Below the pieces are notes generated by a model that was not told the DNA's origin, searched no databases, and saw only the letters and a list, made by a program, of their open reading frames with translations. Below, piece by piece: positions 1 to 64,000 of a stretch of DNA of 64,000 nt (positions are counted from its first letter, which is position 1; every line of letters starts with the position of its first letter). The stretch spans positions 25,171,934-25,235,933 of the forward strand of contig NC_054743.1 of the NCBI RefSeq assembly GCF_018143015.1, read 5' to 3'. The position numbers were made by a program, and so were the translations under genes. This stretch comes from Lytechinus variegatus (taxonomy: Eukaryota > Echinodermata > Echinoidea > Temnopleuroida > Toxopneustidae).

Positions 1-780
1 GCATCTTGGCCATAAGGTTGATCAAGTATTACTGAACATCCTACCTGAGTTTCATGTCACATGACCAAGGTCAAAGGTCATTTAGGGTCAATGAACTTAG
101 ACCATGTTGGGGGAATCAACATCAAAATCTTAACCTAAGGTTAAGTTTTTGAAATGTCATCATAACTTAGAAAATATATGGACCTAGTTCATGAAACTTG
201 GATATAAAGTCAATCAAGTATCACTGAACATCCTGCATGAGTTTGACCAAGGTCAAGGGTCATTTAGGGTCAATGAACTTTGGCCGCATTGGGGGTATCT
301 GTTGAATTACCGTCATAACTTTGAAAATTTATGGATCTGATTGATGAAACTTGGATATGATAGTAATCAAGTGTCACTGAACATCCTGTGCAAGTTTCAG
401 GTCACATGATCAAGGTCAAAGGTCATTTAGGGTCAATGAACTTTGGCCAAATTGGGGGTATTTGTTGAATTACCATTATAACTTTGAAAGTATATGTAGG
501 TCTAGTTCATAAAACTTGGACATAATAGTATTCAAGTATCACTGAACATCTTGTGTGCATTTTAGGTCACATGACCAAGGTCAAAGGTCAATGAACTTTG
601 GCCATAATAGGGGTATCTTTTGAATTGCCATCATAACTTTAAAAGTTTATAGATCTGACTCATGAAACTTGGACATAAGTGTAATCAATTGTCACTGTCA
701 TCCTGTATGAGTTTCAGGTCACATGATCATGGTCAATGGTCATTGGCCACGTTGTGGGTATTTGTTGAATTACCATATCT
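1..780. repeat. Tandem array of about 150-185-bp units with DR1 motifs
   Basis: Five diverged units share the pattern 'TCACTGAACATCCTG...CACATGACCAAGGTCAAAGG...'. AGGTCAAAGGTCA is exact at 68-80, 413-425 and 578-590, has one change at 250-262, and is degenerate near 728-742. The array runs off the left edge of the window. Confidence 0.85.
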
Positions 781-830
781 CTGTAAGTGTATTGGTCTAG
801 TTCATAAAACGTGGAAATAAGAGTAACCAA

Positions 831-1350
831 GTATCACTGATGCAGGAAATACTGCCAGAGGCATTCCACTTGTTTGTGTGTGTGAATTTTGTTTAATATT
901 ATGCAATAGTACTGTAGAACCCCGGGGACACCTATAATAGAAATATGCGTATGTGCATGGGGCCGCGGAACGGTTTTGAAAATGGGGGGGGGACTCCCAA
1001 GACCCCCTTTTTACGCCTTGCCAGGAGTTCCCGAGAAAAAAAATGTTTTAACCCTTTTTCATCGGCCAACCCGTTCTTCCTCTATATCCTAAGTTCCTCT
1101 TTTCAGACGTCATTGATCGAATACCCCAATTCATGTTCAATTCAGGATCCCAAGGTTCCCAGGTTATGGTTTCAGATTTTGGGGGCGCACACCCCTCCCC
1201 TTTCCAAGTCAGAGTGCCCCCCCCCCCCTTCACGGTATAGAGAAAGTGTCAAGATTCACTGTGCCATCATATTACAACCTGTTTTATATTGAAAACGAAA
1301 GAAATATACGTTTAATAAATATACTTGTATATTCAAATGTGTTTATTTTG
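831..1350. repeat. Gene-free stretch with a GGGGCCGCGGAACGGTTTT element end
   Basis: The sequence from about 959 (GGGGCCGCGGAACGGTTTTG) matches the terminal repeat of the element at 9646-9794, so a related, longer or broken copy probably lies here. No matching second terminus was found. No coding sequence is supported. Confidence 0.4.
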
Positions 1351-4300
1351 TGTGTTGTTTTTCTTTCCGGAAAACACGTTAACACATTCCTGTTAGTATT
1401 CAATTTTATTTTCAGTGTCTCATGATTAACGAACTGTCGAGACGGACAGCCCTTCCGAGAAACAGTGACACCGCCATCATTGTAATTGTATTCAACATTT
1501 TCTCCATAAAAATTATAAGCAGATCATTTTTTGGTCACTTTAGGGGGCCACAAGATTAATTTGAAAAGGGGGAATATTGGTCAGCACTCCCCCCCCAAAA
1601 AAAAACAGCCAATGGATTCCATAATATCTTACAACATGTAACAGTTGAATAAAACTGTGTGTGCCCCCATCTCAATACATAAAATGCGTGATTTTACATT
1701 TTTCCTTCCATCTCATACCAAAATTTAGCAAAAACTGTTGAAAGATCTGTTAATTTTTGTAAATTATTTATGTTTTTACCCTTATTTATGGTGTTTAAAA
1801 TTGAACGCGTCAGTAGGTCGCTTGGTAAGTATATCATCAGAAAAACGCTCATTTTTATCTGACACGTAGTTTTTTGTTTGTTTGTGTGTGTGTGGGGGGG
1901 GGGCGTTAAGGCATGGTGAGATGAAAACAAAATACTAATTTTGATAAAGAGATTATACAATTAATAAACGGGGAACCCGCGGCTTCGCAACATAATTTAC
2001 AGCGATTATGTAAACCAATAAAGGAAAGTTTGACTGAGCACAAGAAGGCCAGGTTTTACGCGACCACAAATGAGAAGGAAAATATACAAGGGAAACGGGA
2101 AAAAATTAAACCATAATGAAGAAAATACATATAAAGATCCATATAGTCATGCAAGTTTAACGACGTACGGGAAGAATGTAAAACGCCATCGTAAAAAAAT
2201 TAATCATAGTGAAAGCGAAGACAATAAAAGAAGATAATATTGCATGCGCGGTAAGGTAAACAAAATAGAAATATATACGTGACAGAAGCAATAGAATATG
2301 CATGCAGAAATGGATTTAAAATGCCTAAAATAAATTCGAATATTCAGCATGCCTAAAGGAAATTTCGATACGATTAGAAAATCAGTGAGTAGACGGTCAA
2401 TATGAAGAAATGCATGTTTCACCTTTTTTTTAAAATAAAAAGTCGTATGGGAACTGTTGTACAAGATTAATAACTTCAGAAAATAATGTGCAATGGATGT
2501 TAAATCCTCTGATGGTGTTTTTGCCACAAGAAGGGGGGTGAGGGGAGGTCTCGGTGTCTGATCTGGGTAGTTATTCTGGAAGACTTGATGTTTTCTTGGA
2601 CAGCATTGGATAACTGCTATTTAAAAAAAATATTCTTAAATTATATTTTTGAAGAGTTCAATGTGCTCAACTATATATTGCCAAAGAGTTGGGCAGATAA
2701 ATTATTTACGTAAAACCACCATTGCTTAGCGTGCCAAATATCATGAATATATTATACTGGTCAACGAATTTCCAAAATTGTTAGACGACAAGCAAGCTTC
2801 AACACGTTTTTAAAGTAATCGTACTTACAAACTCACAAGACGTCTTATTTCACATCTCTCAGACTTGATAAACAGTTTTTCCCTCCGCCGAGGTAATTCT
2901 TTTCTCAATAATTCATCGTGTCATAATTACGTCAGAACCTTTGAAATATATTTTTTTTAATATTTATATGCGGGTATTTCATTTTTGTCATACCCTCAAC
3001 AAACGTCAGAACTGGTTTGACGGTTTGGCATAGGGAAATGCGAAATATGTTCAAACTGTTAAACATGTGGAAATTATTACACAAAGATGTTCAACACAGA
3101 TTAACAAGAACTGTAATTAAGAGCAATTGGATTTCATCGACGGGGGGGGGGGGGGGGTCAGGCTGGTGAAAATTTAAAAATATGTAATTTCATACAAATT
3201 AAACATATGGGCAGCACCTGCTTCAATAATGAATTCACAAACCAAACCGGCATTACGTTTCTAAGAATTTCCCGTTTGTCTTCATTAAATTTTACTTGTT
3301 TCCTGTAATATAAACAAACACTCTTAATAACCTGAATGTCAAGAACTTGTAGGGATTTTTCTTGAAGGCTAAAATAAGCTATACTTTTATACATCCTTGG
3401 CAATGAACGGAAAAAAGGCCAAGGTTAAGCGCCATGACGTACCAACGCGTCATCTGTGTATGGTAACTGCTTCTTTTCATTGGTAACCCAATTATCGAAT
3501 AATCAAGTACAGCCACTCAGGAAATTACACATCTGCACACTGCCACGCATGTGACACACACAAAACAGCACGAATGGCGTGTACTTGCGCTATGCGATGT
3601 GTGTGGTACTTGCACGAGTGTAAATATCGCCGTGCATGATGCACACGAATGAACACGAAAAAGTCGGACACTCGAGATAGAGTGCACATCTGACAGTGCA
3701 CGACAAGGAGTTCGGATGCCACGGATTTGCAACCAGGCATTTCAGATGTAAAAAAAAGCCTCTCAATAGACTTGGGCTATCTATTTTCTGCTACATTTGA
3801 ATCCATCCACTATCCCCAACAATGCATATAAGGACAAAATCCACGATGGTAAGAAATTGGGGGTAGATCACATTATGTCAATAGTGTGTTCACAGTGTGA
3901 AAGGGGTTATATCAAATTATCCACATTTTCTATCATGTCAATATTTCATTCACATGGCCTTTTAGCAACGGGAAAACAATGTGAATCACACTATTTTATA
4001 AAATTGCGAAAAATTACCACCAAGACCACAAAATAAGTGATGTACATTGTAAAAACTCTGCACAGTACAATTTACGGTGGAGCTGTCCAGTGTGAGGTAG
4101 GCCTGTCATAATTCCAATTTGAAGTATGTGAATAACATGTCTGCAATGACATCGTTCACAAGTTGATCATGACCATATGTTTCATTGAAAAAGACCACCA
4201 CACTGCTCACATGCTTACTTGGACACAATGTTAAAGAGAAATTCCAGTAGTTGCAGTAAACGCTGATTTCATGAGAAAGTCTGTAAAACAAGGCTTAATT

Positions 4301-7300
4301 GTCAGAATACCATCGAGGATCTAGATCTGGTACAGTTACATAAACTGAACTTTGTAAAATCTTGAAATCTACGCTGAAAAACGTTCACACTGAAGATCAC
4401 CAACACAGATAGGCACACGTGGGACAGTGTATTATTATTGCTGGAATAAAGACCCGACGGAAGTGACCGAATCCGCGCTTATTTTGCTTATTTCTCAGCA
4501 ATTACACAATTTCTCCCAGAATACTTTGGCCCATATTTTTTATTCATACAAACAGACACTTGGGTGGTCATTATATTAGATTCTGTAAAAAGTCATTTTG
4601 AGATCGTTACCAAAACTGGAATTTATCTTTAAATCATTGCCACACCCTGTTAGATTTGAGCATTTCATAATAGCTTGACAAAAATTTGCATAATCCACTA
4701 TATTATGTGAACACACATGGGGATCACTGAACATTCACACTGTAGAGATGTCTGCAGTGTCAAATTTTCCTCGTATTGCATGCTAAGTTCTTAAAGCAAT
4801 TTCAGTGCGAATCACTTATTTATCCCTTTTATTTACATAGTCTACTGTGTGCACACCGTGACTGTGGATCGTATCCACAGTGTGGAGTGATCTCCGGACT
4901 GTTCACATTTATCACATCTTCACATGGTCAACTATGTGGGCCGACTGTGAAAACAATATCAGAACAATTTAGAATTATCTGTAATTTCAGCCCATACGGA
5001 CGAGACTTGTGGTTACAAAAATGCCCCTTATAATTAACGATCAATTAATTATATTATCAAACGAAAAAATGACAAGGAATCGCAATGGATGCTCTCGAAT
5101 AAAACATGTCTGTGTTATTAATCTACACAACCAGTAATGGTAATACGTCATTGATTAGGTGGAGTGTAGAATCCAATCGCAATGAATAATCTTTCAAGCG
5201 ATCCATTCGTGCTGGTGAACTTCCGATGTAAATAATAACAGTCACTTCGCTGAACCTAGGTTGACGTATTGATATTGGCCTGATTGATTTTGATATTGAG
5301 GATCAGCGAATTTGATATGAACTCGCTCTGCTTTTACTTAATGAGCTTTGCGTGTTCGTCTCAATCAATGGCCTTGGCATTGGGGTATAACGTGTAATTT
5401 AAAATTGATTGATTGTCCGTGTATATAGGCCGAATGTGCGTCATTTATTGTGAATATATTATGGTGCCACTACTTATTTTAGGCATAATAGATTAATGTA
5501 GATGATTGCAGATTGGTCTACATCAACTTTGTCTACTGCCCGACAGTGCTTAATTTATTGTACCTTTAGAATATCATTTCACAATCTCTTATCTCTTAAA
5601 ATTGAGTCATCGCGAACCATTAAAAGTTTGAAATTTATACATTTTATATTGGATAACAGATGGAGCAGCTGCTCGTATATAGGTCGTCACAAATCAAAGA
5701 CTATCATCCCAATATGTTTCTTTTTCCTTCGATGGATTTTCCTCAAATTTTCAACAAACTTTTTTTCGTCATGGTGAACTTCCTCATTAATTAAAGGGGA
5801 CATTATCGCAAAAAAAAACCCGGGTAGTATGAAGTTGCAACGACCCAGACTGCTAGTTGTGGTATCTTTCCTCTTTCTTTCTTCCGGGTCTTGCGCCTCG
5901 ATCCCCCCCCCCCCCATTTTGTGAAATATATTATTTCGTTTGTAAATTTTGCCATATTTTCCTCAACTAATATCCCCCCCCCCCCCATAGCACTATAACC
6001 ACTGTCGACAAGCATTCGAAATGAAAAACTTCCTAAACGAGGGAAATCCCAATTTCTAACGTTACTAATCACCACACGGATATATTAGAGAACCAGGTCA
6101 CAAATTCATGACATAAGATTTTTTTAAGGTCTGGCTCCTATCAAAATAGAAAGTAAAATCAGGAGGGCGGGGAGGGGATAACATCAATTAGGGAAAGAGG
6201 TCATTCTTTCTTTGGGTTTAGAGCAAGAATGCGGGTGAAGTGCAAGGCTGTGGACTTGTGACCCGATCGAAACATACGTAACAATAAAGCAGATCGGTCA
6301 AGTACCGCGAAAAATGAAATATAGAGCTGCTTGGCTCGCCGCCAAGAAATGAAAACTAGTCTACGCAGGAAGGCCTTTTGAAAAAAAATCATAAAAAGTT
6401 AACCATTGTCAAAACTTAATACTCTTGTTGAAGGATTGATTGTAATATTTTCATGTTCAGGTTGAAAGGCGCGATGTGTTCGTTTTATCGTAGTTTAAAG
6501 GTTTCTTCCTCCATAAATTTGTCATTTATATAAATGTAGTTCATTTAGTGTAGTTTTCTATTTATACTCGTCCATTTATTCACTAATCTGTTTATTTCAT
6601 AAATATAATTATCCATTCATTTATGAATCGATTACCTGACATATGGTGGGGGGGGGGTCCTTTACTGTTATGTAGAGTTCAATGATAGGTCTAAGCTGTA
6701 ACGGGCGTTTGTGCATTATACTTGCTTATATAGCACTTAATACTTACTTTGTCAGAAGTCTCTAAGCGCTCTACAGTATATAATAATCAACATAACCTAT
6801 TTAAAATCACGTTTTTATGTTTCTCTGCATGTCTCTTACTTCATTTTTTTTTTATAATGATCAGCAAATGTCCAAATGAATTTCTACAATATTAATTATC
6901 CATTTCTGCTGTAGGCCTGTCGCCTATCTACCCGTTTCATTTGTTTGTTCGTATTCTGGGGTTTCCGATACGCGGAGGTTTTGTATTATACTGTGTTTAT
7001 TCATCGTTGTGTGTGGCCGAGACAATAACTAAAAATTCATTTCATCGTAATAACAGGCAGTCCTAATCATACTCAAATAAATACACAAACAATAATCGAT
7101 TAGTACATAGGGATATTTTAAGGATCAAAAAGTCTGGCACTCGAGACTAATGACATTGGCAATGGTCAGTTGAATAATTTACGATGACCAGTCACCTACT
7201 TTTTTCCCCTGTGACGTCGTTAAGGTGTCGCTTGACCGGTAGATTTCTGAGTATCTCTCCCTTTTCCAGCTCATCATTCCCTAACCCGAGGGCTGAATGG

Positions 7301-9645
7301 ACGATGAGTAATATATCTAGGCCAAGTATGAGGACGTGAACTTGCGACCCCTGGAACCTATTTGTAAAGCTGCACGAATGGATTGAAGTGGCCAAGATAA
7401 GTTTCGTGTGTGCGCATCTTGCGTGCGAGCGGTGCGGGTGTGGGCTTGTGCATTGTGCGTTTAATGTTGTTTCTCTGGTTGAGGCGGAAAAACGAGGGCG
7501 GAGTTTATTGCTTGGAGTGCAGTGCACACAATCTGGGTCATTCGTACATGCGTGTGTTGATTTCTTGGCGGAGGGATATCATCGTCTTGAGACAGAGCTT
7601 GAAGATGGGGTCATGTAGAGGACAACTGAGGACACAATGAGGACATCTCGGCTTCCCCTTCTTCTCTCACCAAAACCCTCGATCCTTGTTTTCCGATATG
7701 TGGAAATTGTAGATGTCGGCAAAAGATAGCATCGCTTCTATTGGTTGATTCACTGTCGATCTGCCTGACCATAGAGTCAGATTTTCTATGATATGCCCGA
7801 CGTATTTTATTCATAATGAATTATTTCAAATTGATGTACGTGAATACCGGAGGATAATACAGGTAGATGGGCAAACTTTCATTAGACGTAGAAAGAGGGT
7901 GCGAGGCAGGTGGTGGGGTGTGTTTTCAAAGTGTGAGTAGTATGGCTGTATTAAAACGGTGTTCTTTTTCTTTAATTTACTTTCGGCTTGCCGTTGAAGG
8001 GCTTATATATTCCTGTTGATATGTATACGTTGTAGTTGTTTTTGTGTGAGGGAGTGTGTGTGTGTGCGCGTGTATTCATATATAAAACGTAAACACCCCC
8101 CCCCTAAAAAAGAGGACCCAGGCCAATGTGTATAGTACAATGGAGATGAGAGAGCGTGAAAATATGAGAGGCGATAGGTATAATGTCAAGATATCCAATG
8201 GGGGATCTTTCAAACACTTTCAGAAGACTGATGCCTGTAAAATAGAATTGTTTCAAGTCTTTCAATGATAAATGAAGACAAAAGCTCGAGAGTGGATCCA
8301 GAGGGATTGTTCTTGACCAGTCCCGCTGAAATAAAATATGAAATATAAAAACTAATCGCAAGCACAAAATAATGTTTTGAGTCGTATTATACGAGTCAAT
8401 TAATTTTAATTACAGTGTGGATTCTTTTATGATGTTCTTAATATTGATTTGTTTTGGAAAGGGTCATTGACAACATTGTTGGTTAAGTATTCCCAGTATA
8501 TTTTGCTTATATACGAATCGGTTCAGAATGTTCCTGCAATGTTTGGTGTGTATAGTTTGTTGTCTATCATGTTTTCTGTGTGCAGTTTGGGAGAAGGATT
8601 TTGCCATGTTTTTTTTATTTCATTCTTTTCGCCTCGATGGGTCAGATGAGTGCAGATTCCGAACCCCCGCCCTTCATCGACTTCTGAAATTAAAAATTAT
8701 GCCACATATGACCTCGTTTTCTCCGCTTCCTTTTCATTTAACCCATTTCATTATCCGCTCCCCCACCCAACCCCGAAAGAACTCAAACAATATTTATAAA
8801 CACTATTGACCGTTTTGTTATTTTATATAGCCTGAAGCAAATAACCTGCTGACCGTTAGAGAAGGTGACCGACAAAGTGGGCTAAGTTCGAGGCCGTGGA
8901 CCTACGAACTTTTGAAGTGACCTCCACTGTGGTTCTGGGTCAAGTTTGATGACTTGACATTCCGGAGTAATCCCTTATTGTCCGGAGAGAATGGACAGTA
9001 AGCCCGATGGTCAGATGAACTTTTGACGCCCACGCACTGTTTTCATCGCTGACCAGTGGTCTAATTCCATTTCCTCAATGCATGGATTTTTTTCGTTCGC
9101 TCTCTCCCTCTCTTTCTTTCTTCCCAATCACCTAGTATACAGATTCAGACCCTTGTTTGTAAATGTTAACAAATACAACAACAAAAAAATGCACCCTCAA
9201 GACAATCTGTCAAATTGACTAGATCAGTAGTCAGCTGTGTGCAACTGATATTTCTAGTCACAATACTGACGTATATTCTAGTCATGAATATCTCTGTCCT
9301 AGTGATATAAGACTAAAAAAATAGTAAAATGTGACTGGAATAACAGATTCGGGTTTGTATACTTGCAGGATGCAGACTATACATCCCACCGGCGAACCTG
9401 ATGCGTATAGTCTGACTGAACAAACCCTTTTATGACACCAGGAAGAACATATGTCATATGAACAAAACACATCACATGCAAGCTACTAAAAGTTATAAAT
9501 CGTGGTATGTCCCAAGACAGATGAATAAATTGACAATCACATTATGTGCTCAAACCCAACTCCTTATCCTCCACTCCATTTTCCAGTTTTCATACAACTT
9601 TCTATTCCTTCCTCTAGCTCCAACACTCTGAAATCTTGTTTCTCG
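1351..9645. other. Intergenic DNA without supportable genes
   Basis: AT-rich sequence with short unconserved open frames only. It contains a GT tract near 1880, G runs (e.g. 3139-3157), C runs (5904, 5977), CACAGTGTG motifs (3.9-4.9 kb), and a short SINE-like fragment near 6720-6780 (TATATAGCACTTAATACTTA). Confidence 0.5.
3885..4885. repeat. Region of recurring CACAGTGTG motifs, probable old inverted-repeat element
   Basis: TTCACAGTGTGAA-like sequences recur (3889, 4090, 4387, 4735, 4875). At 4861-4881 ACTGTGGAT and ATCCACAGT form a 9-bp hairpin with a 3-nt loop. Ends and target duplications could not be defined. Confidence 0.3.
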
Positions 9646-9794
9646 CAGGGGCCGCGGAAGCGGAGGGGGGGGGGGGGGGGCTTCAGCCCCGCCACCTTTT
9701 TCCAAAACCGTGTACAAAAAAAACGTAAGAATGATTATGATTGTGATTTTGTGCATGGTCAGCCCCCACTTTGAAAACCGTTCCGCGGCCCCTG
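9646..9794. mobile_element. Short non-autonomous element with CAGGGGCCGCGGAA termini
   Basis: 149-bp segment starting CAGGGGCCGCGGAA and ending with its reverse complement, flanked on both sides by TCTCG (9641-9645 and 9795-9799). It contains a G run of about 19 bases and no coding sequence. CAGGGG ends resemble hAT-type elements, but a 5-bp duplication is not their usual 8 bp. Confidence 0.6.
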
Positions 9795-10904
9795 TCTCGA
9801 TCCATCTGTCGAAATATACATTGTTCGTTTTGACCACAATCGTTGGGGCAAACACATTACTTTCTGTTTCGTTTCTAGAACAACACTCATGGGAGATTCT
9901 ATTCAAAATAACTCATTATTACATGAAATGCAGTACAAAGTAGACGAAAAACCACCATTGCATACCCCCAGGCTGTAGCTGAGACTAATCATGCTAATGA
10001 TTAGCATCGTTTTTTCATAGAAAAAAAAGAATGAATATACAAGAAATAATAAAAAAGGGAAAACAATAAATTAAAAATAGTAATAATGAATAAAATTGTT
10101 ACCCCACTCTTTATACAGTGAGTGGCAAAAATAGTCAATCACGACTTATTGCCAAATAAAAACAAGGAATGGAATGGATAGCTTGAAGAATCAAACACGA
10201 TACAAAACAATCAAAGTATTGCTGAATCATATTGCATGTTTATTCATGTTAATGAGATCATATCCATGAGGATCATAAGGGATTTAAAATGACCTTTTTT
10301 AATCAATATATACACCATGTACACACAAATATATTTAGCTTGCACTCCCACCCTTCCATGGTGTTGTTTAAAAGGATATGCATCTTGTTCCTGATTTAAA
10401 ATAAAATGCTTAAAATGCTCCGTTTTCAGGTCAAATAATTCATTGAAAAAAAACTCGATTAACATCGAACAATGGGAGCGCGAAGCATAAGCTGAAATTC
10501 AAGTTTAAATACTGACCTGAAAAGGACTTCTAGTACAGTACTAGTAATCGTGAAAACGATAGGGCCTACATTTTGGTACTATCTCGAACCGAGCTGGTTT
10601 TTGTGTATGCTAGTTCTTAAACAGTATCATAATTATTTGTAGATGCCATGTATCAAATGATGTGTATTTTACAGCGTTATCTTCTATTTTATCATAATAA
10701 ATCCAAATTTTGAAAGCATATATTTGTAGATTTACCAAAACTATATTAACCCAACATTAAAATGCCCAGCAATCATTCAAACTCAAGGACATAATTATTC
10801 TCTTCATATATTTGTCTTGTTTGCATCGTTTTTACTAAATAGCAAAATTTGGATCGAAGGAAAAGAATGGTTTTAGCGTTATTTTAGAGCATGAAAATAT
10901 TCCT

Positions 10905-11215
10905 TTAAAGTCAAGTCCACCCTATAAAAACAAAATATTGATTTGAATCAGTAGAGAAAAATCAAACATGATTCACTTGAAAATGAGGAGAAATTAAGAA
11001 TATTTCATATTCCATGTAATAAAATACAAAAGGATAGTGAGTGGGTGACGTCGTCAATCCCCTCATTTGCATAACCATGATGCATACATATCTGTTTCGT
11101 GAAATTAAGCGAAACTTTATTAATGTCATAATTTGTTTCATACTTGTTGAATTTTGTCTTTTTATCCGGCTTTTTATTCAAATCAATTTTTTGTTGGGAT
11201 GGACTTGTCCTTTAA
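10905..11215. mobile_element. MITE of the 'AAAGGACAAGTCCACC' family, copy 1
   Basis: Begins TTAAAGTCAAGTCCACCC and ends with the inverted form (GGGATGGACTTGTCCTTTAA). The interior includes GTGAAATTAAGCGAAACTTT and a CTCATTTGCATAA stretch, shared with the copies at 14501 and 45632. Confidence 0.7.
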
Positions 11216-11559
11216 GAATTTATCTGGGCAATATTGCCCGATCTGAACAAAGGACAATCAAAGGACTGTTAAGATTTCAATACTATACCCCTCCCTTTCC
11301 CGTCCGTCGACCCCCGTCGACTGTCGAGTGACAGCGGTATTTCAACAGCTATCGTGGGCACCGGTCAGTCTTATTCTAGTGGTCAGTAGTTCCCTTTGTC
11401 CGGCGAGTAACAACATAATTGAGATCACCCTGATTTACATATATGTTGGTCAAATTCAACGGTTCTCTCTTTTTACGAGCGCGCTCATATTTCAAAATCA
11501 ATTTTTCATGCCTTTGTTCCAAGACCATTTTGGTTTTGGAGCGAAAGCGCTATAGGGGT

Positions 11560-12165
11560 CCCCGATCTTCCTTGATTGATTGCGATGTTCCCTTTACGCC
11601 GTCTGTACCCCCCCCCCTCCCCTCTATCTTCCTTGTTATTCTCTGGGTCACTCTTCGTCTTTTCAAAACTCCCAAATTCTCAACTTCTGTCTATTGCAGT
11701 GTTTCCAGCCTCTATTTCATCTACATGTACCCCGCATGTACCTCCCATCTGCCCCATTCCGGCCCCTCTCCATTTTATACCTTCCTTCATCCCTTTGTCA
11801 TGATTGTTCTTCGAATCAGGAAATTGCCCTTTTGTTGAAGGGTGCATGTTGTAAACCAAGTAAAAATTATTGGTGTTATTGTCATCATATTTTTTTTGGG
11901 GGGGTGTACATGTGACTGTTCAATTACTGTTATTTTGTATAATTTTGTTTTTAACCATTGCGCAGAACTAAGGGGGATTGGCCTCGATAGGTCTTTGGCC
12001 TTTGCCAATCCCCTACATCCACTGCGTATTGGTTTTTACCATTTTCTTTTGTCATATTGATTTTCAATTATGTATTGATTGATTTTTATCATGTTTATGT
12101 AATTATTGTATATTTTCTACCCTTTTTTATGGATGTGAATAAAGTGAATTTGAATATTTTGCATG
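11560..12165 (+). mobile_element. Likely 5'-truncated LINE 3' end with hairpin
   Basis: The 3' end is ATGTGAATAAAGTGAATTTG followed by AATATT, a tail type I associate with CR1/L2-like retrotransposons. A stable hairpin (GGGGATTGGC 11973-11982, GCCAATCCCC 12004-12013) sits about 125 bp upstream. No reverse transcriptase frame is present. The 5' limit is uncertain. Confidence 0.45.
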
Positions 12166-13676
12166 CTTGTTAATTGCTCTTAAATAACATGAGCGATAGA
12201 GATACGTATTCGATCTCTAAATTAGTATACCTATAACCATTTTTTTTTTGGAAAATATATTAGAAGATGGCCAGTCGTGTGAGATATACCTGTTTCATCA
12301 TCTCATAGATTCCTGCTCCAAGATTTGCCAACTTTAATCAAAAGTTGAGTAATGATGCATTTCTGTTTCTGCCTTTTATTTTGAGAAGGGTATATACCTA
12401 TATAGACTCTTTTCCAGATAAGCCTGCATGGTGAAAGTCGTCCTTTTTAATTCTTCATAAATAATGTTCATCAGGCATTTGTATAATTACACCATCCACC
12501 CCCCCTCTCTCTCTCACACACACACATTTTTATGTCCACAGACAATGCCCATCTATCGAGAAATGACCTGAGGAGACCTTGGCCTCACGTGAACCTGCAC
12601 TGTGATGCGCGATTACACTCCGCTCCCCCCCCCCCCCTCCCCCATCCAACCGCCTCCTCATCTCTCTCAGGAAAATAAAAATGCATTAAAAGGCCCATCA
12701 TGAATATTTTTGGGATGTGGCAAAAGATGAAACTAAACTGCGTAACAAAAGCCTGGGGGTCTCGTTCTTGACTCGACTAGCGCGGGGTGCGGCTTGACCA
12801 ATAATTGTACAGATGGTCAGCTGTGATAGCGGGCAATTCGCAATGTGTAGATGTATGTTAAAAAAGGGAGAGGGTTCACAAGAGACATAGAAAGAACAAA
12901 TAACGAAAGAAAGAAAAAAAAGAAAAAGAAAGAAAAAAAAGAAAAGAAAGAAAAAAAAAAGAAAGAAAGAAATGGAGTATGGGAGAAAAGATCAGAGGTG
13001 GAAAGCATGATCAGGCCAAATAGGTAGAAGGGGTAGAAGACAGTTATTGTCGTACACCAACTACGCGAATAATCATGACATGGCTGACAAGATTCTTTCG
13101 ATGAAGACAAAAATGGAAAAAAAAAGACGGAGGCGGGGGTGGGGGAGGGGGAGGGGGGCTCTGAAGAAATAAAAGACCGACCATAGTACGGATAAAGGGA
13201 GCACGAATGTGTGTTGCGAATAATGCAACAAGCTGAGCGTTAAATTACATAGATTGGTCTAGTATCAAGTCCACGATGTCGTATGCTAATCATTGTTAAA
13301 GCAGTTCCTAATTCTTATCAGGTCTTCGTACAGATTTCTATTTGGTTTTGGCGACCGGGAGTAGTGGTATATTCATACATTGTAAAAAATGTTGAGGGAG
13401 GTAAGAAAATGAGATTATGAAAAATATAAATCCACAGTCGTGATTTGCGAGGTCTGTGTCGGCAGACTAATAAGTTGACCTCGAACTCATACGGCCATTT
13501 CGGCCACGGTCATTCAACAGTAGGAGAGAGAGAGAGAGATTATGCGTACCCAGTCGCACACGCACGCACTCAAATGAATGGTCAATAACAATACTTCCGG
13601 GCAGTTTGTTCATGTTCACCGTGCGCGATTTTGAAATTATCGCCTCGATGACCTAGCTAGATGACCGCAAAATGGT
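12166..13676. other. Gene-free, low-complexity-rich stretch
   Basis: Contains C runs (12627), a GAAA-rich purine tract (12890-12972) and G-rich repeats (13128-13160). Nothing coding is supported. Confidence 0.5.
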
Positions 13677-13710
13677 TATAAATATGGACATTCGTGCGAG
13701 CAACGAGTCA
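13677..13710 (+). promoter_or_regulatory. TATA-type core promoter
   Basis: TATAAATA at 13677-13684 is followed 31-33 bp later by an initiator-like TCAGAC (A at 13710). The surrounding 13.45-14.0 kb is richer in CpG than its neighbours. The distance is canonical for TATA to transcription start. No transcript evidence is available. Confidence 0.35.
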
Positions 13711-14187
13711 GACAATCTACCTCACACGCCGGGCTACAAACGCTCTTGACCGTGCGCTTGACCATTCACCAGCCAGCCGGGCGCTTGACCATTCTGTTTC
13801 AGTGGTCAGCTGCCCGGCCAGACGGCTTGGTTGGAGTACAGCCGATGGAGGGGTCACTGTATGCCCGGTGCTTGGACTTCTTCGCGGAAAAAAATGTTAT
13901 TGTCTCCTGCAGATCCGCAAACGATTCTCATGCAGTCTTCCATATCTCGATCTTCCAGAAGTGAACAATCCTAAACGTCTTTCCGCCAAATAACATGAAT
14001 TGATACCGCATCAACTAGATTCAAACCGCAGACATTTCTTCCGTGTATTACTTTGTTCAGCCAGTGTGGTCGCTTATGTGGTGATATACGTTGTTCCTAT
14101 ATGGTACGACTCTACCATGGAAAGGAGGATGACATCATTTTGACCACCACTAAATTCTTTGTGGACTCTTGCCCCATGCACCTTCTG
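13710..14187 (+). other. Candidate first (non-coding) exon
   Basis: Runs from the initiator-like TCAGAC to a consensus donor (CTG|GTAAGTTC) at 14188. No long conserved reading frame is visible; short ATGs are present. It would fit a 5'UTR exon of the plus-strand unit. Confidence 0.25.
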
Positions 14188-14500
14188 GTAAGTTCGTTTA
14201 ACTTTCACTTTCCCTTGTTATGGACTTTAGAAAATAATGTCCCCCTTTAATAAAAGTAATATTGGAGGCCAAATATGTCAACTTTTTTCGAATGTATTTA
14301 CTTATATGTTTATTGTGTTCTGTCCCCATATGCTTGAATGGTGGGAAATAATTATTATTTTGGTTTTCTAATATATATGTTGGTTACCTAAACATGAACC
14401 TGATTCCCAGATAGTTATGAAAGAATTTAGCACAAATTGTACTGACTTAATTATTGAAGATCACTATTCTGAGATTATTTGTAACCATTGGCTATCCCAG

Positions 14501-15080
14501 TTAAAGACCAAGTCCACTTTTGAATCAAAAGAGAAAAATCAAACAAGCATAACGCTGAAAATTTCATCAAACTTGGAAGTATATTTAAATATGACATTTT
14601 AATGTTTCGCTTACATGTATTTTTCACAAAACAGTTATCAGTGACATGCAAATGAGAGAGTCAGTGATTTCCATCACTCACTATATCTTTTGTTTTTCAT
14701 TTTTTTACAATATTTCTGTTTTTACAGATTTGACATTGAGGACCAACTTTAATTATTCATAAAATGTGTAAACAATGGTAATACCACATGTTCAGGAAGG
14801 AATAGAACTGTGTGTCACGGGACAATAAAGAGAAAATTAGAATATTTCATATTTGACATAATGAAATACAAAAGAACTAATGACTGGATGAACATCATCA
14901 CTCTCTTCATCATTTTGTAATGTGCATATAATTTTTTTTTGTGAAATTAAGCGAAGCTTTAAAATGTCAAAACCTTTTTTTTACATCCGATTTGGTTTAA
15001 TTTTTCAGTGTTATATGCTTGATGGGTTTTTTTCTCTTCATATTCAAATCAACTTTAAGTTGGGGTGGACTTGTCCTTAA
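14501..15080. mobile_element. MITE of the 'AAAGGACAAGTCCACC' family, copy 2
   Basis: Begins TTAAAGACCAAGTCCACTTT and ends GGGGTGGACTTGTCCTTAA. It shares GAGAAAAATCAAACAAGCAT and GTGAAATTAAGCGAAGCTTT with other copies. At 580 bp it is longer than copy 1. Confidence 0.65.
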
Positions 15081-15451
15081 AAAAAAAACAACTTTCAACC
15101 AGAGTTTGAATTAAACCCAGGCTAATATGAAACAGCTTTCATGATTATTCTCTTTTCTTTGCTCTGCTATTTAAAAACCATGGGTTTATTTTGATCACTG
15201 GTCCAATATCGTGGACCGACCATGGTTGCCAGGGCTGTAAACGTGCTTTATTCGAGTGCATCTTGGCCAAACTAGCAGAAGAAATTTAGTATTGTATGAC
15301 CATGGACCTAGGTCCATGGTAGGACCTAGTATATCGGCGTCCAATAAAAAAAAAGATTTACAGAATCGCAAATCGCTTGAAAAAAGGGGCTTCTTACGAG
15401 ATCAATCCTCCCTGATCCTTGCCCATCGAAACATTATTGCGCTCCTGCCTG

Positions 15452-15685
15452 TACACAGCAAAAACTGTGGTGTTAACCAGTGTACATAGAGGACCACACC
15501 ACACCGGTGTTAAATTGGTGGTGTTAGTTTTACACCTATAGGTGTTATTACAACACCTATGGTTGTTACATTTACACTCTTTGGTGTTATGTTCAATCTC
15601 TAGGGTGTTATTTCAACACCTCAGGGTGTGGTCCTCTATTAACACCAGTTCGTGTCAGTTTTAACACCACAGTTTTTACAGTGTA
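15452..15685. mobile_element. 234-bp foldback MITE built from GGTGTT/AACACC
   Basis: Outer inverted repeats: TACACAGCAAAAACTGTGGT on the left, and on the right the reverse complement of TACACTGTAAAAACTGTGGT. A second inner pair (ATAGAGGACCACACC 15486-15500, inverse 15625-15639) surrounds many GGTGTTA/TAACACC repeats. Possible TA target site. Confidence 0.7.
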
Positions 15686-16539
15686 CTGTAGGCCATTAAA
15701 CAAACTCTTTATTATTAGGTGCTTTGTTTTAATAAGTAATGCATATTCATGATATTGTCATTTTATACCGATTTTATTTTTGTATATTTGTAAGCCCCGA
15801 CTAGTGAGGAGAGCTTTATAACAGAAAATAGGTTTTCTTTGTCATCCTCAGAATAGTCGTTGATAATTTCTTCCTCTTGTACATATTCTTGTCTTTTGCC
15901 TGGAAATGAAATAAATAAATAGCCGGATAAATTAGAATAGATACTGAGAACATTTCATATAGGCCTACCTGTAGATGCTACCAGGTAGTAGTTAGCATTT
16001 AGTATCCTATAATTCCTGTGATAAAGACAGTTTTCTCAGAGATTATTATTCTTTTTTTATATATAGATTTAATATCACATTTGGATATGAACAAAATATA
16101 TATTAGGCATCAATTTAACAAAAGCAGAAGATAATAAAACCTTATTCGTGTTTGTATTGGCTGTTTGCATTAAAACAATCGATGCGACATATTATGTATC
16201 ATATTCCGTCGTTATATTTCACTGTTAAAAAAAATCAAACAGCTTTTCCATTCATTGCATGTTTTGGAAATTCGAGAGAAACCTTTGCTTCAGTCGACCC
16301 AATCAGGATTCGGCACTCAGTAAAAAATCGCCATTCACGCCTTTTTCTGTGGCCTGGATACGACTGCAATAATATGCTTTCTCTGAATATACATACACAG
16401 AGCGCCAACATTGACAATGTCTTTTGAAAATAAAAGAAATCGGCATTTGCTCTAGCTCTTCTTGTCACGCGACCCTTCTCATTCTCTCTCAATCAATCTG
16501 ATAATTAAATCCAAGGGTTTGCGTTTTAGACCGACTTCT

Positions 16540-16960
16540 GCGATCCAAAAACTTGTGTCGATCTCGTCGTCGACGAGGATCGCTTTATCCTTATCCCGAT
16601 CCTTATCTCGATGATGCTTTGGTTTTAGTGGGAGGGGCCAGAGAAGCACTTTGCCCGCCCTGTGTCGCAGTCTGTGCCCACATGTACTTTGTGCTAGATC
16701 TGCACGGCCTCAAATCCATACCCTCCGTGCGTGCTCGCGCGGTCGGAGTCTAGTCGCACGTTGCTGCCGCAAAGCATGTTTATCCATTTTAGCTGGTGAC
16801 TCGCTGTGGTCGACTGGAGTTTGTGATTTCTCGGAAAACCTCTGCGCTCGTTGGAAGACTGAGAAATACTTTGTTTGTGGTATAACGAGGATATTAAGAA
16901 TAGTTGAGTCAGACTCTGGCAGGCTTTGGCAAAGGTGGGCCACAATTTTCTAGTCGGTGG
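16540..16960. other. CpG-richer stretch, possible alternative leader exon or promoter
   Basis: Shows raised CpG (gatctcgtcgtcgacgagga, gtgcgtgctcgcgcggtcgg) compared with flanks, and an AP-1-like TGAGTCA followed by GAC at about 16904. It lies 250 bp before the 17204 exon. No conserved frame was recognised. Confidence 0.25.
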
Positions 16961-17203
16961 AGGAATTAAAATGAATATTACTTTGTTGGATTGACTGTCT
17001 GTGATCAGGCGGATTAAGCCATAAAGATGTCGAAGGTCATATTTTCACGATTGTAGGAAATTAGTTTCTATATCATTTATGCCATTTATGTACTTCGCTC
17101 AAATGTTATTTCAGTGGGTTCTAGTCCAACCAAGTATTGTTCATTTCCATGTGCACCGCAACCATTCCAGTAATCTTTTGTTTCTCATCTTTTCTTGGAC
17201 AGA

Positions 17204-17438
17204 AACCGATGCGCCTCCGTAGTCCTGTAATTCAGGATATCTGAAGTCAAAGCCAGGGGCTTTAGGCTCACCGTCAACGACATCCTAACAGGACGATCTC
17301 CCTCGACTGCTGGGCCGACTTAGCTACACGACGTTGTTCCGACATCAGTCCTATTCATCCCAATGACGAAATGTTCGTTGAAGGGCGTGTAGAAGGTCGG
17401 TGACGAAGGGTTCTTTGAACAAAAGGCTGACCAAAATG
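17204..17438 (+). other. Candidate 5'UTR exon ending in a start codon
   Basis: Acceptor cttttcttggacag at about 17190-17203 and donor ATG|GTGAGTTG at 17439. The exon carries two short upstream reading frames (from 17209 and 17364). It ends in ATG with a good context (gaccaaaATGg), preceded in frame by a TGA at 17379-17381. A start codon as the last three bases of a leader exon is a common gene structure. The following coding exon is uncertain. Confidence 0.4.
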
Positions 17439-20400
17439 GTGAGTTGAATTTTTACTTGTTGATATTGAAGTCATTCTCTAAATTAGGTTCTGTGCAGGAA
17501 CATCATCACATGAACATAATCCATTATCTTCCTATTAAACAATACACATGCACGTCTATGGATCTTGAATGATAGGAATATAATTTCACGTTATTGATAT
17601 TCCAGTTTTGAATTGGTAATTGATGAAATATTATTAAATCACATGGTAAATACCGATATTAGAAAGCCGTGCAGATTTGTAGAGATTTGTATTTGTAACT
17701 ACCAGACGTATATGTGATATCCATTTATCAGTTCGTTTTATCATTGTAGTTGTGTACCGTTGAACTTCAATTGAAGAATACCATGAACATGATATTATAA
17801 ACTCAGTTTGAAATTACTCTGGAATTGGAAGACGAAGATTTGTATTCATGTTGGACTTTTTTAAAGAAAATTTACCATTGATTTTGATTGTGGAGTTGTA
17901 GTATTAGAGAGAATTGGGTTCTGGTATTATCTCTGGACAAGGAATATACCAGAAAATGTAAATAATATCACCTTTGGTCCGCCCATACCTAGAATCGGAA
18001 AGCCTCCGGTTCCTCGCTCAAAACTCGTGCGTCAAACAGTGCTTCTTTCCCGGCCAATAATGCATTCAACAGACTCTATAAACTGCAAGCCAGTATAGGA
18101 GATGAACGGCTTTTTGCACGCAAATTCCCCGTGCCTATCTGGATGAAATGAATACAAAATAGGACGGTTCAAACAGAGTTCATGCGGCCATTGGCAATGC
18201 AGCGCCAGTCAGCTAGATGGGGGTCATGCAGTCACTTATTCTACCCCATAACTCTCGGGGACGAAGCATTCTGGTGCAGCCTTTATTTATTTACCCCTTG
18301 CCCGAACCCGCCGAAAATTCCGGCAGGTCCGTTGCATTTAAAAGCAATGAGCTGGATGTTTGCATGTGTACACGGCCCCCATCGTAACCCAGTTGTCATT
18401 CTACAAATTTACGGTTGTATATCAATATCTGTATGATAAATAATACAACAGCTATAAACAACGTACTGTTCCGAGTTTTTAATGTTTCAGCAGCAGAGCT
18501 TGGAAATTTTCCCTCTTTTTCAAGCTCCTCTTCGGCAATGGACGAGACCGCCATGCTCTTTGTCTTTGTTTCCTCAGTGGGAGAGAATGACGTCACAAGT
18601 TCACATACAGTTCAACTGTCTGACGAGTCATGAAGGTTTCGGAATAGTTTCTATGCTGCCTGCGTGTATATTTCAGTCTGGGTGAATCTGTTGAAGTCAT
18701 GTACTCTAATGTCATGCAACATTTTGTGCAATGCGAGTCGAGACTTGTTTTGCACGTCGGGTTGCATAATTTGAGGTTTTCGAGAAATATGCAAATTTGA
18801 AGCGATTGCTTAGTTGTAGAGAATCTCCGGTCGAGAACTAAGAAATGTTATTTCGGAAGAATGTTCACGCTTCCACAAAACTAACAGGTAACCGATTCCG
18901 TTGATGAGGAGATTTTCGTATTTGCATCATCCCAATAATGATACCGGGACGCGATTATCATGATTATGAAAGTCTTTCTCATTTTCAATAAGCATCCTAA
19001 ATCAAACTGTTTGAGGTTTGTCTTGTCCTGCTTGCACAGAACGGGGAATACACACCCACAATACTGGGGAGCTCATTCTCAATGCCATTGTTTTCTTCCC
19101 GTGGATCTCTGTAGCCCACACTTGTTCTGGAGCCCTTCTACGGAGAGGGTAGTTGGTGGATATCAAAAGTATGTCGAATTCATAAGGTCACCACTCCTGG
19201 CTAGCTCTATGGAGCTGGACGAATTTGACCCGTCCGAGTTCGCAATTTATCTTCATTAAACGCTCTTCGTGATTTGGCAGTGCGGATGCAGTTCCGATGC
19301 TATGGCAACGGAAGCATATACAGCTGGGTACCCATTCAATATTATTGGTCTCTGTCAATCAACTCTTATTTATGATATTTCTATGAAACAATACAAACGA
19401 GGAGTAAAATGGGCGTGCTTTGCCTGTTTCGTTGACCAATGGGGTGAGCAGCTATCTTCGACCAACGTTGAACCCTGCCTGGTGACCTGCATTCGAGCCT
19501 CCACTTCTATCCGAGTGACCCCTTATCAAGTGACCCACTTGTGCCGTGTCAAAGGATCCGAACAGAATCTGCCAGTTATTGGTCAACATGCGTGATGCAT
19601 ATTCACGATAGGGAACTGTGTAGAGTGACTTACATCACAATGTCACTCGCATGTCCACCCTTCTTTGGCCATGCACTCAAAACAGCATTACGTATTGCAT
19701 ATTCATGATTATGAACTGACCCAGTTGTTAACCGTGTTGTCCCTATAGTATGAACTGACCTACATTGCCCATCCTGGTCTGGAAACCAAATTTTGACCAT
19801 TCACTAATTACAAAAGCTCTGGGATGGGTGGCTCTATCTCTAGGTGATCTTCTTGATGCGTCACACGGAAAATATATGCAATTTAATTTCTGGATAGATC
19901 CCAGAAGACTACTTCGACATCCGTCAGGTGAATGTTTATATGTCATGAGCAACCTCAATTACTGAAATTAGTTAAGTGATTATTAAGAATATTCTGGAAA
20001 CGACATTAGGGTGGGTCCAGTATTATCATGGAGATTGTGTTTCTCGCCCCCTTCTTTACCCAGGCTTTGTTCTCAACTTGGTACACCGGTAGCGATGATG
20101 ACTGAAACTTAGAAAGCGAAGCAAAAAATGAAGTAACCAGTGCCATAACACGTTAATCTTTGACAATATTAGGGATTGAATTTTCCGTTTAATTGACCAA
20201 GCAGTAAAATTGTACACCAAGAGTTGACATCGAGGACTTTTGAAAGGAGGATGCATTAAATCGAATTGGAACTGACCTGCTTTTCGTTTCATTGACATCG
20301 CGTTGAAATGCCCTACTTCCCAAGCAACTAGCTAGATTTTGTTTTTGGCCCTGCTCGATTACTGCTGTTAACAATTGTTTTCTTTCACAGGAAATAACTA

Positions 20401-23400
20401 ATACAAAAAATACCGCAGCAAACTGTGGAGGTGTACATCCAGTCCTCCAAGAAAAAAAAATCCATCCAACGTGTTGTACGATTCTAAGGGGTTGGGACAT
20501 CAGATTTTACATAACGCAATTGGTCTATACAAGAACAGCTTTCATCTTCACCTTTTTACGGATGTGTGCCCCCGCCCCCCGCAAAAAGTGAAATAAAAAA
20601 TAATTCATCGTGTCTTCTCTTATTCTGCTCGGTTAGGTGTTTTTTTTTTGTATTCTCGTGTCAATGAATTGCAACACATATAAATATCGTGACAGAAGAG
20701 TTGTGTAAATTTACTTTTCAACCAAGACCTTCATGGCTTCATTGCAATGCGACATACTCCACGTGAACCTGACAATATATCGATTTTTATCGCGGTTAGG
20801 TATGGGTATTATGAGTACGGTGAATCATCGCTTAGTCATAGTCTATGTTAAACCAAAATGAAAGTACAATCTATGTTATCTATTCGTCTTTTAAAAAAAC
20901 GAAACGTTTTTGTGTCTGACAATCAGGATTGGTCCATGAAATCTTTAAACTTGACAGAATTAGCGAGGGTCGGTAAACCCAAACAACATTTGGCTTTGGG
21001 CCCGGTCTCTCTTCTGCATTATTTATGTCGATAACCTGACGATTGAAGCGCGATAGTTGCTTGAATGTTGCCATGTCGTCTGTGAGATGCATGATTTGGC
21101 GGGAAAATAGGGTTCAACTGAAGTTCATTATTCCGCACTGCCCCTGCTGATAATGCGTCAATTCGCTGATGATAGTGCTACATTTCGCTGCTTCGATCTA
21201 TCAGAGAGTTCTTGTGTGGCATAATAACACACATATATGCAAGTTGTTTATTTTTTGTATTGGACATGCCCGAATTCTAAACAGATATGAATTCCTAACA
21301 GAATTCGGCGATTCATCATATTCATGGTTATGTCGGTTGGTTAAGTGCAGTTATGATCTGTACATCGTTTTGAATAGATTTTGGGATGTAAAATCGTGAG
21401 ATGCCGTCCATTTTCTGTCGGTACTCGACAAGCAATTACCCATTTAATTACTTCATGTGAATATAAAACAAGATTTGTGATCAGTCATACCAACTAAATC
21501 GATCCGTATTGACCGATCCCCATAATTCGTAGTAAGTCAAATAGCGAGCATGTTGTCTTAAGTCTAACGACTCTAAATCGTTGATGTAACCTACTGTATT
21601 GAGTATTATTCGTTCAAGTAGTAGGCCTATATTTCATCTCAAATCTCCTGATAAATCCACCGACCGTATCGACGGTATTTTGTGAACCCCATTGCCCTTT
21701 TATTTTCGTTACGTCACACTTTTCCACTGACCAATGCTACTATTGATTACGACTTAACCTAGAAGCTGGTATAGATTGAAGGTTGTACCATTTGTTGTGG
21801 TCATGGCCCGGTTCGTTTGGCAATTCAATGCACTTCGGATTTAGACAGCCCATTTTATCCCCTGAACAATGGACACTGCCCATTGATTCTCTGAAATAAT
21901 AGGGTGGAGGCGTTAGGGGTATTTGACGCCTTGCTTTCGGTTTAGAATAGGAAGATGAAGACTAAGAAATTGCGTTACTACTTCGCCTTTTCGGGGACTA
22001 TTAATATTGATTTAGGTAAATATTCTCAATTTCCTACTGACTTCATAGACCCAATGATTGCAGAAGTATTAACATGATTTTGAACAGTACATTGATGTAG
22101 TATTATTTAGTGGTGTACTGTTTTTACAGGTTTCGTGTTCATTGGCATCTTTCTCGTAATTAAATTGTAATCATACTTGACCTGAAGACAATGTTAGGTT
22201 CAAACGTGTGCAAGTCACCCCCTTCATACTCACTCTCAATCTTGTATCACAAATCTTTGTTTCTCTTTTGCGACTCGGGGGAAACCCGCGTCTTTGCTTT
22301 AAATCAAATTCCGATTTCATTCATTTATTTTTGTTGGGCATGTCACCTCGAGCATTCGTTATGTCGTACGGACGCCATCAATCGGTGTCGTGCGAGGCAC
22401 ATTGTTCGCATCAATTACCCAAATTACCATCCATAGGTAGGATGAGTCATGAATGAGTCGACCACGAGATCTCCGCCTCCTCCAAACTCTCGTTGGTCAT
22501 GTCTACTCACCCAAGCTCAGGTAGAGTTCATGAATGAAGTCATCATCACGATCATGCAGTGTTAATTGTACATTCATCTTCAGAAGTGTATTGTCCGCGC
22601 TCATGTACACAATGGTTACAGTGGCAACATTCTATTCTGTATGTCATCATGGACCTACTACATGGTCTTATTCACCTCAAGAGATTAGATGGGTGCCAGC
22701 CACATTCTTATTTTCTTCAAATACAATCATGAACTGGGAATTTTCGGTATATACACACACAACAGACTTCTGTTTTTTTTTTTTTGTTTTTTGTTTTTTA
22801 TATTGAGAAACTTGCTGAAAGTCGTAGGTCATTTTCATGGACGGCGATAGCGAGAAATTGTGAAAAAAGGGAGCGAAACACCAAGGATACTGCCTTTCAT
22901 GGATCACGGTTGCTTGTTTTCGAATATTGTTGCTTTCTTACCTCCCGGCCAGTTCAAAGCTAGCATCTTTTACCGGAGCTCTGTGAATCTCGAGGGATAT
23001 TCAGTTGTCTCAAAACGTATTGTGCTAAAAGTGGGCTTATCTCCCTTTGTTTGTTAATGAGACCGATTTCTAAAAATGCGAACTGTGGAACACCCTCAGC
23101 GTATACGACCAAGTAAAAACACAGCACTATTGATTGTCTACACAAAGGGTCACAAATGCCTAATTCCTAGAAGCGCTGCACTTCATGGTCCAGGACCAGG
23201 ACCACAGTTTTACTTCAACAATGATGTGGAGCTTGAAGGATTTGCTAGGTTTAAAGTTTTTGTACATTCATTATTCAATGCGTGCAGCCATTTGAGTGAT
23301 TCCATTCGAGATTAAATTGATTTTTTTCGCTATTTCTTGTTAATACAATGCTAATTGACAATGTGATGATATAATATCGCCTTCGACTTGTTTTTCGTAA

Positions 23401-23721
23401 TACATTAAGGGATTTCTTTTTATCTCGACAACCCATCAGGACCTGATGATCGGATGCCGCGAAACGGTTTTGACAGTACATTCCTGGTCTGATATTGGAG
23501 AAAATTTCAAGTTGTATTAACCATGTTGATACCAAAGAAAGTAGTGAGCGAAGTATCCCTCCGCCTCCCGCAGCAACGCCCACTCACGCACGCAATTGAC
23601 CTATCAATTTATCATACATTCTGAATAATTGAAAACAGTGATGTAAGGTAAATAGCGAATAGTTGACAGCATTTTTATCGCATTGTTATCATTTTATTTG
23701 ATCGTTTTGTCTTGTGCATTA
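17439..23721 (+). other. Presumed large intron, no exon recognised
   Basis: 6.3 kb between the two candidate exons. Several short open frames (e.g. near 18480-18690, 19020-19260 and 19269-19595) have plausible acceptors but no recognisable protein or matching donors. No repeats with clear ends were delimited. Confidence 0.3.
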
Positions 23722-23848
23722 GGTTGACATTCACGGAGACAACATGGCCAAGCAACTTCGACAGAAGGTGGGACACCAGCTTCGTAAATCGTTGCGTCGG
23801 TCATCGCCTCACTACCAAGATGTCGCCATGCCCCGATGTCATCCTCCG
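23722..23848 (+). CDS. Candidate small coding exon of the plus-strand unit
   Basis: A good acceptor (cgttttgtcttgtgcattag) precedes an open frame. It reads VDIHGDN, then MAKQLRQKVGHQLRKSLRRS, then SPHYQDVAMPRCHPP and TAG at 23846-23848. If spliced straight to the ATG at 17436, it gives a 43-residue, highly basic protein with an amphipathic Lys/Arg helix and an RRSS phosphosite-like sequence. I do not recognise it. It could instead be the last exon of a longer protein whose other exons I missed, an internal ATG start, or no gene at all. A second open frame across the same exon (TFTETTWPSNFDRRWDTSFV) looks less protein-like. Confidence 0.3.
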
Positions 23849-25510
23849 TAGCGTCGCCGAAGTGGTCTAGAATATCACACCACGTGTGGTGATATTCGTC
23901 GAGCCATGAATTCCTCGTCAGCTGTGTATGCGCTCTGCCAAAGGTGCTTGTACGCCAGGGTACTGCTACATAAGGCAAGCATCCCGAAACCTCAGTCAGC
24001 TTATACACCATCCCCAAGTCCGTTCCTGGAGGAGCTCTTACCCGCTTCGGGAAAATGCTGCTGTGTCGTGCGATTTTTTTTTCAGGTGAGGCCCAGTCAT
24101 GCGGTTATTTTAAGGCGTCAGGAAGAACAGATGCCTTTTCTACTTTTGCGGTTCAACGATATTTGGCGGGAAAGGATAAGGAGATGTAACACTTCGGAGG
24201 TCAGCTGCGGTAACGACGTGAGTTTTACAGTGCTTTCTATCTAGACTGATTAGCTACGACCCTTGCACCCTGTGGATTGGATCACCATCGGAAGGTCTTC
24301 TGACTTCAAAGATGTCGGATCAGATTCCACTGGAAGAAGAAGGCTGTCGAATTTTAATACTGTCTGGAGAGAAGTCTGTTGTCCGCGTTGGAGTCCACCT
24401 TTGTAGTTTAGTTGTTTTCCTCTATCCTCTATATTTTTATCGCTCTCACTTTCCCTCTCTATATATCTCTACCACACTCTCTTCCCCCATCACACTATCT
24501 TGACTCTACATTAATCACATTTTACACCTTTACACCCCTTCTCTGCACGTAGTTTATTAGAATCTTTCTGACATATCTTTTTAACCAATTTAATAAAGCA
24601 GCTTTGTAATTAATGATTAAACTATAAGTTATAAAATTATTGACTTTCATCTATTGTGACGTTGTGTTTCCTCTGTAAGAGGTCTGTATTCGCAGTTTTA
24701 GTAAAATTGTTGATTTTTTTTATGTATTTCCTTCCTTTTAAATCTTTCTATAAACTATTCCTAAAACGTGCGTGGATGTCATGCCTCCCAGTCCCAGCTA
24801 TGGTCACAGTTACGTGAAAAGAATTGCCAAAACTATTTAACTGATGTTGTTTTCTGTGTACAAGGAATCGTTGTTAAATATTTTACTATAGAAATTTCTT
24901 TGAAGTTGTTGATAGTGTTGACATGGTTTTTGAGACAGGCAGTTGCTCCCTTGTCAGCTTCTCGACCCCACCAACCACTAGTATTATGTTTGGGTTCATA
25001 TTTTGCATGAAATCCTATATATTGATCTTTGTAAATTCACATTAACCCCAAAGTAATGCACCGTAATCATTCAGTGCAGATAGAACTGCGCAAAGAATCA
25101 ACATTTTTACAGTTTCTTTCTTACCTTCGAAGTGCTTGTATCTCTTGCTCGCTTTTCTTTCCTTTCCTTCTTACAGGGTTTTCGTAGATGATTTTATCTA
25201 TGAATATCTCGCAGCCAATTGAAATGCAAAAGGACATCTCAGGTATACATTCTTAATGTAGAAACGGCTCTGACAAGTCCAAATATGGCGCGACAGTATC
25301 TTTCGATGTCTGTGTTTTGGGCAAGTTTCCCCTTGTGCGCGATGTATGCAAGTGCTTATTTTTTAATATACTAATTCGCTTTTCTCATAATGCTAGCTTC
25401 ACAAATATGTGTATCATTATAATGGCTTATTTCAAAATTCATTTTCTCATATCAGTGTTGGTCGAGGTAGGGGCATCTATTTGCAATTACACACATAGCA
25501 TTTTGGTATA

Positions 25511-25532
25511 GCGCATGCGCAAGCTGACGTCA
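25511..25532. promoter_or_regulatory. NRF1-type palindrome next to a CRE
   Basis: GCGCATGCGC (25511-25520) matches the NRF1 core, and TGACGTCA (25525-25532) is a perfect cAMP-response element 4 bp away. Both are typical of TATA-less promoters. They sit inside otherwise AT-rich, gene-free sequence. Confidence 0.4.
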
Positions 25533-25893
25533 GTAGCTGATTAGAACTAGGTTAAAGTAGTAGTATAGGTCTGGAAACTTTGTTTTCATTCATTGACGGT
25601 GTTTGTTCAGAAATGCATCACCTTTTATGTTTATTGAATGAAAGCATAGTTTCAGAAGGCCTAGTATTTTTTGCAATTCTTTGTAAACTATACAAGTAGA
25701 GTAGAGTTAGATCGTAGGATATAGCACCGAAACACTGAATCTGAAATATGAATGTAAAGTTATGTAATGTATGTAATGCTGAATCAGAGTAACGTTTATA
25801 TATTTGTACTGAATATTGTTAAGAGATGTAGGAAGGGAGTTATGTACGCCTTATGACGGTTAGAAGAAGCCGGAATGTAAAGCCACACGAAAT

Positions 25894-28189
25894 TGCTGCA
25901 AAAAACTGTCGTAGATTTAGAAATGAACTTTTTTATGTATATTGATATTTGAGTGTGTTGTAGTGTACGAGAAATGACGCGTCGGTTGTTTTGCCTGCGT
26001 GCGCGTCAGTGAGTGAAGAATAGGGTGGGGTGTATGAGAGTGTGTGTGCGTCGTGTGTTGATATTTCCATTTGAATTAGCGTGTTCAAAAAAACGGATGA
26101 CGAATTCAGATATGATAGCCCGTATTGTACATAAATGTAGGATGAGGCAGTCTTTTGTCTAAATGATTTTGGTCCTATATTATATACTAGTATCGATGCT
26201 GAAATAGTCGTGGTTTATTTGGATATGTTTATACGTATGCTGAAATGTCTTATGTTAAAACCTGCTTCTTAAAGAAGCCTGTTTTATTAATCTAAAAACC
26301 GTTTTTAACTTTCTTTTTAGAAGCGGATTTTATTTTGCAAAACTGTTGACAATGGTGCTGATTTGAAATATTTTTAGTAGATTTTCATCATTTTTTTCCC
26401 GTTTCTCTACCTGCTTTTAATGCGCGTATTAGGATGGAGTTGAGACAACTTCCTGCGCCGCATTACCGGTGATGTCATCATTTACCATGGCAACCCTGAT
26501 AAACTTTCAGCCAATCACAGGGACTGGTCATTGCTGGAGAAACACATTTTCTTTTCTTTGCACTTTCACTATGTCTTGTTCATTTTAGAAACATTCTAGA
26601 TCTCATTTGTAATATTTCCATAGTAGTTTATGTTCGCAATTTCCACTGAAATATTTTTTTTTTAGAAACGTTGATTGTCGATATTTATATTATTTTTATT
26701 ATTTTATTTTGTGGTAAGTCCGTCATTATACCCTGCCATTTTCAGATAATCGGGGGGGGGGGGGTAATCACTGTCCACATTTTGATTAAGTAAAAAAGAC
26801 GATTCCTACCATAACATGTGTCGGTATATCAACAGATCTAGGTCCGTGGTATAGGAGGTTACCATAACATGATATGCTGCTTTGATATAGAAATGCTGTC
26901 GTACCTACTTAGTTTGCTGAGAAGGGTTTAGTATTGGATGATGTGAAAAATTACTGACATTGTATTAGACTCTTGTTACTTATAGCATTGAAACTGAATA
27001 CGATATCGTATGATAGATTATGCTGCATTAGTTGTTAAGATGACAAATTATTGTTTTGCATATATTGAACGGTACGTTAGCTATAGAATGCTTAGGACAA
27101 TCAGTGATATCCAACATTAAAATCGTTACAGAAAGTCGGATTGCTTCGGGCACGAACGAGAATTGTCCCATGTGATTAGGTTAGAGTTACCTAAGTTCCA
27201 AATTGAACGGTATTTACAAAATTTCTGAACGGGGCTTGGTGGGTGTGAAGGATCTCAGTAACATGAATTATCTATTGCTCTAACCAAAGTATAAAGTTCA
27301 GTCATATGCTGCTATGGAGACCGTTTCAGATGTAACTTTTGGTGTAGACGGTCCCCTGTACACCACGTTATTGCTGCATGAAGGAATGACATTTTATATG
27401 TTACATCCTTCATAAATGTATAATATCACATAGGAGTTCCTTTCGTTTAAGTGCAGTTCCTAAACTCCAAAGTTCTTTTAAACAGTTGTGATTTAATTTA
27501 AGCCTCACACTGAAAGCATGCTGCATAGATTACAAATATTTGGATAATATGAATATCACGGTTACCTTTCTTAGCTTTAAGGAAAACTCGTCCGATTGCC
27601 AAATGAAATTATGAAAAAAACAATCCTCAGAAATCTCGTTTTTTTATCGCTCTTAAATGTTATTGTTAGGTTGAAACCAGTTTTCATCAAAAGTAGATTA
27701 ACTCTTTGTAGGGCAAGCTATTCATCAAAATTATTATTTTCCAAAATGATTATGCTGATGATTATACTACATACACAGTGCTGCGCATGCTCTTTATTAC
27801 ATTCTATATTTATATCGAGTCCTATAATGTAAACGAGCTTCATTAATATGCTACTTTATATGCTTGCATTAATTTAAATTTAAACTAGCTGATAAGTATT
27901 TAACATGAAGGTGGAGAGACAAATTCTACGTACTGCTGCAAACTGTGTCTACGCGCTGACTACGCAAATTGACCGGTTATACACCACAGATCTGCTGCAA
28001 TGTAACATAAAGTAGTTTGCTGAGAGGCCGTTGTCAAATCGACTTCAACAAATAGATATTAAACGCGATGGACATTCGTATATACGTGTATGGTAGCTTT
28101 AAATCTACTAATTGCTGCAACAAAATATTGTCTAAATTGGTTGTGTCCGACACACTTAATAGACAAAGTTTACACCACATCAGTGCTGC
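25894..28189 (+). promoter_or_regulatory. Cluster of ten TGCTGC seed-type sites (candidate miR-2013 targets)
   Basis: TGCTGC at 25894, 26875, 27021, 27307, 27372, 27519, 27934, 27993, 28113 and 28184. Seven are followed by A; those at 27021 and 27519 are ATGCTGCA. Three have ACACCAC exactly 5 nt upstream (27360-27366, 27981-27987, 28172-28178). As I recall miR-2013 starts UGCAGCAU and ends GUGGUGU, so the seed and 3' end would both pair. About 0.5 copies of a given hexamer are expected by chance in 2.3 kb. Confidence 0.55.
26470..26517. promoter_or_regulatory. RFX X-box / CRE-like / CCAAT cluster
   Basis: Within 50 bp: TGATGTCATCA (CREB/ATF-like, about 26470-26480), TTTACCATGGCAAC (26481-26494; 13 of 14 match to an RFX X-box on the minus strand) and CCAAT (about 26511). 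The three motif types co-occur in RFX/CREB/NF-Y-bound promoters. Their order here differs from the classical MHC class II module. Confidence 0.35.
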
Positions 28190-30239
28190 GTAAAACCGTA
28201 GATATAGATGACATGAAAATCGTTAAAGCGGATCGCAGACCTACTAAAAATTGTACATATTCGTTCCTGATCATGAGCAATTAATACTGTTTGTTTTCCG
28301 GTTTGTAAACCGAGATTTTTCATTTTGATAGGGCTGAAATTTGAGGAACAAGCACCGTTTAACCCATAAGGCGAAATCCTCCCTTTCTCCAGCGAATGAA
28401 TGCATGCACTTTTGTATTTTATAACTTTTATTGCCATATTTCACTTAGTACCATTCTGTTGAAGTTGCCATCTTTTAGATAATGCCTATATATATTTTGT
28501 GCAAATGTAAAGTCCAATTTGATAATGTATATAATGTTGTTTGCATATAATACACTCATATATTTGTGTGACTTGTGAACAAATGTGAACGTCAAAAGTG
28601 ACTTTACTGTACAAAATGGAAATCACTATCCTATCTAATTCAGTTGTACTGAAACGAACTCGAAAACGAATTATTTCATGTTAAGAACAATGAACATACA
28701 TTCTGCAAATATTCTTCCGAAAGAGTGGATTTTCTACAGAATCTTTCTTAAATGTTACGATTATTTCCCGATTTTAAAATACTAAGTATTTCAATACCTC
28801 ATCTCGTTAGTGTCAAATCTGCAAATGATTTATCCATTGTCTTGAAGGGATAATCTTGCATTTTATTCGTGAATGTGGGATTGTTGTTTTTCTCAGAAAT
28901 TGACAATTCTATAATACGTAGGAAATAATGAACGAGGATGGGATTTAAATGTGGGTGTGTATGTGTAAGCTCGTCCCCCTTTGTTGTTGTTTTTTTTATA
29001 CATTTATCATCCAGGGTACTTTTATATTACCCCCCTCCCCTCCAAAAAAAAAATCCGTCTCCAAATTGGCTATTACACATGTTTCAGATGAAAATGAAAA
29101 TTGCATTTAGGTGTGTGATTCACTATAATTATCATTATGTGTAAATTGGCTTTGGTATGCAACAAATATTATTGTATTCAGGGTCATTTTCTAGGCCAAC
29201 TAAAAGTATACGTTTCTTAATATGTGAACTATTATCTTGTAAGTGCTGTAGAAACGTGAGAAAAAAAATTGTCATGTTAAGACAAATATTGTTAATAGAA
29301 GGAAAATGTGAAATGTGCCATTGAAAGTGAACTTAGAATTAGCGGTATCACACTTTTTGTTTCATGAGCAGATGTTCTACATCCTTTATCTCTTTATAAT
29401 TTTTGTAATAGTTGATGTAATAGAAAAACTACCAATTACCATGTTCCGTGATATCTGATACAATTTTCCCCATCACTTAAGGTTTTGCGTCCACGATTGG
29501 GGGTCTCTCAGGATGTTTAAATTACGAGATTATTTTTTGGTTTTTATCTCTTTTTGTATATCTAATTTTAGAATTAATATTCTTCTTGTAGATTGAGGAT
29601 ATAAGAATAGGTATAGTTGTGATATAGTCATGGTAGTGATAGTGTATGTTTAGTGTATATTTAGTATAGTGCATTATTCACAGTTTGTTTTATTCTCATG
29701 TGAAATGATGGTACAAGTATCAAATTTTATACGAAATTTGCATCTTCGTATTGTGATTATTCACAAACTGCTCCGTCGATATATATTTTTTTTCTTTTAG
29801 AAATGTATTTCATTTTCGGGTGATGCATATTGGGAATGCTGGGCATTTTCTTTTGGCATTGTTGTGTAATTTGTCGATGCTGTTACCATGGTCACTGTAT
29901 ACAAAAAAACTGCGGATATCCCTAAACTTAAGCCTATTGGAAATAGTCGCTTCTGGCCAAATACAATTTTTTTTTCACAAATCCGTAAAACGATTTTCAC
30001 GATTTGTTATTGTATATAAAATTGAGCTCTTGTCACAGTTTTGCCGTGATGAGGATTCTACGCGTCTGAGCACTTGATTTGCTCATTGCTCTCAGAATCA
30101 ATGAATTACGTTTTATGAATATTGGTGTTTATTAAATCATCCCCCTTTCATAAAGTAATAATGTTTAAAATGCCAAATTGAAAAGGGGAAACTTTCATTG
30201 CACCGACTGTAATTAGCATCTGTAAATTCTTTATTTTGA

Positions 30240-30249
30240 TGTAAATAAA
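30240..30249 (+). terminator. Polyadenylation signal of the plus-strand unit
   Basis: AATAAA at 30244-30249 overlaps a Pumilio-type TGTAAATA (30240-30247). It lies at the downstream edge of the T-rich 3'UTR-like region; repeat-rich, G-run-containing DNA follows. Confidence 0.4.
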
Positions 30250-30262
30250 ATGATTTGAAAGC

Positions 30263-33200
30263 TTAATCAGTTAATCTTGTATCTCCGCGTCCCCATTTTT
30301 ACACAAGCATTTCGAGAGAAAGGGGGGGGGGGGAGATGATAAATGGAATGTATGTGGGTGTGTGCGTGGGAAGAGAGTGAGTGAGGGTATGTTTAAAAAA
30401 ATGTGTGGGTGGGTGTGTCTGGCTGTTTTGGAGTGAATGAGAGAGAGAGAGAGAGAAGATGGAGGAATCAAGTGAGATAGGGCAGAGGGGTGTGCGTATA
30501 AGACGGAGAATAGACCGTCCAAAAACAAACGTTACAGATCAAAGGATCGAAAATAAGAGTATGTTTATAATGACGTAAATTAAATGCGTGTGTCTCCCCC
30601 CCCCCCCCCCCCCCCTCTCTCTCTCGGTTCCCTCTGTTTTACTCGTTTATGGGTTTATTCTCACTCGCTCTGCTCACTCGCAATGTCTAAAGGCTAATTC
30701 GGAAGCAAGTAATGTCCTTAATAAAAGCTAGAAAGCGGATTGACACCACTGGCCATGGTATACTGAAAGCACTGCGAGGAACAGATGCGTGTGTGGTGAG
30801 TGTGTGTGAGAGAGAGAGGGGGGGGGGGGGGGGGCCTGGGAGATTATCGGACAGTACGAAGGAGGGGATAAACGGGAACAACATACACGTTTTGAGTTTT
30901 TTTCTGTGCAAAATATGAGAGAGGAAAATAATGATCTCATGATAAGACATGTTTTCCTTGAGGAGGGGAGGGGCTGAGGTAGTTTTCAGGCACAGACCCT
31001 GACTGAAACAGATCAACAAGTGTGTATCCACGCAAAGACTAGCACATACAAAACTTGCTGTTTCAATTCACGAGCCGTAGGCTGCACATTCAGACCCTTA
31101 ACTCGAGTAAAGGGTTTGCGCAGCAGACTCGGGATGAAGGTCGGGTCGTCTCATTGCACAAAAGTGTTTTTCGCTGAGAATTGCCATTATTTTATTAAAG
31201 TTCTTGGAAATTGGGCGCTTCTTGTGCAATCTGCAAATTGGAATAGTATGCGGGGTTTGGAGGAGGGGCGGGGGAGTGTTTTAAATCAGATTAAGATAAG
31301 CATTGCGTTTCGACTAGTTATCAAGTAATCATGATGAGCTAGAGACAGTCATTGTCATCTTCATCAACGACATGAACGAGAATCTACCAACCTACAATCT
31401 ATTTTAGGCCAGAAACAATATAACATTTCTTTTCTCTCTGTTTTGTTCAAAATAAATTATTCAACTTCGTTATTTTTCTTGTTGCTGCTGTTCTAATGGC
31501 GCACTGGAAATCTTGACGTCCCTGACCTAGAAAATTGTCCGTTCAATAGCTGTAATATTGCCTCATTATATCCGCGTCTGTCTGGTTGTCTTACGCACGT
31601 GATCAATATCCTTCGTGACCTAAATACCCAGGGCATAACCAGGTGAAATGGAACGATCGAGGAGTACAATTATCCCTGTCATTACAGTTTCACAGTCATA
31701 TTGTAAGAGTCAACTGCAAGGTGGTTTGAAAGAACAATGAATTTATAACGGGCGGATCCAGGATTTTCCAAGGTGGGGCAAATTTTTCGGAGGAAAATTT
31801 TGACAAGCCCACCCCCCCAAAAAAAAGGTTTTCAACCACAAATTAAGGATATTTCGTCCACGAAAAAATTGAAAATTGACAAACCAAAAAAAAGGGGGCT
31901 TCAATTTTTTTTTTTTTTTTGGGGGGGTATTTTAAATTTTTTTCAAATGTTTTTCACACGATTTCCATTAAAATGTCACTGAATATCTGTTTACTTGCTG
32001 GTTTTGTCCCTGGTATGACGAATCAACATGGTCAAAGGCAAAAAAACATATTAACAATTAACATCAGCTCCGTTTGTTTTCTTTAATTCATTTTCAGTAA
32101 TATTATTCGCCTCACCCATTGCACTACAAATAAGGATGCTTGCCCCGCCTCTCAATTTCGACGAAGTACACTCTTAAAGTCATGTGCATATGCAATCCTG
32201 TTTATCTATCCTAAACTCTCGACATGCCATAGACACTATACCGCCACGCCCCCTTCTGTTACCTGTTAAATACCTAGTGAAATCAATGTAGAAAATATTT
32301 TGCGCATTTATTTTTTTCCACTAGATTATAGCTAGGGGGAAAATAGCTGGTTATATCGAGAGCAAGCCATTTAGCCTCCAATGCGCGCAAACAGATGTGA
32401 GGGGGAAGGGGTGGAGTGATGAGGATTTTTTCGCTTTTCATTTATTTTCCGAGAAAAAAAACCCCGCCTACTGTTGTCTTACCTCATGATGGTTTTCATT
32501 GATCTTAGCTGACAGGGTGTCTCTTTCCTTCTCCAAACTAACATTAAGAACTTGAAGTTGTTTCTTCTCTGCGTATACAGTCGCAAATCCTTCTTCCAAC
32601 TCCTATCAATAAAGATTTCAATCATATCAAATTTCATCTGCATAGCAATCCAATATTTTTAAAAGAAAGAAAACTTACTTTTGTCTCGAGATACAAAATA
32701 ATTGTCATAAATACAAATAAGTGAAATTACTAGACAAACTCTGCGTGTCTGACACCCAGAACCCGCCAAGTCGCCAACAATCAGCATGGTCAACTAGTAT
32801 TTAAATTCCCCCTTTTAAACATGATTTATGTCTCTTCTTATTAAAGTCCACACAATTTTACCATGCAATTATACAATCATGTACTATTCAGATATAGTCG
32901 TCGACTGATGCCAATTGGAAGAAATACAAACGTGATGAATTCCTGTAAGCAAATGTAGAGACAAGCGCCACACATAGGAGGAATATTAATGCGTCCATGT
33001 TAAATAGAGTTGTAGTTTGTTTTTGTGATAAGTGTCTGGATGAGTGTTCGTGTGTTTACTTAAAATTTCACCTCGTCAGTGGTGTATCTTGGGGCAGGGG
33101 GCACCTAGCTGCCCCCGGCGCCATTTCCCAAGGGGTGCAAAAAAGGGACAAAGTGAGGAACAGGAGAGGACAAGAGGAAGAAAATGGAAAGAAAGATGAA

Positions 33201-34236
33201 ACACCAATTTGAAAATTTGATTTTACAAACCAGCAATTAACTGCTGTCGCCGAAAATATTTATGGAAGAGTCGGCCTCTCAATGCTTCGACGTCAGATGG
33301 AGGAATCGGTGCCATTTCAGTGATTGCCCCCTTGAGGTGGGAAGGAGCTCCTGTTTGAATTTTGCTTGAGCGTTTTTTACCCCTAGATTGGCAATTGTAC
33401 CTCATGGACATGATGGAAGTTTTCCAAATGGCCTTGTTTACTTTTTTACAAATGAATCGAAATTAATTAAGAAATGTGCGTTAAATATACTACTAACATA
33501 GAGCTCATCGTCAACCATGTCAACCCCGTCATTCGACTTTTCGCTTAACTACGAGGAAACCCTCTACAACGCCCCAATTCCTTTGAAAATGTAATTCAAA
33601 TGACAATAAAGAGCTGAAAGTCTATGTCAAAAGTTGACGAACCGGGACAGCATAGGAATATCTTGACTCAACATATTTGCCATTGTTCGTCCGGTGCAAA
33701 TCTCCAGATGATCTGTTGTCCCAGTCCACCAAATTTCGACAAAAGCTTCTCAGCTCTCCAATGTGATTTTAATTACATTTTCAAAGGAAGCGATGCGTTG
33801 TAGAATGTTTCCCCGTACTAAACGAGAAAACTACCTATTGTCAACATCATCATCATCGTCATCTTTAATTTATGATTGGGGCAATTCTTGGAAGGGCACA
33901 TGTCGGATGTTTTATCTGACAGCTTATAGACAATGCTAAAACAGCAAATGAAAATCAAGAAAAGTTGCCGGATCTGACAACTTAGACGGCAAATGCTAAT
34001 GGTGTTAACTCCTCTGGTTCCATTGTTACCTTGTCATGCTTGTTCCCCTGTTCTATAGATCACCATGATCATCCGAAGATAGTAGTTCTGTTTCTTTTAA
34101 TGTCAACTCCTGTAGGATCTCGGCAATCAAACTCCAAGCTGGTGTATAACCAGTTACCTAACATTTTACGCCTAGGTTATTCAGTCATAGTGGCTGACGA
34201 CTATATCAATAGAGTTGGATACTAACTCACAACCTT
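30263..34236. other. Intergenic, repeat-rich DNA (besides the orphan exon)
   Basis: Holds long G/C runs (30320, 30597-30614, 30818-30834), GA/GT microsatellites, and a 'GGCGGATCCAGGAT' repeat (31749) also seen near 46865. A low-copy-looking CAGTGGTGTATCTTGG sequence lies at 33079. No coding sequence besides 32483-32602. Confidence 0.45.
32483..32602 (-). CDS. Orphan coiled-coil exon, myosin-rod-like
   Basis: 120 nt, phase 0 at both ends, acceptor tctttattgatag and donor GTAAGACA. It encodes 40 residues beginning ELEEGFATVYAEKKQLQVLN and continuing VSLEKERDTLSAKINENHHE, a clear heptad coiled coil. The spacing of ELEE...EKxxLQ resembles the start of the myosin II S2 rod as I recall it, but similarity is weak. 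No partner exon is seen within about 8 kb on the minus strand. It may be a displaced or duplicated exon, a relic, or part of an undetected gene. Confidence 0.4.
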
Positions 34237-34645
34237 GCGATTATAATAATGATAATAAACTGTTTTCATATAGCACTTAATACATCGGAACGACGTGTCT
34301 TAGCGCTTTACAGATATATTATTACCCCTGTCATCGGATTTAATAAGTCATTCCTGCACACGATGTGTGCACATCCTCCACTCCCTGTGGAGTATTCCAG
34401 TCAGTCGCCGGGGAGGCGCACACAGTACTGGACAAGCTACAATGACTTTCACATCCTACCGGGTACCCAATTAGCACCTGGGTCGAGAGTGGCAAAGTGT
34501 TGATTTAACGCCTTATCAAAGGACGCGAGACCGCGGTGGGATTCGAACACATGACCCTCTGTTTACAAGGCAAGAGTCAGAACCACTACTCCCCGGCTCC
34601 TCCACATTATGAGTCCAATGTTCTAACCACTGAACCACACGACCC
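34237..34645 (-). mobile_element. tRNA-derived SINE with two tandem tRNA-like heads
   Basis: Read on the minus strand, it starts with GTGGTTCAGTGGTTAGAAC (A-box-like). Then comes a second head, GGGGAGTAGTGGTTCTGACT, with B-box GTGTTCGAATCCC. The body has GGTGCTAATTGGGTACCC and the end is AGTGCTATATGAAAACAG with a TAATAA-type tail. It shares its body with the SINE at 59620-59898. Confidence 0.7.
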
Positions 34646-35089
34646 GTTTGCATTCAAAGAACTGGAAATAAAGAACAACTATCTGCACAATATTTGCTGG
34701 AAATTATAAATATTGTAAACTTAACTGCAACCATGGTAACTAGACACTGAAACAGTATAACCCTGTCTTGTAAACTTTTGAATGAGTGCATATCCGTTAT
34801 GTGTGAGTCGTGAAGGTTTGCAAATTGTTGGATGTTAATAACATATCAGGCAAGATTTATTACGTGAGCAAGAAGGTATTGATTCACCGAGGGGGGGGGG
34901 GGCGAGGTGGACCTATTATAGGCATAGCGATGAATTGCCAGTAAAGTTTCTCACGAGTATGGTTCCAAGATATCAGTGATATCCGATATAGGAAGTAAAT
35001 ATGATAAATGAAGATACAGTAAATGTGAAAGTATGAATAAAATAACAATAAATTAATAATCACAAAGATAATGAAGAAATTTTAGATCT

Positions 35090-35300
35090 TAAAGATAAAC
35101 AGTGATGATGAGGAGGAGGATGGCGATAACGACGACGATGTGGTGATGATGGTAATGGTAGTGGTGGTGATGACGGTGATATGATTATGATGATGATGAC
35201 GATATTGATGATGATGATATTGATGATGATGATGGTGATGATCTTGTAATGATGACGCTTGTTTGCATGATGATGATGTTGACGTGGATGATGAAAATAG
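35090..35300. repeat. GAT/GATGAT trinucleotide microsatellite
   Basis: Imperfect repeats of GATGAT, GGTGAT and GACGAT. The minus frame gives a Ser/His-rich open frame that has no other support. Confidence 0.8.
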
Positions 35301-35756
35301 TAACACTGATAATGGGCCTGTTTCCCTCCATTTATTTACCCTCTTGAATACATCTTCTTTCACCTCTTCGTTAAAATGAGCATCCCCTAAAATACAAATG
35401 TATACTGAGAAGCCCCTGTTAACGGGTTACATTATAGGGCGTTCTACGCCTTCTTCTTCGTTAATGGAATGAATGAAAATAATTGAAAGGGTCAATGTCA
35501 AAGACCCATATAAGGTGTCAAAACACCAATAGGAAGGGGTAATATTTAATTGGATAATTACTTGAAATGGGGTGACCGTCTGGTGTAAATGGAAAGTAGT
35601 GACACGGTATATAGAAAATACTGATGACATTGCTTGCTTGATGACTGGCTGATCGCAAGGGAGGGGGTTATGCTGATTGGATCCGATGTAAAGCGGATCT
35701 GCATATGTGTGGGCCCGAACAGACATAACACATCTTCTAACATTTACACAAATATG

Positions 35757-38424
<2,668 letters not shown>

Positions 38425-38598
38425 CAGGGGGCCGTTTCATAAAGCTGTCCGTAAGATAAGAGCGACTTTAAGAACGACTGGTGAACCTTTCGTACGCGCT
38501 AAACCATCGCCAATGGTGTATACCATTTACCGAAAGGATCACCAGTCGTTCTTAAAGTCGCTCTTATCTTACGAACAGCTTTATGAAACACCCACCAG
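38425..38598. mobile_element. Foldback MITE with near-perfect long inverted arms
   Basis: The left arm carries GTTTCATAAAGCTGTCCGTA and the right arm carries its inverse with one change. AGAGCGACTTTAAGAACGAC is identical in both. The arms total about 60-65 bp around a roughly 45-bp centre; the outer end is CAGGGGGCCG. Confidence 0.8.
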
Positions 38599-38692
38599 GT
38601 AATTCCCTGGGCTCCTGGCAATATAAACCTGGGCTTTGCCAGGTAATCGTCAGGAAATAAAAATACTCCAAGAAATTCTGGAGAATCCAAAA

Positions 38693-38972
38693 AATTAAAA
38701 TGAACACAATAAATTGATAATAATATTGATAATAATGTAATGTAGTAGTGCAAGAAGTGTTTTCATGAAACAAGTTTCAATATTCATTTTTATATGATTT
38801 TATATGATTGTTTGCCGCATTTGTAGGTAAAGAAAAAAGAATTAAAATGAACACAATAAATTAATAATAATAATGATGATAATGTAATGTAGTAGTGTAA
38901 GAAATAATGTTTCCATGAAACAAGTTTCAATATTCATTTTTAAATGATTGTTTGCCGCATTTTGTAGGTAAA
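38693..38972. repeat. 147-bp tandem duplication (two copies)
   Basis: Both copies (from 38693 and from 38840) begin AATTAAAATGAACACAATAA. They share TAATGTAATGTAGTAGTG, CATGAAACAAGTTTCAATAT and TGATTGTTTGCCGCATTT. Divergence is low, about one in ten. Confidence 0.8.
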
Positions 38973-41222
38973 CAGTTCACGCTTTTCACTTGCATTATTG
39001 ATTTTACTTCAGGAAGTGTGTAGACAAAAGAAAACTATTTTAAAATTCCAGAAAATGCCTCTTATTTTCTTCAGTTTTGGGAACTTTGTTTTTTGAACTA
39101 TGGAAAGACCAATACAACTCTCGTTTATTGTTTGTGTGTTAAATCAATGATTCAAACACAGGTCAACATAAAGCTCATGAGGAAGATGCTCAGGCACGCC
39201 TCCTAGATAAACAAATTATGACATAACTGGCTTACCATAGTATCAATATACTATCTAAAAAATCTGTCCCTGATCTCCAAAATATGCCTATTCTATGACG
39301 ACCTCCCAGCCTCTATACAGGAAACAAGATTTTGAACTTTGGAGAAGTTTAACTGCCAATGTTTTTTTATGTTACCATGACGGTAGTCAGTGTAAAGACA
39401 ATGTTGGATTACTCTTAACTTGTTCTCAAAGCAAATTTACATTATGACTAAAATGTACACTGAATAATAAATGCTTGTAGATTAACAGTGAATGAATCAA
39501 GAATATCATACAAAAGTGCAAAATGTGTAGAAAGAAAGCAAATTCATACCTCTAGACATGCTCATTAATATTGCAACAGAAAAGTAAACTATCATGGTAT
39601 ACTGAGCATATATTTCAACATAAAACAAATTCATATAAAAACAGAGAAAGGTAGGAAAATTCAGACAATGTCCCTTCATAGAAAATGAATTTCAAATCAA
39701 TATAATGTAAGATTTTGTTTTTTAATAAGGTAAATATACTCAGTTCTGTTACACACAGTATTGCATGTTCATAATGCATGACACAATTTTGAGATGGTTA
39801 GAAAATAGAAATAAAAGTGTCAAGAAAGGTTTCAAAATAATTGCAGTTTTTCATCAATTCAAATGAATAAAGGGCAAGAATAATGTTAAAATTTGGCACA
39901 ATCAGCGTAGACTTGCGACAGGAACTATTTGTTTATACATTGCTACCTTAACAGATATTTACATGTGTTCTTAAAATTGAAATAAATCATTCCCCTACCC
40001 ATCTTGACACGATCTATTGCTCACATGTTTGTATGATCAATGGTAAAACTCAACCCAAAAGTCAATTGCTCAGCTTTATGAACTGGCAATGGCATGGAAA
40101 TATCAATATCACTTGAAAATTGGTTTTGTGATTTTCATAACTTTAATTTATCAAATGATTTATGTCTGTCAACAACTAAAATAGTCTTCTCCCCCAATGG
40201 TGCATGGGGTGAATACCAAGCGAACACACACAAACCATACAGGTAGACCAGGGTCTAATTAAAAATGAACTTTAGAATTCAGGCCATTCTCTTCCAAGCA
40301 CCAGATATGAACTTGATGATTTGCCTTCAAAAAAAAAAATCTGGTGCCAAAGTTGGAACTTGGAGACTTGGATATAATATAAACTTTGATACTAATTCAT
40401 TCCCTCCAAAAGATGGAAGATATAGTAGTTTACCCTAACATCAAGTTGGTTTTATTTTCAGCAGAAAATACAAGAAACATAAAATTTGATGAAAATCCAT
40501 CTATTTTTAGTCACATGCAACCAGATGCCATTTCACAAAAATAAAAAAATCCAGCTTCCATGGCTTTAGAACTTTCACCATTGTAATATAGAGCAGAGCA
40601 CGACACTGGCACTGGTCTGACTGTCCCAGACCAGTAAAAATTGCTGTCGGGCCAGTAACTTTTTTAGAAATAGCCAGATTTACTGGTCCGACATGACCAG
40701 TAAAAATATATATCAAACTGATACAAGTGATATTTTCTCCTCTTTTGTGAATTGAAAAATGACTCTGTTATCTTAAAGAATGGCTCTCCAAAACTGAGTA
40801 ATGGCGCTTGTGAAATATATATTGTGAGTGTACTGTTTGTTGCATATTTTTTTTTTTTTTTGGGGGGGGGCAATAAAATCAAGTCTTTTTAATGTTTTGA
40901 AGGAACAGTATATTTTAGGTTCAGACCAGTAAAAAATGGAAAAACTGGCTGTCTACCGGTTCAACATGAACTGGTTGGACCAGTAGAAAAAAGGATTAGT
41001 GTGGAGCCCTGTAAAATAAAGTAATCAGACTGTAATTGCATGTTTTTGTCTAGAAATTTTCTGATCTCCCCATGAATCATCGGTTTTAGGAATTTGACGA
41101 TTGACTGTTGACATGATATTTCATAACATTAGCTATGCATTTTTTTTTTGTCTCCCCTGAATAATCTGTCACATGACATAGCAGAGTCATTCTCTGAACA
41201 CATCTGACAGAAGAATTTATGA
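38973..41222 (-). other. Region 3' of the transposase-like gene, including a repeat
   Basis: Probably contains the 3'UTR of the minus-strand gene; a minus-strand AATAAA is at 40451-40456. At about 40590-41012 an element is flanked by ACTGGTCTGACTGTCCC-like and AACTGGTTGGACCAGTAG sequences with many ACCAGTAAAAA motifs. No other coding sequence. Confidence 0.4.
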
Positions 41223-44200
41223 TTAAGACATATTCGATGTAGGGATTAGAAGCAGATGGGAAAGTACATCTCTAAAACTACTATCTGCATTATCTGTAGG
41301 TGCAGGAGTTGATTCACTTGGCACTGGAGCAAGAGGGACTGGATCAGGAAGAGAGACTGGATCGGATGGGTCAAAAGGGGGAATCTCAACATCCTGTAGA
41401 AGCCGTTCTTTCTGCTTTCTCAGAGATACAATGGCAAATTTCTGGCTGATTCCAAGCGTGTTCAGGAAGAAAAGTTTGCACACATTCTCCTGCCAGTCTC
41501 CCAACTTGAGTGTGTATTTCATGTGCACCTTGCGAGTCAGCTTCATCTGAGAAGCTGGGAGTGTTCGCTTCTTGACGGCGGTCTCTTCGATGCAGTCCTC
41601 CATGTATTGACGCTTCTTCTCCCAGGGCATTTCCTTGCTCCAGAACATGTTGAAGATCTTTTCCCGCATCTCCTGTGGCACACGTTCCAGGCATTGTTTG
41701 CGACAGTTTGTGCAAGGTTCCTTGATCTTCCGGGCTGGGATGACGTTGCCTTTGTCATTGACATAGGTCTGACCAGCACAACGCATGTCGGCTGTGTCAC
41801 TAGGACGATACCTTGGTTTGGTATGATCAACCTGCCCAGAGGTTGAAGGAAAATCTTCAAGCAGTTCATCATCCTTCTCCTCTGCAAATTTCTCTTCCCC
41901 ATCGTATGTTTCTGGCATCTGTTCGGGAGGCACTACTGGCACAGAGCACTGAGGACCAGCAGAAACCTGAGCCTTCCTTTTTGGAGGTGTGTAATCTTCA
42001 TCATCATCATCATCATCTTCATCATATTCTTCTTCACTTGACGGTTGATAGTCTTTATCATTTTCTGCATCTGTAGGTTCCATAGACATTTCATCTTGAT
42101 TATCCAGAATGTCACCCTCTGGACCATCAGCAGAAGTAGTGGCAGATAATTCCTGAGCGGTTGCTTGCTTTAAAGAACTGGAGGCTGCCTTCCCAGACTT
42201 ACTCTCTGCCTGTTTCTTCCCAGCAAGCCTGGTGGATGAACTCGGAGTGCTTGCTGTCAACATCTTACTTTCCTCAAAAATTTTCATTTCCTCGCAGAAC
42301 ACCCTCCTGTACATGTAAGTGCTTGCAGGCTTTGTTCCTCGCATCCAACAACACTGACGATAAGCGGCATACATCTTGGAGACGTTCCATGACCATCCTC
42401 TGGTTGAAGAATGGGTCTGATACTCTCTACCCTTATTTGGATCTGCCCAGCAGTTGTAGATGATGTGCTGTCTGATCTCTTGGGCTGCAGCAGGGGGTAA
42501 CTTGGCAAGAGTTCCAGACTTCTTCCTCTTGGCTGGATCAAAATCACCATTTTCATCCTGCTTTGCAATACAAGAAGCTATGAAATTATGACTAAGGCCA
42601 AGGGTGTTGACAAAATACTTGCGACAAACGGGTACTTTCTTACCATCCACCTCAAAGAAATAAGTGAATCTGTGAGGCCTGCCGAACCTTGTGGCAGCCC
42701 TAGCCCTCTTAAGTCTTATCCTAGATTTGATGACAGGCCTTGATTCTGTACAGCTGAGGACATACTTCTTCTTTTCTGTCCAGTCTTTATTAGGATCCCA
42801 GAAGTTGTTAAATAGGTGTTGTCTTTGCTCTTCTGTTATATGCTCTGTGCAAGCTTTCTGGCAATTCTCACAAGGCTCTTTCATCTTCCGTGATGGCCTA
42901 ACTTGACCTTTGAAGTTCACATACTCCTTTCCCCCAAATCTCAAGGCATGGTACTCTTTCAACTTGTCTTTCAGGCTGCATTTTGGTTTGGTATTGCGGA
43001 TACGTTCTTGTTCTTTCTGCCAGAGCTCTTTGATGAGGCACTCAAGAGCACTGACCTGTGGCGTAGGAGTGTAGTCCAGAGGGCGCTCTTCATTTCGCAC
43101 TTCATCTGGTCCCTCTAATCTCTGCTGGGATATCCTAAGCTCTTCATTCATGAGCTTACGATAGAAGTGCTTCTTGACCGTTGTTCTCTGGTGCATCTCG
43201 CACTCCTGAACATACGAGTCATACATCTTTGGAAGGCTGACCTGTTCCTGCGGTCTATTCAAGATATTCAGCTGGATATGCCTCCTTGCCTCTTGCTTCA
43301 TGTCGTAGGGAATTTGGTTCGCAGCTGGATGCCTACCTCGTCTATCAGGTATCACTTTCCCATCAACTGTCTTTTTATGCAGTGATATGATGACAAACTT
43401 CTCTCCAACAGCAAGGGTGTTGAGAAAGAATCTCTTGCAAACCTTCTCCATGATGCCATCGCAAGTCAAATGGTAATGGAAGCTGATTCTGCGGGCTTTC
43501 TGATCCAGATCCCTCTTGGATCGTCTCCTCTGAATAGGCTGAGGCAAAGCATGTTCGATGATGTACATTCGTCTGTAGGTCCAGTCCTTGTTACTATGCC
43601 AATAATCATCAAAGATCTCCTGCCTCTGCTCCTCGCTGATCCTCTCAGGACATCGCTGCCTGCAGTTCTTACACGATTCCTTCATCTTCCGAGCTGGCAT
43701 GACGCATCCATTCGAATTGATATACGGCTGCCCTGAATTGCGCAACCTCTTGTTGGTGTTCCTCTTCCAGGCTGCTGGGTTCCGAGCCCTCTTCTTAGGC
43801 TGCCCACCTTTGCTTTTCTTGGACCTTTCCTTAGGTTTAGGCTCAGCTGGCAGAGGGGCGGTAGTCTTTGGGAGGTACTGCGGTTGGTTGAATGTCACCA
43901 GCCCTCCCCTGTTATCATCAAAGCTATGTAGGTTGATGTCATCTGCAGCACTGGTACTGCTGCCTGCTCCTCCTCCTGGTCCTCCAACCCCTGGAGGTCC
44001 TATGTACATGCCTTGCATCCGATCATGGGGATGGTGGTGGTGGTGAGGATACCCATCTCCCGGGACCTGAACAATTCATCAAGAAGGAAAAAACAAGCAA
44101 GGAAATTATACATCATGCAAACTCTATTTTTTATGAAAGGAATAAGATTAGATAATATGAAATACATGATAATGCATCAGGAGTTGAAGGTTTAATGAAA

Positions 44201-44978
44201 ATATGTGGGAGGTGGAAGATTCTTGAGAAATAAATCTAATATACAATTAATTCTATTTGTTAACATTAAAAGTTTTTAAACTCCTTTACTTATAGTTCAA
44301 AATATAAATCACTTGTATAGTGCTCTTTATGTATCATGTATCATCTACTTTGTAAATGCAACACCATTGGCAAAGACCTAATTACATTTAAAAAGAAAAA
44401 TTGTATCAAGTATATACATAATAATAATATATAATATACATAAGTCTTGATAAATGATAATTTATCAAGACTTCTGAATAAATTAAGAATTTGAATAAAT
44501 TTATGAAAGTGCAAGCCTATTTCAAGTCTCCAAGTTCATCAATTATAACAAAATAGCAAAATATATTCCAGTTCTTCATCAAGATTATGAAATATTGGTA
44601 CTGATCCTGGTTGACACAGGTCTCACACATACTGTAGGATCGATCATCAAATTGTATAAGACTCAAGAATTTATCCATAATTAACTAATAATTCAACAGC
44701 CACAGCAGAGAAATAGACCCTAGACCTGCCAACACTATTACGTTATTCCAACAGCATACCATCAGTCAGATACGAGTCTGTTTTGATGGCATGACTATCA
44801 ATATTCAACCACTCACCTGATAATGGGGCATGTAATGCTGCTGGGCCGAGGTCTGCGGCTGGTGATAGTCATCTGGAGGGAGGTGGACACTGCCCTGGTA
44901 GCTGTTGACTACTTTCAAGCCTTCCTCAGCTAGCAGGGGCAAGTAGCCCATGTTCTGATGGATATGCTGAGGATTCAT
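41223..44978 (-). CDS. Domesticated transposase-like protein with three Cys-cluster modules (1001 aa)
   Basis: Two coding exons: 44817-44978 (54 codons, from ATG) and 41223-44066 (947 codons plus TAA), joined in phase 0 across CAG|GTGAGT...ttgttcag|GTC. Numbering within the terminal exon from its M at 44018: a basic NLS-like stretch (61-93); module 1 (about 96-296) with C116/C119/C123, VCKRFFLNTL and DRRGRH; module 2 (about 362-580) with C383/C386/C390, VCRKYFVNTL and a Tyr-rich tail; an acidic tract (655-676); module 3 (about 747-868) with C769/C772/C776 and VCKLFFLNTL, lacking the tail. A His run precedes the terminal exon's M. I recall this module (PARKMKE, C-x2-C-x3-C, FFLNTL, DRRGRH) from the N-terminal half of transposase-like proteins in invertebrates, but see no DDE/RNase H domain here. 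Likely nuclear and DNA-binding by inference; function unknown. Confidence 0.85.
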
Positions 44979-44986
44979 CTCTTGGT
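44817..44986 (-). CDS. First coding exon of the transposase-like gene
   Basis: The acceptor tttttctgcag at 44987-44997 precedes ACCAAGAG and then ATG at 44978. It encodes MNPQHIHQNMGYLPLLAEEG and a Gln/His/Tyr-rich tail ending PHYQ, then GTGAGT. With the candidate 5'UTR exon joined, the upstream frame has an in-frame TAA and no ATG, which supports this start codon. Confidence 0.75.
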
Positions 44987-45631
44987 CTGCAGAAAAACCC
45001 AAAAAATGTATTTATAAATGAATCACAAAAAGTAAATTCTTTTGGAAGCACAGAGAAAAATTTATTTTGTGTATGTGTCAGTTCTAAATCAAATTGGAAT
45101 TTCTGCAGGTATTTGCTCATTCTCCAAACGAACATGGACATCTTGGGAATTTTGGAGATTTCCATCTACCGGTTTATGCACATTTGTCATTGCGATCCAG
45201 TGATAGCAGACTTCTTGAATTATTGGTCCTAATGGTATTCCATAAAACTTTGGCAATATCTGTTTATGTTTTGGAAGAATGGATGCCAGATTCCAGATTT
45301 CGTATGTCTTTATATAGGTCCTACCATATTGGGAGTTCATAAACAATAAGTAATTTCACCCAAAGAAGTTAATCACTAAAACTAAAGAAACAAATAATAA
45401 TTATCATTGTGTGCATCTGTTACTGCACATGGCAATTACTTTCTACAGATGCACCACCTATATCATAATAGTAGTCAGGTGATTGGTTTGAACCCTATCA
45501 TGCAACCAAACTAGTTCCAACCAAAGTCACAAAATTGGCAAAAGAGCCATGTATCCCGACATCATGTCACAAGCCGGTCTAGCCGGATATAGTGCCCTGA
45601 GCCATAGTTTTCTTAACTATATGGGTGGGCC

Positions 45632-46250
45632 TTAAAGGACAGGTCCATCCCAACAAAAAGTTTATTTTGATAAAAAAGAGAAAAATCCAACAAGCATAAC
45701 ATTAACAATGTCATCAAGATCAGATAAAAGAATGTTATTACATTTCAAAGTTTCGCTTTTCACAAAACATTTAATGGTTATATGCACATCCTGGTTGGTA
45801 TGCAAATAAGGAGACTGATGATGTCATCCACTCACTATTTGTTTTGTACTTTATTATGAAACATGAAATATTCTATTTCTCTGCTCATTGTCATGTGAAT
45901 CAACGATGAATTCCTCACTGAACAAGTGGACATTGTTTATTAATATGGTTCAGTCAGTCAAGTTGTTCCTTTTTGTCAAATCTGCCAAAAATGAAATATT
46001 GTAAAATTCAAACAATAAAAAAACAAAATAAATAGTGAATGACATTGTCTTTCTCATTTGTGTGTCAAAGAGTTGTGCATAGTCATAGACATTGTTTATT
46101 GCTTTGTGAAAAATAAGCAAAGCTTTCAAATGTCATTTAAGAGTTAATTAAGACATAACTTTCCTTTTTAGAATATTACATCTGATATTGATAAAGTTTT
46201 CAGTGTTATACTAGTTTGATTTTTCTATAGGCCTATTTATTCAAATCAAC
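45632..46250. mobile_element. MITE of the 'AAAGGACAAGTCCACC' family, copy 3, in the intron
   Basis: Begins TTAAAGGACAGGTCCATCCC, then GAGAAAAATCCAACAAGCAT, matching copies at 10905 and 14501. The right terminus is diverged or lost and runs into an AACACC-rich fragment (46268-46340) resembling the element at 15452. Confidence 0.6.
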
Positions 46251-46550
46251 AGCTCTCTGGGTTATCCCAACACCAGCCTGATTTCAAACATGGTGTTGTC
46301 ACAACACCAACACCATTTCAACACCATTTCAACACCGTCCATAGTCCATACATTGATCTCGAATTGAAATTCCAGCGCATACCACACACTTTTCAACATG
46401 TCGGACTAAACAACAACAGCATTCTAACATTTTTCAGTTATCACTCAAATTCTGCACGAAAATACCTCAAAGTATCTCCTATTCCCTCGCAATAATCAAT
46501 TCAATGGTGTCTTTGATATATTATCGTTCTATTTTCTCGTTTATACTTAC

Positions 46551-46740
46551 GATAAGGATGCAATCCTCGGCTCAAAAACGGTTAATTTGACCTTTTGTCA
46601 AAACCTAGTATACGCCCTTTGTGTAGTTAACAGCCCATACACTTTGTACGTCGGATTTGTGTGTAGCAATACGCATTACATGCTACAACGTATTATCTCC
46701 TTCCAATATGTTTTGAGCGCACGGGTGTGGCTAGATGTGG
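46551..46740 (-). other. Candidate 5'UTR exon of the transposase-like gene
   Basis: A consensus donor (ATC|GTAAGTATAA) lies on the minus strand at 46550/46551. No other good minus-strand donor was seen between the coding exon at 44986 and here. Splicing gives a leader with an in-frame stop before the ATG. The 5' boundary is a guess; no TATA box is evident. Confidence 0.35.
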
Positions 46741-49346
46741 CCTTTTACTCACACTATGATAGTCTTTGCAACTAGACAATTTTTTTATTGGTGTTCAAAA
46801 TCTTCCTTGTATAGAGCCCGGTGCGGAGCCTGCGAGATGCAGGTCGGGGTGGGGGTCGATCGGTGGCGGATCCAGGAAGGAAGGGGGGGGGGGGTTGACC
46901 AGGCCCGCCCTTGGAGGAATTTCTTTTATTTTGTAAAAAGACACTAGAAAATGTGTAAATATGGGCTACCTTTAGTGGCAAGGATAGGGGTAGCTCCAAT
47001 AGGTGCACTCTAGCTTCAACCTTTTTTTAAAAGAAATAGTGGGCCTGTGTGGGGTACCACTTAGGAGAGGCCATCAGGCTGTTTAATCACTCCTCTTGGG
47101 TGACAAGCAACTCTCATCCCTAAATTTAGTGAGTGCACCAAGTGCAATTCAACAGAGTATGGCTATGCATGATCATTGGCGAATATGAATAGGTGTAGAA
47201 GAGTTAAACGCCCATTGGAGTTGTGCAGGTTTTCTTCTTCTTTCTCTCTCTCTCTCTCCTCAGCCTTAGCTAGCTACCCCTCTATTTATCTCCCACTCCC
47301 TCCCCCTCTCTCTCCTCATCTATCTCCTAAACCTTCAACCCCCCCCCCCTCTATACCACCTTTGTCTCCTACTCGATCCCTCCCCATGCACCCCTCTCCC
47401 CCACGCCCGCCCCATCTCCCTCTCCCTCTCTCTGCCTCCCAATCTATCTGTGTCTCTGTCTCTCCCTCTCTCCAATACAAAACTTTTTTTGTCAAGATCC
47501 ATTTGTTTACAGAAGATAGAGTGGAAATTGCAACAATTATAGTGACACAAGTCCATAGGCATTTAATTGCGACATAAATATTAACAGTGATAAACATAAG
47601 TAAAGAAATATATTTACAAGAAAATAATATCATTGCAACTAAAATGCAGATATAAATTTGATCTTTTGTGTTGTTATCATAGCTCGCTTCCTCATAAAAT
47701 ATTACTCAAGAATAGAAATAATCAGAATGTATGTTTACTTTCCCAATTAAAAATACATATTATGCATAAATGCATACATTTTGGGGGTCAAATTCTGAAT
47801 ACTCCATATTTTGCATAAACCTGTCATTTGAAGTAATAGTAAAAGCACAGTAAAAATAACACTGGAATGCAAAAACAATAGAATATATATGTGGAATTTT
47901 CTGCACACGTGTAGTCTAGTGAGTTGTTAAATAGGAAAAAGTGCAACCAAAAGAAAGAAAAATAAATTGGAATCAAATATCATCTGTTTAATGCACAGAT
48001 ACAATGGAAATCAATGAATGCTATATCTCCTTCTTTTTAACTTATTATATTGAATATACTGAAATGGACGGAAAAATACTTTTTCAAATGCAGCAACATT
48101 ATACACAACATCTAAATTACCGTATACCAATTTAGAATTTGAGTCACTTTTTCACATTCTCGAAAATAAATGTACTTATGTGTTGACAATCTGAGCCCAC
48201 AATTTTACTGGATAACATTGTTTCTCACCGTCATGATCACAATCTTCTAATCATTAGTATGAATAATACATGATGAGTACATTACAAAAGTTTAATAAAT
48301 CATTCCCAACCTGCCTGGGAACCTATATTCAATGCCAAAAAGGCATAAGTACTATGCCCAGATTCTATCAATAAATCCCTTTCAGTTTTGTAACATAGGT
48401 GATTAATATTGCTCCACATGAAAAACGTTACAAGTGGGTGTAGGGCGATTACATTTGGCATTTTTCCAAATGATGTAAAGGCTTATCCGTGACGTTATTA
48501 ATGACCCACCATCCTGAAAATAACATATAAATGCTAATAACTAGATGAGCTTTTCCGGATGCAAGAACGGCAAAAAGCCCTTCAAATACTACTCCCGGAA
48601 CAATATGAGGAGAGTGCAGATTCAGGATGCTTTGTTCGTTGACCAATCATGCTGCCCTGGAGAAACAGTTTTACAAATACTTGAGCCACAGTGTATAAAC
48701 CTTTCTTTAAATGGATTCATTTACAACTTGAATATATGTAACATATATTACAAAGTCAAATGTTGATCATTTTCAATCAACAAAATATTCCTACGTGTAC
48801 AAGTACATACCAAGTAAGGCTGACGGATTAAGACACCAAACTTTAATTGTTCGAAAAATAGGTCATGTTATCTAGTGAATTTTTTTTCCAAAGATTAATA
48901 TGTAAATACATTTCAGGCACCCAGTAATACGAGATCATGTAAGAACCAAATCAGAAAGAATGTTTGAATCGGTGATCTCCTGTACCACTAGTACCAACCA
49001 CCAAGCCACTCCTAGTCCAAAGTTGTAAAACAAATACCTCAGCTCCTCTGATTTGTTAATTATTCATTAGTCCACCATGGACAATAGAATGTAATGTTAA
49101 AGAAATAGTTGAAACTTCTGATAAAAACTTTAACATAACAAGATTCTGCAAAGAGCTATATATTCAATCCATTGAATACACGCCCCATTTCTAGTACTAT
49201 ACAGAAGTAAAGAAATTTCTGGAGCCATTTCTGTTTAATGGATTCAACAAGTACATGTAATAGCAAAGTTCCAAAGTAGTATCCTCCATATGACTTGAAT
49301 AATAGCATGTGCACTTGATCTTCACAACTCAAAGTTTACTGTGCCC
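46741..49346. other. Intergenic DNA between the two minus-strand genes
   Basis: Contains GGTGGCGGATCCAGGAAGG with a G run (46862-46893), a long C/T-rich tract (47230-47470) and AT-rich sequence. No coding sequence supported. Confidence 0.5.
48960..49016 (-). repeat. tRNA-like SINE head fragment
   Basis: Minus strand reads GGAGTGGCTTGGTGGTTGGT (A-box-like) and then a B-box-like CGATTCAAAC. It lacks a proper tRNA fold. Confidence 0.45.
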
Positions 49347-49497
49347 CAGGGGCCTGTTGCAGAAAGAGTTGCAATCAATTGCAACTCTAAAAATCAAGCG
49401 CAACTTGATTTTCAACCAATCAACAGCGCGCATTTGGGACTTGCGATTGATTTTTTGACTTGCGTTTAAACGCAACTCTTTCTGCAACGGGCCCCTG
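49347..49497. mobile_element. hAT-like MITE with CAGGGGCC termini
   Basis: 151 bp. The left end is CAGGGGCCTGTTGCAGAAAG; the right end is its inverse with one change; inverted repeats span about 27 bp. No target duplication is apparent. Confidence 0.75.
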
Positions 49498-50927
49498 AAC
49501 ATACAAAATAGACAGTAGTATTTTTTACATCAATGTCCTATCAAGTCCACTGGAGCGTTGCAAGATACTTGCAATCGATTGCAAGTCAATTTGGGATCAA
49601 TATCAATCATCAGTCTGGTAATTAATTGCAAATGTTGCACTTGATTGCTAGTCTGCTTCTTCAATCAAGTAGTAAAAAACAATTTAATCTGGTTACAACT
49701 AATAATATCAATTGTAAATTGGCATCAGAAATGTAAAATTGATCACAAATATTTCTCACAACACCCACAGTGACCCTGTTATAAAATTAATGCAATTGTT
49801 GCATGATCAAATCTAAATTTAAGGCTATGGAGAACCATGTACTATTAGTTACAATTGATTGCAAATATTGATCGCATCTCTTTGTATTCAAGGAACATGC
49901 CAGTTAAATTCACTTCTTCAGAAATATATTTTCTCACACTATACTGACCAGATAAAAGAAGCCTCTTCTTACAAAAAATCTACAAGGCGAAGAAAAAAAT
50001 TAACTCATTTTCCTTAAATAATTGTTCAATTACCAATCTGAATGCATGATTTAATAGCAAAGATGACCACTCTTTCTGTTTCATAATCAAATTTACAAAA
50101 AGCATACTTTTAAATACACATTACTATGAATAATTCATTCATTACTGCATAATTTCATATAATATCACATAATAGCTCACAAATATTTCATTTCAATGTT
50201 TCATCTCAAAATAACCTGATTATAACCACTTTAATTTGTTTAATGATGGCACACACTCTTTGTTCACATTTTATTTGTTCTGCAAAAGTATTGGCTTTCT
50301 ATCCACATATGCATAGTCCAACAATATTAACCATTTCAGTTTTTTTAAGACACTTGGAAGTTATTTTGCATAGAACTGCCATCTCTATCCAGGCATCAAG
50401 CAAAATTCAACACCAGCATTTTGAAAAGTACCATTCAAGGTACAAGAAAAAAGACTGACCATAGAAACAGATCAAGGCATGTTGATATTCAAATCTAAAT
50501 ATTTGTATTCCTAATTCATAACTACTTGCATAGAAGTATATATCTCACACTCAATAAGGGATGACAGAGTTCCAGCTCTACATTTGTACAATTTAACAAT
50601 TTATTCATATTTATATAGCACTTCTATTTCAATGTAATATGTCCAATTCAAAATTAAGAGAATATAAACACTTAACTTATTGTGAAATCACAACAAATGT
50701 CCATACAGAATATGGTGTGCATGATCCCGAAATGTGCCACATCCAACTTTCCCTCTTTTTTTAATAAAAATCTGTGACAAAACTTTACCTTTTACCTTTT
50801 ATATTCATATCACTAAAGAATTATTTTAGCATTTTCAAATTATCAATTTTAACATTATTCATATCACTGTATAATCAATTTATCATTTCCTGATTATTCC
50901 ATTATCAGTTCAATTCACTATGATTTT
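49498..50927. other. AT-rich intergenic DNA downstream of CCDC81
   Basis: Recurring TTGCAATCGATTGCAA-type motifs (49569-49860) echo the MITE just upstream. A short TTTATATAGCACTT SINE-like fragment lies near 50613. Nothing coding. Confidence 0.4.
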
Positions 50928-50975
50928 TTTATTGTGTGTGTGCTTAAAAATCAAATCATTTAGATGTGCTTTATT
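50928..50975 (-). terminator. Candidate CCDC81 polyadenylation signals
   Basis: Two minus-strand AATAAA hexamers (plus-strand TTTATT) at 50970-50975 and 50928-50933 follow the CCDC81 stop by about 80 and 125 nt. No other coding sequence lies between. The true 3' end could be more distal. Confidence 0.4.
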
Positions 50976-51056
50976 TTTTTTAATGGAATGAGTATCATTA
51001 CACAGCAATAAAGAGGACCATTTCAATAATTTTGTTATGGAATCTACCAAATATTA

Positions 51057-51321
51057 CTACATAATTAGACGAGAGCCGGGGATGTATCTGGATTCGCTCC
51101 ATATGTTGGATTCGCCGCAGTTCTTCAGCGTTCGCAGGCACTGCTCACATCGGTGGTACTGGTCGCACTGCTCGTGGAGAAGGATGCCGGGGCTCTGGAG
51201 TTTGAGCATCTGCTCCTCCTCCCGACTCTTCTTGAGGGCCGTCGCCTCCTTCCACGTATCCTCCAGGGATTTCCTCGTCTGGAATGCCTGCTCAAAGCGA
51301 GCCGCACGGTCAGCGATCAAT
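51057..51321 (-). CDS. CCDC81: CCDC81 exon 13 (stop codon)
   Basis: Encodes ELIADRAARFEQAFQTRKSL, a basic coiled coil, and the C-terminal CDQYHRCEQCLRTLKNCGES motif with four spaced cysteines. The reading frame ends SRLIM, TAG at 51057-51059. Minus-strand AATAAA candidates lie downstream at 50970-50975 and 50928-50933. Confidence 0.93.
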
Positions 51322-54300
51322 CTACACAAAAGAAATATAAAAGAATGTATCAAATATGATTCAGTGGCAGGGAAAATCTAGTTAAAAGATACATACTCAA
51401 GTCAGCCTTCCAACCTGAAAGATTGGAAAACAGGACTGATTTTGCTCAAAATAGGAAAAGAAATTGCATTTCCTGCAGACTGCACAGGAAAACTATTCTT
51501 AAACAACAGGAAAATTCAATCTCCACAAGAGATTTGAATGGTAAAACTTCAGATCTTTTTTCTCCAAAAGTCAAAATGAATGAAAAGCCTTCATAAATGT
51601 ATGCATGGGACAACTCATTAAAAGCATATCTTGATTGGGAATTGCGAAAGGTCCAAGTCAATGCTAATATAATAAGAAGCCAAAAATGTCAACATTTTGT
51701 TAACATTTTTACGCTTCTTATATTTACTGTGTCCCTTTTCTAAGCTTTAATAGTGAAGAAAACTATTTTAATTACCGGTACCAGTCCCATAATGTTAATA
51801 ATAAATTGAACACCAAACGTGCAATCAAATTGAATCTCAACTGTTTCAGATTTTACATGTAGATACAGTTGGCTATCCATAGCTAAGCCACAACTTTAGA
51901 CATGAAAACCAAGTTCAGAAAACAGGCCTGTAACTTACTCTCTACGAGTCTTCTCCAGCATGTCTGTCTCTTCATTCTGGGTCTTGACATGGTTAGACAG
52001 GTTGGTCTTTCGTCTGTTCTCTACTGCTGAGATCTGCTCCTGAAAGACCTCAATGGCTCGCCGCCTTCGCTCGGCAAGCTGCTCGTTGGTGGCGTCAAAC
52101 TTGCCAAAGATAGGCTCCTTAGAGTCGGGCACTGCCCCTGGCAATGGTAGAGGCTTGAAACGCACCTACAGAGAGAGAGAGAGAAAAAAAAAGGGTTTTT
52201 ATAAAAATAATAATCATAGCTATATTGAAGATGAAACCTGGTATTCCATGATAAATGTGGAAAAAAAATCGTTTTTTTATTCAGTCAAACAGGAGTTAAA
52301 TTTGAATACTACTGTCAAATATTTTGTCAGCACTTTAGCCCTAATACTGTAGTATAATTTTTTTGTTTCAATGTACAATGAGGCCCCTTCATTTTGAAGC
52401 CTTCTTAAGAAAGGATATTTCCTACCTAATCTATTAAATAAAAACGATTCATATCATTTGGATATTCATTAAAATAGTGAATAGAAATTGGGCAAAATTT
52501 GAAACTTCCCTAGTATGGAAAAAGCATATTGGTCAATGATGTTTAGAAAATGAATCGAATTGAAATCAATGATCATTTATTACTTTGCTTGGTGGATAAT
52601 TTGAAGAAAATATGGAACAGTTAATGTACATACTAGAACTAATCATACAATACAGCCACACAATTGAAAGTGTTACATGGTTGCATATGAAACTGAAGGA
52701 TATGAGAAGCATGCAATCAGAAGAAATATTAGCAGTGCAATGTTATATATTAGTGGGTAATTTTTAAAGATTCTACCATGCGATGGTTGGGCATCTTCAG
52801 CCGCAGGGGCTCCGTCTTGGAGAACGGCCGGATAGTCTTGGGCGTCGGCAGTGTCAGAGGGCTCATCTTGCCCGTCTGAAGGCGTGGGTCCGCGCTGCAG
52901 CACACCCTCGGAGGAATGCCCTCTTCCTTAGAATGAACCCCTTCCCCGTACCCCTCGCAGCAGGCCTCCTCCCGGGGGCTGAGACATCCCTCCCGGTCCG
53001 CTTCTACCACAAGGGTGTAGTTCGCTTCCTCTAGCATTTCCAAGGCACGTTTAATCTTGATCTGATATATTCACGTAACCATTTTTTGCATTTTTCCAGT
53101 GTTGGATAGTTTAATGTTGATAAGGATTCCATAAATGGAAGGAATATTGAAAACATCAAGCGCCCCAAATGGGTTTGAGTGCATGTGTCCAAAATAATTG
53201 TATTAATGTTATGCGATGGATTAGTCATAATATTTGACATAAGTTGGTTAAAGATTGAAGGGTATATAGATCAGAATTGACCAATCGAATTGTAATATTG
53301 TGTTTTATGGAATGAGAGTGATTTTTAATTTTCATTTGTTTTGGAGGAGTAGGACGACACACAATTATAAACAATTCAGCAAGATATGAATTAGTTTTTG
53401 ATGGGTGCAATGAGAAAAGAAAGAGGAGAAACAGAGAAAAGGGGGAAATAGGAAATAGAACAGACATGAGATTAACAAATAACTTTGTGCAGTCATATTA
53501 AAGAAAGAATAAAAAGAAGTCTGCTTTACAATATTTTAGAGTAACATAAAAAAATAAAGATTTTAATCAGCTGGAGATATCAAAATAGATACATGTATGA
53601 TAGAAAAGAAAAGGATGTATCCTACAGCGAAACATAACATTCTAACCAGAAGAGGAAAAAAAAAGTTGATGGGATTGATGATTATAAGATGCCAGAGTTA
53701 TAACACAAAGAGATTGATATTGGTTTATATTGACAGGAGAAGGAAATACCACAAAACCCAAGAAAGAAGTTAGTATGGTTGATAAGGGGGGGGGGGGGAG
53801 GTGCATAAAACATCATATTGAAAAGAAAAATAGGTCTTTCACCAAAAAAATTCAGGAACCCATTTCATAAAACCTGTTACAATGACAAAATTGCAATAAC
53901 AGGAATACATAAAGCTAATGAAAGCAATCATTTTCTTGGCTAATTGTAAACTTGTTGCAGAAATTGTAAAATTATTATCATAACAAGTCTTTTATGAAAC
54001 GGAGCCCTGATGAAATATACAGATGAAAAAGTAAATTACAGCAAATTAGACTTTACATTAGAAGAAAAGGGATGTCATTGTGGTGAATAACAGCAAAATT
54101 CCATGAGATACAATGACACAGTGAAGAGATGAAGGTATAAGTTATGAATGAGGTTGATTACATACCTGAGCTGAGAGTGCCCTCTTGTACATATCGGTTT
54201 GTTCCATCTTATCTCTGAGGTATCTCTCCCTCTGTGCTGAAAGCCTGTTAAGATTAAGCATGAATATTTAAAAAAATATGAATTAAGGTCCATTTGTCCA

Positions 54301-57300
54301 CCATTCTTGACTGATCTAGAGCTGTATATGGCCCCAGTTCACAAACAATGGTTTTGGAAGTGAGGTTTTGAAACAATGATCTATTCAAATTTTCATGCAG
54401 TAGATTTTGAGCATACTTTGGAAAAGATCGTAAAGTGAAACTGAATGTGATTTTGTCAAAGGGAGCTACATCCATGCAAGACAGTGCTGTGATTTGAGAT
54501 GATTTATTTAAATGAATTTACCTAAAATACTTTCTCATTTGCATGAACTGCAGCATCCTGATGACTTTGGAACACTTCAAATTTACAAAAGAGCCTACAG
54601 TCAAGATTCGGAGTCCCCTGTAACGGGCGAGGGAATATCTGGAATGAGAAACTGTTCACTTACTCTTCTGCCAGTTGCACTTGTTCTAGCCTCTCCAGGA
54701 AGTCTGTGTCTTGCTTGCGTTTGACCCTGTCAGTGGCTTTAGCTTCTACCTGAGATCCAAGATGAGCAGCATACTCCTCCTGCTTCAGGAAGCGTGGCGG
54801 AGTCCGGGCACGGTTTTGGAATACGTACGATCTCTGTAGGAGAGGAAGGGTGATGATAGATTAATTTAGATCCAAGTAAAAAAATGAATAATAATGAGGA
54901 TAACACAAGTGATGCTTTGATGAGAAAGGAGAAGGATTGTCAATGATTTTATACTCATAGGCCCGTATTCTGAAGTCGGGTTCAACTTAAACTCAGGTTT
55001 GAAATTGTGGTTCAAGTATGGATAGCCAATTGTTACTTAAATCACTAACAGTAGAGATTTCAGCTCATTTGGCTCTCAAATTATTCATAATTATCTAGGA
55101 AGTATAAAAAGATGATTGTCTTCACCATCGATGAATCAGGAAAGAGCACAGTAAACATAAGAAACATACAACTTACTCAAAAAATTTCGACACTTTTGGC
55201 TTGCCATAATTTTAGCACAGAGTTAGACCATGGTCTAAGTTGCGCCTGAGTTCAAAATACGGATCATAAAAGATTGCATAGCTCTTTAATATATAAAACA
55301 GCAATGTCACCTCTGCCAACTCAAAAAGAAAATCCAAACTGGCATTGATAAACCCATGACATCACAGCCATTTCATTGTGATGTCACAAGTTGTGATTCA
55401 TATCATGCAGTGTGACGAGTAGCTTTAGACAATCATTTTGAAGTTCAAGTAGCTTCTTAAATTCTCTGATTGATCATGGAAGTTTCCGGACTGGACATGA
55501 TTTAACAAAATTTGTGGCAGCTGTCATATTTTTGATGCCTCATAATAAATGATTAAATAGTTAAAATATTGGTGAGCCACTTGTTTCTAAGCACATATAT
55601 ATCGTATTTTAGGTGTGGACAATGATGTTTTTGCGCTTTGTTTAGACTTTAATCATGCTTTACATAATCATAACAATTCATCAAAGCTGTCTTTCTAGGC
55701 ACATGTTCATAAACTAAAGTACATACCAATATTGACATAAGAGGCACAACTTACATGAAATTCTGTGGATCTTTCCTTCTGCTTGTTCTTAATTGCCTCA
55801 CTAACACCGAGATTAAAGGCTGCTATCTTCTGGGAATGATGCTTGTTAGACATATTCTGAGCCTAAAAATAAAAAAAAGGTGATGATATTACTCTGCCTT
55901 CACATCGCGATTGATTGATGTCCTCTAGATCATATCAGTCATCAGCTTCTAATCTGTCCAAACACCTTTTCCATTCCCTGAGGAGCACTGCTACAACAGT
56001 ATCTAAGCTGAAGTGACGGATGTCAGATGTATGCACTTTCTTCACTCCCTGAGGAGCATTATGGCATTGGCTTCCAGGTTCAAAAGATTGATTTGACTGG
56101 AAAAGTTGTTGAACGATTATACTTATAGCTGCCATTACTAGACCACTCTATTACATGTATCTTTGCTTTTCAACTGGGAGTAATAATATCATTATCATGG
56201 GGACATATCCTTTGTCTGGTGACATCATTTCTCTATTACATGAATCGATCATTATAAGAATGAAACAAACAGAAAGCTTCATTCTCATATTATTGTTTAT
56301 GCACTATATAATTTCTACTAAGTTGGTTCATAATATGCATCTCACTTTTGTATGATTCTTGCATGTCAATTGGACATTTCCGACCTGCGATTAGCTTGCT
56401 AGATATGATTTCTTTTTAATGATTCTATCTATATGATCTGTTTCAAATACAAAGTACATTTACTTTGAATTCATTTAATTTATGAGGTACACATTATTAT
56501 TATGAAGTACAACGCTTAAAATTTATTCATAGCTAAATATTGAGAAAGAAACTTCATATTCTTTGTGCTCCAAATGCACAGTGCAAGTTCGGTTTTGATT
56601 ACATCTATCACAGATTCTTACCTGATCTCTAAGAATAGACTCTGTGTCTTTCAAATGCTGAAACTGTTGCAACAATCGATCTTGCTCCTGTTCCTTCCTC
56701 TTCCTCTCAGCCTCGAACGATACAGGTACATTGCGCACCGCCCTCTGGTGGCAGAGATAGCACAGTTCCTGTCCTGCTTTCTCATGGGCATGCGAGCAAG
56801 AGGCGGATCTGGACCTCTCCATCGCCTCGGCTTCATTTGCGAGGGATTCACGGATCTCTGCAGGGGAGCGTGGAGGAGGGAGTTCCCCCTTGGGGGAAGG
56901 GGGCTTGCCTGGAGGGGGTGACGGGGTGCCTTTTAGGCCTCTGGGTTGAGGGGGTGGGGACGGGGCAAGGTCATCTAGGAGGCTTAAGCTGGTTGCCTTG
57001 GCCGTGGGGATTAGTTGCCGGGATGAGGGCCGCACCGGTGTGGCCGGTTTCTTGGGTGCTTCTACGGATAAAAAGAATAAATAAATGACTTATGAGTGAA
57101 CATTTGTTTAAAGTCAATCTCATGGATCAGTTCAACTGTCTAGAAAGTAAACTATGACACACTTCAAGAAAAAAATATAAAAGCAGAGACAGTTAAGGTC
57201 TAGAAAGAAGGGTTGCATGTACTGTAAAACCAATATTTAGTTATTACTTTTATAGAGATTTGCCACTTAAATTGGACAACTTTTATAATATCTAAATAAG

Positions 57301-60300
57301 AATTTAGACCCCTTTCAATTGAACAGAAATCTGTAAAAGCTGATCTGAATTTGAAATAACTGATACTTAAAGAAAACTTTGAAGAATTTACTCAAAGTTG
57401 AATTACCTCTTTAAAAATGTCAAGTTTTTAAAAGTCTATTCTGTACATATTGTATAGCAATTCTAGATCATCTAATACAAGCTTGATTATCATTCTCTGC
57501 ACCATATGGTGGCCAAAATGATCACTACTTGCTTGATAGGTTTCCAGTATTTTAACATGCAAGATATCTGTAGGGCTTCATAAAACAATGTATCTAAACT
57601 CTGCAAAATAGTACCCCAGTTATAGCACGGCTTCCCTGCTCAGGCAGTCAAGGAATCAAGGATTTATTGCCATAATCTTACCATCTTCTATTTCTCTACC
57701 AAGCCCCTCATCTTCCTGTTCGGGAGCGTCACCAAGGCGCGACTCTCCACGTTCTTCAATCTCTCTGACCTCTTCGATAGCAGGCATCTGACGCTCTTTA
57801 TCCTCGTTCTCAAAACTGAATCCATCCTTGCCTGCACCCTGAGTGATTCTGTTATGAAGAGAAGCACTCAAGGTTATTCAAGAGATCCGGGGGAAAAGAT
57901 ACACAAGGACTAGGGGCGATTTCACCCCCGAAATAGCCCTGGAAACTGGAATATGGAGCCCTAGAAAATCCCTATTCATTGCACTGTAAAGCTTATAAAA
58001 TGTTGCAGTTAGACAAAAATTCCTGAAAAGTAGCTCCCCCCCAAAAAAAAATAAATAAAATAAACCTTTAAAAATCACAAGGCATGTCTTTCAGCAGAAA
58101 TCTTAAGGATGCTAGCCTAATGAAAATTGTACATGAAGTCTTTTAAAAATATATACATATTGGGTAGACAAAAACAGTGTATTCAAATTTTCAGCATGTT
58201 CATAATACAAATTTTTGGGGAAAATATTTTTCATTTGAAAAATGTAGCCCCCTCCCCCTAATATACTAATGATGAATCATTAAAGAAATGTAGATTAATA
58301 AATAGAATAATTTAAAAAGAAAAAAAACATTTTTTTATAAATATCTATAGTAGTGGGCATAATTTTTCATATTTTTACGCTCCAGAAAGGATATATAAAT
58401 TTTACATTTAATCCTAACTTTATATGTACGTCTGTGACCATCCATGTAAGAAAAGTTACCATCATTAATCAATGTAAACTTAAATTGATGAAACATTAAA
58501 CTTACTTTGGTAGAACAACTGTACCACCTGTGGCTGGTCTGAAAACACTGGCCCTCGATAGCACAGAGTCTGCTGTATCAGGTCGCTGGAACAAAGAAGA
58601 AAAAGAAAATAAATTTATTGAACATGTGTATGTGCAACATCCTTAATTAAGCCTACACAAGTAATAATTGAGGAACAGAAACATGCCCCCCCCCCAAAAA
58701 AAAAAAATATATAATAAATAAATAAAAATAAATACAAAAATAATAAATAAATAAAACAATAATAATTTCTCCAAACATATTCTGCAAATACACGTTCATG
58801 TAAATGTACCAATTTTTTTCCAAAATAAGAATTTGAAGGTGGCTCAGAAAAAAAAGGAATTTTCAAAATGGCAACAATTGCAACCTCATACTGTATAAAA
58901 ACTGTCTCCTACTTCCTGTATCTAGACAATCCTTTTAAGACATATATGTAATTGGAAAGTCTAGCTTTTTCTGAGCTGACCCAAAAATGTTTATAATTCC
59001 AGAAACAACTACATGTGTACAAGGTTTTAATACACCAGCAATGATATGACACATTAACCATATTTTTTGTAATTTAAGGAAAGACAGATTAAATGCCATG
59101 GACAGTATCGATGATTCCTGGATGTATACCAACAGTACTGTATTAACCTTAAGACTAATTTGTAGATTGTAATGAAAAGAGAAATGCCATTGTATGGATG
59201 TCAATGCAATAATGCAAGTTAGAGCTATGCATCATATTAGTAAAGGAAAATGAAATATCTCAATGCCAACAGTTTATTAATTCAGGCCTTCTGCTCCAGC
59301 TGCCATGGCAACCGCATCAATTCATCAATTACGATACTGCCATTGATTATCATCAACCCCCATTGCTCTCTTGACAACAATCGATACGGTTGAGGGAAAA
59401 TGACCTTCAATTTCTGTATTTCATTTGACAATGGACTTTCTAATGAGGACGATGCTTGTTGAAGGTTTGGATTCATAATATACAATTGATAATTGGAAAA
59501 TACTGGTCCTCATCAGCAGCATTCTGGTTTTGTTGTAGTAACATGCGCTCAGAGCGACATTTCCATAGTTACTTCTTGCCAATTGGAGTGTATATGATAT
59601 GAATTTTATTTCCTATACTCCACATCATAATAATAATATGCAACATTTATATAGCGCTTAATACAAATGTTTCTAAGAGCTGCATAGTATTACCCTGGCT
59701 TTAGCACGGCTACCCTGATCGGGCGCATCGAGTATTCCAAGGAATTTCTCCCTACTGGGTACCCATTTATTACACCTGGGTCGAGAGTGGCAAATGTAGA
59801 TAAATGCCTTGCCAAATGACGCTAGTGCTGCGGTGGGATTTGAACCCCAGACCTTGTGGTTCACAGTCCGGAGACTTATCCACTGAGCCACAACACATCA
59901 TAACCTTTTGAGGGTATGTGCATCATAATCAAGTAATGAACTGATGGCATGCATACATGTACATGTATAGTTTTGGGATTTACTAAAACTTTTAATTAAG
60001 CTTTTTATTAAGTTATTAATTTTCTATTACTTACATTTCTGAGAGCTTCAACTAGACGACCAGAACCATCCATCATATTGAGGAAATCCTTATAAAACTT
60101 CATCTTGACTTTGCTATCACGGATTGTCAGACGTCCGATGCCGGTAAAGGTGAATTCTACATTCTTCTTAGACTGGACACAACGAGAAAGCGCCTGAAGA
60201 ACTTCACGAACACATCCCTCTACAGTGTCACGATCAAAGGGGCTCTCATTGGAAAGTGTTGCAAAGTTGAGTTGAACGATGGGGACTTGACCTAAACATG

Positions 60301-62985
60301 GCGAGGAACATGAAACAAAAAATTATTTTCATTTGTTTTCATCTTGCAAAACAAGGGTGTTACATAACATACATCTTAATTACAAATATATATGATTATA
60401 ATACATAGTCGAAACAGATTGTTTCAAACATATTTTTAATCTGTATTTGAATTCACATTAAGAATCATTAATTCAAGAAATTATACATTGATCACAGATA
60501 TATTTTTTAAAGACACCAAAATGTACTTTGACAATTAATAAAGCTATTTCTCACTGCTCTTCCAATTCCATTGATTTTTTTTTCATAAAATAATATTGAT
60601 GAAAATTATATTTTTTTCAGAGATTGTATTTTGTTTCATTGAAAATTTATTGACATGTGACTGACTCCTTTTTTTCTGAAATGTTAGCGTCAAGTGGTAT
60701 CATTTCCATGTCAAGTTTGGACAACATTTCAAAATTTCAGAAAGTTTACACAAGTACGTAACATGTAGGCCTAATCAGATTTTTTTTAAATACTGAACTG
60801 TGAAATAAGCATGCATTGCTCAAGCAAAATACCTCCATCATCACATCCTAAACTGTAGATCTAAAAAGGAAAACATCTCCTAAAACCTTTGAGTACAGTA
60901 ATGTATGGATGTACATGTAGCATGTTGCAATATCAATAATATAAGACAGAACTTTATACCTGAGGTGAAATGTTTAGTGTAACTGAGTCCATGGGTCTGC
61001 GCAAACTTCTCTGAGAGTACAAAGACAGGCCTCTGGATGAGGATAAACTTATTATTTCCAATATCAATCTTCTTCTGGGTAAAGGTGAATGTCCCAAGAG
61101 CATGGATTTGAACTCCCTGTAATAAAATGAAGTGTGGAAAAAAAGGTAAAGACAAGTAAAAACTGACACAAATTTCATCTATAGGCTACATGTACCACCT
61201 ACATGTATTCCATCCAAAGCACATTTTTTTCTAACTTCAACAAAGACAAAGTTTACATGAATTTATCTGTTTAACATACATGTATCAATTCAGTTAAAAT
61301 ATACATTATGTCAATTCATTTAGACTTTAAAAGTTTGTTCTTAGTTTGAGGTAAAGCTCTTTACCTCAGCAAACATAATGTACTACGCCTAATAGAAAAT
61401 TAATTTGAGATTTTTATTTTAGAAATCAGGATGCTTTTAAGAACACATGCAGATTTAACAATAAGACTTGGACATTGTTACCATGGCTTTATCCTGGCAG
61501 CATTAATGAAAATTATGACATGGCTGCATGGGATTCGAAGCCCCTGCCCTTTGTTTCAAAGTCAGGATATCAATCCACTGGGCTACAATGCTCCACAATA
61601 AGACTACTGAATTCATTTGTAGTATGAACTAGGCTTACTCAATTATATCAATTGTTTATATACAGATGAATCTGAACAAAAATTCTCACCTTTTGCTGGG
61701 CCATGTGCCGCTCCACAAAGTTGGCAACATTTTCCCACACACTCACAATATCTGCAAGAAAGAAAAAAAAATCATTTGATTTCACCAGATTATCAAATCA
61801 GGTCAGGTAAAGAAAATTCTATCCTGGTTTGATGATACCATCCTGAATTAAGCACTATCCTGGTTTAGCTAACTTCAGTGCCATGCCAGCATACTAATAT
61901 TACATGGTGATAGTGTCTAAATCAGCCTATTATATCTACGGTGAACATGTACAGTACTTCTACTTCTATGACAATACTCAGTAGGACAAGGACACAAGGG
62001 AAGAGAAAACACGGACAAGGACATCAAATGAGTGGAATACAGGTGACTTTACAATTTGGTCTAGATCTAAGTCAAAAAAATGTGAGACTAACATTAGGTC
62101 TAATTGATATTACCCATGCCATGAACTGGTTTAAATCATCAATTCAGTGCCAGTGAGTGGGGCGACACTCAGAATTACGCTATGACCACAAAATTTACAC
62201 AATATGCAGAATGACTTTAAAAAGCTGATTCAAGATGGTGGAAATATATTGAATTTCTGGCATTTCATGTGACAGACTCAAAATGCTGCCTTTCACATCA
62301 CAATCCCTGAATTATGTGTAAAGTGAATGGGTGCACAGACATGGGCCACCATTTTTGTTTTGTTCAATCTTAAAAGAAATGTCTGAGGTTTTTTTAATAA
62401 AATCATAATTTCTCCCAGAATTGAGATTTTTGGCACATTTACTACTAGTATTCAAAAGAAAGGAACATTATAAAATGAAATTTTCTGTGGAACAAAAAGA
62501 AATTTAGCTTTAATCTTAGCTTAAATTATTAGGTGTGCAGACATGGCCATGGGCCCCTATCATACACAGACTGACAGATTATAAGTCAGAAGTTTGCTTT
62601 CAGACTTTCATTTCACTTTGTCACAGTGAACTGTGACACAACATTCCACAAGCCTCAATTTTCACTTCATCATCACTTTCACTCAGCTGGGCCTTATTTT
62701 AATATTTATCATCATCAATAACAATAAACCACTTGGTAAAAAGGTGATTTTATTTCAATTTTCTCAAGAAAAACGTCCCCATCATCGAGCATCACATTAA
62801 AATCCCTGACCGGTTTTCCTCAGTCACACTCACATATACACACAGTGACTGACAGAGATCCACCTGCCAGCTGCCCAACCACTCCCCGCGAAATATCGCG
62901 ACTTACCATCATCGGAGAGTTTGGGAATCGTTGAAAACTTGTGTCGTTTGGCATCTGAAACCAGTTCTGAAAGTACCTCCGTCAT
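51057..62985 (-). CDS. CCDC81: CCDC81, coiled-coil/HU-domain centrosomal protein (13 coding exons)
   Basis: Thirteen minus-strand exons join in phase into a 791-codon reading frame: 62907-62985, 61690-61751, 60960-61116, 60035-60291, 58506-58585, 57682-57848, 56622-57061, 55755-55862, 54664-54833, 54166-54244, 52777-53061, 51939-52165, 51057-51321. Each has AG/GT borders. Residues about 10-100 and 100-182 match the two eukaryotic HU-like domains of CCDC81 (GVQIHALGTFTF, GNNKFILIQRPVF; then NVEFTFTGIGRLTIRDSKVK, KFYKDFLNMMDGSG). Next come a proline-rich linker (300-335), a Cys/His cluster (C356, H358, H360, C368, C371), coiled coil from about 380, the PDSKEPIFGK block, and a C-terminal C-x5-C-x2-C-x6-C (C756-C772) ending near GSRLIM. 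CCDC81 is known as a centrosome/ciliary-base protein; function here is inferred from homology. Human CCDC81 is about 650 residues, so this copy is longer, mainly from the linker and exon 11. Start: first ATG of the HU domain, context CCAAAATGA. Confidence 0.93.
51939..52165 (-). CDS. CCDC81: CCDC81 exon 12
   Basis: Encodes VRFKPLPLPGAVPDSKEPIF, GKFDATNEQLAERRRRAIEV and further coiled coil to EETDMLEKTRRE. The PDSKEPIFGK block is a CCDC81 hallmark. Acceptor is a (ct)n tract ending tgtag; donor GTAAGTTA, exit phase 2. Confidence 0.92.
52777..53061 (-). CDS. CCDC81: CCDC81 exon 11, probable cassette insert
   Basis: 285 nt (95 codons), phase 0 at both ends. Encodes IKIKRALEMLEEANYTLVVE, then a cysteine-bearing stretch with two CC pairs and a proline/lysine-rich tail (TLPTPKTIRPFSKTEPLRLK). 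Skipping it joins ALSAQ directly to VRFKPLPLPG, which is how I recall the vertebrate protein running. The donor (ATG|GTAGAA) and acceptor (atatatcag) are both weak, consistent with an alternative exon. Its reading frame is open and GC-rich, unlike the flanking introns. Confidence 0.72.
53853..54009. mobile_element. hAT-like MITE in CCDC81 intron 10
   Basis: The left end is CAGGAACCCATTTCATAAAA. The right end (read inverted) is CAGGGCTCCGTTTCATAAAA. It is AT-rich inside and resembles the foldback at 38425 only at TTTCATAAA. Confidence 0.6.
54166..54244 (-). CDS. CCDC81: CCDC81 exon 10
   Basis: 79 nt encoding the SAQRERYLRDKMEQTDMYKR coiled coil and ALSAQ. Ends in phase 0 before GTATGT. Confidence 0.88.
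54664..54833 (-). CDS. CCDC81: CCDC81 exon 9
   Basis: Encodes VFQNRARTPPRFLKQEEYAA and a coiled-coil run ending in the RLEQVQLAEE block typical of CCDC81. Acceptor cctctcctacag, donor GTAAGTGA, exit phase 2. Confidence 0.9.
54961..55263. mobile_element. MITE in CCDC81 intron 8
   Basis: The left end is GCCCGTATTCTGAAGTCGGG followed by TTCAACTTAAACTCAGG. The right end (inverted) is ATCCGTATTTTGAACTCAGG followed by CGCAACTTAGACC. About 300 bp, no coding sequence. Confidence 0.6.
55755..55862 (-). CDS. CCDC81: CCDC81 exon 8
   Basis: 108 nt, phase 0 at both ends. Encodes the conserved AFNLGVSEAIKNKQKERSTE region. Acceptor tttatttttag, donor GTAAGTTG. Confidence 0.88.
56622..57061 (-). CDS. CCDC81: CCDC81 exon 7 (Pro-rich linker and Cys/His cluster)
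   Basis: 440-nt exon, the largest of the gene. Its first half is proline/serine-rich (residues 300-335). The second half carries C356, H358, H360, C368 and C371 in the context QELCYLCHQR, then the start of the coiled coil (FEAERKRKEQEQDRLLQQF). It is markedly GC-richer than the flanking introns. The Cys/His spacing suggests a small zinc-binding site; that is inference. Confidence 0.9.
57682..57848 (-). CDS. CCDC81: CCDC81 exon 6 (acidic linker)
   Basis: Encodes a charged, low-complexity linker rich in E/R/D (ERQMPAIEEVREIEERGES, then EQEDEGLGREIED). No fold is recognisable. Phase 2 in and phase 1 out join its neighbours without a frameshift. Confidence 0.85.
58506..58585 (-). CDS. CCDC81: CCDC81 exon 5
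   Basis: 80-nt exon encoding RPDTADSVLSRASVFRPATG and the following VVLPK. The RPDTADSVLS block directly follows HU domain 2 in CCDC81 proteins. Acceptor tctttgttccag, donor GTAAGTTT, exit phase 2. Confidence 0.9.
59620..59898 (-). mobile_element. tRNA-derived SINE in CCDC81 intron 4
   Basis: On the minus strand the head has a perfect A box (TGGCTCAGTGG) and B box (GGTTCAAATCC). The body has GGTGTAATAAATGGGTACCC and the 3' end is GCGCTATATAAATGTTGC with a TATTATTA tail. The best-preserved SINE in the window, antisense-neutral within the intron. Confidence 0.85.
60035..60291 (-). CDS. CCDC81: CCDC81 exon 4 (HU domain 2)
   Basis: 257-nt exon encoding essentially all of the second HU-like domain: VPIVQLNFATLSNESPF, TVEGCVREVLQALSRCV, then the EFTFTGIGRLTIRDSKVKMK strand pair and FYKDFLNMMDGSG. 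Ends in phase 0 before GTAAGTAA. Confidence 0.93.
60960..61116 (-). CDS. CCDC81: CCDC81 exon 3
   Basis: Encodes the beta-arm half of HU domain 1, including GVQIHALGTFTFTQ and NNKFILIQRPVFVLSEK, the most diagnostic CCDC81 block in the window. Acceptor ttttattacag; donor GTATAAAG is off-consensus but gives the correct phase 1 join to exon 4. Confidence 0.92.
61522..61594 (-). repeat. tRNA-like SINE head in CCDC81 intron 2
   Basis: Minus strand: GTAGCCCAGTGGATTGATA (A-box-like), then CTTCGAATCCC (B box). No 3' body is recognised. The acceptor-stem pairing expected of a functional tRNA is missing. Confidence 0.55.
61690..61751 (-). CDS. CCDC81: CCDC81 exon 2
   Basis: 62-nt exon with a polypyrimidine acceptor (tttctttcttgcag) and a GTGAGA donor. 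Encodes DIVSVWENVANFVERHMAQQK, the helical part of HU domain 1. It enters in phase 1 and leaves in phase 0. Confidence 0.9.
62907..62985 (-). CDS. CCDC81: CCDC81 exon 1 (start codon)
   Basis: Encodes the N-terminus MTEVLSELVSDAKRHKFSTI and on to the LSDD stretch. The exon ends GATGATG before GTAAGT, in phase 1. The opening helices match the beginning of HU domain 1. The ATG lies 3' of an unspliced 5'UTR (ccaaaATGA); no upstream exon is needed. Confidence 0.9.
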
Positions 62986-63345
62986 TTTGGTTATTTTCCT
63001 TCTTGTTTCCTCGGTTTATATATTGCCCATGAAGTATGATATTCCTATTTTACTCGTAGTTTGACCGGTTTAAATTCACGTTGAATTGAGTTTCGTGCAT
63101 TGTATGTAAGTTCATGGGATCGATCGTACATTCGCATAGAGACTAGCCGCATATCCCCATGCAGTTTACGTGTACTGTTATAACAATAGAGCGTTACCAT
63201 GGTCGCCCAAGCAGCCGACACACACACACACCAATACACACGAGTGACATGTAAACATTGTTTCGGAGCCTGCCTACAGTTGGCGCTGTATTCATTTCGT
63301 TCGGCATAGCATAGCACACACTCTCTGGGCGTGCTGTTATATGTC
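62986..63345 (-). promoter_or_regulatory. CCDC81 upstream region with X-box-like site
   Basis: The 360 bp before the start codon contain more CpG than the surrounding DNA and no TATA box that I can place. At 63193-63206 there is GTTACCATGGTCGC. This matches the RFX X-box (GTTRCC, 0-3 spacer, RGYAAC) perfectly in the left half and at 4 of 6 positions in the right half. RFX factors are known regulators of ciliary and centrosomal genes; control of this gene by RFX is inference. Confidence 0.4.
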
Positions 63346-64000
63346 AAGAATTTTCAATAATTTTACTTTTACATCATGAATAATATGCATCAGTTAAATT
63401 TCAAGAATTTTGGAGCGAGACAACATTTCTATAGGGCGTTTCCTATATCATAGCATAAATATTAAAATTTGAATAGAACACAAAATATGAGAGTGGCATT
63501 GAAGCAACTAATAAAAAAATAAAAAATACTAACGAACTAATTAACTGATGAATGAATGAATAGATGCACGTACATAAATTGATAAAAGTTTGTCGCATCT
63601 GTATCAAAATTCGCTACACGTATGTAGGATATCTTACTTCCGTAATCCTATTTACAAGGGCGTTCAACCCCCAAATCACAATACGGCGATTCGGAGGGGG
63701 GAGGGGTGATGGTCAGGAGGCTTAAACCTATTATTTGCTTCGCCATTTTTCTACATCGCAAACAGATTTTTAAAAATACAATTATGGTTACACTTTTCAT
63801 AAGCCAAATAGCGAATTTTAGATTAATCCTATTGTGAAAATGCAACTTTCAGGACTTAATTAATTAATTTCGGTGTGTGCACTGTGCAGGCAGGTGTATT
63901 TTTTTTATTTTTATTTCAACTGTACATGACGAAATAAACATTTTTGACGACACATTGGCAATTTAGATTTCCCGTATTGTACTTTTTTAATTCCAAACTG
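63346..64000. other. Intergenic DNA upstream of CCDC81
   Basis: AT-rich with short microsatellites and a G-rich patch (63692-63706). No exon or repeat with definable ends. Confidence 0.5.

What the first reader, a model, noticed from the sequence alone, without database searches (positions are those of the whole stretch)
25894..28189. Dense plus-strand cluster of apparent miR-2013 target sites in a 3'UTR-like region
Seen: ten TGCTGC hexamers in 2.3 kb (about 0.5 expected), all on one strand, with no GCAGCA noticed in the same stretch. Two are ATGCTGCA, two ATGCTGC, five TGCTGCA and one TGCTGC. Three carry ACACCAC exactly 5 nt upstream. A fourth (26862-26880) reads ACCATAACATGATATGCTGC. Known, from memory: miR-2013 of sea urchins and hemichordates begins UGCAGCAU and ends GUGGUGU, so both ends would pair; the fourth site would pair along most of its length. 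Inference: a strongly miR-2013-regulated mRNA, or a natural sponge transcript. The 27934/27993 and 28113/28184 pairs may derive from one local duplication (about 180-190 bp), so not all sites are independent.
Basis: partly seen in the sequence, partly recalled or inferred. Interest (0 to 1): 0.87.

Follow-up and report, generated by a model that had tools for sequence, protein, structure and literature searches.

The report
Eleven-site miR-2013 docking cluster
A stretch of apparently non-coding DNA from a sea-urchin-type genome carries eleven docking sites for one particular microRNA, miR-2013, far more than chance allows and all on one strand, so it probably makes an RNA that is controlled by that microRNA or soaks it up.

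Summary
The cluster is real: 11 TGCTGC (not 10) on the + strand of 25894-28189, no GCAGCA, 0.36-0.47 expected. Published miR-2013 fits, and the window's own genome has one exact copy, in a hairpin. Nine of 11 sites are 7mers or 8mers; three also pair seven consecutive bases with the miRNA's 3' end. Of 38 echinoderm miRNAs only miR-2013 is strongly enriched. In 870 Mb the motif ACACCACN{3,9}TGCTGCA has 44 matches; only this locus and its colinear copy 2.6 Mb away have two within 3 kb. Site surroundings are no more alike than random, so it is not a decayed repeat. All 11 seeds survive in the copy, but divergence is too low to prove selection. No coding gene was found for the host: the upstream creatinase-like gene ends before the window, and candidate spliced transcripts hold only short frames. 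The host is a non-coding RNA or an mRNA of unknown product; transcription is not shown. Whether the array silences its host or titrates or degrades miR-2013 is open. Three sites have part of the geometry of degradation triggers, and ZSWIM8 is encoded in this genome.

The parts
25882..25900 (+). miR-2013 site 1, 7mer-A1, 3' pairing to nt 11-19
   Evidence: identical in the copy
26861..26880 (+). miR-2013 site 2, 7mer-m8, pairing along most of the miRNA
   Evidence: identical in the copy
27020..27027 (+). miR-2013 site 3, 8mer, little 3' pairing
   Evidence: seed identical in the copy
27306..27312 (+). miR-2013 site 4, 7mer-m8; the copy has 12 extra nt upstream that add ATACCAC pairing to nt 15-21
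27360..27378 (+). miR-2013 site 5, ACACCAC-N5-TGCTGCA, 7mer-A1 plus 7 contiguous 3' pairs (nt 15-21), -11.1 kcal/mol
   Evidence: identical in the copy
27506..27525 (+). miR-2013 site 6, 8mer, weak 3' pairing; the copy lacks 3 nt upstream of the seed
27764..27784 (+). miR-2013 site 7, 6mer (7mer-m8 in the copy), 7-nt WC run ACTACAT
27926..27940 (+). miR-2013 site 8, 7mer-A1, CTAC 3' pairing
27981..27999 (+). miR-2013 site 9, ACACCAC-N5-TGCTGCA, 7mer-A1 plus 7 contiguous 3' pairs, -11.2 kcal/mol
   Evidence: identical in the copy
28105..28119 (+). miR-2013 site 10, 7mer-A1, CTACTA 3' pairing
   Evidence: identical in the copy
28172..28189 (+). miR-2013 site 11, ACACCAC-N5-TGCTGC, 6mer plus 7 contiguous 3' pairs, -11.2 kcal/mol
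   Evidence: identical in the copy
24086..25176 (+). candidate intron: CAG|GTGAGG donor, polypyrimidine tract and CAG|G acceptor (inference from consensus only)
   Evidence: one of 2 donors and one of 3 acceptors above my cut-offs in 15.0-30.3 kb
25177..30265 (+). candidate terminal exon holding all 11 sites; AATAAA at 30244; its end near 30265 is an inference
   Evidence: no ORF above 84 aa in the candidate A-B-C, A-C and B-C joins; divergence from the copy rises to 28 substitutions in the 250-nt bin starting 30450

Best explanation
The region is a multivalent miR-2013 binding array in the (probably terminal) non-coding exon of a + strand transcript. Argonaute loaded with miR-2013 would bind the 11 seed sites, with extra 3' pairing of -8 kcal/mol or better at 6 of them. 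The consequence is miR-2013-directed silencing of the host RNA, or titration and possibly ZSWIM8-type degradation of miR-2013 by the host, or both. Shown: the sites, their excess, the strand bias, the 3' pairing at part of the sites, and the miRNA and ZSWIM8 genes in the same genome. Inferred: transcription, Argonaute binding and the direction of regulation. Because no coding gene was found for the host, I give the decoy or trigger reading the same weight as the repressed-mRNA reading. The first two rivals below are the two sub-readings of this one.
For: 11 against 0.36 expected, one strand only. One exact miR-2013 in its own genome, in a -42.3 kcal/mol hairpin. Of 38 miRNAs only miR-2013 is strongly enriched. 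4 of 11 sites have a 7-nt Watson-Crick run to miRNA nt 9-21, against 0 of 23 other TGCTGC sites in the window and 46 of 8858 sampled positions. 3 of 11 reach -9.6 kcal/mol at nt 11-21 against 0 of 56 other TGCTGC sites in 144 kb. In the three bipartite sites the letters agree in TACACCAC and TGCTGC and only at scattered places elsewhere. Genome-wide, only this locus and its copy hold two bipartite sites within 3 kb. Seeds intact 11 of 11 in the copy.
Against: No transcription, Argonaute or cross-species data. The seeds' survival in the copy is not significant: about 46 substitutions in 2.3 kb predict about 1.3 changes in 66 seed letters. With nt 8-21 of the miRNA shuffled, 226 of 5000 shuffles pair as well on average (89 of 5000 for nt 13-21), so the 3' signal is moderate and rests on about half of the sites. 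In L029 and L031 TGCTGC is at least as dense, though there at regular 93/198-nt spacing. A 12-nt stretch present in the copy, which gives 3' pairing, is absent at 27307 in the window, and 3 nt are missing at 27519 in the copy. Apart from the three sites and the middle run at 27779, no 3' run is longer than 4 nt.
Confidence: 0.82

Rival explanations
1. A 3'UTR of a protein-coding mRNA that miR-2013 represses strongly through many sites, as lin-4 does to lin-14.
For: Site number and mixed site quality fit; blocks with few or no differences between the copies at 16.4-17.6 and 23.6-24.4 kb, partly GC-richer, could hold small exons.
Against: No Pfam domain in any + frame of 1-25.5 kb or in nine candidate ORFs; codon-usage scores near 24 kb are weak and similar in two frames and on both strands; longest ORF in the six candidate joins 84-112 aa; the upstream gene ends at -429.
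Confidence: 0.42
2. A non-coding decoy (sponge) or target-directed microRNA degradation trigger that lowers free miR-2013.
For: Apparent lack of a coding gene; three sites with 7 contiguous 3' pairs at -11.1 to -11.2 kcal/mol, inside the range of known triggers; a ZSWIM8 relative in the genome.
Against: The three sites have 7mer-A1, 7mer-A1 and 6mer seeds, weaker than the typical 8mer, and their 3' helix starts at nt 15, not the frequent 12-13. RNAduplex draws weak pairs at nt 9-10 in some. Abundance relative to miR-2013 is unknown.
Confidence: 0.42
3. A decayed tandem or dispersed repeat that happens to contain TGCTGC.
For: TGCTGC can cluster in regular repeats elsewhere in this genome (L028, L029, L031).
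Against: No tandem repeat called over the sites; spacing irregular (59-981 nt); contexts no more alike than random; the region has only one other match in the genome search, its full-length copy (that search skips very common words).
Confidence: 0.05
4. A DNA-level element: clustered transcription-factor sites with a TGCTG core.
For: TGCTG occurs 19 times where 1.9 are expected.
Against: All 19 on one strand and no CAGCA, unlike most protein sites on DNA; the 3' end of miR-2013 is matched as well.
Confidence: 0.04

Closest known systems
lin-14 3'UTR of C. elegans with seven lin-4 sites (PMC3772890, search listing only; details recalled)
   Same: Many partly complementary sites for one miRNA in one non-coding RNA segment.
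   Different: lin-14 is a proven mRNA target; here the host and its product are unknown, there are more sites, and the miRNA is a different one.
CDR1as/ciRS-7, the circular miR-7 sponge (details recalled; starts of abstracts)
   Same: Dense array of seed sites for one miRNA in an apparently non-coding RNA.
   Different: As recalled, CDR1as has several times more sites and is circular; no circularity is known here.
Cyrano and other target-directed miRNA degradation triggers (PMC10899785: section 11 and passages)
   Same: Seed plus at least 6 contiguous 3' pairs; 3' energy in range.
   Different: [quoted passage not shown] here 7mer-A1/6mer and nt 15, with several sites in one RNA. Wild-type HSUR1 works with a 6mer seed, so a weak seed does not exclude it.

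Membership tests
Canonical animal miRNA target sites (miR-2013) | 7mer or 8mer match to the miRNA seed | tested here: met
   9 of 11 sites; the other two are 6mers
Canonical animal miRNA target sites (miR-2013) | the miRNA exists in the same genome | tested here: met
   one exact match at C2:83674351-83674371 in a hairpin of -42.3 kcal/mol
Canonical animal miRNA target sites (miR-2013) | conservation of the sites across species above background | tested here: inconclusive
   11 of 11 seeds kept in a 96% identical copy in the same assembly, not significant; no other species could be searched
Canonical animal miRNA target sites (miR-2013) | site lies in a transcribed RNA, co-expressed with the miRNA | not testable with these tools
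   no RNA data
Target-directed miRNA degradation trigger | at least 6 contiguous 3' pairs | tested here: met
   7 contiguous pairs at nt 15-21 in 3 of 11 sites; a 7-nt run in the middle at 27779
Target-directed miRNA degradation trigger | 3' pairing energy (nt 11 and above) between -9.6 and -17.1 kcal/mol | tested here: met
   3 of 11 sites at -11.1 to -11.2 by RNAduplex; 27779 at -9.4 (range, computed there with another program)
Target-directed miRNA degradation trigger | loop with nt 9-10 unpaired | tested here: inconclusive
   5-nt target spacer opposite nt 8-14, but RNAduplex adds weak pairs inside it at some sites
Target-directed miRNA degradation trigger | strong seed, typically 8mer (usual, not obligatory) | tested here: not met
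   the three extended sites are 7mer-A1, 7mer-A1 and 6mer
Target-directed miRNA degradation trigger | ZSWIM8 present in the organism | tested here: met
   PF21055 on C18; two C18 ORFs match PDB 9rwz ZSWIM8, E 1.6e-25 and 6e-26
miRNA sponge (CDR1as-like) | enough copies per cell to compete for the miRNA; circular form | not testable with these tools
   no RNA data

The most novel reading that the evidence does not exclude
A spliced long non-coding RNA of a sea-urchin-type animal with 11 miR-2013 sites, at least three of them with part of the degradation-trigger geometry, that acts as a decoy or degradation trigger for this echinoderm miRNA: a multi-site mixture of a sponge and a Cyrano-like trigger for a miRNA that vertebrates are not known to have (recalled).
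Probability: 0.33. Interest if true: 0.78.

Novelty: new member of a known kind. Interest (0 to 1): 0.6.

Why it matters
I saw no paper on a target of miR-2013. One search listed 7 papers with the name (I opened passages of two, both on sea cucumbers; the other five, by title, concern tea, scorpion venom, horse, Barrett's oesophagus and prostate cancer); one search listed 3 papers by sequence (I opened passages of two); searched the name again with other terms. Only the held open-access library was searched. This locus gives the miRNA one very strong candidate partner, in a group of animals whose embryos can be injected with inhibitors and mimics. If the host proves non-coding, it would test whether decoys and degradation triggers also arose in echinoderms.

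Tried and rejected
Coding repeat: the three TACACCAC..TGCTGC sites could be read as codons (Y-T-T-x-x-L). The only + strand open frames of 60 aa or more that touch 25894-28189 are 27581-27832 and 28063-28284; they cover 3 of the 11 sites (27779, 28113, 28184), and the second does read VYTTSVLR at 28184, but no such frame covers the other two bipartite sites. No Pfam match in any + frame of 1-25.5 kb nor in the 2 of 3 + frames of 25.5-40.5 kb that I ran.

Local duplication and decayed tandem repeat: tested and not supported.

Selection test with the second copy: too little divergence. The mosaic of low and high divergence is not confined to the candidate transcript (most bins of 30.7-32.5 kb are also low), so it is weak evidence for exon borders.

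Host gene: not identified, neither by Pfam nor by a codon-usage model trained on the window's own minus-strand ORFs.

Known RNA family: no Rfam match in the window at gathering thresholds.

Comparison with other species was not possible: the genome search says it holds no relatives of this genome. A control bipartite pattern for miR-31 gave 19 hits and no two within 3 kb; only this one control miRNA was run.

Full report
Observation. The window holds 20 TGCTGC on the + strand, 11 of them in 25894-28189, and no GCAGCA there. Under an order-2 Markov model 0.36 are expected; none of 2000 dinucleotide shuffles of the region reached 11. All 7 TGCTGCA of the + strand of the window lie in this region. 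The shorter core TGCTG occurs 19 times against 1.9 expected, while CAGCA occurs 0 times. Such strand bias points to an RNA signal.

The microRNA. spu-miR-2013 is given as UGCAGCAUGAUGUAGUGGUGU in PMC4669494 (a passage and the section of figures and tables seen), where it makes up only 0.018-0.028% of reads in sea-cucumber coelomocytes. The same sequence was read in the sea cucumber Apostichopus japonicus (PMC4526669, passages). PMC5677170 (one passage) lists Aja-miR-2013-3p with 606, 1427 and 1331 in three conditions. A sea urchin and sea star embryo paper does not name it in its main text (PMC3247247, passages). The window lies in a genome of 869.6 Mb in 33 contigs; I believe from recall that this fits the sea urchin Lytechinus variegatus, but no call names it. 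That genome has exactly one perfect match to miR-2013 (and one with 2 mismatches), and its surroundings fold into a hairpin of -42.3 kcal/mol. Of 38 miRNAs from the table, miR-2013 alone has a strongly enriched 6mer seed site in 23.7-30.26 kb (12 against 1.02, p about 1e-9); the next lowest uncorrected p are 0.041 (miR-10) and 0.043 (miR-2007).

Pairing beyond the seed. Two sites are 8mers, two 7mer-m8, five 7mer-A1 and two 6mers. In three sites ACACCAC pairs all of nt 15-21; at 27779 ACTACAT pairs seven nt further in. Thus 4 of 11 sites have a 7-nt Watson-Crick run, against 0 of 23 other TGCTGC sites of the window (both strands) and 46 of 8858 sampled positions; the other 7 sites have runs of 3 or 4. 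Mean pairing energy with nt 8-21 is -8.0 against -4.9 kcal/mol for the 23 other sites (Mann-Whitney p 0.0075), and 2 of 20000 samples of 11 positions in the region do as well. Against shuffled miRNA tails the result is moderate: 226 of 5000 shuffles reach it for nt 8-21 and 89 of 5000 for nt 13-21. With nt 11-21, 3 of 11 sites pass -9.6 kcal/mol against 0 of 56 other TGCTGC sites in 144 kb; 256 of 12982 sampled positions do.

Origin of the sites. Spacing is irregular (59-981 nt), no tandem repeat is called over the sites, and contexts outside the pairing letters are no more alike than random pairs (14.4 against 14.2, sd 2.4). The three bipartite sites share TACACCAC and TGCTGC and only scattered letters elsewhere; the 5-nt spacers have no position common to all three. 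Recent local duplication would not leave this pattern; repeated selection for pairing would (inference).

Whole genome. ACACCACN{3,9}TGCTGCA has 44 matches (20 forward, 24 reverse; 14 for the pattern read backwards). One is the miR-2013 gene itself. Four belong to this locus and its copy. Of the 30 matches for which I held a locus of about 3 kb, only these four loci (L033-L036) hold two such motifs; the listed positions of the other 14 show no two within 3 kb. The same kind of pattern for miR-31 gave 19 matches, none two within 3 kb. Dense TGCTGC exists elsewhere: L029 has 15 in 3 kb and L031 has 13, but mostly at regular 93/198-nt steps, with one bipartite motif each.

The second copy. Nearly the whole window is repeated, colinear, in 22.56-22.64 Mb of the same contig; the aligned blocks of more than 3 kb are 93-96% identical, shorter ones 84-97%, and the array is 96% identical. 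Several other pattern hits also come as identical pairs on one contig 0.01-6 Mb apart, some of which may be repeats. Unmerged haplotypes are therefore likely; a true duplication is not excluded. All 11 seeds are intact in both copies. At 27307 the window lacks 12 nt that in the copy supply ATACCAC and raise 3' pairing from -1.8 to -9.3 kcal/mol; at 27519 the copy lacks 3 nt; at 27779 the copy gains a 7mer-m8. About 46 substitutions in the region predict about 1.3 changes in the 66 seed letters, so zero is not significant.

The host. Upstream on the + strand a creatinase-like gene (Creatinase_N, Peptidase_M24) ends with a stop at -429, with AATAAA at -19. Between it and the array no + frame of 1-25.5 kb has a Pfam domain. 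Strong splice-like signals by my own simple score are few in 15-30.3 kb: donors at 17439 and 24086, acceptors at 18578, 20064 and 25177. The pair 24086/25177 would give a terminal exon from 25177 to about 30265 (AATAAA at 30244) with all 11 sites. Six joins of candidate exons (with an arbitrary start at 16400 or 23400, and an exon start at 23723 that is below that score) give no ORF above 112 aa, and 84 aa in the A-B-C, A-C and B-C joins. The host looks non-coding, but an mRNA for an unknown small protein is possible. Transcription itself is not shown.

Mechanism. An RNA with this array would be bound by several miR-2013 complexes (inference). PMC10899785 (section 11 and passages read) says that 12 of 13 validated degradation triggers have at least 6 contiguous 3' pairs, that their 3' energies span -9.6 to -17.1 kcal/mol, that 3-11 nt are unpaired between the helices, that most have a high-affinity seed site, typically an 8mer, and that 3' pairing often starts at nt 12 or 13. 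Three sites meet the first two; their seeds are weaker (though wild-type HSUR1 has a 6mer) and their 3' helix starts at nt 15. ZSWIM8, the adapter of that pathway, is encoded on C18: two ORFs match ZSWIM8 of PDB 9rwz at E 1.6e-25 and 6e-26. PF21055 also matches on C11; one ORF from there has no PDB match. I put equal weight on a repressed mRNA and on a decoy or trigger.

Verdict. A real and strong candidate miR-2013 target array, and the only place in this genome, with its copy, where two such bipartite sites lie within 3 kb. It is a new member of the known kind 'multi-site miRNA target or decoy'.

Noticed in passing
41223-44075, minus strand: A 950-aa open frame with internally repeated Cys-containing segments (PARKMKE.C.NC...C) and no Pfam family over its cut-off.
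   Followed up: no
51000-60300, minus strand: CCDC81-like gene (HU-CCDC81_euk_2, E 5.5e-32; domain at about 60059-60283).
   Followed up: partly
1-64000 against G000:C4:22.56-22.64 Mb: Nearly the whole window is repeated colinearly 2.6 Mb away; identical hit pairs on other contigs suggest unmerged haplotypes in the assembly.
   Followed up: partly
L028, L029, L031 (C4:16.2 and 18.8 Mb): Arrays with TGCTGC mostly every 93/198 nt, probably a tandem repeat of about 291 nt.
   Followed up: no
26910-26922 and 28013-28025: TAGTTTGCTGAGA occurs twice in the region; not explained by miR-2013 (sequence).
   Followed up: no
23870-23897: Near-palindrome GAATATCACACCACGTGTGGTGATATTC in a block without substitutions between the two copies.
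   Followed up: no
244-744: A 163-nt tandem repeat, 3.1 copies.
   Followed up: no
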